From Actinomycetota bacterium (GTDB taxonomy: Bacteria > Actinomycetota > Acidimicrobiia > Acidimicrobiales > Ilumatobacteraceae), in the NCBI GenBank assembly GCA_009702755.1, contig WLHL01000009.1, positions 1 through 52,574 of the forward strand: DNA of 52,574 bases. The letters run 5' to 3'. Made by a program: the position numbers and the translations under genes. A model generated the notes under the pieces. The model saw nothing but the letters and a program-made list of their open reading frames with translations, was not told the DNA's origin and did no database searches. This document shows positions 1 to 52,574 of this stretch, piece by piece. Within the stretch, counting starts at the first letter, position 1. Each line of letters starts with the position of its first letter.

Positions 1-1221
1 ACGACGGCCAGCGCGTCCAGTCAACTGTGTGAATTCTGAGGCGCGCAACAACTGGTGATGCTCTCCGGTGTATTTAGTGAGTTTCTCAATTACAACTGCA
101 CGTGCGGGCATATTGATGCCAACGGCAAGAGTCTCTGTCGCGAAGACAACTTTCACTAGGCCTTTCACGAAGCATTCTTCAACAGCCTCCTTGAACATTG
201 GAATCATTCCAGCGTGGTGGCATGAAATTCCTGTTCCAATGTCGTCAAGGAAGAAGTGATACTCCAGGGCGGTCCTGTCATCCTCTGTCAAAGATTCACA
301 GTGACGTTCAACAATCTCACGAATCTTGCTCTCTTCTTCAGCAGATGTGAGAACAATGCCCGCCCGCATGCATGACGTCACTGCATCCTCGCATTGGGCA
401 CGACTGAAGATAAACACAATGGCAGGAAGCATGTTGTTGTCTTCGAGAAGTTCAATGATTTCTGGCCGAGTGGGTGGAGTGAAACGACGCACTTTCTTCT
501 GGGAGCCGCCTCCGCGCTGTGGACCTGGTCTTCCGCCTGCGAGCAACCGCTGCACATGAGCATTCGGCTCACCATTAATCACGGTGTGATACATCTCGGT
601 GCGCCCCGACGCATTGTTGTGCAGTGCGAAGTGGTTGGTCAGTTCAATCGGCCGAGTTGTCTCAACGACGACGTCGGTGCGACCTCGAACTGTCGATAGC
701 CATTCCCCAACCTCGTCTGCATTAGACACCGTTGCAGAAAGGCATACCAACTGAACCTCAGGGTCCAACTGAATAATGACTTCTTCCCACACAGGACCTC
801 GATATGCGTCTTGGAGGTAATGAACCTCATCAAGAATGACGACACCTAAATTGTCGAGGCGTGAGGAGGATGCGTAAATCATGTTGCGAAGAACCTCTGT
901 CGTCATGACGACGACGACGGGAGCCTCTGCATTAATTGCATTGTCGCCGGTGATGAGTCCGACATTGCGTACCCCGTAGAGCTCGCCAAGGTCGCGAAAC
1001 TTCTGATTAGAAAGAGCCTTAATTGGTGTCGTATAAAAAGCGCGAAGTCCTGCGGCTCGTGCACGTGCGATTCCGTATTCAGCAATGAGTGTTTTGCCAG
1101 AACCTGTTGGCGCTGCAACCAACACAGATGCATCAGCGTCGATTGACTCCATCGCCTTTACTTGAAAGGTATCCGGCTGATATGTCAGGCGTGAAAGAAA
1201 GTCTTCTCTCACATTCGTCAT
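1..1221 (-). CDS. helY: HelY/Ski2-like DEVH-box RNA helicase (5' part, cut by window edge)
   Basis: Superfamily II ATP-dependent helicase of the HelY/Mtr4/Ski2 group, expected to act in RNA processing or decay. The first 407 codons are in the window. Visible motifs: Walker A APTGSGKT (about residues 37-44), TTPIKALSNQK (motif Ia), DEVH (131-134), SAT (162-164), the GISCHHAGM and FATETLAVGINMP motifs, and QLTGRAGRR (motif VI) at the very end of the visible part. The C-terminal half of the roughly 900-residue family lies to the left of position 1. The ATG at 1221 overlaps the tatC stop in an ATGA arrangement, so translation is probably coupled. The order tatB-tatC-helY matches the conserved actinobacterial Tat locus (Rv2094c-Rv2092c in M. 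tuberculosis). The gene was read by translating the minus strand directly. Confidence 0.93.
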   Translation of the reverse strand, partial: MTNVREDFLSRLTYQPDTFQVKAMESIDADASVLVAAPTGSGKTLIAEYGIARARAAGLRAFYTTPIKALSNQKFRDLGELYGVRNVGLITGDNAINAEAPVVVVMTTEVLRNMIYASSSRLDNLGVVILDEVHYLQDAYRGPVWEEVIIQLDPEVQLVCLSATVSNADEVGEWLSTVRGRTDVVVETTRPIELTNHFALHNNASGRTEMYHTVINGEPNAHVQRLLAGGRPGPQRGGGSQKKVRRFTPPTRPEIIELLEDNNMLPAIVFIFSRAQCEDAVTSCMRAGIVLTSAEEESKIREIVERHCESLTEDDRTALEYHFFLDDIGTGISCHHAGMIPMFKEAVEECFVKGLVKVVFATETLAVGINMPARAVVIEKLTKYTGEHHQLLRASEFTQLTGRAGRR

Positions 1222-2000
1222 GAAAGGGCCGATGTTCGACGACGCGTTAGTAGCCAGCCCACAAGGACAGCAATCGCGTACAAGACGGTCAAAGGAACTG
1301 CGAGTGCCAACATGCTGAACGGATCGCCTGATGGAGTGATGACTGCTGCAGCAATGAAGATGCCCATAATCGCAAAGCGCCATTGCTTCACGAGTGTGCG
1401 CGGCCGCACTGCCCCAACCAGCTGCAAGAACACAATCAGCACTGGACTCAGGAAGCCCACGCCAAAGGCGAGCATCATGAGCACGACAAGTGACACGTAT
1501 TTTGTGATTTGGTAACTCTGTGTGACATCGGTGCCAGACCAAGTAATCAGGAATTCAAGCGCTTTATCAAGTGTCCAATAGGCCAATGAACATCCGACGA
1601 TGAATAACACAATTGATGACGCGATAAACGGTCCCGCATATTGCTTTTCTTTGCGCGAGAGTGCCGGCACGATGAATCGCCAAATCTGCCACAACACGAC
1701 GGGAAGCGCTAGAACAAGACCGCCGTACGCGCAGATACGCATGCGTGCAGAGAAACCATCAAGGGGTCCCAGAGCAAAGAGTGAGCCATCGCATTTAAAC
1801 TCTGGCCTTTCATTACACAGATCCCTATAAGGCTTGGTGAGGAAGTTCTTCACGGGGTCATACAACGCAAGAATGACAATGGTGCCGACGACGACTGAGA
1901 GCAAACTTCGAACGATGCGCATGCGCAACTCACGAAGGTGCTCCATCAGTGGCATGGTTGTTTCGGGTGACGGTGACTCGGCTCGAGATTTCTTAGCCAT
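1218..2000 (-). CDS. tatC: Sec-independent (Tat) translocase subunit TatC
   Basis: Multi-spanning inner-membrane core and signal-peptide receptor of the twin-arginine translocase, which exports folded proteins. The 260-residue product begins MAKKSRAESPSPETTMPLMEHLRELR; MxxHLxELRxR is the TatC N-terminal signature, followed by about six membrane segments and the family's SPVLIVFLQLVG and PSGDPFSMLALAVPL regions. A longer reading frame exists upstream, but this ATG gives an 8-base overlap with the tatB stop and a family-typical N terminus. It overlaps helY by 4 bases at the 3' end. It forms one operon with tatB and helY. Confidence 0.96.
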   Translation of the reverse strand: MAKKSRAESPSPETTMPLMEHLRELRMRIVRSLLSVVVGTIVILALYDPVKNFLTKPYRDLCNERPEFKCDGSLFALGPLDGFSARMRICAYGGLVLALPVVLWQIWRFIVPALSRKEKQYAGPFIASSIVLFIVGCSLAYWTLDKALEFLITWSGTDVTQSYQITKYVSLVVLMMLAFGVGFLSPVLIVFLQLVGAVRPRTLVKQWRFAIMGIFIAAAVITPSGDPFSMLALAVPLTVLYAIAVLVGWLLTRRRTSALS

Positions 2001-2322
2001 CTGACTTCGACTCCGATTCCCCAGCGAGGTTCTCCAACTGCTCTGGCGTGAGTGCTTCAGATTTCTCTGGCCGCATGGGCGGCGATGGCTCTGCATCAAC
2101 TTCTCCGAAGCCAGAACGGATGCTGTCTGCCGTGGACTTCAGATCTTTCAAAGGTTCATCAAACGTCGAACGGAGTTCCTGCTCTAGTCCCTGGGTGGTT
2201 CTGCGAATGTCGCCGTACAGCTTGCCAATCTGGCGAATGACACCGGGAAGACGTTCAGGTCCGAGGACGACGAGTCCCGCTAGGAGCAGGAAAACAATCT
2301 CGCTGCCGCTGAAGTTGAACAC
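1993..2322 (-). CDS. tatB: Twin-arginine translocase TatB-like protein (TatA/B family)
   Basis: Single-span Tat component of 109 residues. It has a short periplasmic N terminus with a polar Glu (SGSE), a membrane segment at about residues 8-22 and the hinge VVLGPERLPG. That GPERLP motif is typical of TatB rather than TatA (FGPxxLPxL). An amphipathic helix and an acidic, Pro/Ser/Glu-rich cytosolic tail follow. Family role: with TatC it forms the signal-peptide-binding complex. No separate TatA is visible here. The start is GTG at 2322, and a TACAAT box lies exactly 6 bases upstream, so the mRNA is probably leaderless. It is the first gene of the tatB-tatC-helY operon. Confidence 0.9.
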   Translation of the reverse strand: MFNFSGSEIVFLLLAGLVVLGPERLPGVIRQIGKLYGDIRRTTQGLEQELRSTFDEPLKDLKSTADSIRSGFGEVDAEPSPPMRPEKSEALTPEQLENLAGESESKSDG

Positions 2323-2328
2323 CCTGTC

Positions 2329-2352
2329 ATTGTAGAACCGCCCATCTAGTCT
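2329..2352. promoter_or_regulatory. Divergent leaderless promoters of tatB (-) and the GDPD gene (+)
   Basis: Only 36 bases separate the two divergent GTG starts (2322 and 2359). On the minus strand TACAAT (2334-2329) ends 6 bases before the tatB GTG. On the plus strand TAGTCT (2347-2352) ends 6 bases before the GTG at 2359. Neither has a convincing -35. Transcription is predicted to start at or within a base or two of the start codons. Confidence 0.6.
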
Positions 2353-2358
2353 TCATGC

Positions 2359-3090
2359 GTGCAACAACGCCTTCCCTCTCTCGTTGATGAACCTATTGCC
2401 TTTGCGCATCGCGGTGCTCGTGCGCATGCACCAGAGAACACCATTAGCGCCTTCCAGCTCGCTCTGAAGTTGGGTGCTAACGGACTAGAAAGCGATGTCT
2501 GGATTACCGCAGATGGCCAAGTAGTCCTCGACCATGACGGTGTTGTCCGCGTTCGAGCTCGCAAGAAGCCAATTTCTGAAGTGAATCGTTCAGCGTTGCC
2601 CAGTCACATCCCGACGGTTGGTGAGTTTTTTGAGTCCTGTGGAACCGACTTCAGTTTTAGTGTCGACATCAAGGATGAGAATGCAACCGATGGTTTAGTA
2701 GCTGTTGCTCGAGAATGTGGATTTGATCTCAGTCGCCTATTCATCTGTCACTGGAAGAGTTCTGAATGTTTCGCGATTCGTGAGCGTCATCCCGACGTCA
2801 AAGTTGTTGATTCGACTCGTTTGCAACGATTGAAAGACGGACCTGAGATGAGAGCTGCATTACTTGCCAATAAGGGAATTGATGTTCTCAATATGCACAT
2901 CAGTGACTGGAATGGCGGACTCGTCACAATGATGCACCGTTTCAATGTTCAAGCTTTTGGTTGGGACGCTCAGTTCCCTACTTCGTTGAGCAATGGTTTG
3001 CTGATGGGATTAGACGGGATCTATAGCGACCATGTTGATCGCCTCGTCGAAACATACGACCAAATCATTGGCCACTCTCCGCGACTGTGA
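2359..3090 (+). CDS. Glycerophosphodiester phosphodiesterase (GDPD family)
   Basis: Hydrolyses glycerophosphodiesters from phospholipid turnover to glycerol-3-phosphate and an alcohol (family activity). The 243-residue TIM barrel shows HRGA (residues 17-20) and PENT (25-28), the ESDVWIT metal-ligand strand (E44, D46) and the catalytic LDHD (H59), then VDIK and a C-terminal GIYSDHVD. There is no signal peptide, so it is probably cytosolic. The start is GTG at 2359, supported by a -10 box 6 bases upstream; a nearby ATG at 2355 is out of frame. Its stop abuts the stop of the convergent lepB with no bases between. Confidence 0.9.
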   Translation: MQQRLPSLVDEPIAFAHRGARAHAPENTISAFQLALKLGANGLESDVWITADGQVVLDHDGVVRVRARKKPISEVNRSALPSHIPTVGEFFESCGTDFSFSVDIKDENATDGLVAVARECGFDLSRLFICHWKSSECFAIRERHPDVKVVDSTRLQRLKDGPEMRAALLANKGIDVLNMHISDWNGGLVTMMHRFNVQAFGWDAQFPTSLSNGLLMGLDGIYSDHVDRLVETYDQIIGHSPRL

Positions 3091-3702
3091 TCACAGAGTC
3101 GCGATACGTCCAAAGGGCCAGACAATCGCAAATGCACGACCAACCACCAGGTGTTCTGGGATTGTTCCGAAACTGCGACTGTCGAACGATTCAGGACGAT
3201 TGTCACCCATGACGAACAGTTGATCCTTCGGAACAGTGATTGGTTTCATATCAATCACACGGCACCGCTCCACAGCATTGGGGAAAGCAAGAACTTCCTT
3301 GTCTAAATATGGTTCGTCGATCTCTGTTGAGTTAACAAAGACTTTGCAATCCTTGATTTCCACTGTGTCGCCCCCAACGCCGATGACACGCTTGATCAAG
3401 TCGTCGTGGGCGATGACGCCTCCGCTGGTGGTGATGCGGTCAAACACGACAACATCCTTGCGGTGGATGTCATGGAGACGGTACGAGAGCTTGTTCACAA
3501 GGACCCGATTGTTCTCTAACAGCGTTGTTTCCATCGACGGACCACTGATGTAGAACTGCTGAAGGACGTACACGCGTACAAGGAGAGCGGCTCCAAGGGC
3601 GATGACCACTACGAGAATCCAGTCTCGAAGAACTCGACCAGGGCTGTGCCCCTGCATCTCTTCGGACTCAATCTCCGTTGCTGCTAGGTCCGACTCTTCC
3701 AT
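3091..3702 (-). CDS. lepB: Signal peptidase I
   Basis: Membrane-bound leader peptidase (203 residues) that removes signal peptides from exported proteins. One membrane anchor lies at about residues 28-47, followed directly by the catalytic box with nucleophile Ser56 (ISGPSM). Box D holds the general base Lys104 (IKRVIGVGGD), and box E reads GDNRPESFDSR. A short acidic N-terminal tail precedes the anchor. ATG at 3702; a TTTAAT box lies 5 bases upstream, suggesting a leaderless or nearly leaderless transcript. It stands alone, convergent with the GDPD gene and divergent from the ferredoxin. Confidence 0.95.
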   Translation of the reverse strand: MEESDLAATEIESEEMQGHSPGRVLRDWILVVVIALGAALLVRVYVLQQFYISGPSMETTLLENNRVLVNKLSYRLHDIHRKDVVVFDRITTSGGVIAHDDLIKRVIGVGGDTVEIKDCKVFVNSTEIDEPYLDKEVLAFPNAVERCRVIDMKPITVPKDQLFVMGDNRPESFDSRSFGTIPEHLVVGRAFAIVWPFGRIATL

Positions 3703-3802
3703 GGAGCATTAAACCTAGTTGGAAAGACCTGTCGGGCGACGCTGTGCCAAGTACTACAAGCGTCCTCATCAGGGTGAAGTCGTGCCACAGGGGGCATGCG
3801 TG

Positions 3803-3827
3803 TATTGTGTGTGTACCCCGTACGGGG
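3803..3827 (+). promoter_or_regulatory. Putative ferredoxin promoter with perfect 12-base palindrome
   Basis: TATTGT at 3803-3808 fits the TAnnnT -10 pattern. Eight bases on, CCCCGTACGGGG (3816-3827) is a perfect palindrome that would cover the predicted transcription start, a plausible repressor site. The leader would be about 58 bases and ends in a good Shine-Dalgarno, GAAGGGA (3858-3864), 8 bases before the ATG at 3873. The palindrome is directly visible; its role is inferred. Confidence 0.4.
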
Positions 3828-3872
3828 CAAGCCATAGGAGCCATCAGGCGACTTGACGAAGGGACTTCCCAA

Positions 3873-4118
3873 ATGAAGGTATGGATCGACCAAGACCTGT
3901 GCACCGGTGACGGACTCTGTGAAGAGATCGCTCCCGACGTATTCACTCTCCTTGACGATGGCCTTGCTTACGTGAAGGAAGGCGACACGGTGTACGCCAC
4001 CGCAAAGGGCAATGCTCAGGGTGCTGACGGCCTTGCGAACTTCCCAGACAGCCGCATGGATGCAGTTGTCGAATCCGCCGAGGAATGCCCCGGCGAATGC
4101 ATCTTCATCGAAGTCTGA
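3873..4118 (+). CDS. Small ferredoxin with CxxDxxC cluster motif
   Basis: An 81-residue soluble electron carrier. Cysteines are at residues 10, 16, 72 and 76. The N-terminal motif is CTGDGLC, so the position of the second cluster cysteine (13) is Asp. C72 is followed by Pro, as for the last ligand of bacterial ferredoxins. Known families with this layout are 3Fe-4S ferredoxins serving P450s and the CxxDxxC ferredoxin of Pyrococcus, whose Asp can ligate a 4Fe-4S cluster. An insertion of about 45 residues separates the two cluster halves. The start at 3873 is chosen for its Shine-Dalgarno and because the family begins MKVWID-like; upstream in-frame codons are not family-like. No redox partner is adjacent. 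Confidence 0.85.
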   Translation: MKVWIDQDLCTGDGLCEEIAPDVFTLLDDGLAYVKEGDTVYATAKGNAQGADGLANFPDSRMDAVVESAEECPGECIFIEV

Positions 4119-4121
4119 TTC

Positions 4122-4892
4122 TTACGCGCCAACAAAGCGCGCAACAGTAAGAAATGCCGTATGCGCCACCATTCGGTGGTCAGGTCGAACTGCCATTCCT
4201 TCGATGTGCCACGTGCGATGGAGCACCTCAAGCGTGCGTTGGTCTACCCAACCCTTCCCCATTGACTCGCGTACTTGCACTGCTTGTGTGATGGACGGTG
4301 TGTACGCCACCATGAGACCGCCAGGTACAAGAATCTTTTCAGCGGTTGGAGTTACTCGCCACGGTTCTGGAAGGTCCAGCATTACCCGATCAAACTCGCC
4401 CTCAGGGCAGTCTTCGTAGCTATCGCCAAGACTGACCTCGTAGCGCGACAGTGCCTCTTCGCCCAGGAATGACTTCACGTTATTGACAGCCCGATTGAGG
4501 AAGTCTTCGCGTAATTCCAGTCCGGTGATGTGAGCACCCCAACGCAGCATTGTCATGGACAAAGCTCCAGATCCGATACCGGTCTCAAAGACACGTGCTC
4601 CGGGGTAAATGTCTCCCAACATGCACATGGGGGCAAGATCTTTCGGATAAATCACCTGTGCGCCGCGAGGCATCTCAATGACAAAGTCTTCCAATGTCGG
4701 ACGCAACACGATGTACTTGGCACCCTTGGTTGTTTCGGCAACAATCCCAGGCTTCTGGCCAATGATGGTTGTGTGAGCTACAAAACCAGAGTGGCTATGG
4801 AACTCCCCTTCAACATTCAATGTGACGAGATAGCGACGCTTCTTTGAATCGATGAAGAGAGCTTTTTCGCCCTCGAGAAATACTGCACTCAT
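4122..4892 (-). CDS. trmI: tRNA (adenine-N1)-methyltransferase, TrmI type (m1A58)
   Basis: SAM-dependent methylation of A58 in the T-loop of tRNAs; 256 residues, normal for TrmI. An N-terminal small domain precedes a Rossmann fold with motif I (ETGIGSGA, 103-110), the acidic SAM ligand strand GLELRED and catalytic LDLPEPW (172-178). It is the last gene of a run of short genes: its ATG overlaps the stop of the preceding 67-residue protein (ATGA, 4889-4892), and a GGAG lies about 10 bases upstream. It converges on the ferredoxin gene with 3 bases between stops. Confidence 0.95.
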   Translation of the reverse strand: MSAVFLEGEKALFIDSKKRRYLVTLNVEGEFHSHSGFVAHTTIIGQKPGIVAETTKGAKYIVLRPTLEDFVIEMPRGAQVIYPKDLAPMCMLGDIYPGARVFETGIGSGALSMTMLRWGAHITGLELREDFLNRAVNNVKSFLGEEALSRYEVSLGDSYEDCPEGEFDRVMLDLPEPWRVTPTAEKILVPGGLMVAYTPSITQAVQVRESMGKGWVDQRTLEVLHRTWHIEGMAVRPDHRMVAHTAFLTVARFVGA

Positions 4893-5092
4893 TGTGGAGT
4901 GGCTCCGTTCTTTTGAACACTGATGACAAGTGACTCTCCACGCTTCAGTGCTACTCGCGAGGCTTTGTTGTTCAATCGACGATTAATCCAGCGAAGAACA
5001 GTTACAAGAAGGAGCAGACGACGAACCCACAGTCGCTTTGCGGACTGATTACTGAGAATCTTTCGCGCACCCCATGAGAAGAGGGTGAACAT
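4889..5092 (-). CDS. Small basic protein of unknown function (67 aa)
   Basis: Not recognised. The 67 residues are strongly basic, with a hydrophobic stretch near residues 22-32 (WVRRLLLLVTVLRW) flanked by Arg and Lys; it could be a membrane-associated amphipathic helix. Reality is supported by operon geometry: its ATG lies 3 bases after the stop of the upstream gene and its TGA overlaps the trmI start by 4 bases. No conserved catalytic pattern is visible. Confidence 0.6.
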   Translation of the reverse strand: MFTLFSWGARKILSNQSAKRLWVRRLLLLVTVLRWINRRLNNKASRVALKRGESLVISVQKNGATPQ

Positions 5093-5095
5093 AAA

Positions 5096-5305
5096 TCAGA
5101 ACCTACGGAACTCAACTCGTGAGCCGCGTTTGCGGCCACCGCGGCGACCAAAGAGGTACGCAAGAAGAACTACGAGACCTGCAACTGCTCCACCGATGGC
5201 CACGATGGACTGCTTCTTGTCTGCAGCCCTTCCTTGGATGTCAGTTTGAAGGGCACGGAACTTTGTTTCAAGATCTTCCCGAGACACGTGTGGAGTATCA
5301 GACAT
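5096..5305 (-). CDS. Small single-span membrane protein (69 aa)
   Basis: Unknown function. A soluble, charged N-terminal helix of about 30 residues (SREDLETKFRALQTDIQ) is followed by a membrane span at about 33-52 and a very basic C terminus (GRRGGRKRG). The positive-inside rule places the tail in the cytoplasm. The layout resembles short actinobacterial membrane proteins encoded beside holin-like proteins. Start ATG at 5305 is 2 bases after the upstream stop; the downstream gene follows after 3 bases. Confidence 0.7.
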   Translation of the reverse strand: MSDTPHVSREDLETKFRALQTDIQGRAADKKQSIVAIGGAVAGLVVLLAYLFGRRGGRKRGSRVEFRRF

Positions 5306-5307
5306 GG

Positions 5308-5646
5308 TTATTCCCCTTTCGCCAGGCTTCGCTGGGAGATGCGACTAAACGACAGCCACACCAATAGCGCGACAACGATCAATGTGAAGAAGTAGTGGAG
5401 GAAGGACCAAGAACCATCAAGGGATGCACCGCCGAGGTCCTGACTCAGACGCAGGATTGCCAGAGCAAGGAAAACCATGGATAGTCCGAGAGACGTGGCA
5501 GCCAGGGTGCCAATAGCGACCCAACGGGCTGCACCTTTCAGTGGGCCGAGTGTCTCTTGACGCGCATAGGTCTTGACCGACTCAACGAGGTCTGTGACCT
5601 GGTCTGTCGGCGTGAGACGCTTACGAAATGGAGGAGGCTTCACCAT
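5308..5646 (-). CDS. Holin-like membrane protein (Phage_holin_3_6 / actinobacterial type)
   Basis: A 112-residue protein with an N-terminal helix (DQVTDLVESVKTYARQE), two hydrophobic segments at about 44-66 and 83-101, and a short basic tail. This is the architecture of the actinobacterial 'phage holin family' membrane proteins, which are chromosomal genes of unclear role, not evidence of a prophage. A TAGGAT box 9 bases before the ATG at 5646 suggests an own promoter with a very short leader, within the 46-base gap after dacB. The context of cell-wall carboxypeptidase and small membrane proteins hints at an envelope role; this is inference. Confidence 0.75.
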   Translation of the reverse strand: MVKPPPFRKRLTPTDQVTDLVESVKTYARQETLGPLKGAARWVAIGTLAATSLGLSMVFLALAILRLSQDLGGASLDGSWSFLHYFFTLIVVALLVWLSFSRISQRSLAKGE

Positions 5647-5692
5647 GGACGCATCATCCTACGCCAGTGGTTGCTAGTTATCCACAGGCCAT

Positions 5693-7117
5693 TTACGGCG
5701 CTAGTTGGTCGGCTCGTGGGGTTGATTTGGCCTTGTTCAGAGCTTCGCCGAGTGCATTCCATAGTGGACGATAGGACGTCTTGTTGTCGATACCGCTGGC
5801 ATTCATGATGAAAGCGAAGACAACCGGCTGTCCCCCCTCAACAGGAAGGTATCCAACAAGGGCCTTGACCCCCGACAGCGTTCCTGTCTTCCCGAGAAGA
5901 CGTCCATTCATCGGCGAATCCTCAAAGGCTGTCGACAGCGTTCCGGTTGTGCCAGCAATCGCCAACATCGGTGCGAGTTGGGACGCCTGAGAATTGAGAA
6001 GCTCCATAAACGATCGACATGAAGCCTGATTAGAACTTGAGAGACCTGAACCGTCAATCAATGTGGGAACTGGAGAAATCTTCTTGTCGAGAAAGTACTG
6101 CGACATGACTTCGAGTCCTGCCGCGGTTGAACCTGACTTCTTCTTGCTGAAACCAATTTCCTTGAGCACCATTTCAGCAGTGTTGTTGTCACTATTCACC
6201 AACATCTCGCGAAGAATAAGTGGAAGTGGTGAGGATGAAATTGTTGTCACTGCGGTGGCATTATTTGGAAGGGCGGCATCATGGCGCACTGCGCCGGTGA
6301 CTGCCACACCGCGTGCACTCAACAGCGTGCGAAGTTCTGTTGCAGCAGCCAAGGCGGGGTCATCGGGCTTATTTGGCTCCCCGACCACTACTCCGTCGTT
6401 AACGAGCAATGCGCCGAGTGGTCCTGACTCAGTGAAATGAAATTCAGTGGGCCATACATCAACAAAACGTTTGTCGTCATAACGCGAATCAATGCCGACG
6501 ATGGATCCCGAAATTGTGCGCACTCCGGTCGCAACAATCTGATCAGCAAGTGTCTCGAGAGACGTTCCATTGAAAGTTTTATACTTCTCGGTCGCAACAT
6601 ATTCATTACGGACAATGACAGGGTCTCCTCCGCCAACCAAGAACAAATCAGTGACAACACCAGGTTGGTCGGTCTTTGCAGCGAAAACTTCCGTCTTGTA
6701 TGTAAATGTGGGCCCAAGAACCTCAAGGGCCGTTGCAGCCGTCAGAACCTTGACTGCGGACGCTGGAACGAGAAGTTTGTCTCCTCGAACATCTGAAAGT
6801 GATTGACCGAGCCAATCCACCGTGAGACATCCATCTGGCGGGACTCTTCCTTGCAAACTTGATAGCGATCGACGCAATCCCCCTAAACGTGTGTCGTTCG
6901 ACAGTGTGTTTGGAGTGCGGCGCGCCGAAAGAACTGCAATTTTGGGTTGCTGTGTAATCGCACCACTTTCCAGTGGTGTCACTCGTGCAGCAAAAGAAGA
7001 CGACGCAAAATAACCAGAGGCGAGTATGACTCCCCCAAGAACACCCACGCTGAGGACAACCTTGAGCGGATCCTTAGCGCGCCGTCCAGAGCGCAATGGC
7101 TTCTGTTTAACGGGCAA
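5693..7117 (-). CDS. dacB: D-alanyl-D-alanine carboxypeptidase/endopeptidase (PBP4, peptidase S13)
   Basis: Trims peptidoglycan stem peptides outside the membrane. The three penicillin-binding motifs are visible: SAVK (SxxK) in VPASAVKVLTAATAL, SDN (SxN) in MLVNSDNNTAEMV, and KTG in GKTGTLSGVK. Between SxxK and SxN lies the large insertion typical of S13 enzymes. A signal anchor (VVLSVGVLGGVILASGYF) follows a short basic N terminus. The start is uncertain. TTG at 7117 gives an 11-base overlap with the upstream gene and a compact N terminus (474 aa). An in-frame ATG at 7183 or further upstream would place 25 or more residues inside the neighbouring gene without looking like coding sequence of this family. 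Confidence 0.88.
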   Translation of the reverse strand: MPVKQKPLRSGRRAKDPLKVVLSVGVLGGVILASGYFASSSFAARVTPLESGAITQQPKIAVLSARRTPNTLSNDTRLGGLRRSLSSLQGRVPPDGCLTVDWLGQSLSDVRGDKLLVPASAVKVLTAATALEVLGPTFTYKTEVFAAKTDQPGVVTDLFLVGGGDPVIVRNEYVATEKYKTFNGTSLETLADQIVATGVRTISGSIVGIDSRYDDKRFVDVWPTEFHFTESGPLGALLVNDGVVVGEPNKPDDPALAAATELRTLLSARGVAVTGAVRHDAALPNNATAVTTISSSPLPLILREMLVNSDNNTAEMVLKEIGFSKKKSGSTAAGLEVMSQYFLDKKISPVPTLIDGSGLSSSNQASCRSFMELLNSQASQLAPMLAIAGTTGTLSTAFEDSPMNGRLLGKTGTLSGVKALVGYLPVEGGQPVVFAFIMNASGIDNKTSYRPLWNALGEALNKAKSTPRADQLAP

Positions 7118-9263
7118 CTCCGGTGTGAACGGCGTATCGATACAAATGACCAAGTGCGGCGACCGCGCGGTTGCCGCTCGCATAGCAAAGGCGACCTGAT
7201 TCTCGTACTGCGACAACACCGGCATTGTCTGGGTCTGCGACAGCCAACTCTGTTGCAACAAGAATCGGCTTTCCCGTCCGGACAGACAACTCATGGGCTG
7301 CTTGAGCGAAACGAGCATCTTGACGCTCGTGATACTCAACGATTCGCTCTAAACCATGATCAGGATGGAAACGACCTTCTCGCATGAGGCGTGCCTGGTT
7401 TGCTTGAATACCGAGCCCGAGGTAAATCACTGCATCGACATTTGGATGAGATGCAATCATTTCCATCACTTCTGGGATGGTGTCTCTTGTTTCGCCACCA
7501 GCACAATCAACAGGGTTATTCCGGCTCCAGCGAGGTGGCAATTTCGTATCAATCTGTTGCTGAAGATCGGCGGGCAATTCCATTAATTGCAATGAACCAT
7601 CTCGCGCAATTGCATCACTCGTGACAACTCCCCATCCACCAGCAGTCGTCAAAATGATGACGTTGGGACCCTTGGGCAATGGTTGAGTTGCGAAGGTCGC
7701 AGCAGCTTCAAACGCTTCTTCCACGGTTGCAGCACGAGAGATTCCCCCTGCTCGACATGCTCCATCAAAGATTGAATCGTTGGCTGCAAGTGCACCTGTG
7801 TGGCTAGCAGCAGCACGGGCTCCATTCTCCGTCGCGCCACCTTTAACCAAAACAACGGGCTTACTCTTTGCGGCATTCGTGAGTCGTCTCATCAAACCTG
7901 CACCGTCGCTGATGCCCTCCACGTATGCGAGCGAAACACGAGTGGCATCATCAGTGCCGTACCACTCAATGAGATCAGCCACGCCAAGAGCCGCAGCATT
8001 GCCAGCAGAGACAGCACGACTAATACCTACTCCTGTTTGACGTGCGTAGTTCAAGAAACTTGACACAAAGTTTCCACTTTGACTTGCAACAGCAATAGCG
8101 CCTGCAGGCGGAAACGGAGCAACAATCTGCGCACAGAGGTTTGCTGGTGTTGAGACCACTCCTTGGCCGTTCGGTCCCGCAAGCAGAATGCCCAATTCAT
8201 CGGCAAGAGCGATGAGTTCTTCTTCTAACTTGCGTCCTTCGTCGCCGGCTTCTCCGTAACCGGCCGAAGTCAAAAATGCAGCCTTGACACCCTTCTTCGC
8301 ACATGCGCGCAGTAAATCTGGATTCGCCGAAGCAGGTGTACATACGAACACGAGATCAATCTGATCGTCTGGGAGAGCAGCAATGTCGGCAACAGTCTTG
8401 ATGCCGAGTACTTCTTCACCTTGAAGGTTGGTACCAAAGACCGCGCCGTTATATCCACTCGCCAAGATGTTGTGAAGAGAGACGAAACCGAACTTGCCTG
8501 GGTGAGTTGACGCGCCAGTGACCAAAACTCCACGAGGTTCAAACAGTGCCATGAACTGCTCATGGGAGTACGGAGGACGTACGGTTCCTTCATTCGTGGA
8601 CCGTTGGCCCAGTTCGACAAGTGCATCGACTGCAACAAGATCTCCGTTGCTTTTTACAATGAGTGGGTTGATATCGACAGACACAATGTCGGCGCGGTCT
8701 GTTGCGACTGCGGAAAGGCCCATCAAACAATCAACGACTTGATTGACGTTGACGGCTGACTCCCCACGGAATTCTTCAAGAAGCCCTTGCATACGCAGTG
8801 ACTTCACCATGTCGAGAGCTATCTCTTTGGTGAGTGGAGCTGGCCTGAATGCCACGTCCTTGATGACCTCGGCCATAATGCCGCCGACGCCGAGCATCAC
8901 TGTTGGACCGAACTGTTGATCGACAAGAAGGCCAGCGATTAATTCGCGTGTGCCTGACACCATGGGGGCAACTAGAACATGTACTTCACCGTCGTCTGGA
9001 GTAGCGGCAGCAAAAAGTTCAGTTGCAGCCTGATGGACTGCAGCAGCGTCATTGAGACGAAGACGAACTAAACCTCGTTCAGTCTTGTGGGCAATTTTGT
9101 CTCCGCCCAATTTTGCGACAACCGGAAAACCCAAAGCGGTTGCTGCAGTGACAGCTTCATCAGGGCCAAAGACCTTATGTTCGGGAGCAAATGGCACCCC
9201 GTATGTCGCCAGCAACTCCTTGGAGGCTGCTTCGGACAATGTGGAAGAACTATGAGTAGACAC
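7107..9263 (-). CDS. ADP-forming acyl-CoA synthetase-like protein (ATP-grasp + CoA-binding + ligase, 718 aa)
   Basis: Related to NDP-forming acetyl-CoA synthetases, which interconvert acyl-CoA + ADP + Pi with acid + ATP + CoA. The domain order is unusual: an ATP-grasp half first (about 1-225, with GFPVVAKLGG and DINPLIV), then CoA-binding (GVLVTGASTHPGKFG, about 245-350), then succinyl-CoA-ligase-like domains with GPNGQGV, SQSGN and the phosphohistidine loop AASHTGALA. Most PatZ/Acd fusions have the reverse order. Substrate is unknown; propionyl-, acetyl- or pimeloyl-type acids are all possible. GTG start at 9263, with TACGGT 8 bases upstream. It heads the run that continues into dacB. Confidence 0.85.
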   Translation of the reverse strand: MSTHSSSTLSEAASKELLATYGVPFAPEHKVFGPDEAVTAATALGFPVVAKLGGDKIAHKTERGLVRLRLNDAAAVHQAATELFAAATPDDGEVHVLVAPMVSGTRELIAGLLVDQQFGPTVMLGVGGIMAEVIKDVAFRPAPLTKEIALDMVKSLRMQGLLEEFRGESAVNVNQVVDCLMGLSAVATDRADIVSVDINPLIVKSNGDLVAVDALVELGQRSTNEGTVRPPYSHEQFMALFEPRGVLVTGASTHPGKFGFVSLHNILASGYNGAVFGTNLQGEEVLGIKTVADIAALPDDQIDLVFVCTPASANPDLLRACAKKGVKAAFLTSAGYGEAGDEGRKLEEELIALADELGILLAGPNGQGVVSTPANLCAQIVAPFPPAGAIAVASQSGNFVSSFLNYARQTGVGISRAVSAGNAAALGVADLIEWYGTDDATRVSLAYVEGISDGAGLMRRLTNAAKSKPVVLVKGGATENGARAAASHTGALAANDSIFDGACRAGGISRAATVEEAFEAAATFATQPLPKGPNVIILTTAGGWGVVTSDAIARDGSLQLMELPADLQQQIDTKLPPRWSRNNPVDCAGGETRDTIPEVMEMIASHPNVDAVIYLGLGIQANQARLMREGRFHPDHGLERIVEYHERQDARFAQAAHELSVRTGKPILVATELAVADPDNAGVVAVRESGRLCYASGNRAVAALGHLYRYAVHTGVAR

Positions 9264-9312
9264 GGATATACACCGTAGTCAATACCTTGTCGCTCAGGAG
9301 GATGAACCGTTA

Positions 9313-10086
9313 CTACGACGTATGTTTCAGAACAAGAGCACCAATATCTGCTGCCATTTCACCAATAACCAAGTGGCCAGCTGGTAGTTCCACGAGGGTT
9401 GCATGGGGCACGATGGCTGAAATATGGCGTGATTTGGAGATATCCACCCAGCGGTCTTGCAGGCCGCCAATGACAAGACATGGCATTGAGATGAGAGGTA
9501 GATCGCTCTCAATGTCGACACGAATATCTAGTTCCAAATGGGCGTCAGAGCCAGGCTGAACGGTGGATGCTGCCAAGGCAACTACTCCATCCCACATGGG
9601 TTCAATCATCTCGAGTGTTTCTGGCGTGTAGCCGTCAACCAGTGCGTAACGAATAAACAACTCTGGACTGATTGCAATCAGGCGACGCCATAAGTCAAAG
9701 GTTCCGCGCATCCGGGCGTCACTTTGCGACCATCCGCACAGAGACGTGACTGAAAGAACACGCGAAGAATGCAAGGCAGCTGTGTGAAGTGCACATACGG
9801 CTCCGAGGGAATAGCCAACTACGTGAAACGTTTCGTGACCGAGATTACTCATGAGAGCAACTGCGTCGTCAACGATGTCGTCTAGTTCCAGAGGCGCAGT
9901 GGGTATATCGGATTCGCCCGAACCAGGAAACTCAAACACGACCCACGTGCGGTCATCGCCGCAGGATGCACGGACTTGATCCCACGCGTTACCCGACTGA
10001 GTGGTTCCGTGAAAAGCCAATATCGCTGGGCCCGTGCCATTGACGTTGTATCCGATATTTCGACCGCGATGTTGAAAAACTGCCAT
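9313..10086 (-). CDS. Alpha/beta-hydrolase fold protein
   Basis: A 257-residue hydrolase with the canonical triad in order: nucleophile elbow GYSLG (about residues 91-95), acid in GLQDRWV, and His in LPAGHLV near the C terminus; the oxyanion strand is LAFHGTTQSG. It resembles the haloperoxidase/enol-lactonase-type group. Substrate cannot be inferred. It lies 29 bases downstream of the tetR stop on the same strand, so it may be cotranscribed with the regulator and belong to the same lipid-related regulon. Confidence 0.85.
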   Translation of the reverse strand: MAVFQHRGRNIGYNVNGTGPAILAFHGTTQSGNAWDQVRASCGDDRTWVVFEFPGSGESDIPTAPLELDDIVDDAVALMSNLGHETFHVVGYSLGAVCALHTAALHSSRVLSVTSLCGWSQSDARMRGTFDLWRRLIAISPELFIRYALVDGYTPETLEMIEPMWDGVVALAASTVQPGSDAHLELDIRVDIESDLPLISMPCLVIGGLQDRWVDISKSRHISAIVPHATLVELPAGHLVIGEMAADIGALVLKHTS

Positions 10087-10115
10087 ACCTCGACGGTAGA
10101 CGATGACAGCAGGTC

Positions 10116-10739
10116 CTACGAACGAAGCAACGCTGACTTAAAAAACTGAATCACGTGTTCTTGATGGTCAGAAACATTCTTGGAGTTCATCGCATTGTCA
10201 TCAATGAGTCCATCAACAAAGGGTGAGTCAGAGAAATACGTGAGAATCGCCCCGTATCCGGTGATGAGAAGATGTCGCGCGTCAAGTCGAGTGAAGACTC
10301 CTTCGTCCATCTGGCTTTCTAGGTATGTCACTGCGTTGTCGAAAAATGGACGAAGAACGCCTGAGAGGTCAATTCCTAAATGGACTCCCCCGTCCAAAGC
10401 TTCACGACGCATGATTCGCACGTAGTCAGGAGTTTCGGCGAAAAGGTCTAGACACGCTCGCAAGACAAGCTCTGCCTTGTCCCACCCTGCTGCGGGCACA
10501 TCAACTGCCTCGTCGAGACGCTCCATCCAGTCAGACAACAATCGCTCAAAGACATCTCCGTACAGAGCTTCCTTGCTCGGAAAGTGATGCAACAAACTGG
10601 GACGACGTATCCCCACGCCTGCCGCAATGTCATTGAGCGATGTGCCTTCGTATCCCTTCTCGGCAAAGCACTTCAGCGCCTCGTCAAGAATCTGATCTCG
10701 TGTCGAGGGTGCGGATTCAGAAGATGTGGCAACGGACAC
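10116..10739 (-). CDS. TetR-family transcriptional regulator
   Basis: A 207-residue repressor-type protein with an N-terminal TetR helix-turn-helix (STRDQILDEALKCFAEKGYEGTS...IAAGVG...LLHHFPSKEALY, about residues 13-60) and a helical ligand-binding domain. The GTG at 10739 is chosen over in-frame codons further upstream because a TATCTT box (10751-10746) ends exactly 6 bases before it and because upstream codons run through the operator. It is divergent from the desaturase; the shared operator at 10765-10782 suggests it represses both that gene and itself. The ligand is probably an acyl-CoA or fatty acid, by context only. Confidence 0.92.
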   Translation of the reverse strand: MSVATSSESAPSTRDQILDEALKCFAEKGYEGTSLNDIAAGVGIRRPSLLHHFPSKEALYGDVFERLLSDWMERLDEAVDVPAAGWDKAELVLRACLDLFAETPDYVRIMRREALDGGVHLGIDLSGVLRPFFDNAVTYLESQMDEGVFTRLDARHLLITGYGAILTYFSDSPFVDGLIDDNAMNSKNVSDHQEHVIQFFKSALLRS

Positions 10740-10745
10740 TCTGAC

Positions 10746-10793
10746 AAGATATCGGCTCGACTGCCTACCTACCAGTAGGTAGTGGGTTATGGT
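10746..10793. promoter_or_regulatory. Divergent tetR / desaturase promoters with 18-base TetR-type operator
   Basis: CTACCTAC-CA-GTAGGTAG at 10765-10782 is a perfect 8+2+8 inverted repeat. On the plus strand TATGGT (10788-10793) ends 6 bases before the desaturase ATG at 10800; on the minus strand TATCTT (10751-10746) ends 6 bases before the tetR GTG at 10739. With a 17-base spacer, the -35 regions of both promoters fall inside the palindrome, so one bound repressor would block both. Confidence 0.82.
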
Positions 10794-10799
10794 GCATCT

Positions 10800-11561
10800 A
10801 TGAATTCGGTTCTGCAATCACTTCTCATGGCCTCGATAGGCGCAGCAATTGTCACCACAGTTGCCAACACCTGCACAACGGTGTACTTGCATCGAGGGTT
10901 GAGCCACCGTGCATTGACTCTCCATCCAGCTGCTGCATGGGTCTTTCGAGCCCTTATTTGGTTGTCAACCGGAATCAAGCCAAAAGAATGGGTTGCTGTT
11001 CATCGCAAGCACCATGCATTTACAGACTCAGAAGGTGATCCTCACTCCCCCGTCTTGTTGGGATGGAAGAGGGTCCAGAAGGGCAATGTGATGCTGTATC
11101 GCGAGGCTCTCGCCGATAAGAGCATCATCACTAAGTACGCAAAGGACCTGCCAGACGACAAATGGGATCGCTGGTTTTTTGGCCATAACAAGACAGGGCT
11201 TGTGACTGGCATTGCAATCTTGATGCTTGTCCTTGGGCCATGGACTGGATTACTGGCTGCTTTCATTCACGCCAACGTGTATCTCGCTGTTAATGCGGGC
11301 GTCAATGCGTTAGGTCATCACTTTGGACGTCGCCCCTATGCGAACCAAGCAACCAATCTTCAGTGGCTTGCATTTCTCACCATGGGTGAGGGACTGCACA
11401 ACAATCACCATGCAGCGCCGTCATCGCCCCGACTCTCACATCAGCGCGGTCAAATTGATCCAGGCTGGTGGGTCATCAGCACCTTGAAGGCTCTTCGGTT
11501 GGCCACACTTCGCTTCAGTGATGTGCGACTCTCGCGCGCAGCACGCACCGGCGCCGCCTAA
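10800..11561 (+). CDS. Membrane acyl-CoA/acyl-lipid delta-9-type fatty acid desaturase
   Basis: Di-iron membrane desaturase of 253 residues introducing a double bond into acyl chains. The three histidine boxes are HRGLSH (31-36), HRKHH (68-72) and HNNHH (200-204), with an extra GHHFG before box three. Hydrophobic spans fall at about 9-27, 42-60, 132-150 and 152-170. Desaturases of this family need electrons from a ferredoxin or oxidoreductase, which is not adjacent. ATG at 10800 is preferred to GTG 10782, which lies in the operator, because of the -10 box 6 bases upstream. It is probably under TetR control as a membrane-fluidity gene. Confidence 0.93.
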   Translation: MNSVLQSLLMASIGAAIVTTVANTCTTVYLHRGLSHRALTLHPAAAWVFRALIWLSTGIKPKEWVAVHRKHHAFTDSEGDPHSPVLLGWKRVQKGNVMLYREALADKSIITKYAKDLPDDKWDRWFFGHNKTGLVTGIAILMLVLGPWTGLLAAFIHANVYLAVNAGVNALGHHFGRRPYANQATNLQWLAFLTMGEGLHNNHHAAPSSPRLSHQRGQIDPGWWVISTLKALRLATLRFSDVRLSRAARTGAA

Positions 11562-11569
11562 CGCACAAG

Positions 11570-11575
11570 TACTCT
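11570..11575 (+). promoter_or_regulatory. Leaderless -10 box for nagA operon
   Basis: TACTCT ends 6 bases before the ATG at 11582. It lies in the 20-base gap after the desaturase stop, so nagA-tkt-tal can be transcribed separately from the desaturase. It also argues for ATG 11582 rather than GTG 11576 as the start. Confidence 0.5.
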
Positions 11576-11581
11576 GTGACC

Positions 11582-12673
11582 ATGTCGGTCGTCGTCACAT
11601 GTGAACACTTCTTCGACGGTGTCACCATGCATGGTGCCCGCAGAGTGACTTATGAGAACGGTGCCATTGTTGCAATAGAGCCGTTCGACGGGATTCCAGA
11701 CCATCACGTCATTTCACCTGGATTTGTTGACATCCAGATGAATGGATTTGAACAATGGGATGTTGCCCGAAGTTCAGCTTTAGAACTGCGAGACCTCGGT
11801 AATCGACTGCAGAAACTGGGAACAACAACCTGGTTGGGAACAATTACCACTGCACCACTTGACTCGCTTTCACGTTCTATTACGACCATAGATACGGGAG
11901 TTGCTCGAGACGAGATTCCTGGATGCGTCGGGATACATGTTGAGGGTCCATTTCTAGGTGCTGCTCCAGGGGCCCATAATCCGTCTTGGATAATCCCAGT
12001 TGACAAAGGGTGGATTCAACAACTTCCTGCCAACGTTCGTTTAGTCACTCTCGCTGCCGAACAGGACGATGTCGTTGCAGGCATCTCACTCCTTCGTGAA
12101 AAGGGCGTTGCTGTTTCCATTGGGCACTCTCGTCCGAATGTGGATCAATGGAAGCTGGCTCGCGAGGCTGGCGCCACTTTGGTGACACACCTCTTCAACG
12201 GTATGAGTGGAATCCATCATCGTGAAGAGGGATTGGCCCTCATGGCACTCAACGACCGCGACGTGTTTACTGGTCTGATTGGTGATCTGGTGCATGTCTC
12301 GCCAGAGGCAGTTCTGCTGGCTTTCACCGTCAAAGGAGATGGCCGACTGTGTTTGGTTTCCGACACTGTGGGTTGGTCTTCTTCATGGGCTCAAAAACGA
12401 GATATTGAGATACGTGATGGTTCACCACGATTACCGAATGGCACATTGGCCGGAAGTTCTACATCGCTCGCTGAATGTGTACGCAGAGTAGTGACCCTTG
12501 CAGGAGTGCCTCTTGAACAAGCCCTTCGCGCAGCAACTTCAGCACCGGCAGACGCTATTGGTCTCTCCAACGTTGGGCGCCTCGCTGTTGGCCAACAAGC
12601 AGATTTTGTTGCGCTCGATAACTTGCTCTATGTGACGAGGACCTGGAGCCGATTAGTGTCTCTACGTGGCTAA
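11582..12673 (+). CDS. nagA: N-acetylglucosamine-6-phosphate deacetylase
   Basis: Amidohydrolase (363 residues) converting GlcNAc-6-P to GlcN-6-P and acetate, used in amino-sugar catabolism and cell-wall recycling. Recognisable NagA segments: GFVDIQMNG after the N-terminal beta-sandwich, the metal-ligand HVEGPFLG, SIGHS, THLFNGMSG with a following HHREEG, DLVHVSP and the catalytic-Asp strand LVSDTVG. GTLAGSSTSL near the end is typical. No nagB is in the window. The gene overlaps tkt by 8 bases, so amino-sugar breakdown appears coupled to the pentose phosphate enzymes that follow. Confidence 0.92.
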   Translation: MSVVVTCEHFFDGVTMHGARRVTYENGAIVAIEPFDGIPDHHVISPGFVDIQMNGFEQWDVARSSALELRDLGNRLQKLGTTTWLGTITTAPLDSLSRSITTIDTGVARDEIPGCVGIHVEGPFLGAAPGAHNPSWIIPVDKGWIQQLPANVRLVTLAAEQDDVVAGISLLREKGVAVSIGHSRPNVDQWKLAREAGATLVTHLFNGMSGIHHREEGLALMALNDRDVFTGLIGDLVHVSPEAVLLAFTVKGDGRLCLVSDTVGWSSSWAQKRDIEIRDGSPRLPNGTLAGSSTSLAECVRRVVTLAGVPLEQALRAATSAPADAIGLSNVGRLAVGQQADFVALDNLLYVTRTWSRLVSLRG

Positions 12674-14618
12674 CAAACTGACTGCAGAACAAGACCAACA
12701 AGCAATTGCCCTTATTCGCGGCATTGCGCTTGACGCACCGTTGAAGGCGAAAAGTGGCCATCAAGGCACTGCAATGTCGCTCGCGCCACTTGCACATGTT
12801 CTTTACAGTCGAATTCTGCAGCATGATCCCTCGCAGCCACAGTGGATCAACAGGGACCGTTTCATTCTTTCGAATGGACACGCATCGATTCTCCAGTATG
12901 CGATGTTGTATCTCGGAGGTTGGGGACTTTCGTTAGATGATCTCAAGAGTTTCCGACAGTGGGATTCTGCAACCCCTGGACACCCTGAAGTCGGACACAC
13001 TGCTGGTGTTGAGGTAACGACAGGTCCGCTTGGCCAAGGTTTTGCGAACGCCGTTGGCATGGCCATTGCCGAGAGCCACCTTCGCGCAGTGCATGGCGCT
13101 AAGGCAGTGGACCACCACACGTATGTGATTGTTGGTGACGGTTGTTTGATGGAGGGAATCAGTCACGAGGCGGCATCTCTTGCGGGCCATCTCAAACTCG
13201 ACCATCTGGTCTGTGTGTTTGATGACAACAAGATCACCATTGACGGTTCAACTGACCTCACATGTACCGACGATGTTCCGGCCCGCTTCCGTTCTTACGG
13301 TTGGAACGTCATCGAGGCTGGCGAGATTGCAGAAGATTGCGATGCACTAGAAAAGGTACTGCTCGCAGCAAAGTCTCATAGCGGTGCACCAACCATGATC
13401 GTGTTACGCACTCATATTGGGTTTCCCTCCCCAGAGATGACAGACAAGCACGAGGCACACGGAAATCCATTTACCGCTGAACTTGTCACGTCGACCAAAA
13501 AGGTGATGGGAATCCCTGATGAGCCTTTCTGGGCTCCTGAAGACCTCGTTGCTACGTATCGCTCGCACATATTGTCGCGAGGAAGCGCATCACGGATTGC
13601 ATGGGAAACATCGGTTTCTCCCGAAGTTAAGAAGACACTTGAAGCCCATCATTCTCCAGTTGATGCGGCAGTTGTTTCAGCAGCGCTTCCTGTGTACGAC
13701 GCGGCGACGAACCTAGCAACACGACAGGCGTTTCAGAAGGTCATTGAAGCAACCGATGCCGTGCTCCCCCATGTCATTGCTGGCGCAGCAGACCTCACGG
13801 GAAACACCGGCGCGAAATTGTCGGCTACCACAGGCTTTTCTTCATCTAATCCCTCCGGCAAGCAGATCTATTACGGCATCCGCGAACATGCGATGGGCGC
13901 AGCCATGGTGGGCATGGCATTACACGGTGGAGTCATTCCTGTCGGTGGAACATTCTTTGTCTTTGCTGACTACATGCGACCTTCGATTCGTTTGGCTGCT
14001 TTGTCAGGCGCTCGCTGTGTGTTTGTTTTCAGTCATGACTCCGTAGGAGTGGGCGAAGATGGTCCGACGCACCAGCCCATTGAGCATCTCTCTTCGTTGC
14101 GATCAATACCTGGCCTGCAAGTGATTCGTCCCGCTGACCCGAATGAGACTGCTCAAGCATGGCTTACTGCTGTTACTCATAACGGTCCCACAGCAATCAT
14201 TCTGAGTCGTCAGAATGTTCCATCTGTCACTGATGGATCTGCAGTGAACCCAGGGGCCGCCATCATCAAGAAGGTTGCATCACCTGTTGCGACAATCATC
14301 GGTACAGGCTCTGAAGTCGGAACAGCCCTGGAAGCCGCTGTTCTCTTGGAGACTGAAGGCATAGCCGTCAACGTTGTATCTCTTCCCTCTTGGGATCGAT
14401 TCTTGTCTCTCTCTGCGAATGCGCGAGATGCGATTATCCCTACAAATCTTCCTCGAATCAGTGTTGAAGCTGGTTCGACCTTCGGCTGGGCTGCTCTTGC
14501 AACACACAGCGTAGGTATCGACCGCTTCGGCGCGAGCGCACCGGGCAATGTCGTGATGGAGAAGCTGGGCATATCGGCAGCGAATGTTGCTGCCACAGTG
14601 AAGAGCGCAATCGCATAA
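12666..14618 (+). CDS. tkt: Transketolase
   Basis: Thiamine-diphosphate enzyme of the non-oxidative pentose phosphate pathway, 650 residues, full length. Visible: KSGHQGTAMSLAPLAHVLY, SNGHAS, the ThDP-binding GDG...N segment (VGDGCLMEG ... DDNKITIDG), then the pyrimidine-binding domain with YGIREHAMG and the C-terminal domain. Start GTG at 12666 overlaps the nagA stop by 8 bases; its stop overlaps the tal ATG by 1 base (TAATG). Clearly cotranscribed nagA-tkt-tal. Confidence 0.97.
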   Translation: MANKLTAEQDQQAIALIRGIALDAPLKAKSGHQGTAMSLAPLAHVLYSRILQHDPSQPQWINRDRFILSNGHASILQYAMLYLGGWGLSLDDLKSFRQWDSATPGHPEVGHTAGVEVTTGPLGQGFANAVGMAIAESHLRAVHGAKAVDHHTYVIVGDGCLMEGISHEAASLAGHLKLDHLVCVFDDNKITIDGSTDLTCTDDVPARFRSYGWNVIEAGEIAEDCDALEKVLLAAKSHSGAPTMIVLRTHIGFPSPEMTDKHEAHGNPFTAELVTSTKKVMGIPDEPFWAPEDLVATYRSHILSRGSASRIAWETSVSPEVKKTLEAHHSPVDAAVVSAALPVYDAATNLATRQAFQKVIEATDAVLPHVIAGAADLTGNTGAKLSATTGFSSSNPSGKQIYYGIREHAMGAAMVGMALHGGVIPVGGTFFVFADYMRPSIRLAALSGARCVFVFSHDSVGVGEDGPTHQPIEHLSSLRSIPGLQVIRPADPNETAQAWLTAVTHNGPTAIILSRQNVPSVTDGSAVNPGAAIIKKVASPVATIIGTGSEVGTALEAAVLLETEGIAVNVVSLPSWDRFLSLSANARDAIIPTNLPRISVEAGSTFGWAALATHSVGIDRFGASAPGNVVMEKLGISAANVAATVKSAIA

Positions 14619-15721
14619 TGAGCGAGATATTGCGTCGCACATTTGATGAGTTTGGACAAAGTCCATGGTTGGACAATCTGCAACGCAGTTACATCACCTC
14701 GGGAAAATTGGCAGAGTTGATTTCGTCGGGAGTTCGAGGTCTCACCTCTAATCCAACAATCTTTCAAAAAGCTATTCAAGGTTCTGATGATTATGACGAT
14801 CAGTTCACTGCTGAGATTCGTAATGGAGCAACACCGCTTGAGGCCTACTGGTCACTTGTCATCAAGGACATCAACGATGCGCTTGAAGTTTTTGCAGATT
14901 TGTACTCTTCGTCATCTGGACTTGATGGGTTTGTCAGCGTAGAAGTCGATCCTCGTCTCGCCAGAGATGGTGAGAAGACATTGATAGCTGCTCGAGATCT
15001 AGATGATCGAATTAATCGCTCAAATGTCATGATCAAGATTCCTGCAACTGAAGAAGGTTTACCAGCGATAGAGCAGATGATCTCAGAAGGACGAAATGTC
15101 AATGTCACTTTGATCTTCAGCCTTCAGCGGTACCAGCAGGTCATGGACGCGTATGTTGGTGGACTTGAGGCTCGAGCAGTTCGTGGCCTCGACATTTCCT
15201 CCATTCAAAGTGTTGCGAGCTTCTTTATTAGTCGCGTTGACAACGAAATTGATGAGCTATTGAACAAGGACGGATCTCCGGAAGCACTTGACTTACGCGG
15301 CAAGTCAGCGATTGCCCAAGCGCGTTTGGCGTATGCCCTCTTCCAAACAACGTTCTCTGGCGAACGTTGGGAGAAACTGTCGGCTCTTGGGGCTTCTGTG
15401 CAACGACCGTTGTGGGCATCCACTTCAACAAAGAATCCGTCCTATCCGGACACGTTATATATCGATGAACTCATAGGGCCGATGACGGTGAACACAATTC
15501 CCGAGGCAACGCTCAATGCATTCGCAGAACATGGAAATCCATCTCGATCAATTGACATGAATGTGGCAGCAGCAGTCGATGTCTGGAAATCACTCCGTAA
15601 ATACGGCGTTGACGTTGATGATGTGGCTCGCAAACTCGAACGAGAAGGTGTTGCTTCTTTCATTAAGAGTTTCGACGAACTTGTAGACGCCTTGAATGAG
15701 AAGGCAGCCTCCTTAGGCTGA
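14618..15721 (+). CDS. tal: Transaldolase
   Basis: Transfers dihydroxyacetone between sugar phosphates; 367 residues, the long actinobacterial/TalB-like length. The Schiff-base Lys sits in MIKIPAT; other family segments are GLTSNPTIF, EVDPRLARD, NVTLIFSLQRY, ISRVDNEID, and WASTSTKNPSYPDTLYIDELIGP. It directly follows transketolase (1-base overlap), the usual metabolic partner. The LOG-family gene starts 4 bases after its stop. Confidence 0.97.
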   Translation: MSEILRRTFDEFGQSPWLDNLQRSYITSGKLAELISSGVRGLTSNPTIFQKAIQGSDDYDDQFTAEIRNGATPLEAYWSLVIKDINDALEVFADLYSSSSGLDGFVSVEVDPRLARDGEKTLIAARDLDDRINRSNVMIKIPATEEGLPAIEQMISEGRNVNVTLIFSLQRYQQVMDAYVGGLEARAVRGLDISSIQSVASFFISRVDNEIDELLNKDGSPEALDLRGKSAIAQARLAYALFQTTFSGERWEKLSALGASVQRPLWASTSTKNPSYPDTLYIDELIGPMTVNTIPEATLNAFAEHGNPSRSIDMNVAAAVDVWKSLRKYGVDVDDVARKLEREGVASFIKSFDELVDALNEKAASLG

Positions 15722-15725
15722 TTGC

Positions 15726-16751
15726 ATGTCATCGAATAATGAGCGCTCCGAAGCCTTAGCGCGTCTCAATGATTTGTTTGGTGGGGACTCGCAGGTCAGT
15801 GTCAACAACAAGATGCTTGATCGTCTCCTGAAGGCAACTGTCGATCTGATTGAAAGTGATGCATCGTCCCTCGATTTCAAGATTGCAACGACAACTTTGG
15901 AAGAGATGACGCGAGCATTTGACATGTTTGCCCCGTATCGAGACAAGCCCAAGGTGTCTATTTTTGGCTCAGCGAGAACAACACCCGAGAACCCGATCTA
16001 TGGTCTCACGGCGCGCACTGCGAAGGCTCTGTCTGATTCCGGTTTCATGGTGGTCACTGGTGCGGGACCCGGAATCATGGAAGCAGGAATGTTAGGTGCT
16101 GGTCGCGAGAACTCCATCGGAGTGTCCATTCGTCTGCCCTTCGAGACTGGCGCTAACTCTGTCATTGCCGGAGATGAAAAGTATGTGAGCATGCGGTACT
16201 TCTTCACACGAAAACTGATGTTGGTGAAAGAGTCTCAAGCCTTTCTATGCATGCCTGGTGGTTTTGGCACCTTGGATGAAACCTTTGAGTTACTCACTCT
16301 TGCGCAGACAGCGAAGTCAGTACCCGTGCCGATTGTTTTCTTGGAAGTGCCAGGAGATCCATTCTGGACACCATTGATGGACACGATGGAGCCACTTCTT
16401 CGTCGTCATGGTTTGATCTCAGACAACGATCACACGTTGTACAAGATTGCCGATTCCATTGATGACGCGGTGAACGAAATTGTGGGTTTCTACGCTAACT
16501 ATCACTCCATCCGGTTCGTCAATGACGTCATGTATCTACGAATGCAGCGCGAGATTCCAGAAGAAGATTTCAAGGCCTTGGCCACAGAATTCGCCTTCCT
16601 TGCGGCGGATGGCTTCATCGAGCAAACGGCAGCATCAGGCATTGAAGTGAAGGAAGCAGATCATCCTGAACTCTTCCGCGTAACAATGCGATACGCAGGA
16701 AAAGGGTTCGCGTCGTTGCGACCCTTCATTGACGCCATCAATCGCTATTAG
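15726..16751 (+). CDS. LOG-family protein (nucleotide 5'-monophosphate phosphoribohydrolase-like)
   Basis: A 341-residue protein whose central Rossmann domain carries the LOG/lysine-decarboxylase-like motifs GAGPGIMEA and PGGFGTLDE. Members characterised elsewhere cleave nucleoside monophosphates to base and ribose-5-phosphate (including cytokinin activation). Ribose-5-phosphate output would fit the transketolase-transaldolase operon; this is inference. Extensions on both sides (about 90 N-terminal and 90 C-terminal residues) make it longer than the roughly 190-residue minimal LOG. ATG at 15726, 4 bases after tal. The C terminus overlaps a small convergent gene by 4 bases. Confidence 0.86.
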   Translation: MSSNNERSEALARLNDLFGGDSQVSVNNKMLDRLLKATVDLIESDASSLDFKIATTTLEEMTRAFDMFAPYRDKPKVSIFGSARTTPENPIYGLTARTAKALSDSGFMVVTGAGPGIMEAGMLGAGRENSIGVSIRLPFETGANSVIAGDEKYVSMRYFFTRKLMLVKESQAFLCMPGGFGTLDETFELLTLAQTAKSVPVPIVFLEVPGDPFWTPLMDTMEPLLRRHGLISDNDHTLYKIADSIDDAVNEIVGFYANYHSIRFVNDVMYLRMQREIPEEDFKALATEFAFLAADGFIEQTAASGIEVKEADHPELFRVTMRYAGKGFASLRPFIDAINRY

Positions 16752-16933
16752 TCCTGAACTAAGTGATGGACAGCTTTGTCAACAGCACGCCTCGCTTGAG
16801 AAATCTGCTTCTCCATAGCGGGTCTTGATGTCTCTCCCCGTTCGATTGCGTCTGACAACAAGAGCATTGAAGCATCGTTGAGCCGCTCGGAGATTGCCTT
16901 CAGTTCTTCCACTATCGCATCAATCTGATCCAT
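16748..16933 (-). CDS. Small helical conserved-type protein (61 aa)
   Basis: Unknown function. The product is entirely helical and charged (IVEELKAISERLNDASMLLLSDAIERGE...AMEKQISQARRAVDKAVHHL), consistent with a helical hairpin or coiled coil. Evidence that it is real: a GGAG Shine-Dalgarno about 8 bases before the ATG at 16933, heptad-like periodicity, and the close 4-base convergent overlap with the LOG gene, typical of this compact genome. Confidence 0.65.
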   Translation of the reverse strand: MDQIDAIVEELKAISERLNDASMLLLSDAIERGETSRPAMEKQISQARRAVDKAVHHLVQD

Positions 16934-17006
16934 GGTTCATCTCCGTTTTGTGTCATGTTCATCTAAAGAATAGATGCGGATACTGCTTCCCCATGTCCTC
17001 ATGGCG

Positions 17007-17012
17007 TAGCGT
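17007..17012 (+). promoter_or_regulatory. Leaderless -10 box
   Basis: TAGCGT ends 6 bases before the GTG at 17019 and fixes that codon as the likely start of the Cys-rich gene. Confidence 0.5.
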
Positions 17013-17018
17013 AGGAAC

Positions 17019-17762
17019 GTGCTACGTGAAGAAGAACCCCGTGAATGGGTCAGTTTTGAAGACCCAGATGAACTTCGTACTTGGATGATTGACGCGACCT
17101 TTTTTCGCTCAAATTACAAGTGCATCTATGGAGAAGGCTGCAAGGGTGTTCATGATGATCCCACGCCTGAATTGATGCAAGGTTGCTGCTCCTTCGGTGC
17201 GCATTTCCTTGACGATAAAGATCTGAAGTCCGTAAAGAAGTCTGTGAAGCGCCTAGAGCCTCGCCATTGGAAGAACTACGACAAGGGTCGTGACAACAAG
17301 TGGTTGATGACGGAGAAGGATGGCGGCAAGAAAACAACTGTGGTCAAGGGCGCCTGCATCTTTCACAATCCGCCCGGTTTCGAAGGCGGCACTGGCTGTG
17401 CATTTCACATCGCAGCCGTTGAAGCAAATGAGCGCCACATGGACTGGAAGCCCGATGTGTGTTGGCAAGTGCCACTTCGTCTCGAAGAACACGTGGAAGA
17501 TGGTGGATACGTCGTGTCAACCATTCGCGAATGGAAGCGTCGTGACTGGGGAGACGGCGGAGACGACTTCCATTGGTGGTGTACCGAGTCTCCTGATGCA
17601 TTCGTCGGCAAGGACCCTGCATACGTGTTCTTCAAAGACGAGATCACCGAGATGATGGGCGAAAAGAGCTACCAGATCATGGTCGCTCAACTGCAGCGAC
17701 CAACTGCAGTTCCGCTCCCGCACCCAGCGGTGCGATCACGGACTACAAAGAAAAAGAAGTAG
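17019..17762 (+). CDS. Cys-rich protein of unknown function (247 aa)
   Basis: I do not recognise a named family with certainty. Cysteines cluster in CIYGEGC, QGCCSFG, GACIFH and GCAFH, with further single Cys (CWQ, WWC), a pattern suited to a metal or Fe-S site and reminiscent of DUF3109/YkgJ-like CxxxCC proteins. No signal peptide or membrane span. The C terminus is a Lys/Arg/Thr-rich tail ending KKKK. Aromatic content is high (many Trp), unusual next to its neighbours. GTG start chosen for the -10 box 6 bases upstream. Its stop lies 2 bases from the typA stop. Confidence 0.75.
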   Translation: MLREEEPREWVSFEDPDELRTWMIDATFFRSNYKCIYGEGCKGVHDDPTPELMQGCCSFGAHFLDDKDLKSVKKSVKRLEPRHWKNYDKGRDNKWLMTEKDGGKKTTVVKGACIFHNPPGFEGGTGCAFHIAAVEANERHMDWKPDVCWQVPLRLEEHVEDGGYVVSTIREWKRRDWGDGGDDFHWWCTESPDAFVGKDPAYVFFKDEITEMMGEKSYQIMVAQLQRPTAVPLPHPAVRSRTTKKKK

Positions 17763-17764
17763 TT

Positions 17765-19585
17765 CTACTTCCCTTTCGTTTGGCGACGGCGATCCTCAAC
17801 TGTGAGGAAGCGCTTACGAATACGAATTGCCTTCGGTGTCACCTCGACAAGCTCGTCATCACCAATCCATTCAATAGCAGTTTCCAACGTGTGAATGATT
17901 GGTGCAGAAAGCTTTGGACCATCGTCGTGGCTGTGTGTGCGGATGTTGTTCTTTTCCTTGGCACGCACAACGTTGAGAACCATTTCTTCGTTTCGAGCAG
18001 CCTGACCAACGACCATTCCCTCGTACACCTCTGTGCTTGGCTCAAGGAAGAACTCGCCACTCTTCTGCAAATTGTCCAAGGCGTAGGCCGTGGTAGTGCC
18101 CATGCGGTCAGAAATCATGGCTCCGTTCGTACGGTGGGGCAATTCCCCTGCCCATGGCATCCATCCGGCGTGTGTCTGGTTCAAAAGAGCAGTACCGCGT
18201 GTCGATGTCATCAACATTGAGCGGAAACCGATGAGACCACGTGAAGGTGCTTCAAAACTCACAATGGTTCGTCCTGGGTCTCCTGCGCGAAGTTCAGTCA
18301 CACGACCCTTACGAGGAGCAAGAGTTTGTGTGATCACGCCAACGAATTCATCGGGAACGTCACATGTGCCAGATTCAAGTGGCTCATGCTTCTTGCCATT
18401 GATCTCCTTGGTAATGACTTCCGGGCGACCGACTTGAAGTTCAAAGCCTTCGCGGCGCATGTTCTCGATGAGTACGGCGAGTTGGAGTTCTCCACGACCG
18501 GCAACACTGGTGACGTCAGGTGAATCAGTGTCGGTGATCTTGATGGACACGTTGCCCAAGATCTCTTTGTTCAAACGGTCACGAAGGTGACGGCTGGTGA
18601 CGAACTTTCCCTCGCGACCGGCATACGGAGACGTATTAACACCGAAGGCCATACGAATAACTGGCTCGTCAACTTCAAGACGAGGCAATGGCGTGGTGAC
18701 TTCAATTGCTGACACTGTGTCGCCCACTTCAACTTCTGGAATCCCAGCAAGAACGAAGAGGTCTCCAGCGGAGATCTCGTCAACTTCTGTTCGGCCAATT
18801 CCGTCAAAGACGCTCAACTGCGCGATGCGGCGACGAATGGGCGTTCCGTCAGAATCCTTGCCCCACAAAGCGACAGTGTCGCCCTTGTGCATGACTCCAC
18901 TATGAACACGGCCAATCGCTAAGCGACCGAGATAATCAGAGACGTCCAAGTTGGTAACTAGTGCTGTCAACGGAGCATTGGCATCGTGGGTGGGTGCTGG
19001 AACCGTATCCAAGATGGTCTCGAGCAAGCACGACAGATCTGCGTCGGCTGGTGGCATTCCGATGCCGCGCATGGCGCGACCTTCACGAGCAACTGCCGAG
19101 ATAACTGGGAACGTGAGCTGGTCATCATTTGTCGCGAGATCGAGGAATAACTGCTCTACTTCTTCTAAGACTTCTTGCGGACGAGCGTCACCACGGTCCA
19201 CCTTGTTGATCACAAGGATTGTTGGAAGACCAAGACCCAGGGCTTTTGACAACACATAACGAGTCTGAGGCAATGGGCCTTCAGCAGCATCCACCAAAAG
19301 AACCACACCATCGACAAGAGCCAACGCACGCTCAACCTCGCCACCGAAGTCAGCGTGACCAGGAGTGTCAACCAGGTTGATCAGAGTCCCGTTGAAGGTG
19401 ATACGAGCAGCCTTGGCGAGGATTGTGATGCCTCGCTCGCGCTCCTGCGCGTCTGAGTCCATCACGCGGTCAACAATGGCCTGGTGCGCCGCAAAGGCGC
19501 CCGTGGACCGGAGAAGGGTATCTACAAGGGTTGTTTTGCCATGGTCGACGTGTGCGACCATGGCGACGTTACGAAGTGCACTCAT
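17765..19585 (-). CDS. typA: Ribosome-associated GTPase TypA/BipA
   Basis: Translational GTPase (606 residues) involved in 50S assembly and stress adaptation. G1 is AHVDHGKT (11-18), switch/G2 in ERERGITILAKAA, G3 is DTPGHADF and G4 is INKVDR; EF-G-like domains III and V and the BipA-specific C-terminal domain follow (SGEFFLEPSTEVYEGMVVG, RAKEKNNIRTHS). No Shine-Dalgarno or clear -10 directly precedes the ATG at 19585; the preceding gene ends 34 bases upstream, so the two are probably cotranscribed. Confidence 0.96.
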   Translation of the reverse strand: MSALRNVAMVAHVDHGKTTLVDTLLRSTGAFAAHQAIVDRVMDSDAQERERGITILAKAARITFNGTLINLVDTPGHADFGGEVERALALVDGVVLLVDAAEGPLPQTRYVLSKALGLGLPTILVINKVDRGDARPQEVLEEVEQLFLDLATNDDQLTFPVISAVAREGRAMRGIGMPPADADLSCLLETILDTVPAPTHDANAPLTALVTNLDVSDYLGRLAIGRVHSGVMHKGDTVALWGKDSDGTPIRRRIAQLSVFDGIGRTEVDEISAGDLFVLAGIPEVEVGDTVSAIEVTTPLPRLEVDEPVIRMAFGVNTSPYAGREGKFVTSRHLRDRLNKEILGNVSIKITDTDSPDVTSVAGRGELQLAVLIENMRREGFELQVGRPEVITKEINGKKHEPLESGTCDVPDEFVGVITQTLAPRKGRVTELRAGDPGRTIVSFEAPSRGLIGFRSMLMTSTRGTALLNQTHAGWMPWAGELPHRTNGAMISDRMGTTTAYALDNLQKSGEFFLEPSTEVYEGMVVGQAARNEEMVLNVVRAKEKNNIRTHSHDDGPKLSAPIIHTLETAIEWIGDDELVEVTPKAIRIRKRFLTVEDRRRQTKGK

Positions 19586-19619
19586 GGGGGGTGTTCAAAT
19601 TTCTGTCCAAAGGACGGTT

Positions 19620-19814
19620 TTAGGCGAGATCGTCGTCCGAGTCGTCGTCATCATCATCGAAGGTCACGCCGTAGCGCTCCGCAATGGCTGCGTACTCGTC
19701 GTCCTCTGCTGGGTTCTCCCGATCCGAGCCGCCGAAACCGAGGTCTGCAGCACTAGGGCCTGCTTGCTTCAATTTGCGCGCTTCTTCGAACCGGCGATGT
19801 CGACCTTTTTTCAT
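19620..19814 (-). CDS. Small protein with basic head and acidic tail (64 aa)
   Basis: Unknown function. The N-terminal 17 residues are very basic (MKKGRHRRFEEARKLK) and the last 12 are almost all Asp (a DDDDDDSDDD-type tail), giving a dipolar polypeptide. A GGAG 9 bases before the ATG at 19814 and placement directly upstream of typA support it as a real gene. The basic head could bind rRNA and the acidic tail could mimic nucleic acid, but this is speculation. Confidence 0.6.
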   Translation of the reverse strand: MKKGRHRRFEEARKLKQAGPSAADLGFGGSDRENPAEDDEYAAIAERYGVTFDDDDDDSDDDLA

Positions 19815-19903
19815 GGTCGGTCTCCGAACAGTGTGTGGCTCAAGGCCGTGTGGACAATCCTGACGAGTTTACATAGGTATCAGTCGAAATGACGGACATT
19901 GCT

Positions 19904-21091
19904 CTAGACAGGGGTTACATCAACTAGCTTGAGCCCGTTTCCGGAGTTTTCCTTCGTAAATGTGAGCGCTTTACGGCCCGCTACAAGGTCCTCAATGTCG
20001 CGGCCGACGATGTCGGCCCTCCAGCCTTCGCTCATCCGAGCCCCAGGGGCACCGCTCAGGAGATCATTGATGTCCTTACGCGTTCCGAGTAGTCCGGCAT
20101 CGAGATTGCTCTGACGTGCAAGTTCTGTCACCCAGGCTGACACCAAAGTGGCAGCAGGGCGCATGGACTTATCAAGATCATCTCCATCATGGGAGGGAAA
20201 TGAGAGGTCTCCTTCTGCAGACCTCTCCACGCCCAATTGGACAGCCTCCAACAGTGCTCGACCTTGTTGACCACTGACGTGACGGTGATCGACCCCACGG
20301 CTTTGCAACATGTCCTCAGCAGTACGAGGAGCCTTTTGGGCAATGCCCAAGATCGCAATATCAGAGAGAACATGTCTTGGCGGCAGGTCAAGATCCATCG
20401 CGCGATTCTCTCGCCACTCAGCAATTGCCTGTGCGACCCATCGCGCTCTCCCCTTCAATGTTCGAACATCTTTGACGCGAAGCCAAGCATCTTCCGGAGG
20501 ATTAGGACCAGTGGGTCGAGTGCGCAACTCTTCACACGCATCTGTTGCCCATTGCATACGTCCTCGTTCTTCTAAATCGGCAAAAATGATGGAAGACAGT
20601 TCAGCAAGATACGCAACATCGGAGGCCGCATAGATCAACTGATCTTTGGTGAGTGGACGACGTAGCCAGTCAGTGAGGCGGTCGCCTTTCGGAACGATCA
20701 CCTTCAGATACGACTGAAGAAGAGAAGCGAGTGAAGGCTGCGAATACCCAAGAAAACCAGCACACAACTGTGTGTCAAGCATGCGAGAAGGAATGTAACC
20801 GCAGCTCTGCGCCATGACATCCAGGTCTTGTTGAGCGGCGTGAAGAACACACATCCCTGGCCCATCGAACAAAGGCCGAAGGAGTTTCATATTGACCATC
20901 AATGGATCAATGATCACGGTGCGTTTGGAAGTAGCGATCTGAACAAGAGCTAACTGCGGAAAGTAGGTCTTCTCCCGATGAAATTCTGTATCCAAATAGA
21001 AATGAGATTCGCCGAGAGCCTCTTCAGTGAACTCGATCAGATCGTTGTCTGAGTCGATCCAGTCATAAGTGATGTCAGGACGGATTGTCAC
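19904..21091 (-). CDS. rnd: Ribonuclease D (DEDDy 3'-5' exoribonuclease with HRDC domain)
   Basis: 3'-5' exonuclease acting on tRNA precursors and other stable RNAs; 395 residues. DEDDy motifs: Exo I DTEF, Exo II HAAQQDLD, Exo III YAASDVAYL. An HRDC-like helical domain occupies about 205-290 (WVAQAIAEWRENRAMDLDLPP). GTG start at 21091 lies inside the 3' end of the rhodanese gene (17-base overlap), indicating translational coupling in the mobA-rhodanese-rnd operon. Confidence 0.93.
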   Translation of the reverse strand: MTIRPDITYDWIDSDNDLIEFTEEALGESHFYLDTEFHREKTYFPQLALVQIATSKRTVIIDPLMVNMKLLRPLFDGPGMCVLHAAQQDLDVMAQSCGYIPSRMLDTQLCAGFLGYSQPSLASLLQSYLKVIVPKGDRLTDWLRRPLTKDQLIYAASDVAYLAELSSIIFADLEERGRMQWATDACEELRTRPTGPNPPEDAWLRVKDVRTLKGRARWVAQAIAEWRENRAMDLDLPPRHVLSDIAILGIAQKAPRTAEDMLQSRGVDHRHVSGQQGRALLEAVQLGVERSAEGDLSFPSHDGDDLDKSMRPAATLVSAWVTELARQSNLDAGLLGTRKDINDLLSGAPGARMSEGWRADIVGRDIEDLVAGRKALTFTKENSGNGLKLVDVTPV

Positions 21092-21404
21092 CGGTCATCA
21101 CTTCATTTCCTTCAAGAATCCACGCAGCTGTTCCACCAACAACATTGACAAAATGTGATCCATCAAATTCGGGCAGATTCGAAAGAAATTCACATGCACG
21201 CGCACTGCGACCACCCAGTTGACACACCACATACACAGTTTCGTATTTTGCAATGCTTGAGAAGTTCTCGGCTAGCTCGCTCAGAGGAACGTTCACTGCT
21301 CCTGGTACATGTCCGTCGACGTATTCATCAACTTCCCTGACATCCACAACGTAGGACGATTGCACCAAAGCAAAATCTGTAACGGAGATCTCTGTCCAAG
21401 CCAT
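21075..21404 (-). CDS. Single-domain rhodanese
   Basis: A 109-residue sulfurtransferase-fold protein. The active-site loop is CQLGGRS, with Cys and Arg in the expected places, preceded by VVDVREVDEYVDGHVPGAVNVPLSEL, a standard rhodanese CH2 motif. No signal peptide. Sandwiched between mobA and rnd; it may supply sulfur for molybdenum-cofactor or tRNA thiolation, but nothing in the sequence decides this. Confidence 0.93.
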   Translation of the reverse strand: MAWTEISVTDFALVQSSYVVDVREVDEYVDGHVPGAVNVPLSELAENFSSIAKYETVYVVCQLGGRSARACEFLSNLPEFDGSHFVNVVGGTAAWILEGNEVMTGDNPS

Positions 21405-21406
21405 TG

Positions 21407-21982
21407 TTAGAGGTTAGTTGTGTCATTGTCTGCAGCAAGGTCTGCAGGAGAATTGATATTGCGAACCGCCACCGCAGGTACTGGAACCTCTGCAACGTCG
21501 AGGAGCACAGCTGCACGATGCACAGCACGCTCTTTGCGCTTCCAGACGGACTCAAGGGTCTGGAGACATTCTTCTTTCGACCAAGCAGCACACAACCAAT
21601 TCAGACGATCAGTGCGTCCCACAGTTGCCTGAGCCTCAGGAAGCGCCTTCACAAGACTCGCTATTACAGCATCAGTGATGAAAGGCATGTCGCAAGAAAG
21701 AACAACAACGGAGTCGTTCGCTGAGGACTTCAAAGCTGTGATGACGCCACCCAGTGGGCCCTCCCCTGGAAAGAGATCCTTCTTCCAGGTGCCAGAGAAT
21801 TTCTTTCCTCGCGCTGGCGTACCACCGATAAACATGATTTCTGAGGCACCAGCGCGTGTTGCAGCGTCCGCTACTCGTTGAGCCATGGCCTGGCCTTCAA
21901 CTTCATAAAGAGCCTTATCGGATCCCATACGAGAGCTGTCTCCTCCGATGAGGATGGCCACGGTGAACTCAGCGCCCGACAT
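21407..21982 (-). CDS. mobA: Molybdenum cofactor guanylyltransferase-like (MobA)
   Basis: Transfers GMP to Mo-molybdopterin. 191 residues with the nucleotidyltransferase signature ILIGGDSSRMGSDKAL, FPGEGPLGGV and CDMPFI. The start ATG at 21982 is preferred over an upstream in-frame codon: TAGCGT lies 7 bases before it and the extra N-terminal residues are not family-like. XDH-type enzymes often use the CMP (MocA) form of the cofactor, so a MocA assignment is possible. It may serve the molybdenum hydroxylase encoded at 47958-51540. Confidence 0.85.
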   Translation of the reverse strand: MSGAEFTVAILIGGDSSRMGSDKALYEVEGQAMAQRVADAATRAGASEIMFIGGTPARGKKFSGTWKKDLFPGEGPLGGVITALKSSANDSVVVLSCDMPFITDAVIASLVKALPEAQATVGRTDRLNWLCAAWSKEECLQTLESVWKRKERAVHRAAVLLDVAEVPVPAVAVRNINSPADLAADNDTTNL

Positions 21983-21989
21983 GGTGTCA

Positions 21990-22017
21990 ACGCTACGGGC
22001 ATAAATGAGCCTAAAGT
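21990..22017. promoter_or_regulatory. Divergent leaderless promoters of mobA (-) and small membrane protein (+)
   Basis: Minus strand TAGCGT (21995-21990) ends 7 bases before the mobA ATG. Plus strand TAAAGT (22012-22017) ends 6 bases before the ATG at 22024. The two starts are only 41 bases apart. Confidence 0.5.
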
Positions 22018-22023
22018 TGCCCA

Positions 22024-22338
22024 ATGAGCACGATTCTCGCCGCAACAGACCCTGACACCCTTAAGAATGCAGCTCTCGGGCTGTCAGCTGGCTCCCTTTT
22101 AGTAGCCATCGTTCTGATGAAGGTCATTTCGGGAATCATGGGCAAGGTTGTATCCACCGTGATCTTTGTAGCAATTGCACTCGTTGGTTACTCGCAAAGA
22201 AGCGAAATTACTGATTGTGTGAACAGCGTGAAAGCCGCTTCCCAGTCTGCAGAGACAGAACTTCAAATCCCTCAGGAACTCACGTGCCAGTTCTTTGGTC
22301 AAGACATCACCGTCAAGGTGCCTCAAATCAACAATTAA
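22024..22338 (+). CDS. Small two-span membrane protein of unknown function (104 aa)
   Basis: Two hydrophobic segments at about 18-37 and 41-57 are followed by a soluble C-terminal domain of about 45 residues with two Cys (TDC, LTCQF), which could form a disulfide if outside. No family recognised. ATG at 22024 is fixed by a -10 box 6 bases upstream. The stop overlaps the convergent hydrolase gene by 4 bases. Confidence 0.75.
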   Translation: MSTILAATDPDTLKNAALGLSAGSLLVAIVLMKVISGIMGKVVSTVIFVAIALVGYSQRSEITDCVNSVKAASQSAETELQIPQELTCQFFGQDITVKVPQINN

Positions 22339-23108
22339 GGCAATGGGGCCAAATGCGGCCTAATGAGAAGTTCAGCGAATGCTGCGGCATGTGAATTGGG
22401 TGCACCATGACCGGCGCCGTCGATCTCAACGCTGTGAGCATGTTTCAGATTCTCACCTAGCCACAATGCTCCCTTCTTGTGGTGTTCAAGGGCTTTTGAT
22501 CCGTATCCACAGATAACTGGACATTCGATAGCGGCAACGTCCCATGGAGCACCTTCTCGTATCGATTGCAATTCAGTCGTGAGTGCCACACCTTCTGCAC
22601 GTCGTGCTTCTTTCGTGCTCTCGGGCAACTGGTCCCATCGCTTACGGCCAATGAGACGAATCATGAAGGCTTCCGCTGCATCAGCAGTGGGCACAGTAAG
22701 ACTGTTGGCTCCAGCAGTGTTACGAGGCCACCAATCAAACCATGACAATGGTGTTTCATACGTGCTCACAGCACGAATCTGTTGACCGAGCTGGGCCGCT
22801 GTGGCCAATGCAATGTTGCCGCCAAAACTGTGACCAATCAGGATGGCTTCTCGGTCATTCAAGATGCTGACGACATCTGAAGCATTGCCAGCAACCGTAA
22901 ACGGCCCCTGATGAGAATTATTGTGCGCATACCCTCGGCGATCAAAACGGATGACATGAGATTCTTTATGAATCTGTCGCGATACACGAAGCATTCCAGC
23001 TGCTCTGTCCAAAGAGCCATGAATCAGCACCACTATCGGGCCGTCAGGCGTCCCTTCTTCAAGAAATTGAAGCCCATTACCCGCAGAGTGAGGAACTGTT
23101 GTGGACAT
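22335..23108 (-). CDS. Alpha/beta-hydrolase fold protein
   Basis: 257 residues; nucleophile elbow GHSFGG, oxyanion strand VVLIHGSLDR, catalytic His in DGAGHGAPN. A cap region (about 130-190) is rich in Trp and Arg. It resembles the general esterase/lyase-like alpha/beta hydrolases. Substrate unknown. ATG at 23108; AATGAT, a weak -10, lies 6 bases upstream. Divergent from the phosphatase gene with only 20 bases between starts. Confidence 0.85.
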   Translation of the reverse strand: MSTTVPHSAGNGLQFLEEGTPDGPIVVLIHGSLDRAAGMLRVSRQIHKESHVIRFDRRGYAHNNSHQGPFTVAGNASDVVSILNDREAILIGHSFGGNIALATAAQLGQQIRAVSTYETPLSWFDWWPRNTAGANSLTVPTADAAEAFMIRLIGRKRWDQLPESTKEARRAEGVALTTELQSIREGAPWDVAAIECPVICGYGSKALEHHKKGALWLGENLKHAHSVEIDGAGHGAPNSHAAAFAELLIRPHLAPLP

Positions 23109-23128
23109 CGCTTTATCATTTCACATCA

Positions 23129-23743
23129 ATGGAACTGATACTTGTACGACACGCCCTTCCGCTTCGCCGCGAGAATGTAGATGGACCAGCTGACCCAGAG
23201 TTGTCAGCCGATGGTCATTCACAAGCAAGACACTTTGCTGAGTACATGGGTCTAGAGCACATCGACGCGATTTATACCAGTCCAATGAAACGAGCCATGC
23301 AGACCGCGGTTCCCCTTGCACAGTTGAAGAACATGCAGCCGATTGTGATTGATGGTGTGGCGGAGTATGACCAGGATTCCAACGAATACATTCCCGTTGA
23401 AGAACTAAAGGCCAACAATGACCCTCGTTGGCAAGAGATCGTTAATGGTGGATGGGCTGCACAAGAACCTGCGGAAGAATTCACAACACGCGTCAATGAT
23501 GCATTAAACGAAATCGTTCGACAGAACAAAGGTGCAAAGGTCGTTGTGACATGCCATGGCGGTGTGATTAACGAATATCTCTCGAAAGTTCTCGGTTTGA
23601 ACACTGGTCAGTTCTTTTATCCGAACTACACATCCATCCATCGCATTGCCGCTTCCAGTTCAGGACATCGCAGCATTCTTTCCGTCAACGAAACAGCCCA
23701 TCTCCGCGGCACGGGACTTCCCGTAGGGCTTTTTCATGGTTAA
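23129..23743 (+). CDS. Histidine phosphatase superfamily protein (phosphoglycerate mutase-like)
   Basis: 204 residues starting MELILVRHALP. The RHA motif carries the phospho-accepting His; a second catalytic His lies in VVTCHGGVI and the conserved SPMKRAMQTA follows. The enzyme is probably a broad phosphatase, not a glycolytic mutase. An in-frame start 30 bases upstream would add residues that are not family-like. TATCAT at 23114-23119 is a candidate -10. It overlaps the aminopeptidase start by 8 bases, so they form an operon. Confidence 0.88.
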   Translation: MELILVRHALPLRRENVDGPADPELSADGHSQARHFAEYMGLEHIDAIYTSPMKRAMQTAVPLAQLKNMQPIVIDGVAEYDQDSNEYIPVEELKANNDPRWQEIVNGGWAAQEPAEEFTTRVNDALNEIVRQNKGAKVVVTCHGGVINEYLSKVLGLNTGQFFYPNYTSIHRIAASSSGHRSILSVNETAHLRGTGLPVGLFHG

Positions 23744-24965
23744 CTCGCTGAGCTCTCTTTTTCGTTTCTTAGATGAATCACCGACACCATTCCATGTCGT
23801 GGCGTCGTCGGTCAGTCTTCTCGAACAAAAAGGCTTTGCCCATCAAAAATCTTTCTCCGATGAACTGCTGACAAAGGGATACTTCATCCGAGACGGGGCA
23901 ATCATTGTTTGGTCATTGGGAGCCAAGAAAGCACCGTTGCGCGTCATTGGGGCTCATACCGATTCGCCAAACCTTCGTGTTCAACCAAATCCGAATATTC
24001 ACAATGCCGGCTGGTCACAACTTGGAATAGAAATCTATGGCGGAGTCCTGCTGAACTCATGGCTTGATCGTGATTTGGGTATTGCCGGTCGTGTGTTGTT
24101 CACAGATGGAACGTCCACTCTTTTTGCAGATCACTCTGCCATTGCTCGTGTTCCACAGTTAGCTATCCACCTGGATCGCGAAGTGAATGAACGCGGAGTT
24201 CAACTCGACAAGCATCAACATACGGTCCCCGTGTGGGGCACTAATGCTCCATCATTCCAAGAGTGGCTGTCAGGCAAGGTCAATCGCACTGATATCGCTT
24301 TCTATGATGCACATTTGTTCGACATCAACCCAGCAACTCTTCTGGGCGTTGATAATTCGCTGATCGCAAGCGCACGACTTGATAACCAACTCTCTTGTTG
24401 GTCAGCACTGCAAGCGATCACCTCTGCGGAGAGCGAGTACAACGTCATTGTCGTACTCAATGACCATGAGGAAGTTGGCTCCGAAAGCATGACCGGAGCT
24501 GCGGGACCGATGCTTGAGTCTGTTGTCGAGGCAATCCTTAATCATCACAGTGTGAGTCCTATGGAGAAGCATGATCTATTGGCGGCATCGTGGTGTCTGT
24601 CAGCAGACAATGCACATGCGGTCCATCCGAATTATCAAGAGCGTCATGATCCGCGACATGGTCCTCGAGTGAATGAAGGTGCGGCGCTCAAACTCAATGG
24701 CAATCAGCGGTATGCAACAACGGCTCGCGGTGCTGCGCATATACGCAACATTGCGAAAGCCGTCGATGCACCTCTTCAGGTCTTCGTCAGCCGCAACAAC
24801 ATGCCCTGTGGGTCTACCATCGGGCCGATCACATCAACGCGACTCGGAATCGAAGCCATCGACATCGGAGCCCCTCAACTATCAATGCATTCGGCGAGGG
24901 AACTTTCAGGTGCGCAAGATCCCGACCACTTAGTTTCTTTGATGAGCGGCTTTATTGCTCGATAA
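23736..24965 (+). CDS. apeB: M18 family aspartyl aminopeptidase
   Basis: Di-zinc aminopeptidase of 409 residues, expected to remove acidic N-terminal residues. Metal and catalytic residues are visible in order: H74 and D76 (GAHTDSPN), the bridging Asp in ASARLDNQLS, the catalytic Glu pair in NDHEEVGS, SADNAHAVHPNY, and the C-terminal His in QLSMHSAREL. Length is normal. ATG overlaps the previous stop by 8 bases. The 3' end overlaps the convergent plsC by 14 bases. Confidence 0.94.
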   Translation: MVNSLSSLFRFLDESPTPFHVVASSVSLLEQKGFAHQKSFSDELLTKGYFIRDGAIIVWSLGAKKAPLRVIGAHTDSPNLRVQPNPNIHNAGWSQLGIEIYGGVLLNSWLDRDLGIAGRVLFTDGTSTLFADHSAIARVPQLAIHLDREVNERGVQLDKHQHTVPVWGTNAPSFQEWLSGKVNRTDIAFYDAHLFDINPATLLGVDNSLIASARLDNQLSCWSALQAITSAESEYNVIVVLNDHEEVGSESMTGAAGPMLESVVEAILNHHSVSPMEKHDLLAASWCLSADNAHAVHPNYQERHDPRHGPRVNEGAALKLNGNQRYATTARGAAHIRNIAKAVDAPLQVFVSRNNMPCGSTIGPITSTRLGIEAIDIGAPQLSMHSARELSGAQDPDHLVSLMSGFIAR

Positions 24966-25650
24966 CGACGTTCGGAGTACCAGCAAGTTGCTGTGCCTCG
25001 TCAAACAAGCGTTGTAGATCAATGCTGAGCTGTTGGGTGATGTCCTTAACAGCCGAACGAGGAATTCGACCACTCTCATCTGCGATGGCAACAATCGGCT
25101 CTCCAATAATGAGCACGCACTTCCGCGGATAGATCATCTTTGAGCCCTTGGGCATAACACCCTCAGAGCCACCGATACCTACCGGAATGATGGGGACTCC
25201 TGCTTTGACAGCAACATATGCAGCACCATCGAAGAGAGGCTGTACAACGGGACCTGATTGCCTAGTGCCTTCAGGGAACAGCACCAGTGGCTCCCCTGCC
25301 TCAAGTACCGAGATGCATCTTTTCAGAGCTTCTCTGTCTGCTGACCCGCGGGTGACGGGGAAGGCTCCGAGAGAAGAGACGATCCAGCCAATTGGTTTGA
25401 TCTTCCAGATGGAGTCTTTCCCCATGAACCTCATCCGACGCGCGGTCACAGCGGCTGCAAGTGGTGTATCGATGTTCGACCGATGTATGGGTGCGAGAAG
25501 AAATGCCCCGCTCTTAGGAATGTTGTGCTTCCCGATCACTTTTGTTCGGGTGTAACCAACACAGATCGCCACGACGAGCGACCGAAAGAGCGTGTAAAAG
25601 ATTCGGCTGATACGCGAGTTACCCGCCATAAATGTGTCAACTTCAGCCAT
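24952..25650 (-). CDS. plsC: 1-acyl-sn-glycerol-3-phosphate acyltransferase (PlsC-like)
   Basis: Acylates lysophosphatidate in phospholipid synthesis. 232 residues with an N-terminal hydrophobic segment (LFRSLVVAICVGY), motif I HRSNID (HxxxxD), and FPEGTR (motif III). The ATG at 25650 gives an 8-base overlap with the cmk stop; longer in-frame starts run inside cmk and are less likely. It is the last gene of guaB1-cmk-plsC; cmk and plsC are commonly linked or fused in Actinobacteria and Firmicutes. Confidence 0.92.
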   Translation of the reverse strand: MAEVDTFMAGNSRISRIFYTLFRSLVVAICVGYTRTKVIGKHNIPKSGAFLLAPIHRSNIDTPLAAAVTARRMRFMGKDSIWKIKPIGWIVSSLGAFPVTRGSADREALKRCISVLEAGEPLVLFPEGTRQSGPVVQPLFDGAAYVAVKAGVPIIPVGIGGSEGVMPKGSKMIYPRKCVLIIGEPIVAIADESGRIPRSAVKDITQQLSIDLQRLFDEAQQLAGTPNVVIEQ

Positions 25651-26296
25651 GACGCTTCTCCAAGGAATGGGTGAAATGGTCAACGATGACGTCAACAACT
25701 TCTGTAATTGATAATCCAGTCGAGTCAACCATCACTGCATCACTGGCGGGCCGCAACGGAGAATCAACACGTTCAGAATCAATACGATCACGCTCGGCAA
25801 TGTTGAAGGCAATCTCTTTCAAGTCGCCACCCGACTGATCAACACGACGACTTGCACGCTCTTCAGGAGAAGCAGTGAGGAAAACCTTCAATTCCGCATT
25901 GGGAAACACCACGGTTCCGATGTCACGACCTTCGACTACTCCGCCCCCCTGTTGCTGAATCCAGCGTTGTTGCTGCGTGCGCATCGCAGTACGCACTGGG
26001 CTTTGTGCAGCAATGATGCTGACAATAGAAGCAATCTCAGCAGACCGAATCTCCTGAGAAACGTCTTCGCCATTCATCCAGCACTGAACGCCTTTGAATG
26101 TGATGTCAATCGACTCAGCGATTGCAGCGACACCACTTTCGTTCGAGGAGTCAATACCCGTTCGCGTACTGAGGAGCGCAACACAGCGATACATAGCGCC
26201 AGTGTCTAGATACGGAAGGCCCGTTGCCTCCGCAACCAGCTTCGCAACAGTTGATTTTCCTGCACCGGCAGGTCCATCGATAGCGATGACAGCCAA
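25643..26296 (-). CDS. cmk: Cytidylate kinase
   Basis: Phosphorylates CMP/dCMP with ATP. 217 residues. P-loop GPAGAGKST (8-16), the CMP-binding YLDTGAMYR, the EGRDIGTVVFPNA loop, and the LID region RxxDQSGGDLKEIAFNIAERDRIDSER with PL.PA.DA near the end. The start is TTG at 26296, 3 bases after the guaB1 stop; no ATG fits because the P-loop begins 8 residues on. Middle gene of the operon. Confidence 0.95.
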   Translation of the reverse strand: MAVIAIDGPAGAGKSTVAKLVAEATGLPYLDTGAMYRCVALLSTRTGIDSSNESGVAAIAESIDITFKGVQCWMNGEDVSQEIRSAEIASIVSIIAAQSPVRTAMRTQQQRWIQQQGGGVVEGRDIGTVVFPNAELKVFLTASPEERASRRVDQSGGDLKEIAFNIAERDRIDSERVDSPLRPASDAVMVDSTGLSITEVVDVIVDHFTHSLEKRHG

Positions 26297-26299
26297 GAT

Positions 26300-27736
26300 C
26301 TACCAGCTGGTACCAAGAGGACGACCTTCGTCGTACCCGGCTGAACTTTGCACACCGACAACAGCACGCTCATGGAATTCTTCAAGACTCGCTGCTCCGG
26401 CGTACGTACAAGATGAACGAAGACCTGCAACGATTTGGTCAATAATGTCTTCGACGCCTGGACGCTGAGAATCCAAGTACATACGAGATGAACTGATTCC
26501 CTCTTCGAAAAGTTCCTTCTTTGCACGCTCAAACGCTGTCTCGGTTCGTGTGCGGTTCTTTACGGCACGGTTTGAGGCCATACCGAAACTCTCCTTGTAC
26601 AAGCGACCTTCAGTGTCTCGTAAAGTATCCGCTGCAGATTCATACGTACCTGCAAGCCACGATCCGAACATCACGCTGGAAGCACCGGCTGCGACTGCAA
26701 GTGCAACATCGCGCGGGTAACGAACTCCGCCATCTGCCCACACATGCTTGCCCATCGACCGGGCAACTTCAGCGCTCTCCAGTACTGCAGAGAATTGTGG
26801 ACGGCCAACACCTGTCATCATGCGAGTGGTACACATGGCTCCCGGCCCGACGCCTACCTTGATGATGTCGGCACCAGCATTAATGAGATCGCGTGTGCCG
26901 TCTCGAGTGACGACGTTGCCAGCGACAATCGGAACACCAGGAGCAGCCGCACGAACTGCTTCGATCGCACGGATCATCGATGCCTGGTGGCCATGGGCCG
27001 TATCGATAACAAGAACATCCACACCTAAGGCAACAAGGTCTCGAGCCCGTTGCGCGGGATCACCGTTAATACCAACTGCTACAGAAGTGAGGAATTCGCC
27101 ACTGCTGTTCAATGCCGGTTTATAAATCGTGGAACGAAGCGCGCCCTTGCGAGTGACAGCACCAACGAGAACATCATTGCCATCGATGACAGGTGCGAAG
27201 GAAAGGCGTTGCTCAACAAGAGCATCATGAATTTCAGAAACCGACTGGGAATCTGTGAAGCACACCATGTCGAGGTTCATGACATTCTTCAACTGCGTAA
27301 ATCTGTCAAAGCCTGCTGCATCGTGCTCTGTGAAGACACCTAATGGGCGATTCTCTGCATCGACCACAATCACAGCACCGTGTGCTCTCTTGTGAATCAA
27401 GCTGATGGCCTCGCCAAGGGTGTCTTCGGGCGCCAAAGTTATGGGGGTCTCAAAGATTGGGTGTCGCGACTTCACGTGATCGACAACAGTTTGAATGATG
27501 TCGAGTGGGATGTCTTGTGGCAGAACCACCAGCCCGCCACGGCGAGCAACTGTCTCTGCCATACGGCGACCGGCAACTGCAGTCATGTTGGACACCACGA
27601 TGGGTATGTTCGTTCCGATCTTGTCGGCTGTACTGAGGTCAACATCGAGCCTGGATGCAACGTTCGACATGGACGGAACCATGAAGACATCGTTGTATGT
27701 CAGGTCGTGCGCGGGAGTCTGCTGTAGGAAGCGCAT
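26300..27736 (-). CDS. guaB1: GuaB1-type IMP dehydrogenase/GMP reductase family protein
   Basis: 478 residues, colinear along its whole length with mycobacterial GuaB1. It has an MRFL N terminus, a TIM barrel split by a CBS-domain pair (about 95-205), the catalytic-Cys loop GVGPGAMCTTRMMTGVG, flavin-free IMPDH phosphate loops (ADGGVRYPRDVALA, SSVMFGSWLAGT) and a C-terminal YKESFGMAS/EGI flap. Databases call such proteins IMP dehydrogenase, but mycobacterial GuaB1 has been reported to be a GMP reductase, so GMP-to-IMP salvage is the better guess. A TAGTCT -10 (27753-27748) lies 11 bases upstream of the ATG. Confidence 0.93.
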   Translation of the reverse strand: MRFLQQTPAHDLTYNDVFMVPSMSNVASRLDVDLSTADKIGTNIPIVVSNMTAVAGRRMAETVARRGGLVVLPQDIPLDIIQTVVDHVKSRHPIFETPITLAPEDTLGEAISLIHKRAHGAVIVVDAENRPLGVFTEHDAAGFDRFTQLKNVMNLDMVCFTDSQSVSEIHDALVEQRLSFAPVIDGNDVLVGAVTRKGALRSTIYKPALNSSGEFLTSVAVGINGDPAQRARDLVALGVDVLVIDTAHGHQASMIRAIEAVRAAAPGVPIVAGNVVTRDGTRDLINAGADIIKVGVGPGAMCTTRMMTGVGRPQFSAVLESAEVARSMGKHVWADGGVRYPRDVALAVAAGASSVMFGSWLAGTYESAADTLRDTEGRLYKESFGMASNRAVKNRTRTETAFERAKKELFEEGISSSRMYLDSQRPGVEDIIDQIVAGLRSSCTYAGAASLEEFHERAVVGVQSSAGYDEGRPLGTSW

Positions 27737-27747
27737 AGGGCGTCACG

Positions 27748-27757
27748 AGACTACCGT
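27748..27757. promoter_or_regulatory. Overlapping -10 boxes of guaB1 (-) and alpha/beta hydrolase (+)
   Basis: TACCGT (27752-27757) ends 6 bases before the plus-strand ATG at 27764. On the other strand TAGTCT (27753-27748) ends 11 bases before the guaB1 ATG at 27736. The two boxes share two base pairs, so the promoters should exclude each other. Confidence 0.5.
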
Positions 27758-27763
27758 GTCAGC

Positions 27764-28459
27764 ATGAGTTCATCAGAGAACAACCCAGTGGTCCTTGTCC
27801 ATGGCTGGGGCGGCAGCTTCCGAGATACGTGGCAAAAGCCCGGAATCGATGCCCTCCTTGAGGACATCGGGCGGACTGTGCTCCCCTTTAATCTTTTGGG
27901 ACATGCCGACCAGGACAAGCCGTCCGACCCAGAGGCCTATGTAGCACTACCCCAGTGGTTTCTCGACCGACTCCCCAGCGAGGCTCCTGTCGTCGATGCA
28001 GTCGGCTTCTCTCTGGGGGCTCTCACCATTCTTCGAGCATTAATCATGAATCCAGATCGCTTTGGGAAAGTCATTCTCGCGGGTATCGGAGACGGAGTCT
28101 TTGTTCAGTCTGCACCCAATGCAAATCAGAAAATCGTGGAAGCATTAGAAGGAAATCTCTCCGATGACGATGAACTCGGTCGGATGTTTTCTCACTACGG
28201 AAATCAGCCCGGTAACGATCTACCAGCCCTCATTGCAATCATGAAGCGCCCACCGTCAGAACCCATCGACCCCGCAATACTCGCCACAATCACAAATGAA
28301 GTGCTTGTCGTCATCGGCGATAAGGACTTCACATTCCCTGCAGAGAAACTTGCCAGTGCGTTTCCCAATGGTCGTTTAGTGGTCTTGAAGAACACCGACC
28401 ATTTCGCTACGCCTGATTCCTTCCCGTTCATCGACCAGATTCTTGACTTTTTCGCATGA
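27764..28459 (+). CDS. Alpha/beta-hydrolase fold protein (231 aa)
   Basis: Compact hydrolase with oxyanion strand VVLVHGWGGS, nucleophile elbow GFSLGA, acid in VVIGDKDFTFP and His in NTDHFATP. Only a small lid. Substrate unknown. Start fixed by the -10 box 6 bases upstream. Its stop overlaps the sua5 start (ATGA), so the pair is translationally coupled. Confidence 0.87.
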   Translation: MSSSENNPVVLVHGWGGSFRDTWQKPGIDALLEDIGRTVLPFNLLGHADQDKPSDPEAYVALPQWFLDRLPSEAPVVDAVGFSLGALTILRALIMNPDRFGKVILAGIGDGVFVQSAPNANQKIVEALEGNLSDDDELGRMFSHYGNQPGNDLPALIAIMKRPPSEPIDPAILATITNEVLVVIGDKDFTFPAEKLASAFPNGRLVVLKNTDHFATPDSFPFIDQILDFFA

Positions 28460-29370
28460 CCACACACGGCATCTCATCTGATGTTTCATTGGCGGTCAAC
28501 ATTCTCTCGTCGGGCGGCATCATTGGAATGCCGACTGAGACTGTGTATGGACTAGCTGCTTGCGCACTTGATGAGAACGCCGTTCAACGTGTGTTCGACA
28601 CCAAAGGACGCCCCCATAATCATCCGCTCATCGTGCACCTCTCTCCGTCAATGGACTTTCGCAAATGGGGAGTCTTCAGCGCGGATGCAGAAGCATTGGC
28701 TACATCCTTTTGGCCAGGACCTCTGACACTTCTAGTTCCTCGCACTTCCATCGTTCCCGACTGGGTCACTGGCGGGCGCGACACAGTTGCGATACGAGTG
28801 CCAAGTCATCCGCTCGCACAAGAACTACTGACACGGACCAATACCGGTGTGGTCGCACCCTCTGCGAACAAATTCGGAAGAGTAAGTCCCACTTCTGCAC
28901 GCCACGTTCTTCAGGACCTCGGTGATGAAGTTGACCTCATTCTCGATGGTGGGGAGTGCGAGGTGGGGCTTGAATCAACCATTGTTGAGTGCACCGATGT
29001 GTTTCAGATACTTCGACCAGGACAGATTTCAACAGAAGACATCATTCGCGTCACAGGCAGAAACCCACATCAAACCACAGGGCCATCAAGGGCACCAGGA
29101 ATGCTCGCGAGCCACTATGCACCGCAGGCTCAGGTGATGATTGTTGATTCTCTAGACGACGCGCAGAGAATCCAACGTGAACAATCGACCCTCAGAAGTG
29201 TTCACCTCATTTACTTCTCAGATGTCACTTCGTATGCAGAACATCTATACGACGAACTTCGTACAGCCGACCGAAATGAATGCGAACTTGTTATAGCGGT
29301 TCGTGCTCCTTCTTCAGGAATAGGAATCGCCATCAACGATCGGCTCTCGAAAGCAGCAGCTGATCGCTAA
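28456..29370 (+). CDS. L-threonylcarbamoyladenylate synthase, Sua5 type
   Basis: Makes threonylcarbamoyl-AMP from Thr, bicarbonate and ATP for t6A37 of tRNAs. 304 residues, the long two-domain Sua5 form. The YrdC domain (about 10-200) shows GGIIGMPTETVYGLAA, FDTKGRPHNHPLIVH, WPGPLTLLV, VAIRVPSHP, APSANKFGRVSPTSA and SRAPGMLASHYAP, followed by a C-terminal Rossmann-like domain. ATG overlaps the preceding hydrolase by 4 bases. Confidence 0.94.
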   Translation: MTTHGISSDVSLAVNILSSGGIIGMPTETVYGLAACALDENAVQRVFDTKGRPHNHPLIVHLSPSMDFRKWGVFSADAEALATSFWPGPLTLLVPRTSIVPDWVTGGRDTVAIRVPSHPLAQELLTRTNTGVVAPSANKFGRVSPTSARHVLQDLGDEVDLILDGGECEVGLESTIVECTDVFQILRPGQISTEDIIRVTGRNPHQTTGPSRAPGMLASHYAPQAQVMIVDSLDDAQRIQREQSTLRSVHLIYFSDVTSYAEHLYDELRTADRNECELVIAVRAPSSGIGIAINDRLSKAAADR

Positions 29371-29924
29371 TTCGGCCAGTCAATACTGTTGAGTTGATCT
29401 ACGAGAAAATCACGCACATCAGCAATGTGAGGAGTCTGTCCTTCGTGTGACGACCCAACCGTGAGATGAACTGTTGTGCCCCCTGCTTCGGGAACACATT
29501 CACACCGGCACCAGCCATTGCGTGAGTTCCTCAGTGAAGAATCATGAAGGAGAAACTCCAATAGATATGGCGGGTCATCTTGAATTGTCGGACCACACAA
29601 CGAAGCGACCACTTCCAATGCTTGCCAACAATCAACCGGCAAGACGTTGATCGTGAACGATGAAACATCTCGTCGAGTTTGGTGAACAATGTGCGACGCA
29701 GATGCTGTAGCAACTTCTTGTACATCTTCCTCCGCAACGCCTTCACGCCACGCGAGAGCGACCTCCAAGGCCGCATTCAGGATGATCATTGACTCGTTCG
29801 AACCACCGGAGTCGGGGTGAGAGAGCAGACTCTGCGTACGCCATGCCTTTCGAATCTCATCTGCGCTACTCCCTGGCGCGATGCGAAGGAGAGCGAATGC
29901 TTCTGAAGCACTAGTCAAAGTCAT
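29367..29924 (-). CDS. J-domain protein with novel C-terminal domain
   Basis: 185 residues. The N-terminal 60 residues form a short J domain (ALLRIAPGSSADEIRKAWR...LSHPDSGG) with the HPD tripeptide at 36-38, expected to stimulate a DnaK-type ATPase. There is no Gly/Phe region and no zinc finger, so this is a class-C co-chaperone. The C-terminal 100 residues (from about FTINVLPVDCWQ) are not recognised; two Cys (CRCEC) occur there. It follows echA with a 4-base ATGA overlap. Confidence 0.8.
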   Translation of the reverse strand: MTLTSASEAFALLRIAPGSSADEIRKAWRTQSLLSHPDSGGSNESMIILNAALEVALAWREGVAEEDVQEVATASASHIVHQTRRDVSSFTINVLPVDCWQALEVVASLCGPTIQDDPPYLLEFLLHDSSLRNSRNGWCRCECVPEAGGTTVHLTVGSSHEGQTPHIADVRDFLVDQLNSIDWPN

Positions 29925-30724
29925 CGACCGATGAATTGAGGTGGCCGCTTCTCAATGAACGCAGCGACCCCTTCTTTGAAATCCTTCGTCCGGAAAAGTG
30001 GCAACAGCTGCAAGAAGACATGGTGGACATTCTGTTCAAAGGTCTCAGTTTCGGCGGCACGCATCATTCGTTTGATTGCACGCACTGCAAGTGGTGCATT
30101 TGAAGCAATCTCCCCCGCCATCTCGCGTGCTGCATCCATGAGCTGTTCCGCAGGCACAACCGAGTTCACCAGCCCAAGCTCGAGACATTCTTGCGCCAAA
30201 AGAGTGCGACCAGTAAATGCGATCTCAGCAGCACGTGCGTACCCAACGATTCGAGGCAACAACCACGTACCGCCACTCTCGGGCAAAATTCCTCTCTTCG
30301 CGAACCCCGGCGCCATCTTTGCGTTATCCGCTGCAATACGAATGTCGCACCCCAAGGCGATGTCTAGTCCGTACCCAGCAGCACCACCGTTCAGAGCACA
30401 CACGACCGGAGTGTCAATGCCATGGAGAACAATCGGTGGAGCACCACGAAGATCAAATTCAACCATGTTGGCTTCGGTGTTGTCGAGCACACCAAGAGAT
30501 TCTGTTTTACCTGCCTGTGAACCGAGATCGAGTCCTGCACAGAATGCACGACCCGCACCGGTGAGGATGATGCAACGCACATCAGGATTTGTGTCTGCTT
30601 CGAGGAGTTTCTCCGATAGCAATTGGAGCATCTTGCCTGAAATGGTGTTCATGCGCCCTGGCGCATTCAATGTGATTGTTCCGATGTGATCGGCAACTTC
30701 TAGAAGAACTTCATCCGTAGTCAT
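29921..30724 (-). CDS. Enoyl-CoA hydratase/isomerase family protein
   Basis: Crotonase-fold acyl-CoA enzyme, 267 residues. Oxyanion segments AFCAGLDLGS and NGGAAGYGLDIALGCD are present. In the GILPESGGTWLLPRIVG region a Glu (PES) occupies the place of one catalytic Glu, while the other position is Gly-rich, as in many echA paralogues. Role in fatty-acid or amino-acid acyl-CoA metabolism cannot be set. TAGTTT (30736-30731) ends 6 bases before the ATG, so the echA/J-domain mRNA is probably leaderless. Confidence 0.92.
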   Translation of the reverse strand: MTTDEVLLEVADHIGTITLNAPGRMNTISGKMLQLLSEKLLEADTNPDVRCIILTGAGRAFCAGLDLGSQAGKTESLGVLDNTEANMVEFDLRGAPPIVLHGIDTPVVCALNGGAAGYGLDIALGCDIRIAADNAKMAPGFAKRGILPESGGTWLLPRIVGYARAAEIAFTGRTLLAQECLELGLVNSVVPAEQLMDAAREMAGEIASNAPLAVRAIKRMMRAAETETFEQNVHHVFLQLLPLFRTKDFKEGVAAFIEKRPPQFIGR

Positions 30725-30730
30725 GGAAGA

Positions 30731-30736
30731 AAACTA
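30731..30736 (-). promoter_or_regulatory. Leaderless -10 box of echA
   Basis: TAGTTT read on the minus strand (30736-30731) ends 6 bases before the ATG at 30724; it lies between the ctaA stop and echA. Confidence 0.5.
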
Positions 30737-30751
30737 GCAACTGATGAACCC

Positions 30752-31651
30752 CTAGTACGCAGGCCCATCAATCACGATCGAATGCGCATCCCTAGGCGCA
30801 ACCACCAAATGGCACAGAGCCAAGAACATTGAGACGGCCCCGATGATGTGGGCTGCCACAAGGACCACGGGAACTCCGGTGAAGTACTGGGTGTATCCGA
30901 TTGCCCCTTGCGCTACCGCTACAACGAGCAATGCAGAAATTGCTTCAGTGAAGTCACTGCTGGAACGCTGTCGTCGATCCAGCAATGCGAGGGCCACTAT
31001 CAATGCGACAAAGATCAGAACTGTTACCCCGTGAATACGTGCAACGGAAGGAAGGGCAAATCCGAATCGAACAGCATCCTCTGAGCCTGCGTGAGGTCCG
31101 GTCGCAGTCACGACTGTGCCGGTCACAATCGCCGTCACGCCAGCAATTGAAAGCGCGATGACCAAACCCTTCAGCCGAGAGGGAATGCTCCTAAAGAATG
31201 AAGTCGGTGCACTAGTTCCACTACGGCGATACAACATGAAGGCACACGCGATGAGGACCATCGAAACCAAGAAGTGCGCCATGTTCGCGTATGGGTTCAG
31301 GCCCGTCAGTACAACAACTCCACCAATCACAATCTGAGCAAGCACTCCCAGGACAAGACTCCACGACAGCCACACCAAATCTGAACGCCGGGGAGATCGG
31401 CGGTGAGAAAGCAATACCGCAGCCATCACACTGAAAGAAACCACACCAGTGAACAATCTGTTTCCTTGCTCGATGGCGGTGTGACCTGAGGAGACATCAA
31501 TGAACTGTGTGTCATTACAGTTCGGCCAGTCCACACAACCGAGTCCCGACCCTGTCAGACGGACCAGGGCACCCGTGAAAACAATGACGCACAACGACCC
31601 CAAGGCGGTACCGCAGACAATGCTGTAAGACTTTCCACTGAGACGCGCCAT
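30752..31651 (-). CDS. ctaA: Heme A synthase (CtaA/COX15 family)
   Basis: Oxidises heme O to heme A for aa3-type cytochrome oxidase, so it implies aerobic respiration. 299 residues with eight membrane segments. The extracellular Cys pair CVDWPNC follows TM1. EQGNRLFTG corresponds to the EFGNR motif seen in actinobacterial CtaA, and heme-ligand His residues lie in NMAHFLV, ARIHGVT and VAAHIIG. ATG at 31651 is chosen over a longer frame: TACTGT lies 7 bases upstream and the extra residues are Cys/His-rich and not family-like. Divergent from the lipocalin-like gene. Confidence 0.93.
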   Translation of the reverse strand: MARLSGKSYSIVCGTALGSLCVIVFTGALVRLTGSGLGCVDWPNCNDTQFIDVSSGHTAIEQGNRLFTGVVSFSVMAAVLLSHRRSPRRSDLVWLSWSLVLGVLAQIVIGGVVVLTGLNPYANMAHFLVSMVLIACAFMLYRRSGTSAPTSFFRSIPSRLKGLVIALSIAGVTAIVTGTVVTATGPHAGSEDAVRFGFALPSVARIHGVTVLIFVALIVALALLDRRQRSSSDFTEAISALLVVAVAQGAIGYTQYFTGVPVVLVAAHIIGAVSMFLALCHLVVAPRDAHSIVIDGPAY

Positions 31652-31658
31652 ACCTTGA

Positions 31659-31719
31659 ACAGTAGGTGTCGATGGCGTCCCGTGCCACTTGGTACAGAGC
31701 ACTAAAGAATGACTACGGT
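31659..31719. promoter_or_regulatory. Divergent promoters of ctaA (-) and lipocalin-like gene (+)
   Basis: Minus strand TACTGT (31664-31659) ends 7 bases before the ctaA ATG. Plus strand TACGGT (31714-31719) ends 7 bases before the ATG at 31727. Both fit the TAnnnT leaderless pattern. Confidence 0.45.
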
Positions 31720-31726
31720 CACAGTC

Positions 31727-32845
31727 ATGATCACATCGTTTGACGACTATCCGATCCATCAGACCTCGGAACCAATTGCTCACCCAGAAAGTGGTGACCC
31801 TGGGCATTATGACCGCTACTTCTTTAATGGATACAGCAAAGACGGATCACTTTTCTTCGCAGTCGCTATGGGGTTGTACCCGAATCGACATGTCATGGAT
31901 GCATCCTTCAGTGTCGTAGTCAATGGCGAACAGATCAGCGCACATGCCTCAGCCAAGGCTCCTCATGACCGTTTGCAATGCAACCAAGTCGGCCCCATTG
32001 GCATCGAGATCATCACTCCAATGAAGGAACATCGCATCAGTGTGGATACTCCTGAACATGGTTTACGAGCAGAGTTGACATTCACTGCAACGTCGCTTCC
32101 CTACGAGGAACCACCATTCATGGTGCGAGCAGGTAACCGCGTCACGATGCGCTACACACGGTTGACGCAACTAGGAAAGTGGAACGGCTGGCTGGAAGTT
32201 GACGGGGTGCGACACGAAGTCAATGAGTCGATCTTTGTAGGGTCGCGAGACCGTTCATGGGGTATTCGAGGTGTCGGAGAACGAGTGCAACTTGGTGCAC
32301 CTGTGACTCATATGCCGCAGTTCTTTTGGCTGTGGGCCCCGGTTTGCTTCGACGGGTTTGGAACCTTGTTTGACGTCAACGAGTACGCAGACGGTGAAAG
32401 ATGGCATGAATCCGGCGTCATGCTCGTCGGAGATGACACGATTCAGCACTCACACAATGTTGCGTACGACTATCACTGGGAGCCCGCCACTCGCCGTGCC
32501 GAATCCTTCGAACTGCGTTACACATTTGGCAAGTCCACTGCACATCTCTTATTCGAGCCGATTACTCACTTTCAAATGCTGGGTCTGGGCTATCTGCACC
32601 CTGAGTGGGGTCACGGGTTTTGGAAGGGTGACCTTGCGATAGGTGGCGAACGCTTCCCCGTCCCCGTTGCAGATCCGATGCAAATGCATCATCTGCACAC
32701 ACAAACTCTCAGCAATGTCACAATGACGATGTCGACCGGAGAAATTCATCGCGGCATAGGCATTCTCGAGACGCTTGTCCTTGGCGCCCACGTTCCGAGT
32801 GGCTTCACGGGCATGAGTGACGGTTTCAGCGCTATTTCCTCATAG
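31727..32845 (+). CDS. Lipocalin-like (CrtC/AttH-type) beta-sandwich protein of unknown function
   Basis: 372 residues, no signal peptide. Motifs such as HYDRYFFNGYSKDGSLFFAVAMGLYPNRHVMDASFSV, GSRDRSWGIRG and HPEWGHGFWKGDL recur in actinobacterial proteins that I associate with tandem AttH/CrtC-like lipocalin domains, some encoded near terpenoid or steroid genes. Binding or modification of a lipophilic molecule is plausible; no catalytic residue can be named. ATG 31727 is preferred to ATG 31709 because the -10 box falls between them. Confidence 0.75.
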   Translation: MITSFDDYPIHQTSEPIAHPESGDPGHYDRYFFNGYSKDGSLFFAVAMGLYPNRHVMDASFSVVVNGEQISAHASAKAPHDRLQCNQVGPIGIEIITPMKEHRISVDTPEHGLRAELTFTATSLPYEEPPFMVRAGNRVTMRYTRLTQLGKWNGWLEVDGVRHEVNESIFVGSRDRSWGIRGVGERVQLGAPVTHMPQFFWLWAPVCFDGFGTLFDVNEYADGERWHESGVMLVGDDTIQHSHNVAYDYHWEPATRRAESFELRYTFGKSTAHLLFEPITHFQMLGLGYLHPEWGHGFWKGDLAIGGERFPVPVADPMQMHHLHTQTLSNVTMTMSTGEIHRGIGILETLVLGAHVPSGFTGMSDGFSAISS

Positions 32846-33076
32846 CCCCCAGCCAGTAGCGCCGAAACAATCGGCCTCATCGCGCCATTCTGGCTCCTTT
32901 CAAGAGCCTCATTTTGCGCACCCATGGCCCATGCCATGTGTTTGTTCATCACTTTTTGTGACCGACTGACCACTTAGACCACTCTCTGTGGTCACCGAAA
33001 CATTTTCCGTGAGAAATCTCTCAAGTTCTGCTCATACCTGCCGATCCCTATTGCGGATCAACAAGGGAGCAGACAG
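32846..33076 (+). promoter_or_regulatory. 231-base intergenic region: terminator-like hairpin, nested inverted repeats, Shine-Dalgarno for M23 gene
   Basis: GGCTC (32892-32896) pairs with GAGCC (32904-32908) and is followed by TCATTTTG, a weak terminator for the upstream gene. Nested inverted repeats follow: GACCAC/GTGGTC (32977-32982/32988-32993), with an alternative TGACCAC (32967-32973)/GTGGTCA (32988-32994) and an outer GTGACC (32958-32963)/GGTCAC (32990-32995). Near the gene, AAGGGAG (33063-33069) is a strong Shine-Dalgarno 7 bases before the ATG. No TAnnnT box lies next to the start, so this gene has a leader. I do not recognise a known riboswitch. Confidence 0.5.
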
Positions 33077-34483
33077 ATGTCTCAGAACCGCACAAGCACA
33101 ATCAGCCGAATCATCCTTGCAGGAGCAGTTGCAAGCCTTGCATTCGTAGTGGCACCCGGAGCAGTACACGCTTCGACAGGAAAGACCGTTGCAGTAGTTG
33201 TCGCAACAAAGACCGCTCCTGGCCAGCCAAAGTTCGGCGAATCAGGTCCTGCTGTCGTTGCTCTTCAAACAGCAATCATGCGCAATGGTTTCTCACTGAC
33301 AGGCGGAGCTTCTGGAAAGTTCGATAAGCGCACCCGTCTCGTTCTTCGCAATTTCCAGAAAGTTGTCGGATTGAAGGTGACTGGCAAGGTCGACGCCGCT
33401 ACCGCTGCGGTGTTGAAGCTCAACGTTGCAACCACAACAGTTGCACCAGCCACCACTGCTGCCCCTGCAACGACCGCTGCACCAGCCACCACAGTTGCAC
33501 CAGCACCAACAGTGGCACCAGTCGCATATGCACTGAACCCCGCAGCGCTTCCCATCCGCGGAAATCGCGGTGAAGCAGTTCTCGCTCTCCAAAAGGCACT
33601 CGTCACGGCAGGACTTCAGGTCAGGGGCGGCGTTGATGGCATCTTTGGTTCCGGAACAACACAAACTCTTGCTACGTTCCAGTCGACAAAGGGTCTCCCT
33701 GCTACAGGTCTTCTTGACGCAAACACAGCAGCAGCACTTGGCCTCATTGCGCCCACCACCACAGTTGCACCAGCACCAACAGTGGCACCAGCTGTACAAG
33801 CTGCTTCCGTCACAGTGACAACCTTGCCTTCACGCGGCGCGCGAAGCAATGACGTTGTGATCATTCAGAATGCACTCATCACCGCAGGGATTGCAGTGAA
33901 GGGTGGAGCTGACGGTGTCTTTGGTGGTGCAACCACCGTTGCAATTCAGAAGTTTCAGACAGCAAATGGTTTGCCATCAAATGGAAAGCTCGACACACGG
34001 ACAGCAATCAAGCTTGGCGTCATGGCCGCACCTGCAATTCAGCTTGATGTGTTCCCCATGCAAGGTCCTTGTTCATTCACCAACACATGGCATGCTCCTC
34101 GCGGTGGCGGTCGTCTCCACGTGGGCGTCGACATCATTGCCAAAGAAGGAAACCTTTTGTACGCAGTTGCCGACGGAACAATCACCAAGATCTACAACGC
34201 AGCAAATGACAAGCTTGCAGGAAACGGAATTCGTCTGACAAAGGCTGATGGAACGTACTTCTTCTATGGCCACATGCTTCGTCTTGCAGATGGCATCACC
34301 ATCGGCACCCAGGTCAAAGCAGGTCAAGTCGTTGGATACAACGGCAAGACCGGCGGAACCAACACCCCACACCTCCACTTTGAAATTCACCCATTCGGCG
34401 GCGCTGCAATTGATCCAACAGCAGCAGTTGACGCAGTGAATGCATGTGGAGTGACCACACCACTTCCAGTACCTGCGGCATAA
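33077..34483 (+). CDS. Secreted M23 endopeptidase with three peptidoglycan-binding domains
   Basis: Predicted cell-wall hydrolase of 468 residues. Signal peptide 1-32 (positive N terminus, ILAGAVASLAFVVAPG, cleavage after VHA). PG_binding_1 domains at about 52-116, 158-223 and 250-314. Thr/Val/Ala/Pro linkers at 118-148 and 226-238. M23 domain at about 328-445 with zinc ligands H348 and D352 (HVGVD) and H434, plus catalytic H399 and H432 (YGH, HLHFEIH). All metal and catalytic residues are present, so it should be active. Three binding repeats are more than usual. It has a Shine-Dalgarno and long leader, and is followed by two hairpin terminators. Confidence 0.93.
   Translation: MSQNRTSTISRIILAGAVASLAFVVAPGAVHASTGKTVAVVVATKTAPGQPKFGESGPAVVALQTAIMRNGFSLTGGASGKFDKRTRLVLRNFQKVVGLKVTGKVDAATAAVLKLNVATTTVAPATTAAPATTAAPATTVAPAPTVAPVAYALNPAALPIRGNRGEAVLALQKALVTAGLQVRGGVDGIFGSGTTQTLATFQSTKGLPATGLLDANTAAALGLIAPTTTVAPAPTVAPAVQAASVTVTTLPSRGARSNDVVIIQNALITAGIAVKGGADGVFGGATTVAIQKFQTANGLPSNGKLDTRTAIKLGVMAAPAIQLDVFPMQGPCSFTNTWHAPRGGGRLHVGVDIIAKEGNLLYAVADGTITKIYNAANDKLAGNGIRLTKADGTYFFYGHMLRLADGITIGTQVKAGQVVGYNGKTGGTNTPHLHFEIHPFGGAAIDPTAAVDAVNACGVTTPLPVPAA
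33486..33791 (+). repeat. 36-base exact direct repeat encoding the TTVAPAPTVAP linker (33486-33521 and 33756-33791)
   Basis: The same 36 bases occur at 33486-33521 and 33756-33791, both encoding the Thr-Val-Ala-Pro linker before a peptidoglycan-binding domain. The 270-base offset is an exact multiple of 3, so recombination between copies would delete or duplicate one binding domain in frame. Confidence 0.85.
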
Positions 34484-34491
34484 AGCACATA

Positions 34492-34511
34492 CAGCCCTCA
34501 AAAAAGGGCTG
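34492..34511. terminator. Hairpin terminator after M23 gene
   Basis: CAGCCCT (34492-34498) pairs with AGGGCTG (34505-34511) around a CAAAAA loop, 9 bases after the stop codon. The tail on the plus strand is A-rich rather than T-rich; read from the minus strand it is a weak intrinsic terminator. Confidence 0.55.
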
Positions 34512-34523
34512 GCAAAATAATCT

Positions 34524-34559
34524 CTTTCGGCCGCCACACGATCCAGTGGCGGCCGAAAG
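34524..34559. terminator. Strong bidirectional terminator between convergent genes
   Basis: A perfect 14-bp stem: CTTTCGGCCGCCAC (34524-34537) and GTGGCGGCCGAAAG (34546-34559), with an 8-base loop. It is followed by TTGTTTA on the plus strand and by AGATTATTTTG on the minus strand. Lying 4 bases from the methyltransferase stop, it should terminate both convergent transcripts. Confidence 0.85.
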
Positions 34560-34563
34560 TTGT

Positions 34564-35655
34564 TTATGGACGAACTTCGTAAAAGGCGTTCACCGAGTGC
34601 TCAATCGGCAATTTCTCGAATGAAGTGAATCCTGCATCTCTTGCCATGCGTTGGGCCTTCGAGGAAGATAATCCCAATGTGCCAAGTCCTTCACCATCCG
34701 GCGATGACATTGCAGACGACATGCAACTGAGAACACTCACCCCATAGAGCAATGATGCCATTGGATTCTTGGTGACATTCAGTTCCAGTGAATCGTGAGC
34801 TTTGATGTCGACGAGTAGCCAGGTTCCATCATCTTTCAGGGACTGACGAATTGTTCGCATCATCTCTGTTGGATGAGTCATGTCGTGGATGCAATCGAAC
34901 GTGCAAATCAGATCAAACTTTTCACCCGAGGTAATTGCCTCCTCGCGAGGATCAACAAATCGCACATTGGAGAGATCGTCATGCTTCAGTCGTTCGTTAG
35001 CTCGCTCCAGGGCATGAACCGAGATGTCGTAGCCAACAAATTGGCTATGCGGGAAAGTGCGACCAAGAAGGAGAGATAGACCGCCCGCGCCGCAACCAAT
35101 ATCAGCAACACGTGCGCCCGCCTCCAACTTTTCCTGGACACCCGATAGCGCAGGGACTACGTACGGGATGAGAAAGTTCTGGTTCCACGGTTCAAAACTC
35201 TTCTCAATACCCACGGCACCTTCAGGGCCGTGAGAGTCATAGTCGTGTCCGAGCCCTGTGCGGAAAGACTCCGGCATGTAGTTGAGTGCTGCCATCGTCT
35301 GCGGCAAGCGGTGAAACATTCCCATTCCGTACGCCGGATGATCTGGTGTTGCGAGCACACACACGGCCTCGGGAGTGAGATAAAAGACAGGATCAACCGC
35401 AGACAAGTCGTGACACGACACGATTCGGGCGGCCACTTGATTGTGAAGCCACTCGCGAACCCACCGCTCATGCAGTCCAAGGTGTCCAGCCAATGAATCA
35501 GAAGTAACACCGTCCGGACGGGTGGCCATTGACTCATATAGACCCAATCGATCGCCCAGGTGGATCATCCCCGACGTAACAGCGCCCTCGAGTTTGCTGA
35601 AAACACCAAACGAGAACATCTTCAGAACATCAGGATCAATTGATTCATTAGCCAT
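34564..35655 (-). CDS. SAM-dependent methyltransferase with N-terminal winged-helix domain
   Basis: 363 residues. The N-terminal 100 residues resemble the dimerisation/winged-helix domain of O-methyltransferase-like proteins (DRLGLYESMATRPDGVTSDSLAGHLGLHERWVREWL). The Rossmann domain carries motif I VADIGCGAGGLSLLL and motif II-like VGYDIS. The domain layout is that of Rv2258c-type actinobacterial methyltransferases with unknown small-molecule substrates. TAGAGT (35667-35662) ends exactly 6 bases before the ATG: leaderless. Confidence 0.9.
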   Translation of the reverse strand: MANESIDPDVLKMFSFGVFSKLEGAVTSGMIHLGDRLGLYESMATRPDGVTSDSLAGHLGLHERWVREWLHNQVAARIVSCHDLSAVDPVFYLTPEAVCVLATPDHPAYGMGMFHRLPQTMAALNYMPESFRTGLGHDYDSHGPEGAVGIEKSFEPWNQNFLIPYVVPALSGVQEKLEAGARVADIGCGAGGLSLLLGRTFPHSQFVGYDISVHALERANERLKHDDLSNVRFVDPREEAITSGEKFDLICTFDCIHDMTHPTEMMRTIRQSLKDDGTWLLVDIKAHDSLELNVTKNPMASLLYGVSVLSCMSSAMSSPDGEGLGTLGLSSSKAQRMARDAGFTSFEKLPIEHSVNAFYEVRP

Positions 35656-35661
35656 GAGTTG

Positions 35662-35667
35662 ACTCTA
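35662..35667 (-). promoter_or_regulatory. Leaderless -10 box of methyltransferase
   Basis: TAGAGT on the minus strand, 6 bases before the ATG at 35655, in the 41-base gap after the phosphatase gene. Confidence 0.5.
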
Positions 35668-35696
35668 GAACCAATGACAATCGAGATCTGAGTTGG

Positions 35697-36383
35697 TCAG
35701 TAAGTTCTCATGCCGGGTTCTAGGTGGTGATTCCCAGACAGTTGTGTGAGTCCGAAAGTAATACCATCGGCAAGTTTCAGCGTCGAAATGCGGTTGATCG
35801 TGGCGTGCCCGATAACGAGACGTTCCCATTCCCATGGAGTAACAGGGAAACCGAGCATGTGACACAACGACACACTTCCCGTACCGGCATGGCAGATCAG
35901 TGCAATTTTTCTGTTGTCATCAAACTGGTCGTTTGTTTCCCAGACCGGAAGATCAGAACTGGCACGAACAATTCCGCGGGACGCAAGAAACCCGCTGATG
36001 CCATCGTTGATTCTCGCCACAAAATCTGAAACTGCTTCCCCACCTTCAACACCCGACCAACGTTCGTGTGAAGCTTTTGACTTCTCTGCACTCCATGCCG
36101 CTTCCGCCTTCTCCTGAGGCGTCCCATGCCAAATCGGGTTACGTATCTCCTCCAACCAAGGCTCTATCACCAATGGCTTACCCAACACATCGAGAATGGG
36201 TGTTGCTGTTTGGCGCGTACGAAGAAGAGGCGAAACAAGCACCTCATCAAAATGCTCATTAGCGATCTCTTTCGCCACGGCCTCGGCTTGACGGAAGCCA
36301 AGGTCTGTCAGAGGAGGGTTATCAACAGAAAGACCGTCCTTTACCCATTCGGGCTGAGCATGACGAATGATGACTAATTCCAC
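35697..36383 (-). CDS. Histidine phosphatase superfamily protein (228 aa)
   Basis: Begins MELVIIRHAQPEW: the RHA(Q) motif carries the phospho-accepting His. VSPLLRTRQTA follows, a second catalytic His lies in ALICHAGTGS, and a late His in VIGHATINR. Longer insertion (about 75-130) than minimal phosphatases. Substrate unknown. GTG start at 36383, with TAAGTT (36395-36390) exactly 6 bases upstream. Confidence 0.88.
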   Translation of the reverse strand: MELVIIRHAQPEWVKDGLSVDNPPLTDLGFRQAEAVAKEIANEHFDEVLVSPLLRTRQTATPILDVLGKPLVIEPWLEEIRNPIWHGTPQEKAEAAWSAEKSKASHERWSGVEGGEAVSDFVARINDGISGFLASRGIVRASSDLPVWETNDQFDDNRKIALICHAGTGSVSLCHMLGFPVTPWEWERLVIGHATINRISTLKLADGITFGLTQLSGNHHLEPGMRTY

Positions 36384-36389
36384 GACGCC

Positions 36390-36395
36390 AACTTA
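36390..36395 (-). promoter_or_regulatory. Leaderless -10 box of histidine phosphatase
   Basis: TAAGTT on the minus strand ends 6 bases before the GTG at 36383. Confidence 0.45.
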
Positions 36396-36419
36396 GTTCT
36401 GACGAACATCTAAACCGAA

Positions 36420-37154
36420 TTAGTTAGTTGGCACCGTGAAATCAATAGAGCACTGATCAAAGGCTCGCTGGAATTGGCCTTGGTACTGCGCCAGATTTGC
36501 ATTGCTTGAACTGACGTCGACAACTCCTTGCAAAGCGGTTCCCAAACAACTGGTCTGTGCGGGAGAAATTGTGAGGCCGAAGAGAGCAGCAACAGTTGCT
36601 CCAAGGGCATCATCTTGAGAAACTTCGTTAATGGTGTTTGTTGGAGGTTCGGTTTGCAATGGACTCGGAATCGAAGGACCTGGCAACGTTTCAGAAGTTT
36701 GATCAGAATTGGCAATGGTTGAGGGCAAGCCACACTCACCAATCAACAGAGACTCCACTGTGTTGGCTTGAGTTAAAGATTGTGCAGAACCCAACTGCAG
36801 CGCAGCGTCGACCGCCACGGAGTCGGCAATCGCCACAGAGACATCCCAGTCGAGTTTTTCCATAGAACTGATGAAGGAATTGATCTTGACCGCCAAGTCG
36901 GCAGCTTCCTTGCTCTCAGGATGAACAACGGCAACGTGATTCACGCTTGTACGCGCACTAAAAGTCTCATTACGCAAAGTTGCATACTGGTTCTCGGAAA
37001 AATTATCGAGTCCTTGGGAAAACTGCATGGTGAAGCCCGCTACAGAACTGAGATCAGAGCAAATGGACGATTCGGCGGAGCAAGAGACCAGGCTGAATCC
37101 CGCCAATACTGCAACCATCGACAAACGAAGTTGATGACGGACACCGAAGGACAT
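36420..37154 (-). CDS. Putative lipoprotein of unknown function
   Basis: 244 residues with a lipoprotein signal: basic N terminus (RHQLR), hydrophobic LSMVAVLAGFS and lipobox LVSC, giving a lipidated Cys25. The mature part is mostly helical with further Cys (ICS, GECG, TSC, DQCS) that could form disulfides, and a Pro/Ser/Thr-rich linker (LPGPSIPSPLQTEPPT) between two helical halves. No family recognised. AAGAAT lies 5 bases before the ATG, a weak -10. Confidence 0.82.
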   Translation of the reverse strand: MSFGVRHQLRLSMVAVLAGFSLVSCSAESSICSDLSSVAGFTMQFSQGLDNFSENQYATLRNETFSARTSVNHVAVVHPESKEAADLAVKINSFISSMEKLDWDVSVAIADSVAVDAALQLGSAQSLTQANTVESLLIGECGLPSTIANSDQTSETLPGPSIPSPLQTEPPTNTINEVSQDDALGATVAALFGLTISPAQTSCLGTALQGVVDVSSSNANLAQYQGQFQRAFDQCSIDFTVPTN

Positions 37155-37209
37155 GATTCATTCTTACATTCGATCGAAGCCCTGCAGCGCCATAGATGGT
37201 CTAGGTCCG

Positions 37210-37222
37210 TGGCACTGTGCCA
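37210..37222. promoter_or_regulatory. 13-base palindrome in divergent promoter region
   Basis: TGGCAC-T-GTGCCA is a perfect inverted repeat in the 123-base gap between the divergent lipoprotein gene and the gene at 37278. It lies about 55 bases from either start, a position suited to an operator or activator site. Function is inferred only. Confidence 0.4.
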
Positions 37223-37265
37223 TGTGACTGCAGTACTGCGCCCCACCGAGAAGTCCCCCATCTCC

Positions 37266-37271
37266 TAGCCT
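37266..37271 (+). promoter_or_regulatory. Leaderless -10 box
   Basis: TAGCCT ends 6 bases before the GTG at 37278. Confidence 0.5.
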
Positions 37272-37277
37272 GTCGGT

Positions 37278-37793
37278 GTGAATCGTTTAGCCCGGATCGT
37301 CCTAACAGTTGTTTGTACAGGCATCTTTGCCATGTGGGTGTACGCATTTGGCTTCGCATCTCGCGAAAGTTTCAATCGAATTGAAGATGACGCATGGAAA
37401 GCACGTTCGGAAGCTCGTTGCCTGATTGCCGAGAACGAACGCTTTGCGTTGCAGGACCTTGGGAAGATGAATGCCAACGACACGGCCGCGCTTAAGAAGA
37501 AGGCCGACATCGTTGCTACTGCTACCGATTCTCTGGAACGCGCCATCGATGACATTGCGAAGGACAAGCCTGTAGGTCCTAAAGGTCAGGAACTTGTTCC
37601 ACAGTGGATCAGCGACTATCGCATTTACATTCAGAATCGTCGACAGTTTGTTGACAAACTTCGTACCGCTTCGACGAGGCCATTCTTTTCTGAAACAGAA
37701 GTCGAAGGCGTTCCGATCAGCGAACGAATCGGAAAATTTGCTCGAGAAAATGACATGCGTACATGTCAGCCTCCGTTAGACCTGTCGGTCTAG
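37278..37793 (+). CDS. Membrane-anchored protein of unknown function (171 aa)
   Basis: An N-terminal membrane anchor (about 7-26, IVLTVVCTGIFAMWVYAFGF) is followed by a helical extracytoplasmic domain with charged, coiled-coil-like segments and two Cys (ARCLIAE, RTCQPP). No family named. GTG start set by the -10 box 6 bases upstream. The 3' end overlaps the convergent acyltransferase by 4 bases. Confidence 0.75.
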   Translation: MNRLARIVLTVVCTGIFAMWVYAFGFASRESFNRIEDDAWKARSEARCLIAENERFALQDLGKMNANDTAALKKKADIVATATDSLERAIDDIAKDKPVGPKGQELVPQWISDYRIYIQNRRQFVDKLRTASTRPFFSETEVEGVPISERIGKFARENDMRTCQPPLDLSV

Positions 37794-38407
37794 TCAACCT
37801 CAACCCAAGAGCCGTTGATATAGCGCTTGATTACTCGAGCAGGCACTCCAACAGCGACTGAGTAACTCGGAACATCTCGCGTCACCACGGAGTTGGCTCC
37901 AATAACGCAATGCTCACCAATCGTGACGCCCGGAAGAACGACTGATCCATAGCCCAGCCAACTTCCACTACCAATCTTGACTGCCCGTTCTGGCTGTGAT
38001 TGCTTTGAAATGGGCAACGAGACGTCTTCGTATCCATGATTCTGGTCAGTGATGTACACGTTGTGTCCAGTCCACACGTCGTCGCCGATCTCGATGCTGA
38101 AATGACCAACTATTCCGCTGCCTCGACCGATTAAGCACCGGTCACCAATAGTTACGACAGGATTGGTAATGCACTCTTGCCCTGGAACCATTCCAGCCGA
38201 CAAGGAGATATCGGGACCAATCAATGTGTTTTCACCGATGTGGATGTATTGCTCGTTGAAGATCGTCGTGGGCTTCCACATGATGAGGCTTGCCCCTCCA
38301 AACCGGCCGAAACGTTTTCCCCGGGAATTACTTGCGGAGATCGATGCAGCCAATTGAATCCATGAATGGAAACGGACATACAGGTTTCCTACCAGAGAAC
38401 TGAACAC
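37790..38407 (-). CDS. Left-handed beta-helix (hexapeptide repeat) acyltransferase
   Basis: 205 residues with many hexapeptide turns (IGENTLIGPDISLSAG, IGDRCLIGRGSGIVG, IGDDVWTGHNVYITDQNHGYED, IGSGSWLGYGSVVLPGVTIGEHCVIGANSVV) and the C-terminal VPSYSVAVGVPARVIKRY that ends many O-acetyltransferases of the maltose/capsule type. The His in DQNHGYED is the probable catalytic base. Acetylation of a sugar or glycan is likely; acceptor unknown. GTG start with TAGCGT exactly 6 bases upstream. Confidence 0.88.
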   Translation of the reverse strand: MFSSLVGNLYVRFHSWIQLAASISASNSRGKRFGRFGGASLIMWKPTTIFNEQYIHIGENTLIGPDISLSAGMVPGQECITNPVVTIGDRCLIGRGSGIVGHFSIEIGDDVWTGHNVYITDQNHGYEDVSLPISKQSQPERAVKIGSGSWLGYGSVVLPGVTIGEHCVIGANSVVTRDVPSYSVAVGVPARVIKRYINGSWVEVD

Positions 38408-38413
38408 GTCAAC

Positions 38414-38448
38414 ACGCTAGTGAACCCACTCGTCTCTCTGTGTACGGT
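38414..38448. promoter_or_regulatory. Divergent leaderless promoters of acyltransferase (-) and carboxylesterase (+)
   Basis: Minus strand TAGCGT (38419-38414) ends 6 bases before the GTG at 38407. Plus strand TACGGT (38443-38448) ends 6 bases before the ATG at 38455. The two starts are 47 bases apart. Confidence 0.55.
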
Positions 38449-38454
38449 GGGCAG

Positions 38455-39885
38455 ATGAGCACGACCGCAGCGACAACAACTCCAGCAGGGACATTCAATG
38501 GAACCCTGTTAGACAACGGCCAATCCGTTTATCGGGGCATCAAGTTCGCCACAGCGCAACGATGGCAACATCCTGTTGACATTGAGTCCTACGCCTCCCC
38601 TGTCGACGCCTCCGAGCCTGGCTTCATCAGCCCCCAAGTTCCTGGTTTTCTCGAACAAATGCTGGGGACTGACGCTTCTTCAATGTCGGAAGATTGTTTA
38701 CATCTCAATATCTATTGCCCTCAGGGAGCATCGGTGGACAGCAATCTGCCAGTTCTCTTTTGGATTCACGGCGGTGCGTACACGAATGGAGCAGGGTCCA
38801 TCGCGTGGTACGACGGCTCACGTTTGGCATCAAAGGGAACAGTGGTCGTCTCCATCAATTACCGACTCGGACCACTGGGCTTTGCTGGAAGCGAGAACTA
38901 TGGAGTTCTCGACATGCTGTCGGGCCTTCGCTGGGTCAACCGAAACATTGCGTCATTTGGCGGCAATCCAAACAATGTCACCATCTTTGGCGAGTCCGCT
39001 GGAGGATCTGCAGTGGTGTCGTTGATGGCAACCGACGCTGCGAATCAACTCTTTCACAAAGCGTGGTCGATGAGCCCCTCAATTGGCCAATTGCGCGATC
39101 TGCCGCGAGCCAATGAACTTCTCGAGGAGTTTCTCGGCCTCCTTGATGAAAACAGCCTTGCTACTGCTGCACACAAGACAGTTGATGAAGTTCTAGAAGC
39201 AGGCACTAAAGCCGCTGCTTCTCCATCAAAGGGCTTCGACATCTTTGCCCCTACTGCTGGAGGCACCGCAGTGAAGGCTGACCTATTGGCAGCTGCAGCA
39301 CGATGCCCAATTCCCTTTGTTGTTGGCACCAACAAGGATGAGAACAAGTTGTGGTCGGCCTTTGATCAAGATGCGGCATCAGCAGGACAGAGTGAATGGG
39401 AAAAGTTCACGCAACAACAGTTCGGGGATACAGCAGATACAGCCCGTGCCGTATACGAGCGCTATCGGCCAAACGAAGCCGCTCGAGAACTGATTTCCGC
39501 TGTTAACACCGACATTTCATTTAGGCAACGAGCACAAGAATTGTCTGAGCAGCGATGCGTCGAAAACACTCCCACTTGGATGTATTGGTTCACATGGGAG
39601 ACGCCTGCATTCGGAGGAATCCTTGGTAGCTGTCACGCCATCGATATTCCTTTTGCCTTTGACAATCTGGATGCCCCCGGAGCAACGATGCTTCTGGGAG
39701 AAGGCGCTGAACGACAGGCCATTTCCGACCGATTCGCGACTGAGATTGTTCATTTCGCCACTCATGGACACCCCACATGGCAACAGTTCAATGTGGAGAC
39801 GCGCCCCACACTGGAGATCGGTAAAAACACCGAGCTCATCAATGACCCAGAAGCCGAGATTCGCCAACTTTTCAGTCGCAAATAG
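38455..39885 (+). CDS. Type B carboxylesterase
   Basis: 476 residues of the cholinesterase/para-nitrobenzyl-esterase family. Type B signature EDCLHLNIY, oxyanion HGGAY, nucleophile FGESAGGSA, catalytic Glu probably in NKDENKLW and His in GSCHAIDIPFAF. No signal peptide, so it is cytosolic, acting on small esters. ATG at 38455 is chosen over GTG 38440 because the -10 box lies between them. Confidence 0.92.
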   Translation: MSTTAATTTPAGTFNGTLLDNGQSVYRGIKFATAQRWQHPVDIESYASPVDASEPGFISPQVPGFLEQMLGTDASSMSEDCLHLNIYCPQGASVDSNLPVLFWIHGGAYTNGAGSIAWYDGSRLASKGTVVVSINYRLGPLGFAGSENYGVLDMLSGLRWVNRNIASFGGNPNNVTIFGESAGGSAVVSLMATDAANQLFHKAWSMSPSIGQLRDLPRANELLEEFLGLLDENSLATAAHKTVDEVLEAGTKAAASPSKGFDIFAPTAGGTAVKADLLAAAARCPIPFVVGTNKDENKLWSAFDQDAASAGQSEWEKFTQQQFGDTADTARAVYERYRPNEAARELISAVNTDISFRQRAQELSEQRCVENTPTWMYWFTWETPAFGGILGSCHAIDIPFAFDNLDAPGATMLLGEGAERQAISDRFATEIVHFATHGHPTWQQFNVETRPTLEIGKNTELINDPEAEIRQLFSRK

Positions 39886-39921
39886 TTACTGAGGTCACTC
39901 CCAAACACGGCAGATGTTGGA

Positions 39922-39968
39922 GGGTGGAGCCCCACTTCCACCCCTAGCCTTGGAATCTCGCAAAGGGG
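39922..39968 (+). promoter_or_regulatory. panB promoter, upstream hairpin and Shine-Dalgarno
   Basis: GGGTGGA (39922-39928) pairs with TCCACCC (39937-39943). TAGCCT at 39945-39950 is a candidate -10 directly after it, and AAAGGGG (39962-39968) is a strong Shine-Dalgarno 6 bases before the panB ATG. The leader would be about 18 bases. The inverted repeat covers the spacer and -35 region, so it may be an operator, or a remnant terminator of the carboxylesterase gene. Confidence 0.5.
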
Positions 39969-39974
39969 TGCCAT

Positions 39975-40799
39975 ATGGCTACGGAAGCACAGCGCAAAAA
40001 ATTCACAGTGCCTCAACTGGCACTTGTAAAAAATTCATCTCGTCGCCTTGCGATGGTGACGGCCTATGACGCAACTTTTGCATCCATCATCGACGCTGCC
40101 GATGTTGATCTACTTTTAGTCGGCGACTCTGTCGCCACAGTGATGCAGGGTCAAAAGAACACTCTTGGCGTTTCGATGGAACAAATGGAGTATCACGTCC
40201 AGATGGTGTCTTCGGCAAAGCCATTTGCATTGGTTGTTGGGGATCTGCCTTTTGGTTCCTACCAAGCATCCGTTACAGACGCTGTTCAGAACTCCATCCG
40301 TCTCATCAAAGCGGGCGCCGAACTAGTGAAACTAGAAGGCGGCGTTCATGTTGCAGACCAGATTGCTGCAATCACTAATGCAGACATTCCAGTCATGGGA
40401 CATATCGGGTTGACACCTCAGAGCTATCACCGAATGGGTGGCAACAAAATTCAAGGACGTGCTGAAGGCGACATTGCCGGAAGCAAGGACCGTCTCATGA
40501 AAGATGCACTCGCCGTGCAAGATGCAGGTGCTTGTGCAGTTGTCATTGAAGGTGTCCCATCAGATGTAGCAGCGAGCATCACAAAGTCGCTCAGCATTCC
40601 CACGATCGGTATTGGCGCCGGAGTCGGCTGTGATGGGCAGGTTCTCGTTATGCACGACCTGCTCGGACTATCTCCTCGCACTTTCACCTTTGCTAAGCCG
40701 TATGCACAGTTGCGCAATCAAGCCATCGCAGCAGTTGCTCAATATGTGCAAGAGGTGCAGTCGGGGGCTTGGCCCGACAGCGATCACAGTTTCTCTTAA
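39975..40799 (+). CDS. panB: 3-methyl-2-oxobutanoate hydroxymethyltransferase
   Basis: First step of pantothenate synthesis: ketoisovalerate plus methylene-THF gives ketopantoate. 274 residues with VTAYDATFASIIDAADVDLLLVGDS, GVSMEQMEYHV, GDLPFGSY, KLEGG, GHIGLTPQS and the catalytic Glu in VIEGVPSDVA, then IGIGAGVGCDGQVLVMHDLLGL. Unlike most genes here it has a clear Shine-Dalgarno. It is directly followed by panC with no gap. Confidence 0.97.
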   Translation: MATEAQRKKFTVPQLALVKNSSRRLAMVTAYDATFASIIDAADVDLLLVGDSVATVMQGQKNTLGVSMEQMEYHVQMVSSAKPFALVVGDLPFGSYQASVTDAVQNSIRLIKAGAELVKLEGGVHVADQIAAITNADIPVMGHIGLTPQSYHRMGGNKIQGRAEGDIAGSKDRLMKDALAVQDAGACAVVIEGVPSDVAASITKSLSIPTIGIGAGVGCDGQVLVMHDLLGLSPRTFTFAKPYAQLRNQAIAAVAQYVQEVQSGAWPDSDHSFS

Positions 40800-41651
40800 A
40801 TGATTGTCATCACCGCGCCCGAGCAGATGCACGAATGGCTTCATTCGTACAGGGGCGGAAAATCAATCGGCTTCGTCCCCACTATGGGGGCGCTTCACGC
40901 TGGCCACGAGGTTCTCCTGCAACAAGCGCAACATGAGAACGACATCACGGTGTTGTCAATCTTTGTCAACCCCACTCAGTTCAATGTTCAATCGGACTTT
41001 GAGGCGTATCCCCGCACAACTGAACGTGATCTGAGAATTGCTGAGCATCATGACGTTGATGTTGTCTACATGCCAGAGACAGACCGTATGTACCCAGAAG
41101 GTTGGCGAATATTCATTGAGCCAGGGACAGCGGCGGACCCCCTCGAGGGATTAGGGCGTCCGGGACACTTTCGCGGCGTTGCAACAATTGTCACGAAACT
41201 ATTCAACACAGTGCAACCAACCCGGGCCTACTTTGGCAAAAAGGATTATCAGCAATTGGCAGTTATTCGACAGATGGTGTCTGAACTCAACTTCGATATT
41301 TCTGTTGTCGGCGTAGAGACGGTTCGTCATGACGACGGGCTTGCAATGTCGAGCCGAAATATCAGATTGTCCGACGTACAAAGGTCAACAGCTCCAGTTA
41401 TTCACCAAGCCCTTGTATCTGCGAAGAACCTCGTCGATGCGGGGGAAACATCGCCAGACGTCGTCATCAACACGATGACGTCAAGGCTTGCGGCGGCAGA
41501 TGGTTGCAGAATTGAATACATCGAAATTGTTCGACAGACAGACCTTCAGACGATCTCAACAATCAACTGTCCATCAGTTATTTGTATTGCAGTCTGGTTT
41601 GACGAAGTACGTCTCATTGACAACATCGAGATTGAGCCACCTCAACGATGA
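40800..41651 (+). CDS. panC: Pantothenate synthetase
   Basis: Joins pantoate and beta-alanine using ATP. 283 residues. ATP-binding PTMGALHAGH, IFVNPTQFN, EGLGRPGHFRGVATIV, YFGKKDYQQ and MSSRNIRL are all present. The ATG at 40800 abuts the panB stop. No panD (aspartate decarboxylase) is in the window. The 3' end overlaps the convergent proA-like gene by 10 bases. Confidence 0.97.
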   Translation: MIVITAPEQMHEWLHSYRGGKSIGFVPTMGALHAGHEVLLQQAQHENDITVLSIFVNPTQFNVQSDFEAYPRTTERDLRIAEHHDVDVVYMPETDRMYPEGWRIFIEPGTAADPLEGLGRPGHFRGVATIVTKLFNTVQPTRAYFGKKDYQQLAVIRQMVSELNFDISVVGVETVRHDDGLAMSSRNIRLSDVQRSTAPVIHQALVSAKNLVDAGETSPDVVINTMTSRLAAADGCRIEYIEIVRQTDLQTISTINCPSVICIAVWFDEVRLIDNIEIEPPQR

Positions 41652-43129
41652 AGCGATGAGTCTTCTTGTCGCACCTGAAGACGCACAGTGAAAGCTGAAT
41701 CTCCCGACAGAACTCCTCCACGAGCAAAAAGACGCCCCGACTGCCAGTTGCTCAGACCAAGTTCAGGCCTCAGTAAAGCGAATTGCCCATCAACCCAGCG
41801 AGTGAAGCCATCGCCAACAAATGGCGCATTTGCGTTTCTCCATACAAACTCTCGCTCTGCTGTTGCCTCAGAAATCACTGAAACAACAAACTGAGGACTG
41901 TATTCATTGAACAAATCAACTGCCTCTTCAATGTTCTGTACGAGAACAACATAGAACTCAGGGTTCTCTTCCCACTCAAACTCGTGGGACAGCGCATCAA
42001 CAGAAGCAAACGTGATCTGTTGCTCCTGATGAACTCCATCGGCGCGTTTCACATCAATCAATGCAGATTGTGGCAAGTGCCTTTCCGCACCGTTCACGAC
42101 GTGAACTCGACAATGAACGCCACGCGTGGACGCAGCTTGCTCGGCAGCACGGTAAACAACGGGAACCAATTCGTCGGCCCTACTAGCGGGCACACAACAC
42201 ACGTTCAATGTGTTGCAGACCTTTCGATCTAGAGAATGTTCGACAACGGTCTCCAATCGGGATGCATCTGCCTCGTCCCCCACGATCATCCAGGCGCCTC
42301 CAGTGCCATGCAGACTTGCAGGTACTCCCGATTGTTGTGCGATGGAACCAAGCTCACTAACCGCCTGTCCAGAGCCGCGCGCAACGGCTAATGAAAGACG
42401 ATTGTCAGAGAACAACGCCCAACCGGCCGCATGCTCAACCGAGTCCAGAAGAACAACACAATCGGGCGGCAGACCACTTTCAGACAAAGCCGGCTGAATC
42501 ACGGTGTCCATGATTGCTGTGGCGGTTCCTAAGGCGTCGCTGCCGATACGGAACACGACGGTATTGCCACCTTTCATCACTCCCGTTGCATCTGCGAATA
42601 CATTCGGTCGCCCTTCAAAGACAAAACCAATAACTCCAAGAGGAGCCTTCCACTGCTGCACCTCCCAACCTGAATGCGACACGGTGCTTTCGAGTGAAGT
42701 GAACGACATGTCAACTGATTCCCACATTCTGAAGGCAGTAATCATCTCTGTGCGCATCTTCTCTGTCAGCATGAGACGAGTTGTCGAACGCCCGTTCGCA
42801 ATCGCGGCAGCGATATCGGATTCATTAGCGACAGCAATGGAAGAGAAAAGAGAGTCGTTCGCCAACCGTTCAGCAGCCAAAGCAAAGAAACGATTGACTT
42901 GCTCGGTCGTGGTTGCCTGTAACTGGGAGAAAGCCGACAGGGCCGCTCCGACTCTTTCCGAAGCAAGAACGCTGACGTCTTTCGGTATACGGCGGAGAGC
43001 ACCAGATGACGCAATACCCAAAACGACATCACCCTCTTCGAGAGACGCTGCAAAGTCATCGTCAATAGTGACCAAAGTGGTCCCCACCAGAACTCGATCG
43101 CCGGATTGAAGTGCAGGCCTACTCATCAT
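41642..43129 (-). CDS. proA: Divergent glutamate-5-semialdehyde dehydrogenase (ProA)-like protein with N-terminal extension
   Basis: Aldehyde-dehydrogenase-fold protein related to gamma-glutamyl phosphate reductase (proline synthesis). 495 residues against about 415 usually. The ProA part begins near residue 75, with WKAPLGVIGFVFEGRPNVFADATG, ASLHGTGGAW and the catalytic Cys in RKVCNTLNV. Some typical motifs are altered (VARGSG for IPRGG). The extra N-terminal 70 or so residues (GDRVLVGTTLVTIDDDFAASLEEGDVVLGI) are not recognised. Two adjacent ATGs, 43129 and 43126; AGGA and CAGAAT precede the first. Whether it is the cell's real ProA cannot be told here. Confidence 0.8.
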   Translation of the reverse strand: MMSRPALQSGDRVLVGTTLVTIDDDFAASLEEGDVVLGIASSGALRRIPKDVSVLASERVGAALSAFSQLQATTTEQVNRFFALAAERLANDSLFSSIAVANESDIAAAIANGRSTTRLMLTEKMRTEMITAFRMWESVDMSFTSLESTVSHSGWEVQQWKAPLGVIGFVFEGRPNVFADATGVMKGGNTVVFRIGSDALGTATAIMDTVIQPALSESGLPPDCVVLLDSVEHAAGWALFSDNRLSLAVARGSGQAVSELGSIAQQSGVPASLHGTGGAWMIVGDEADASRLETVVEHSLDRKVCNTLNVCCVPASRADELVPVVYRAAEQAASTRGVHCRVHVVNGAERHLPQSALIDVKRADGVHQEQQITFASVDALSHEFEWEENPEFYVVLVQNIEEAVDLFNEYSPQFVVSVISEATAEREFVWRNANAPFVGDGFTRWVDGQFALLRPELGLSNWQSGRLFARGGVLSGDSAFTVRLQVRQEDSSLHR

Positions 43130-43134
43130 TGTCC

Positions 43135-43141
43135 TATTCTG
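43135..43141. promoter_or_regulatory. Shared -10 element for divergent proA-like (-) and MBL-fold (+) genes
   Basis: The plus strand reads TATTCT (43135-43140), 7 bases before the GTG at 43148. The minus strand reads CAGAAT (43141-43136), 6 bases before the ATG at 43129. The two starts are only 18 bases apart, so RNA polymerase can use one direction at a time. Confidence 0.5.
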
Positions 43142-43147
43142 CACTGT

Positions 43148-43873
43148 GTGAGCGAAACACAGAGCAATCCTTTCTACTTTCGACAGTTACTGAGTGGTCA
43201 GGACTACGCATCAGGCGACATGATGGCCACACAGATGGTCAATTTCTCGTATCTCCTGGGCGATCGAGACACTGGAGAGTGCGTCATTGTTGACCCCGCA
43301 TATGCCGTGCAACAGCTGGTCGACATTGCAGAGAACGACGGCATGCGGATTACTGGCGTCATGGCCAGCCACTATCACGCTGATCATGTTGGTGGTTCGA
43401 TGATGGGTCACACGATTGAGGGCATTACCACATTGCTCAAGAACTACGACGTGCCGATTCATGTCAACAAACACGAAGTGCCGTGGGTCTTGAAGACAAC
43501 AGGCGTGTCAGAGGACAGCTTGGTCGCCCATGACTCTGGCGACGTGGTGAAGGTCGGAAATCTCTCCATCGAATGCCTTCACACTCCTGGCCACACTCCT
43601 GGGAGTCAATGCTTTCTCACCAACGGATGTCTTGTTTCTGGAGACACGCTGTTCCTCGACGGATGCGGAAGAACAGATCTTCCTGGTTCAAACGTCGCTG
43701 ATATGTACGACAGCCTGACGAGGTTGGCAAGCCTTCCTGACTCCACCATTGTTCTCCCAGGACACCGATATTCGGATCCCCCCGCTGCACGAATGTCAGA
43801 TGTTCGAGATCTCAACTATGTGTTCAAGCCCAAGACCAAAGAGGCTTGGATGACGATGTTTGGACACGATTAA
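43148..43873 (+). CDS. Metallo-beta-lactamase-fold hydrolase (glyoxalase II / persulfide dioxygenase type)
   Basis: 241 residues. Metal motifs: HYHADH (HxHxDH), HTPGHTPGS, the Asp in LVSGDTLF and the final His in VLPGHRYS. This is a single-domain member of the glyoxalase II/ETHE1-like group; hydrolysis of S-glutathionyl-type or other thioesters, or persulfide oxidation, are the known activities. GTG at 43148 is preferred to an upstream ATG inside the proA-like gene because of the -10 box. Confidence 0.88.
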   Translation: MSETQSNPFYFRQLLSGQDYASGDMMATQMVNFSYLLGDRDTGECVIVDPAYAVQQLVDIAENDGMRITGVMASHYHADHVGGSMMGHTIEGITTLLKNYDVPIHVNKHEVPWVLKTTGVSEDSLVAHDSGDVVKVGNLSIECLHTPGHTPGSQCFLTNGCLVSGDTLFLDGCGRTDLPGSNVADMYDSLTRLASLPDSTIVLPGHRYSDPPAARMSDVRDLNYVFKPKTKEAWMTMFGHD

Positions 43874-43879
43874 CAGAAC

Positions 43880-44611
43880 CTATTGAGTAACAGCGGAAAT
43901 CAAGACGCTCGCACCGGACAGAAGCATCAGACCAACAACAAGTCGAGTGAATGCCTCTTCATTGACTCTCTTTCTCATTGCATATCCGATGCGCAATGTG
44001 AGTGCCAACGCAGGCAATGCAAAAGCGGCTCCGACAAGATTCTCCTGAGTCATCTTTCCGGAACCCAGAAAGAGAATCAGAGCTCCAATGTTTGCAATGG
44101 AGAACACTGTGTTCAGGGTCGCTCGAAAAGTCGCGGCATCCATCGAGCGAGATTTCAGGAGAAACACAAGTGGAGGGCCATTTGTGGACGTTGAAGTATT
44201 GAGAACACCTGAGACAAAACCAAGGACCCAGTCGTAACGCCGCGCGTTTTCAGGAATCTGAAAATTCCGCACAATCAAAACCGTGGCCACAATGACAACA
44301 GCACCGAGCCCAAATCGAAGGTTTCTCTCTGAGACGACATTGAACACGAAGAGGCCAAAGGGCATGCCGGCATAAGACATCAACGAAAGTCTGCGAACCG
44401 TCTTCCACTCCGTGAAACGTCGATCAGCAACTGCCTGGGTTGTCGTCGACACCGAGGCCACCAAGACCGAGACCACAACCGCATCCCGAGGCGAAAGGAA
44501 CAAAACCATCATGGGGACCGAGAGCAGGCTGAAGCCAAATCCGGCGAGGGACTGGGCGAAAGCCGCAATTGCGACACACACGACGATCCACAAGATTTGT
44601 TGAAGTTCCAA
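43880..44611 (-). CDS. TauE/SafE-family membrane permease
   Basis: 243 residues with about seven to eight membrane segments and the family duplication (AGFGFSLLSVPMMVLFLSP in the first half, GFVSGVLNTSTSTNGPPLVFLL in the second). The family moves sulfite, sulfonate or other organic anions. The start is TTG at 44611; no ATG precedes the first span. It is divergent from the M20 hydrolase operon with a 101-base gap, so it may be a transporter for that pathway; this is inferred from position only. Confidence 0.87.
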   Translation of the reverse strand: MELQQILWIVVCVAIAAFAQSLAGFGFSLLSVPMMVLFLSPRDAVVVSVLVASVSTTTQAVADRRFTEWKTVRRLSLMSYAGMPFGLFVFNVVSERNLRFGLGAVVIVATVLIVRNFQIPENARRYDWVLGFVSGVLNTSTSTNGPPLVFLLKSRSMDAATFRATLNTVFSIANIGALILFLGSGKMTQENLVGAAFALPALALTLRIGYAMRKRVNEEAFTRLVVGLMLLSGASVLISAVTQ

Positions 44612-44678
44612 GGGGTGACCAATCGCTGCGAGGACGTGACGAAGTTAGCCCAGAACGCCATAATCCCCGATGATTCAG

Positions 44679-44710
44679 CACTTTGAGCTTTACATTTCGT
44701 ACACTTTGAG
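44679..44710 (+). promoter_or_regulatory. Promoter of the M20/xanthine-dehydrogenase operon with 9-base direct repeat
   Basis: CACTTTGAG occurs at 44679-44687 and 44702-44710, 23 bases apart start to start. TACACT (44700-44705) is the probable -10, 7 bases before the GTG at 44713. One copy covers the -35 region and the other the end of the -10 and the transcription start, as expected for regulator half-sites on one face of the helix. Confidence 0.5.
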
Positions 44711-44712
44711 TC

Positions 44713-45969
44713 GTGGTGGGTCTCACAACATCTCTCGACGTACGGGTCAATGGCAGTCGTCTATTGCAACGACTGTTCGACCTTGCTGAGATCGGCGCTA
44801 TTGATGGCGGCGGTTGCGCCCGCCTAGCCCTCACAGATGCAGACAAACTCGGCCGTGACCTCGTCATTGAATGGATGAAGGATCTCGACCTCGATATAAC
44901 CGTCGACATTGTCGGAAATGTTGTCGGAATCTGGGACGTCGGTACAGGACGTCCGGTGATGACCGGCTCCCACATCGACACAGTGCGCACCGGAGGGAAG
45001 TACGACGGCAACTACGGAGTTCTTGCCGGACTTGAAGTGATTCAGACCTGCCAAGAGATGGGCATTACTCCCCTTCATCCTTTAGCAGTTGCCTTCTTCA
45101 CCAACGAAGAGGGAGCGCGTTTTGCCCCGGACATGTTCGGTTCGCTTGTCTATGTCGGAGGACTCGGTGTTGAAGAAGCTTTAGATACCGTCGGAATCGA
45201 CGGCACTCGAGTGCGAGATGAACTGGAGCGCATCGGATACAACGGTGCAACACCGTGCCCGGGCCTATCCCCCCACGCTTTCGTTGAACTTCATATTGAA
45301 CAAGGACCAGTGCTGGAGCAGACCGGAATCACAATTGGCGCAGTGACTGGCGTTCAAGGAATCAGCTGGCAGGAAGTCACGATTGAAGGTCAAAGTAATC
45401 ACGCCGGCACCACGCCGATGTCGATGCGTCGTGATCCCGCCTATGTTGCTTCAAATATCGCAGTGTTCCTGCGTGACCTCGCAACACGATATGGCGGCCA
45501 CCAAGTGTGCACCGTCGGAAAAATTGATCTTCATCCGAATCTCGTCAATGTCGTGCCTCAACGTGCTGTTCTGACTCTTGATGTTCGCAACACAGATGAA
45601 CAGAAACTGCAAGACGCTGAAAGAGAGATTCAGGCACACTTGGATCATCTAGCAATTGAAGAAGGCGTCACCATAACGACACGCTCCTTGGCACGATTTG
45701 AACCAGTCGTTTTTGATGAACATGTCACGCAACTCATTGAGTCCATTGCTTCGCAACAGGGCAACTCAGTGTCTCGCCTCCCAAGTGGAGCTGGCCACGA
45801 TGCCCAGATGTTGGCGAGAGTGTGTCCAGCGTCCATGATTTTCGTTCCGAGTGTTGACGGGATTAGCCATAATCCCGCTGAGTTCACTTCTGCGGAAGAA
45901 CTTGAAGCGGGTGCCAACGTGCTGCTTCACACGATGATCTCACTTGCCAATACGGAGGACTTCTCATGA
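44713..45969 (+). CDS. M20-family Zn-dependent amidohydrolase (allantoate / N-carbamoyl-amino-acid amidohydrolase type)
   Basis: 418 residues, cytosolic. Metal ligands: H87 in GSHIDTV, D98 in GGKYDGNYG, the Glu pair NEEG (132-133), His in VELHIEQGP and a late His in GISHNPAEF. The sequence is closest in pattern to allantoate amidohydrolase, ureidoglycolate amidohydrolase and L-N-carbamoylase (HyuC), which release ammonia and CO2 from ureido groups; motifs alone do not separate these. First gene of a six-gene operon; a second GTG at 44716 is possible. It overlaps the next gene by 4 bases. Confidence 0.9.
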   Translation: MVGLTTSLDVRVNGSRLLQRLFDLAEIGAIDGGGCARLALTDADKLGRDLVIEWMKDLDLDITVDIVGNVVGIWDVGTGRPVMTGSHIDTVRTGGKYDGNYGVLAGLEVIQTCQEMGITPLHPLAVAFFTNEEGARFAPDMFGSLVYVGGLGVEEALDTVGIDGTRVRDELERIGYNGATPCPGLSPHAFVELHIEQGPVLEQTGITIGAVTGVQGISWQEVTIEGQSNHAGTTPMSMRRDPAYVASNIAVFLRDLATRYGGHQVCTVGKIDLHPNLVNVVPQRAVLTLDVRNTDEQKLQDAEREIQAHLDHLAIEEGVTITTRSLARFEPVVFDEHVTQLIESIASQQGNSVSRLPSGAGHDAQMLARVCPASMIFVPSVDGISHNPAEFTSAEELEAGANVLLHTMISLANTEDFS

Positions 45970-46889
45970 GTCGCATTGTTACTGTCGGCGCTGCGCAGAT
46001 GGGTCCCATCCAAAAGGATCACACGCGTAAAGAAGTTGTTGAGCGACTCATCACACTCCTGCGCCAAGGGCATCAAGCAGGCTGTGATCTCGTGGTCTTT
46101 CCCGAATTGGCTCTCACTACTTTCTTCCCACGCTGGTTCATCGACGACATCACTCAGGCTGATCACTGGTATGAGACTGAAATGCCATCTCCCGTTACAC
46201 AACCTCTCTTTGACGAGGCAAAGAAACTGAAGATTGGTTTCTGTCTCGGCTACGCGGAACTCACCACTGACGGTCATCGATTCAACACTCAAGTTCTTGT
46301 TGAACGAGATGGTTCGATTGTCGCGAAGTATCGCAAAGTTCATATTCCTGGGCACGAACACAATGAACCAGATCGCCCGTTCCAGCATGCGGAGCGCTAT
46401 TACTTCGAGCCGTCGATGGAAGGTTTCGGCGTTTGGAAAGCCTTCGGCGGCCGCCTGGGAATGATGATCTGTAACGATCGGCGTTGGCCTGAGTCCTACC
46501 GCGTCATGGGACTACAGGGAGTTGAAATGATTCTCTGTGGATACAACACCCCGATTCACTATGTTCCAGATCCAAGTCAAGACATTCTTCAGGGCTTTCA
46601 TAACTCCCTTGTGATGCAATCAGGTGCCTATCAGAACGGCAGTTGGGTCATCGGAGTCGCTAAAGGCGGAGTCGAGGAAGGGGTTGACTCACTTGGCCAA
46701 AGCATGATTGTTGCTCCATCTGGACAAATCGTTGCTCAAGCCTTTACGACCGGTGATGAACTTATTTCTGCGCGTTGTGATCTTGATTGGTGTGCGAAAT
46801 ACACCGGAACATTGTTTGACTTCGAGCGGTACCGCAGGCCCGAGGTGTACGGCCGCATTACTTCACAACGTGGAGTCGTGATCGACTGA
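45966..46889 (+). CDS. Nitrilase-superfamily carbamoylase, closely resembling N-carbamoyl-D-amino-acid hydrolase
   Basis: 307 residues. The Glu-Lys-Cys triad is E47 (VVFPELALTTFFPRW), K124 (KYRKVHIPGH) and C169 (MICNDRRWPE). Segments such as FPELALTTFFPRW, YETEMP, RPFQH, CNDRRWPE and GGYNTP-like CGYNTP match those I recall for Agrobacterium D-carbamoylase. That enzyme converts N-carbamoyl-D-amino acids to D-amino acids, ammonia and CO2. No hydantoinase is nearby, so the natural substrate may be another ureide. ATG overlaps the M20 gene by 4 bases. Confidence 0.9.
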   Translation: MSRIVTVGAAQMGPIQKDHTRKEVVERLITLLRQGHQAGCDLVVFPELALTTFFPRWFIDDITQADHWYETEMPSPVTQPLFDEAKKLKIGFCLGYAELTTDGHRFNTQVLVERDGSIVAKYRKVHIPGHEHNEPDRPFQHAERYYFEPSMEGFGVWKAFGGRLGMMICNDRRWPESYRVMGLQGVEMILCGYNTPIHYVPDPSQDILQGFHNSLVMQSGAYQNGSWVIGVAKGGVEEGVDSLGQSMIVAPSGQIVAQAFTTGDELISARCDLDWCAKYTGTLFDFERYRRPEVYGRITSQRGVVID

Positions 46890-46890
46890 T

Positions 46891-47955
46891 ATGACATTCA
46901 CCACGAATGGTCTTGTGTGTGGTCACCACCACCTCTACTCCTCGCTTGCTCGAGGCATGCCTGCCCCACCACAAACACCCAATTCGTTTATCTCCGTCCT
47001 TGAAAATGTGTGGTGGAGACTCGACGCAGCTCTTGACCTCGACATTATTTATTGGTCCGCTGCATTGGGTGCTGCTGAGGCCCTGCTGAATGGCACAACC
47101 GCGATCATTGACCACCATGAGTCTCCGTTTGCCATAGAGGGAAGTCTTGATGCGATCCAATCTGCATGCGACATGGTCGGAGTGAGCAGCAATCTCTGTT
47201 ACGGAGTGACGGACCGTTGGGTCGGACAATCGATGCAATCGCATGTTGCACCGTCATCAAAGATGTCTGATGAAGCAAGGCGAGGTCTCGCAGAGAATGA
47301 TCGATTCTTGAAGGCTGGCGGGAGAGGCATGGTCGGCGTTCACGCATCTTTCACGTGCAGCGATGAAACACTTGAAACTGCAGCCGACCTAGCAAAGCAA
47401 CACAACGTCGGTGTACACATTCATGTCGCTGAAGGGCCTGACGACATTGACGCAGGTATCCGCTTACAGAACCTGGCCGAGGACAACTGGCTCATCGTTC
47501 ATGCAGTTCATCTCGACCAGCAAATTAAAGGGACGCTTGCACATAACCCTCGTTCCAATATGAATAACTCTGTTGGCTATGCGCGCCCATCTCGTTGGGC
47601 CCACGACGTCATTCTTGGTACAGACGGAATTGGCGCAGACATGCTGGAAGAGATGCGTTTGGCATATGTACGCCACCGTGAGGACGACCTCACCGCCTCA
47701 CCTGACTCTGCCTGGTCATGGCTGAAGAACGGCGAAAAGTTCTTCCCTGAAGTCAAACGAGATGTCGTGACATGGTCCTACGACAATGCAGATAGCCCGT
47801 GGCATGTCGCCTTCACGCCAGGAATTCGTTGCCTCTCTGTTGTCCGCGATGGAACAGTCCTTGTTGAAGACGGTGTTCCAACACAGTTTGATCTGAACGA
47901 AATTCGTACGAAGGCAGCGGAAGCTGCACGGACACTCCATGAAAGGCTTGCATAA
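46891..47955 (+). CDS. ssnA: SsnA-like amidohydrolase lacking the usual N-terminal segment
   Basis: 354 residues against about 440 in SsnA/TrzA/AtzA-type aminohydrolases. The protein starts directly at TNGLVCGHHHLYSSLARG, the metal HxH (H12, H14); the roughly 60 residues that normally precede it are absent. An in-frame TGA lies 9 bases before the ATG, so no upstream extension is possible. The rest is intact: NGTTAIIDHH, HIHVAEG, HAVHLD, HNPRSNMNNSVGYA and LGTDGIGADM, as well as the C-terminal strands. SsnA has an aminohydrolase fold of unsettled substrate. Starts 1 base after the previous stop. Confidence 0.88.
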   Translation: MTFTTNGLVCGHHHLYSSLARGMPAPPQTPNSFISVLENVWWRLDAALDLDIIYWSAALGAAEALLNGTTAIIDHHESPFAIEGSLDAIQSACDMVGVSSNLCYGVTDRWVGQSMQSHVAPSSKMSDEARRGLAENDRFLKAGGRGMVGVHASFTCSDETLETAADLAKQHNVGVHIHVAEGPDDIDAGIRLQNLAEDNWLIVHAVHLDQQIKGTLAHNPRSNMNNSVGYARPSRWAHDVILGTDGIGADMLEEMRLAYVRHREDDLTASPDSAWSWLKNGEKFFPEVKRDVVTWSYDNADSPWHVAFTPGIRCLSVVRDGTVLVEDGVPTQFDLNEIRTKAAEAARTLHERLA

Positions 47956-47957
47956 AT

Positions 47958-48797
47958 ATGCCAGTTCTTATCGCGCACACAATCAGCGAAGCCACGGAGA
48001 TTCTCGCGGAGAATCCGGACGCAACAATTCTTAATGGAGGCACTGACCTCATGGTCGAGGTGAACTTCAACCATCGTCATCCCTCATCTGTACTGTTGCT
48101 CCGCAATGTGCCCCAGCTACGAGAGTGGTCAATTGACTCCTCACAGCAAACGATCACTATCGGGGCTGGTGTCCCCTATGCCGCCATGGAAACTGGAGCG
48201 ATTGCCGCTGCTGTTCCGGCACTTGCACAAGCTGCGCGCACTGTCGGATCACCGCAAATACGCGCGGCCGGCACGATGGGCGGGAACCTTGGTACCTGTT
48301 CACCAGCGGGAGACACGTTGCCCGTTCTCTCGGCACTTGAGGCAACCATTCATCTCTCATCACAAGACGGAGAACGCACAGTCCCCTTCGGTGAGTTCAT
48401 GGTAGGCCCGAAGAAAAACAGTCGGCTTCAGCATGAAATCATCACTGCTGTGACACTGCCAGTGACTGGCAATCGCCAGGGATATTCCAAAGTGGGTGTG
48501 CGCAATGCAATGGTCATCTCAGTCGCATCTGCTTGTTTTGCCATTGTTGATGACACACCTCGACTCGCCATGGGTTCTGTTGGGCCCACCATTCTTCGCG
48601 CTGTAAAGGCTGAAAAGTTCCTTGCCGAGGCGACGAAAGACCTGGACAACATCAGCGATGAGATCGCCCGCGAGTTTGGTGAGATTGCATCTACTGAGGC
48701 ACGTCCCATTGATGATCACCGATCAACTGCACAATATCGCGCTCACGCAATCAAAGTTCTTGCATCCCGTTTGGCAGTGAGAGGAACCGCATCGTGA
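47958..48797 (+). CDS. Xanthine-dehydrogenase-type FAD-binding subunit (CoxM/YgfM family)
   Basis: 279 residues. FAD-binding NGGTDLMVEV near the N terminus, then the AARTVGSPQIRAAGTMGGNLGTCSPAGD motif that defines the family, and a CO_deh_flav C-terminal domain from about 170. Passes electrons from the iron-sulfur subunit to NAD or another acceptor. Begins 2 bases after the ssnA-like stop and overlaps the next gene at GTGA. Medium subunit of a three-protein molybdenum hydroxylase. Confidence 0.93.
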   Translation: MPVLIAHTISEATEILAENPDATILNGGTDLMVEVNFNHRHPSSVLLLRNVPQLREWSIDSSQQTITIGAGVPYAAMETGAIAAAVPALAQAARTVGSPQIRAAGTMGGNLGTCSPAGDTLPVLSALEATIHLSSQDGERTVPFGEFMVGPKKNSRLQHEIITAVTLPVTGNRQGYSKVGVRNAMVISVASACFAIVDDTPRLAMGSVGPTILRAVKAEKFLAEATKDLDNISDEIAREFGEIASTEARPIDDHRSTAQYRAHAIKVLASRLAVRGTAS

Positions 48798-49282
48798 GTA
48801 CTAATGAGTTTTATTCGTTGAAGGTAAATGGAGTTGATCATCACGTTTCGGATGCATGGATCGGCGAAAGCCTTTTGTATGTCTTGCGGGAACGGCTTGG
48901 ACTTCCTGGCTCTAAGGGAGCATGTGAACAAGGCGAATGCGGCAGTTGCACTGTGTTTATTGATGGGGCCGCAGTGTGTAGTTGTCTCGTGATGGCAGCG
49001 TCCGCAGTCGAGTCAGAAATCGCAACAGTCGAAGGCCTCAATGCCGATGGCACTCTGACTGATGTACAGGAAGCTTTTGTCACTGAAGGCGCCGTGCAAT
49101 GTGGTTTCTGCACTCCTGGTCTCGTGATGGCTGTTCATCATCTGTTGGACGAGAATGATTCGCCGTCCGAACTGGAAGTGAAAGAAGCTCTTTCGGGCAA
49201 CATTTGCCGTTGTACGGGCTACGGACGCATCTTTGCTGCTGTTGACAAAGTCGTCGCTGTTCGAAGGGGCGCATTGTCATGA
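48794..49282 (+). CDS. Xanthine-dehydrogenase-type 2Fe-2S subunit (CoxS family)
   Basis: 162 residues with two 2Fe-2S clusters. The plant-type N-terminal cluster is CEQGECGSC (C44, C49, C52) with C64; the C-terminal helical cluster is CGFCTPG and CRCTGYG. All eight ligands are present, so it should be functional. GTG start overlaps the FAD gene; the TGA overlaps the large-subunit ATG. Electron bridge between Mo and FAD subunits. Confidence 0.95.
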   Translation: MSTNEFYSLKVNGVDHHVSDAWIGESLLYVLRERLGLPGSKGACEQGECGSCTVFIDGAAVCSCLVMAASAVESEIATVEGLNADGTLTDVQEAFVTEGAVQCGFCTPGLVMAVHHLLDENDSPSELEVKEALSGNICRCTGYGRIFAAVDKVVAVRRGALS

Positions 49283-51540
49283 GTTCAGTTAAAACAAAAC
49301 GTGATGTTCTCGGAACCAGTTCACTTCGTCCTGATGGCGGAGCAAAGGTAAAGGGCGACTTTGCCTTCACGTCTGATCTTCATGCAGAAAACATGCTGTG
49401 GGGCGCCACTCTTCGTTCTCCTCACCCTCACGCACGCATTGTTTCCATTGATACAACTGCTGCCTGGAAGATTGCCGGTGTCGAATGTATTGTCACGGCC
49501 GACGATGTGCCGGGCCAACTCACCTATGGACTCATCAGTTCAGACCAACCAGTGTTCGCCAAGGACGTTGTTCGGTACATGGGCGAGCCGATTGCTGCCG
49601 TTGCTGCCGACCACCCAGAGACATGTCGTCGCGCACTCGCTGCCATCACAGTTGTTTACGAAGTCCTTCCTGTCCTGTTTGATCCAGAGCTAGCCATCGG
49701 CGATGACTTTGAGCCGATTCATCCCGATGGCAACCTCATCCGTCAGCAACGAATCGTTCACGGTGATACGTCGGTCGTCGGCGATGTCATCGTTGAGGGC
49801 CACTATGTGATCGGCATGCAAGATCAAGCATTCCTCGGCACTGAATCAGCACTGGCATTGCCTGATGCCGATGGCCAAGGAGTCGAAGTATTTGTTGCGA
49901 CACAGTGGTTGCACGAAGACCAGAAGCAAATGGCGGCATGCCTCAATCTCCCAACTGAACGAGTTCGCTTGGTCCTCGGTGGCGTAGGTGGCGCCTTTGG
50001 TGCCCGTGAGGACATCAGCCTTCAAGTGCATACGGCACTTCTGGCTCTTCGTACTTCGCGCCCCGTCAAGATGCAGTACGGACGTGAAGAGAGTTTCTTT
50101 GGCCATGTTCATCGCCATCCGGCAACTGTCTGGATGCGTCACCATGCAACAAACGAGGGAAAGATTGTCAAAATCGAAGCGCGCTTCGTTTTCGACGGCG
50201 GCGCCTATGCATCGACATCAGCGGCTGTGCTGATCAATGGCGTGACCCACACCCAAGGTCCCTACAAGTGCCCTGTCGCTGTCGTCGACGGTTATGCAGT
50301 TCGAACAAATAACCCACCATGTGGAGCCATGCGCGGTTTCGGCGTTGTGCAGGCGTGTTTTGCCCATGAGGGCCAGATGGACAAACTTGCAGCAGCAGTG
50401 GGTACCGACCCTGTGAGCATCCGTTTGATGAATGCAATGGAGACCGGTGACTTGTTGATCACTGGACAGCCAGTGGAAAGCGTAGCCCCAGTGGCTCGCC
50501 TCATCCGTGAAACAAATGAGATTCCTCTTCCACCTGATCTCGCAATAGATGCAAATGAACTCGACTTGCCAGGTGGGTCAGGGATTACAGCAGAACGCAA
50601 ACACATCAGACGAGGAATCGGTTGGGGCGTCAGCATCAAGAACATCATGTACAGCGAAGGCTTTGATGATTACTCCACAGCACGATGCACTCTCAGCGAT
50701 GGCAAGGTCGTGTTGAAATTTGCGACCAGTGAAGTCGGACAAGGATTCGTCACTCTTGCTCCACAGATTGCACGATCTGTCCTGGGTGTGACAGACGCAG
50801 TATGCGACACCATTGACACCCAAATTGGTTCAGCTGGCTCTACCTCTGCATCACGTCAAACGTGGATGAGCGGCGGCGCAGTTGACGGTGCTTGCCGACT
50901 CGTGCGAGAGCGACTCTTTGAACTTGTGGGAGCACAACAGAACATCGAACCGATTCGTTTCGCCATTGAAGACGATGAGATTGTTGATACCGCCGGCACG
51001 TTCCGTATGTCAGTGATCGAAGCCAGCCAGGGCATCACCATCAGCGAGACGTTTGAACATCATCACCGCAAAACAGAGGAACTCGATGAGAATGGACAAG
51101 GAAACTGCCATGTGGCCTTTGCCTTTGTCGCCCACCGTGCCGTTGTCGATGTCGACCCTGAGTTAGGTCTGGTGAAGGTAGTCCAGATTGCAACTGCCCA
51201 AGATGTCGGGCAAGTACTGAATCCACTCTCCGTCCTGGGTCAAATCGAAGGCGGAATCGCCCAAGGACTCGGCCTTGCGGTCATGGAAGAGATCATTGTG
51301 CAAGAAGGCAGAGTGAGGAATCCAAGCTTCACCGATTACTTACTACCGACAGCGCTTGATGCACCTGTCGTTGTCGCTCGCATGATTGAGGAATACGAAC
51401 CGCAAGCACCGCTGGGCGCCAAGGGAGTCGGAGAACCGCCGTGTATCTCTGTGACACCAGCGATTGTCGCTGCCATTCGAGATGCGATTGGTAAAGACAT
51501 TGATAGGTGTCCCGTGAGACCTCAAGACATCTGCTTGTGA
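49279..51540 (+). CDS. Xanthine-dehydrogenase-family molybdenum-cofactor subunit
   Basis: 753-residue large subunit. Molybdopterin segments: GGVGGAFGAREDISLQ, MQYGREESFFGHVHRHPA, CGAMRGFGVVQ (Arg expected for purine-type substrates), EVGQGFVT and catalytic E719 in KGVGEPPC. The GHVHRHPA segment resembles PucD/XdhD-type purine dehydrogenases more than CO dehydrogenase, which would need a VAYRCSFR-type loop that is absent. Hydroxylation of a purine or other N-heterocycle is likely. Last gene of the operon; MobA-like cofactor gene lies 28 kb away in this window. Its stop is 1 base from the convergent flavoprotein. Confidence 0.92.
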   Translation: MSSVKTKRDVLGTSSLRPDGGAKVKGDFAFTSDLHAENMLWGATLRSPHPHARIVSIDTTAAWKIAGVECIVTADDVPGQLTYGLISSDQPVFAKDVVRYMGEPIAAVAADHPETCRRALAAITVVYEVLPVLFDPELAIGDDFEPIHPDGNLIRQQRIVHGDTSVVGDVIVEGHYVIGMQDQAFLGTESALALPDADGQGVEVFVATQWLHEDQKQMAACLNLPTERVRLVLGGVGGAFGAREDISLQVHTALLALRTSRPVKMQYGREESFFGHVHRHPATVWMRHHATNEGKIVKIEARFVFDGGAYASTSAAVLINGVTHTQGPYKCPVAVVDGYAVRTNNPPCGAMRGFGVVQACFAHEGQMDKLAAAVGTDPVSIRLMNAMETGDLLITGQPVESVAPVARLIRETNEIPLPPDLAIDANELDLPGGSGITAERKHIRRGIGWGVSIKNIMYSEGFDDYSTARCTLSDGKVVLKFATSEVGQGFVTLAPQIARSVLGVTDAVCDTIDTQIGSAGSTSASRQTWMSGGAVDGACRLVRERLFELVGAQQNIEPIRFAIEDDEIVDTAGTFRMSVIEASQGITISETFEHHHRKTEELDENGQGNCHVAFAFVAHRAVVDVDPELGLVKVVQIATAQDVGQVLNPLSVLGQIEGGIAQGLGLAVMEEIIVQEGRVRNPSFTDYLLPTALDAPVVVARMIEEYEPQAPLGAKGVGEPPCISVTPAIVAAIRDAIGKDIDRCPVRPQDICL

Positions 51541-51541
51541 A

Positions 51542-52574
51542 TTAAGCGCCGAAGATTCTTTCGGTGTAGCGATTGCTGAATGTTCTCTGCGGGTCAAGGC
51601 GATCCCGCATTGACAAGAAGTCGTTGAATCGTGGATACAAAGTACTTAGTTCATCTTTTTCGCGATGATGCACTTTGCCCCAGTGTGGTCGAGCGTTGTA
51701 ACGCCGCAAGATGTCTTCGACATCTTTAAAGAATGCCCCGTACTCCATCCCTTTATAGACATGGACAGCGATGTAGGCCGATTCACGCTGGTACCCGGTT
51801 GACAAGGGAACATCATCGGGCGCTGTGAACCGAACCTCAACAGGAAAGTTGAGTAGGTAGCCCTTCTTCTCCACCATCGCCCGAATTTCACGCAACGCTG
51901 GTGCAAGCGATGCTGCCGGCAACGCATGTTCCATCTCGTAGAACCTCACCAATCGAGGACTTGCAAAGATCTTGTAGCTGTCATTGATATATGTCCGTGC
52001 ACCAGACGAAGGGAGAGCAGTTGCCAAGCGTGGAATCAACGCTGGGCGCATCTTGCCTACTTTGCACACCGCACCGAACGCAAAGTTCTCCATGAAGGTC
52101 TTCTCTATCCACCCTCTGACTTTCGGCAAGGGATCAAGAGCCTCGTCGGTGCGATTGTTCCGCTTCGTTAGCGCCCACTTGGTGTGAGGAATCCAGAAGA
52201 ACTCAAAATGATCATTTGATAAACGAAGTTCATCGATGTTGTCCAGAACATCATCCAGACGCATTGGTTGTTCATGAGCATGAAGACGGAAAGCATCCAC
52301 CACTCGAATCGTGCATTCGGTGATTGCTCCGAGGGCACCTACTGACACTCGCGCGACATCAAGTATCTCTGAGTTCTTTTCGCTATTGCATTCCACGAGA
52401 TTGCCGTGACCATCCACAATGCGCATCGCAGTGACTTGCGCAGCTAGTCCGGGAAGCGCGACTCCCGTTCCATGAGTAGAAGTCGAGATTGCACCCGCAA
52501 CAGTCTGATATGCGATGTCACCGAGGTTTGCCATCGCCAGCCCTTCGACTGCAAGAAGTCGATTGAGGTCACTC
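51542..52574 (-). CDS. Aldonolactone oxidase-like FAD flavoprotein (C-terminal part; 5' end outside window)
   Basis: The visible 344 codons continue to the right edge without a stop. An ATG at 52534 is internal: upstream codons read LNRLLAVEGLAMANLGDI, which is family sequence. PCMH-type FAD segment NLGDIAYQTVAGAISTSTHGTG, then the ALO domain ending HWGKVHH, LYPRFNDFLSMRDRLDPQRTFSNRY, as in L-gulono-, D-arabinono- and alditol oxidases. The covalent-flavin His would be in the missing N terminus. Acts on sugar lactones or polyols. Convergent with the molybdenum subunit gene. Confidence 0.9.
   Translation of the reverse strand, partial: SDLNRLLAVEGLAMANLGDIAYQTVAGAISTSTHGTGVALPGLAAQVTAMRIVDGHGNLVECNSEKNSEILDVARVSVGALGAITECTIRVVDAFRLHAHEQPMRLDDVLDNIDELRLSNDHFEFFWIPHTKWALTKRNNRTDEALDPLPKVRGWIEKTFMENFAFGAVCKVGKMRPALIPRLATALPSSGARTYINDSYKIFASPRLVRFYEMEHALPAASLAPALREIRAMVEKKGYLLNFPVEVRFTAPDDVPLSTGYQRESAYIAVHVYKGMEYGAFFKDVEDILRRYNARPHWGKVHHREKDELSTLYPRFNDFLSMRDRLDPQRTFSNRYTERIFGA

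Follow-up and report, generated by a model that had tools for sequence, protein, structure and literature searches.

Our analysis indicates that a six-gene operon in an Actinomycetota bacterium probably encodes one section of a pathway for purine breakdown in which urate is first reduced, a route also taken by some gut bacteria. The operon lies in a 52,574-nt stretch of DNA, hereafter the window, and candidates for other steps are found elsewhere in the same genome. What we observed is the gene content, the order and co-occurrence of the genes and their family assignments; each reaction is proposed from enzyme class and by analogy with enzymes that Li et al. (2025) assayed. The least certain parts of the scheme are the use of F420, the substrates of the carbamoylase-like and M20 enzymes, and the PLP-dependent step.

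Genes and proteins of the operon

As originally predicted, the operon consists of six complete ORFs on the + strand with gaps of -4, +1, +2, -4 and -4 nt, and the predicted protein families agree with our domain matches. The genes encode an M20 amidohydrolase (44713-45969; M20), an N-carbamoyl-D-amino-acid hydrolase-like nitrilase (DCase, 45966-46889; CN_hydrolase), an N-terminally short SsnA-like amidohydrolase (46891-47955; Amidohydro_1), and the FAD (47958-48797; FAD_binding_5 and CO_deh_flav_C), 2Fe-2S (48794-49282; Fer2 and Fer2_2) and Mo (49279-51540; MoCoBD) subunits of a xanthine dehydrogenase. The proposal of a single shared promoter was not borne out, as the scanned region contains one weak promoter-like site (44636-44664), compared to a mean of 4.3 in shuffled sequences. 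The heme A synthase attributed to the organism is present in the window as a COX15-CtaA match (30752-31807, - strand). A divergent neighbour of the operon (43880-44611, - strand; PF01925) encodes a TauE/SafE-type membrane protein, which is possibly a transporter and whose membership in the pathway is uncertain; a homologue is present at 25 of the best 80 SsnA loci.

The SsnA-like protein has NF005540 (SsnA) as its best NCBIfam match, below the cut-off (250.8 against 444 bits), and the match starts at profile position 59, with the 58 N-terminal profile positions missing. Aligned with E. coli SsnA, it shows 38% identity and lacks roughly the 55 N-terminal residues, and relatives have the same start. 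Both proteins share invariant His/Asp columns, for example H12, H14, H176, H204 and D245 of the SsnA-like protein, which we take to be metal ligands, and the predicted structure of the SsnA-like protein has a mean pLDDT of 93.2. In the PDB, nine different sequences that bear the name DCase match the window DCase at E <= 4.4e-101. The protein carries a CNDRRWPE motif, and no NCBIfam model scores above its cut-off; by sequence, it is a member of the N-carbamoyl-D-amino-acid hydrolase family. The window M20 exceeds the cut-offs of TIGR01879 (396.2 against 204 bits) and NF006771 (429.2 against 399 bits), thereby passing an 'allantoate amidohydrolase' subfamily model, and carries the motifs GSHIDT, NEEG, HIEQG and SHNP; we assign it to the carbamoylase/allantoate-amidohydrolase subfamily.

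The Mo subunit matches TIGR03196 (pucD) above the cut-off (821.5 against 783.65 bits), and the best NCBIfam matches of the FAD and 2Fe-2S subunits are XdhB and XdhC, both below cut-off. We considered XdhD as an identity for the Mo enzyme; the pucD-type match and a separate XdhD-like protein elsewhere in the genome rule it out, and by homology the trimeric hydroxylase is a PucD-type xanthine dehydrogenase and not the counterpart of XdhD. The Bacillus-type puc gene set serves oxidative purine catabolism, and the window resembles that set in its PucD-type Mo subunit and its allantoate-amidohydrolase-like M20. In an oxidative pathway, xanthine dehydrogenase would form urate, an unrecognised urate-oxidising enzyme would lead to allantoin and allantoate, and M20 would be an allantoate amidohydrolase. 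However, the prediction that urate oxidase and allantoinase are missing was upheld in the genome at its 85% completeness, where PF01014 and TIGR03178 (over cut-off) have no match in a search that consisted of these two models, with FAD-type urate hydroxylase and PuuD outside it. Uricase and allantoinase are each found in one of 43 genomes compared, both in G086, and oxidation would leave SsnA, the XdhD-like protein, the reductase and DCase without a role. We therefore consider the oxidative pathway distinctly improbable.

Candidate partner genes on other contigs of the genome

The reductive pathway that we favour would draw on candidates spread over four contigs, a point that weighs against it. 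On contig C5, a fused FeS-Mo XdhD-like hydroxylase gene adjoins a gene for an LLM-class (F420-type) reductase, and the two proteins are 73% and 83% identical, respectively, to those of a sister genus. The F420 synthesis marker CofE is found in the genome; the CofD family was dropped as a marker in favour of CofE because it also matches E. coli. An aminotransferase and a second nitrilase encoded after the C5 pair were rejected as pathway members, since other ORFs follow the pair in genome G153. Contig C14 encodes a D-hydantoinase (TIGR02033, 478.5 against a cut-off of 393.25) away from the operon, so the earlier claim that hydantoinase is absent holds for the window, where E. coli HyuA has no match at E 1e-10, and fails for the genome. 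The reported absence of a diaminopropionate lyase homologue from the window stands, with E. coli YgeX, like YgeY, YgeW and YqeA, having no match there at E 1e-10. YgeX is not found in the genome either, and YgeW has no match in the window and five other stretches of the genome. Contig C39 encodes a divergent PALP (PLP) protein.

The C5 hydroxylase matches TIGR03311 (Se_dep_XDH) only just above the cut-off (838.8 against 830.45). In the active-site alignment, two positions that are Gln in E. coli XdhD are occupied by Glu and Arg in the C5 protein, and its Glu/Arg/Glu positions are common to the window Mo subunit, unlike E. coli XdhD. Glu606 has been tied to yanthine formation (Li et al., 2025), and the alignment at the matching position of the XdhD-like protein is unreliable. 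The shared residues would suit a different entry into the same set of genes, with the XdhD-like protein as an oxidase or acting on another purine and the reduced ring for SsnA not derived from urate; an 8-oxoguanine deaminase gene near SsnA at two loci (L044 and L054) points in the same direction. The TIGR03311 match and the position of the gene next to those for SsnA and the reductase nevertheless fit the known scheme, and we regard such an entry as unlikely.

Gene order in related genomes

We examined the best 80 related loci of a scan, a set that carries no information on other phyla, with counts that leave out hydantoinase matches below 40% identity and reductase matches below 55% identity. 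All six genes are together in 28 of these 80 named loci, many of which end at a contig boundary, so the six-gene set is not a chance assembly. The M20 gene stands immediately 5' of the DCase gene in 39 cases among the best 80. In sister genera, the XdhD-like/reductase pair found on C5 sits within the operon. Among the best 80 loci, the XdhD-like gene is directly upstream of SsnA in 46 of the 70 with room for it, the F420-type reductase gene is directly downstream of SsnA in 44 of 69, and the six genes occur with both in 18 of 80. By gene order, SsnA has a linked purine-ring reductase gene, one feature of the reductive urate pathway. G196 has M20, DCase, XdhD, SsnA, reductase and YgeX genes in a row, and in G127 about 19 kb contains YgeX, hydantoinase, M20, DCase, PALP, XdhD-like, SsnA, reductase and xanthine dehydrogenase genes. 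YgfK is near SsnA in 9 of the 25 SsnA loci opened. In the stretch opened for G008 and G238, no close F420-type reductase and no YgfK was seen.

Co-occurrence across genomes

An SsnA homologue (E <= 1e-30) is present in 123 of 296 genomes of the class Acidimicrobiia. We compared 43 genomes, comprising 35 of the 123 SsnA-positive and 8 of the 173 SsnA-negative genomes, with the SsnA-positive G031 (two partial matches) left out; Fisher values for this set overstate significance because the genomes are related and hand-picked. The XdhD-like protein, the D-hydantoinase and PALP are each found in 33 of the 35 SsnA-positive genomes, the present genome being among those with PALP, and DCase is found in 30; none of the four is found in the 8 SsnA-negative genomes. 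YgeX occurs in 3 of the 43 genomes, including G110 and G196, the two SsnA-positive genomes without PALP. DCase has no match in five SsnA-positive genomes: G295, where SsnA is at a contig end, G018, G086, G075 and G117. In G018 and G086, the two genomes seen to have YgeW and YqeA genes, these stand beside PALP, SsnA and YgfK genes. The lack of DCase there is what a replacement of YgeW by DCase, and of YgeX by PALP, would predict. No substitute for DCase was identified in G075 and G117.

Outside this class, Rhizobium sp. ACO-34A encodes M20 and DCase proteins 57% and 56% identical to those of the window, there overlapping a diaminopropionate ammonia-lyase gene, and on two Rhizobium plasmids the lyase, M20 and DCase genes overlap in a row. 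The Rhizobium plasmids have no SsnA match; the nine plasmid records matching at E <= 1e-20 carry the labels Escherichia, Salmonella, Cetobacterium, Collinsella and Enterococcus. Among ten annotated DCase plasmid contexts opened, two have the lyase and seven a racemase, and DCase is not tied to the urate pathway in these contexts. The racemases, together with the joint occurrence of DCase, M20 and dihydropyrimidinase on some plasmids, would suit the scavenging of hydantoins or N-carbamoyl amino acids. DCase would then be a D-carbamoylase and M20 an L-carbamoylase, and the xanthine dehydrogenase would serve an unrelated N-heterocycle. The fixed linkage to SsnA, the XdhD-like protein and the reductase, and the absence of DCase and hydantoinase matches from all 8 SsnA-negative genomes, argue against scavenging, which we judge highly improbable.

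Proposed pathway and comparison with known systems

In the reductive pathway that we prefer, the window xanthine dehydrogenase would form urate, which the C5 fused hydroxylase would reduce to yanthine (2,8-dioxopurine), and the C5 LLM-class reductase would reduce yanthine further, with F420 as the likely cofactor. SsnA would then open the ring to yield ureidomethyl-hydantoin, and the C14 D-hydantoinase would convert this to 2,3-diureidopropionate. Both ureido groups would probably be removed by hydrolysis to give 2,3-diaminopropionate: DCase would act on the D (R) isomer at its 2-ureido group, and M20 would take off the 3-ureido group. A PLP lyase would release pyruvate and ammonia; YgeX may serve in a few relatives, and here the enzyme is probably the C39 PALP, a role suggested by its distribution and position.

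A reductive route for uric acid was reported in 2025 for anaerobes; in E. coli and C. difficile it comprises XdhD-YgfM, YgfK or UacX, SsnA, HyuA, YgeW or UacY, YgeY and YgeX (PMC12507026). That system and the present one share an SsnA-like amidohydrolase, an XDH-family hydroxylase, a D-hydantoinase, an M20 enzyme and a PALP-family PLP enzyme in similar neighbourhoods. They differ in that an F420-type LLM reductase replaces YgfK/UacX in most genomes examined, DCase is a candidate replacement for YgeW/UacY, the window M20 (TIGR01879) has no match to YgeY at E 1e-10, and a divergent PALP takes the place of YgeX in most; SsnA is also about 55 N-terminal residues shorter, and the host has a heme A synthase. 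A further described system likewise has SsnA with an LLM-class reductase in the place of YgfK; the hosts here belong to the class Acidimicrobiia of the Actinomycetota, and 'carbamoylase' and 'nitrilase' each have 0 occurrences in the main text of that paper.

The evidence favours a variant purine or ureide nitrogen pathway, as originally predicted, with a non-oxidative ring opening. The prediction requires correction in that the window Mo enzyme is a xanthine dehydrogenase, with the XdhD-like protein, reductase and hydantoinase encoded on other contigs. Because these three are in the genome, the ring-opening logic is not an unknown one and lies near the 2025 pathway (PMC12507026), with some enzymes exchanged. 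The pathway itself is known; what seems to be new is the variant formed by this set of enzymes.

Implications

On balance, and with moderate confidence, we favour the view that the reductive urate pathway of Acidimicrobiia is aerobic, depends on F420 and is hydrolytic throughout, and that (R)-2,3-diureidopropionate is the D-carbamoylase's natural substrate. The D-carbamoylase family is known mainly from biocatalysis, and this pathway would provide it with a physiological role. It would also provide a new PLP lyase for diaminopropionate and support the R configuration proposed, as yet unconfirmed, for the ureido intermediates. A 2025 commentary describes the reductive pathway as restricted to obligate or facultative anaerobes and names two open points, the stereochemistry and the sequence in which the ureido groups are cleaved (PMC12990295). 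A D-specific carbamoylase would act at the 2-ureido group of the R isomer, which bears on both points. With an SsnA homologue in 123 of 296 genomes of the class and a heme A synthase here, the pathway would extend to bacteria that respire oxygen and give them a route to purine nitrogen in which the C3 core is retained as pyruvate.

Organization of the six-gene operon

The operon at 44713-51540 (forward strand) consists of six ORFs that abut or overlap, with gaps of -4, +1, +2, -4, and -4. Domain and profile searches identify their products as an M20 amidohydrolase (M20), a nitrilase-fold protein, an SsnA-like amidohydrolase, and the FAD, 2Fe-2S (FeS), and Mo subunits of a molybdenum hydroxylase; the composition and spacing given in the original prediction are thus borne out by ORF calls and family matches. 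The nearest solved structures to the nitrilase-fold protein are N-carbamoyl-D-amino-acid hydrolases (DCase). The M20 protein scores above the cut-offs of TIGR01879 and of a single subfamily model named 'allantoate amidohydrolase', and the Mo subunit above that of the curated xanthine dehydrogenase subunit PucD (821.5 vs 783.65 bits), while an NCBIfam profile search gave no model above cut-off for the nitrilase, SsnA, FAD, and FeS proteins. The SsnA profile alignment begins at profile position 59, as it does in the aligned relatives. In 8 of 22 loci checked, the SsnA match is preceded by an in-frame stop at a distance of 1 to 7 codons; in some of the remaining loci the frame stays open upstream, for as many as 279 codons. 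The AlphaFold2 model of the short window SsnA has a mean pLDDT of 93.2. A convergent gene 3' of the operon (51542-52573, reverse strand) encodes a D-arabinono-lactone-oxidase-like FAD oxidase (ALO).

SsnA neighborhoods in related genomes

We opened 25 SsnA neighborhoods (20 + 5) in relatives' genomes. Three loci of sister genera (L035, L037, and L038) share the gene order M20-DCase-XdhD-SsnA-reductase-FAD-FeS-Mo, in which XdhD is a fused FeS-Mo hydroxylase (XdhD-like) and the reductase is of the LLM class, and YgfK occurs in 9 of the 25 neighborhoods (L043, L046, L048-L051, L053, L226, and L228). In the best 80 named loci of the scan, counted within the fetched DNA and with many loci ending at contig ends, we found SsnA (80), reductase (59), XdhD-like (56), DCase (55), FAD (42), FeS (41), M20 (40), Mo (36), a TauE/SafE-type protein (25), ALO (18), a divergent PLP enzyme (PALP, 6), YgfK (4), YgeX (2), and hydantoinase (1). 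In the same best 80, SsnA is immediately preceded by XdhD-like in 46 of 70 loci and immediately followed by the reductase in 44 of 69. The complete six-gene set of the window is found in 28 of the 80, 10 of which lack XdhD-like, as the window does. The window operon thus looks, from gene order, like a larger operon from which an XdhD-reductase pair has moved away.

Other genes accompany SsnA in individual genomes. In G196, M20-DCase-XdhD-SsnA-reductase-YgeX are consecutive within ~7.8 kb. A ~19 kb cluster of G127 (G127:C1:663118-682053; L054, 665500-685400) holds YgeX, hydantoinase, M20, DCase, PALP, XdhD-like, SsnA, F420-type reductase, 8-oxoguanine deaminase, and XDH; its M20 and hydroxylase genes are broken into pieces in differing frames. 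The SsnA operon of L044 (G211:C2:131500-151400) has an 8-oxoguanine deaminase gene (537.1 > 532 bits) nearby, together with an ABC transporter of the Bmp/PnrA type, a pairing that may hint at nucleoside or oxidized-purine uptake. The acidimicrobial operon also appears in records titled 'Bifidobacterium breve' MAGs (L133, L144, and L146; SsnA 64-70% identical to the window's), titles that are probably wrong.

Candidate partner genes and their co-occurrence with SsnA

The genome that contains the window, 85% complete at 1.84 Mb in 94 contigs, encodes an XdhD-like hydroxylase on contig C5, 73% identical to the sister-genus hydroxylase preceding SsnA and directly followed by an LLM-class reductase (83% identical). 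The hydroxylase exceeds the cut-off of TIGR03311, a model named 'selenium-dependent xanthine dehydrogenase' (838.8 vs 830.45). The nearest families of the reductase are F420-dependent, all below cut-off; the F420 synthesis marker CofE is present here and in 9 of 10 genomes searched, and we infer that the reductase uses F420. CofD and CofE each match twice in the assembly (G000:C27 and G000:C70), through duplication or bin redundancy. A protein on C14 scores above the D-hydantoinase model cut-off, so the earlier claim that hydantoinase is absent fails at the genome level. A divergent PALP-family protein is encoded on C39 (L222, G000:C39:1-12574; 7127-11109). Its gene lies between a PALP gene resembling threonine synthase and a PLP gene resembling D-serine dehydratase/BhcC; homologues of both flanking genes occur in three other genomes opened and may point to a broader D-amino-acid role. 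In all four genomes of the genus in our set, XdhD-like and reductase share a contig, and hydantoinase and PALP genes are present. The PALP gene of G295 is split between two contigs, and this genome, whose SsnA match starts at contig base 3, is the only one of the four from which DCase is absent.

We compared 35 SsnA-positive with 8 SsnA-negative genomes. XdhD-like, hydantoinase, and PALP are each present in 33/35 vs 0/8, and DCase in 30/35 vs 0/8 (one-sided Fisher values 3e-7 to 9e-6, related genomes not being independent draws). The F420-type reductase (E <= 1e-60) is found in 27 of the 43 genomes, all SsnA-positive, at >= 72% identity in 24, and a ring reductase of either kind (F420-type or a YgfK neighbor) in 33/35, neither kind being seen in the stretches opened of G008 and G238. 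YgeX occurs in three of the 43: G110 and G196, the SsnA-positive genomes without PALP, and G127, which has both. In G018 and G086, YgeW and YqeA adjoin PALP, SsnA, and YgfK, with neither DCase nor XdhD-like of the other genomes' type, and an XdhD of the E. coli kind (42%) is present in G086; G075 and G117 also lack DCase, with no replacement seen. What ties hydantoinase and PALP to the operon is their co-occurrence with it and the clusters formed in some relatives; in the window's genome their positions show no such link.

DCase and M20 genes on plasmids

Outside the class, Rhizobium sp. ACO-34A has three successive overlapping genes, for a diaminopropionate ammonia-lyase, M20, and DCase, and a dihydropyrimidinase gene close by; its M20 and DCase share 57% and 56% identity with the window proteins, and R. 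daejeonense, of the same genus, has the same arrangement. Among 11 plasmid contexts opened, one of them unannotated (n = 10 for gene counts), the ammonia-lyase occurs only in these two, M20 in four, dihydropyrimidinase in four, and a racemase in seven.

A proposed variant of the reductive urate pathway

Profile searches gave neither uricase nor allantoinase, markers of an oxidative route, above cut-off in the window's genome; each was found in one of 43 genomes, G086 both times. Because uricase, allantoinase, XdhD, YgeW, YqeA, SsnA, and YgfK are all present in G086 (L046, G086:C4:19000-38900; G086:C48), the oxidative and reductive urate pathways may exist there side by side.

In the reductive scheme that Li et al. 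(2025, PMC12507026) reported from work with purified enzymes, XdhD reduces urate to yanthine, YgfK or UacX with SsnA yield ureidomethyl-hydantoin, HyuA forms 2,3-diureidopropionate, YgeW or UacY removes the 2-ureido group, YgeY removes the 3-ureido group, and YgeX gives pyruvate; the same source lists Actinomycetota among the carriers of SsnA and Chloroflexota for a reductase of the F420 type. The gene set of the window and its genome is, by homology, compatible with this scheme with three enzymes swapped: DCase would fill the YgeW/UacY position, the carbamoylase-type M20 that of YgeY, and PALP that of YgeX. The D-specificity of DCases as a family agrees with an R configuration of the ureido intermediates, described in a commentary (PMC12990295) as proposed and unconfirmed. 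XdhD-like and the window Mo subunit have common Glu/Arg/Glu positions, two of which are Gln in E. coli XdhD; the urate-reducing direction is therefore only putative for XdhD-like.

The ssnA, ygfK, ygeX, ygeY, and hydantoinase genes had already been grouped with selenium-dependent hydroxylases by Haft and Self (2008, PMC2276186). Among the open-licence literature matches listed, we found no description of DCase, M20, SsnA, and XDH together in a urate route, or of this set in Acidimicrobiia or Ilumatobacteraceae. The pathway itself is already known; the enzyme combination found here appears to be a new form of it.
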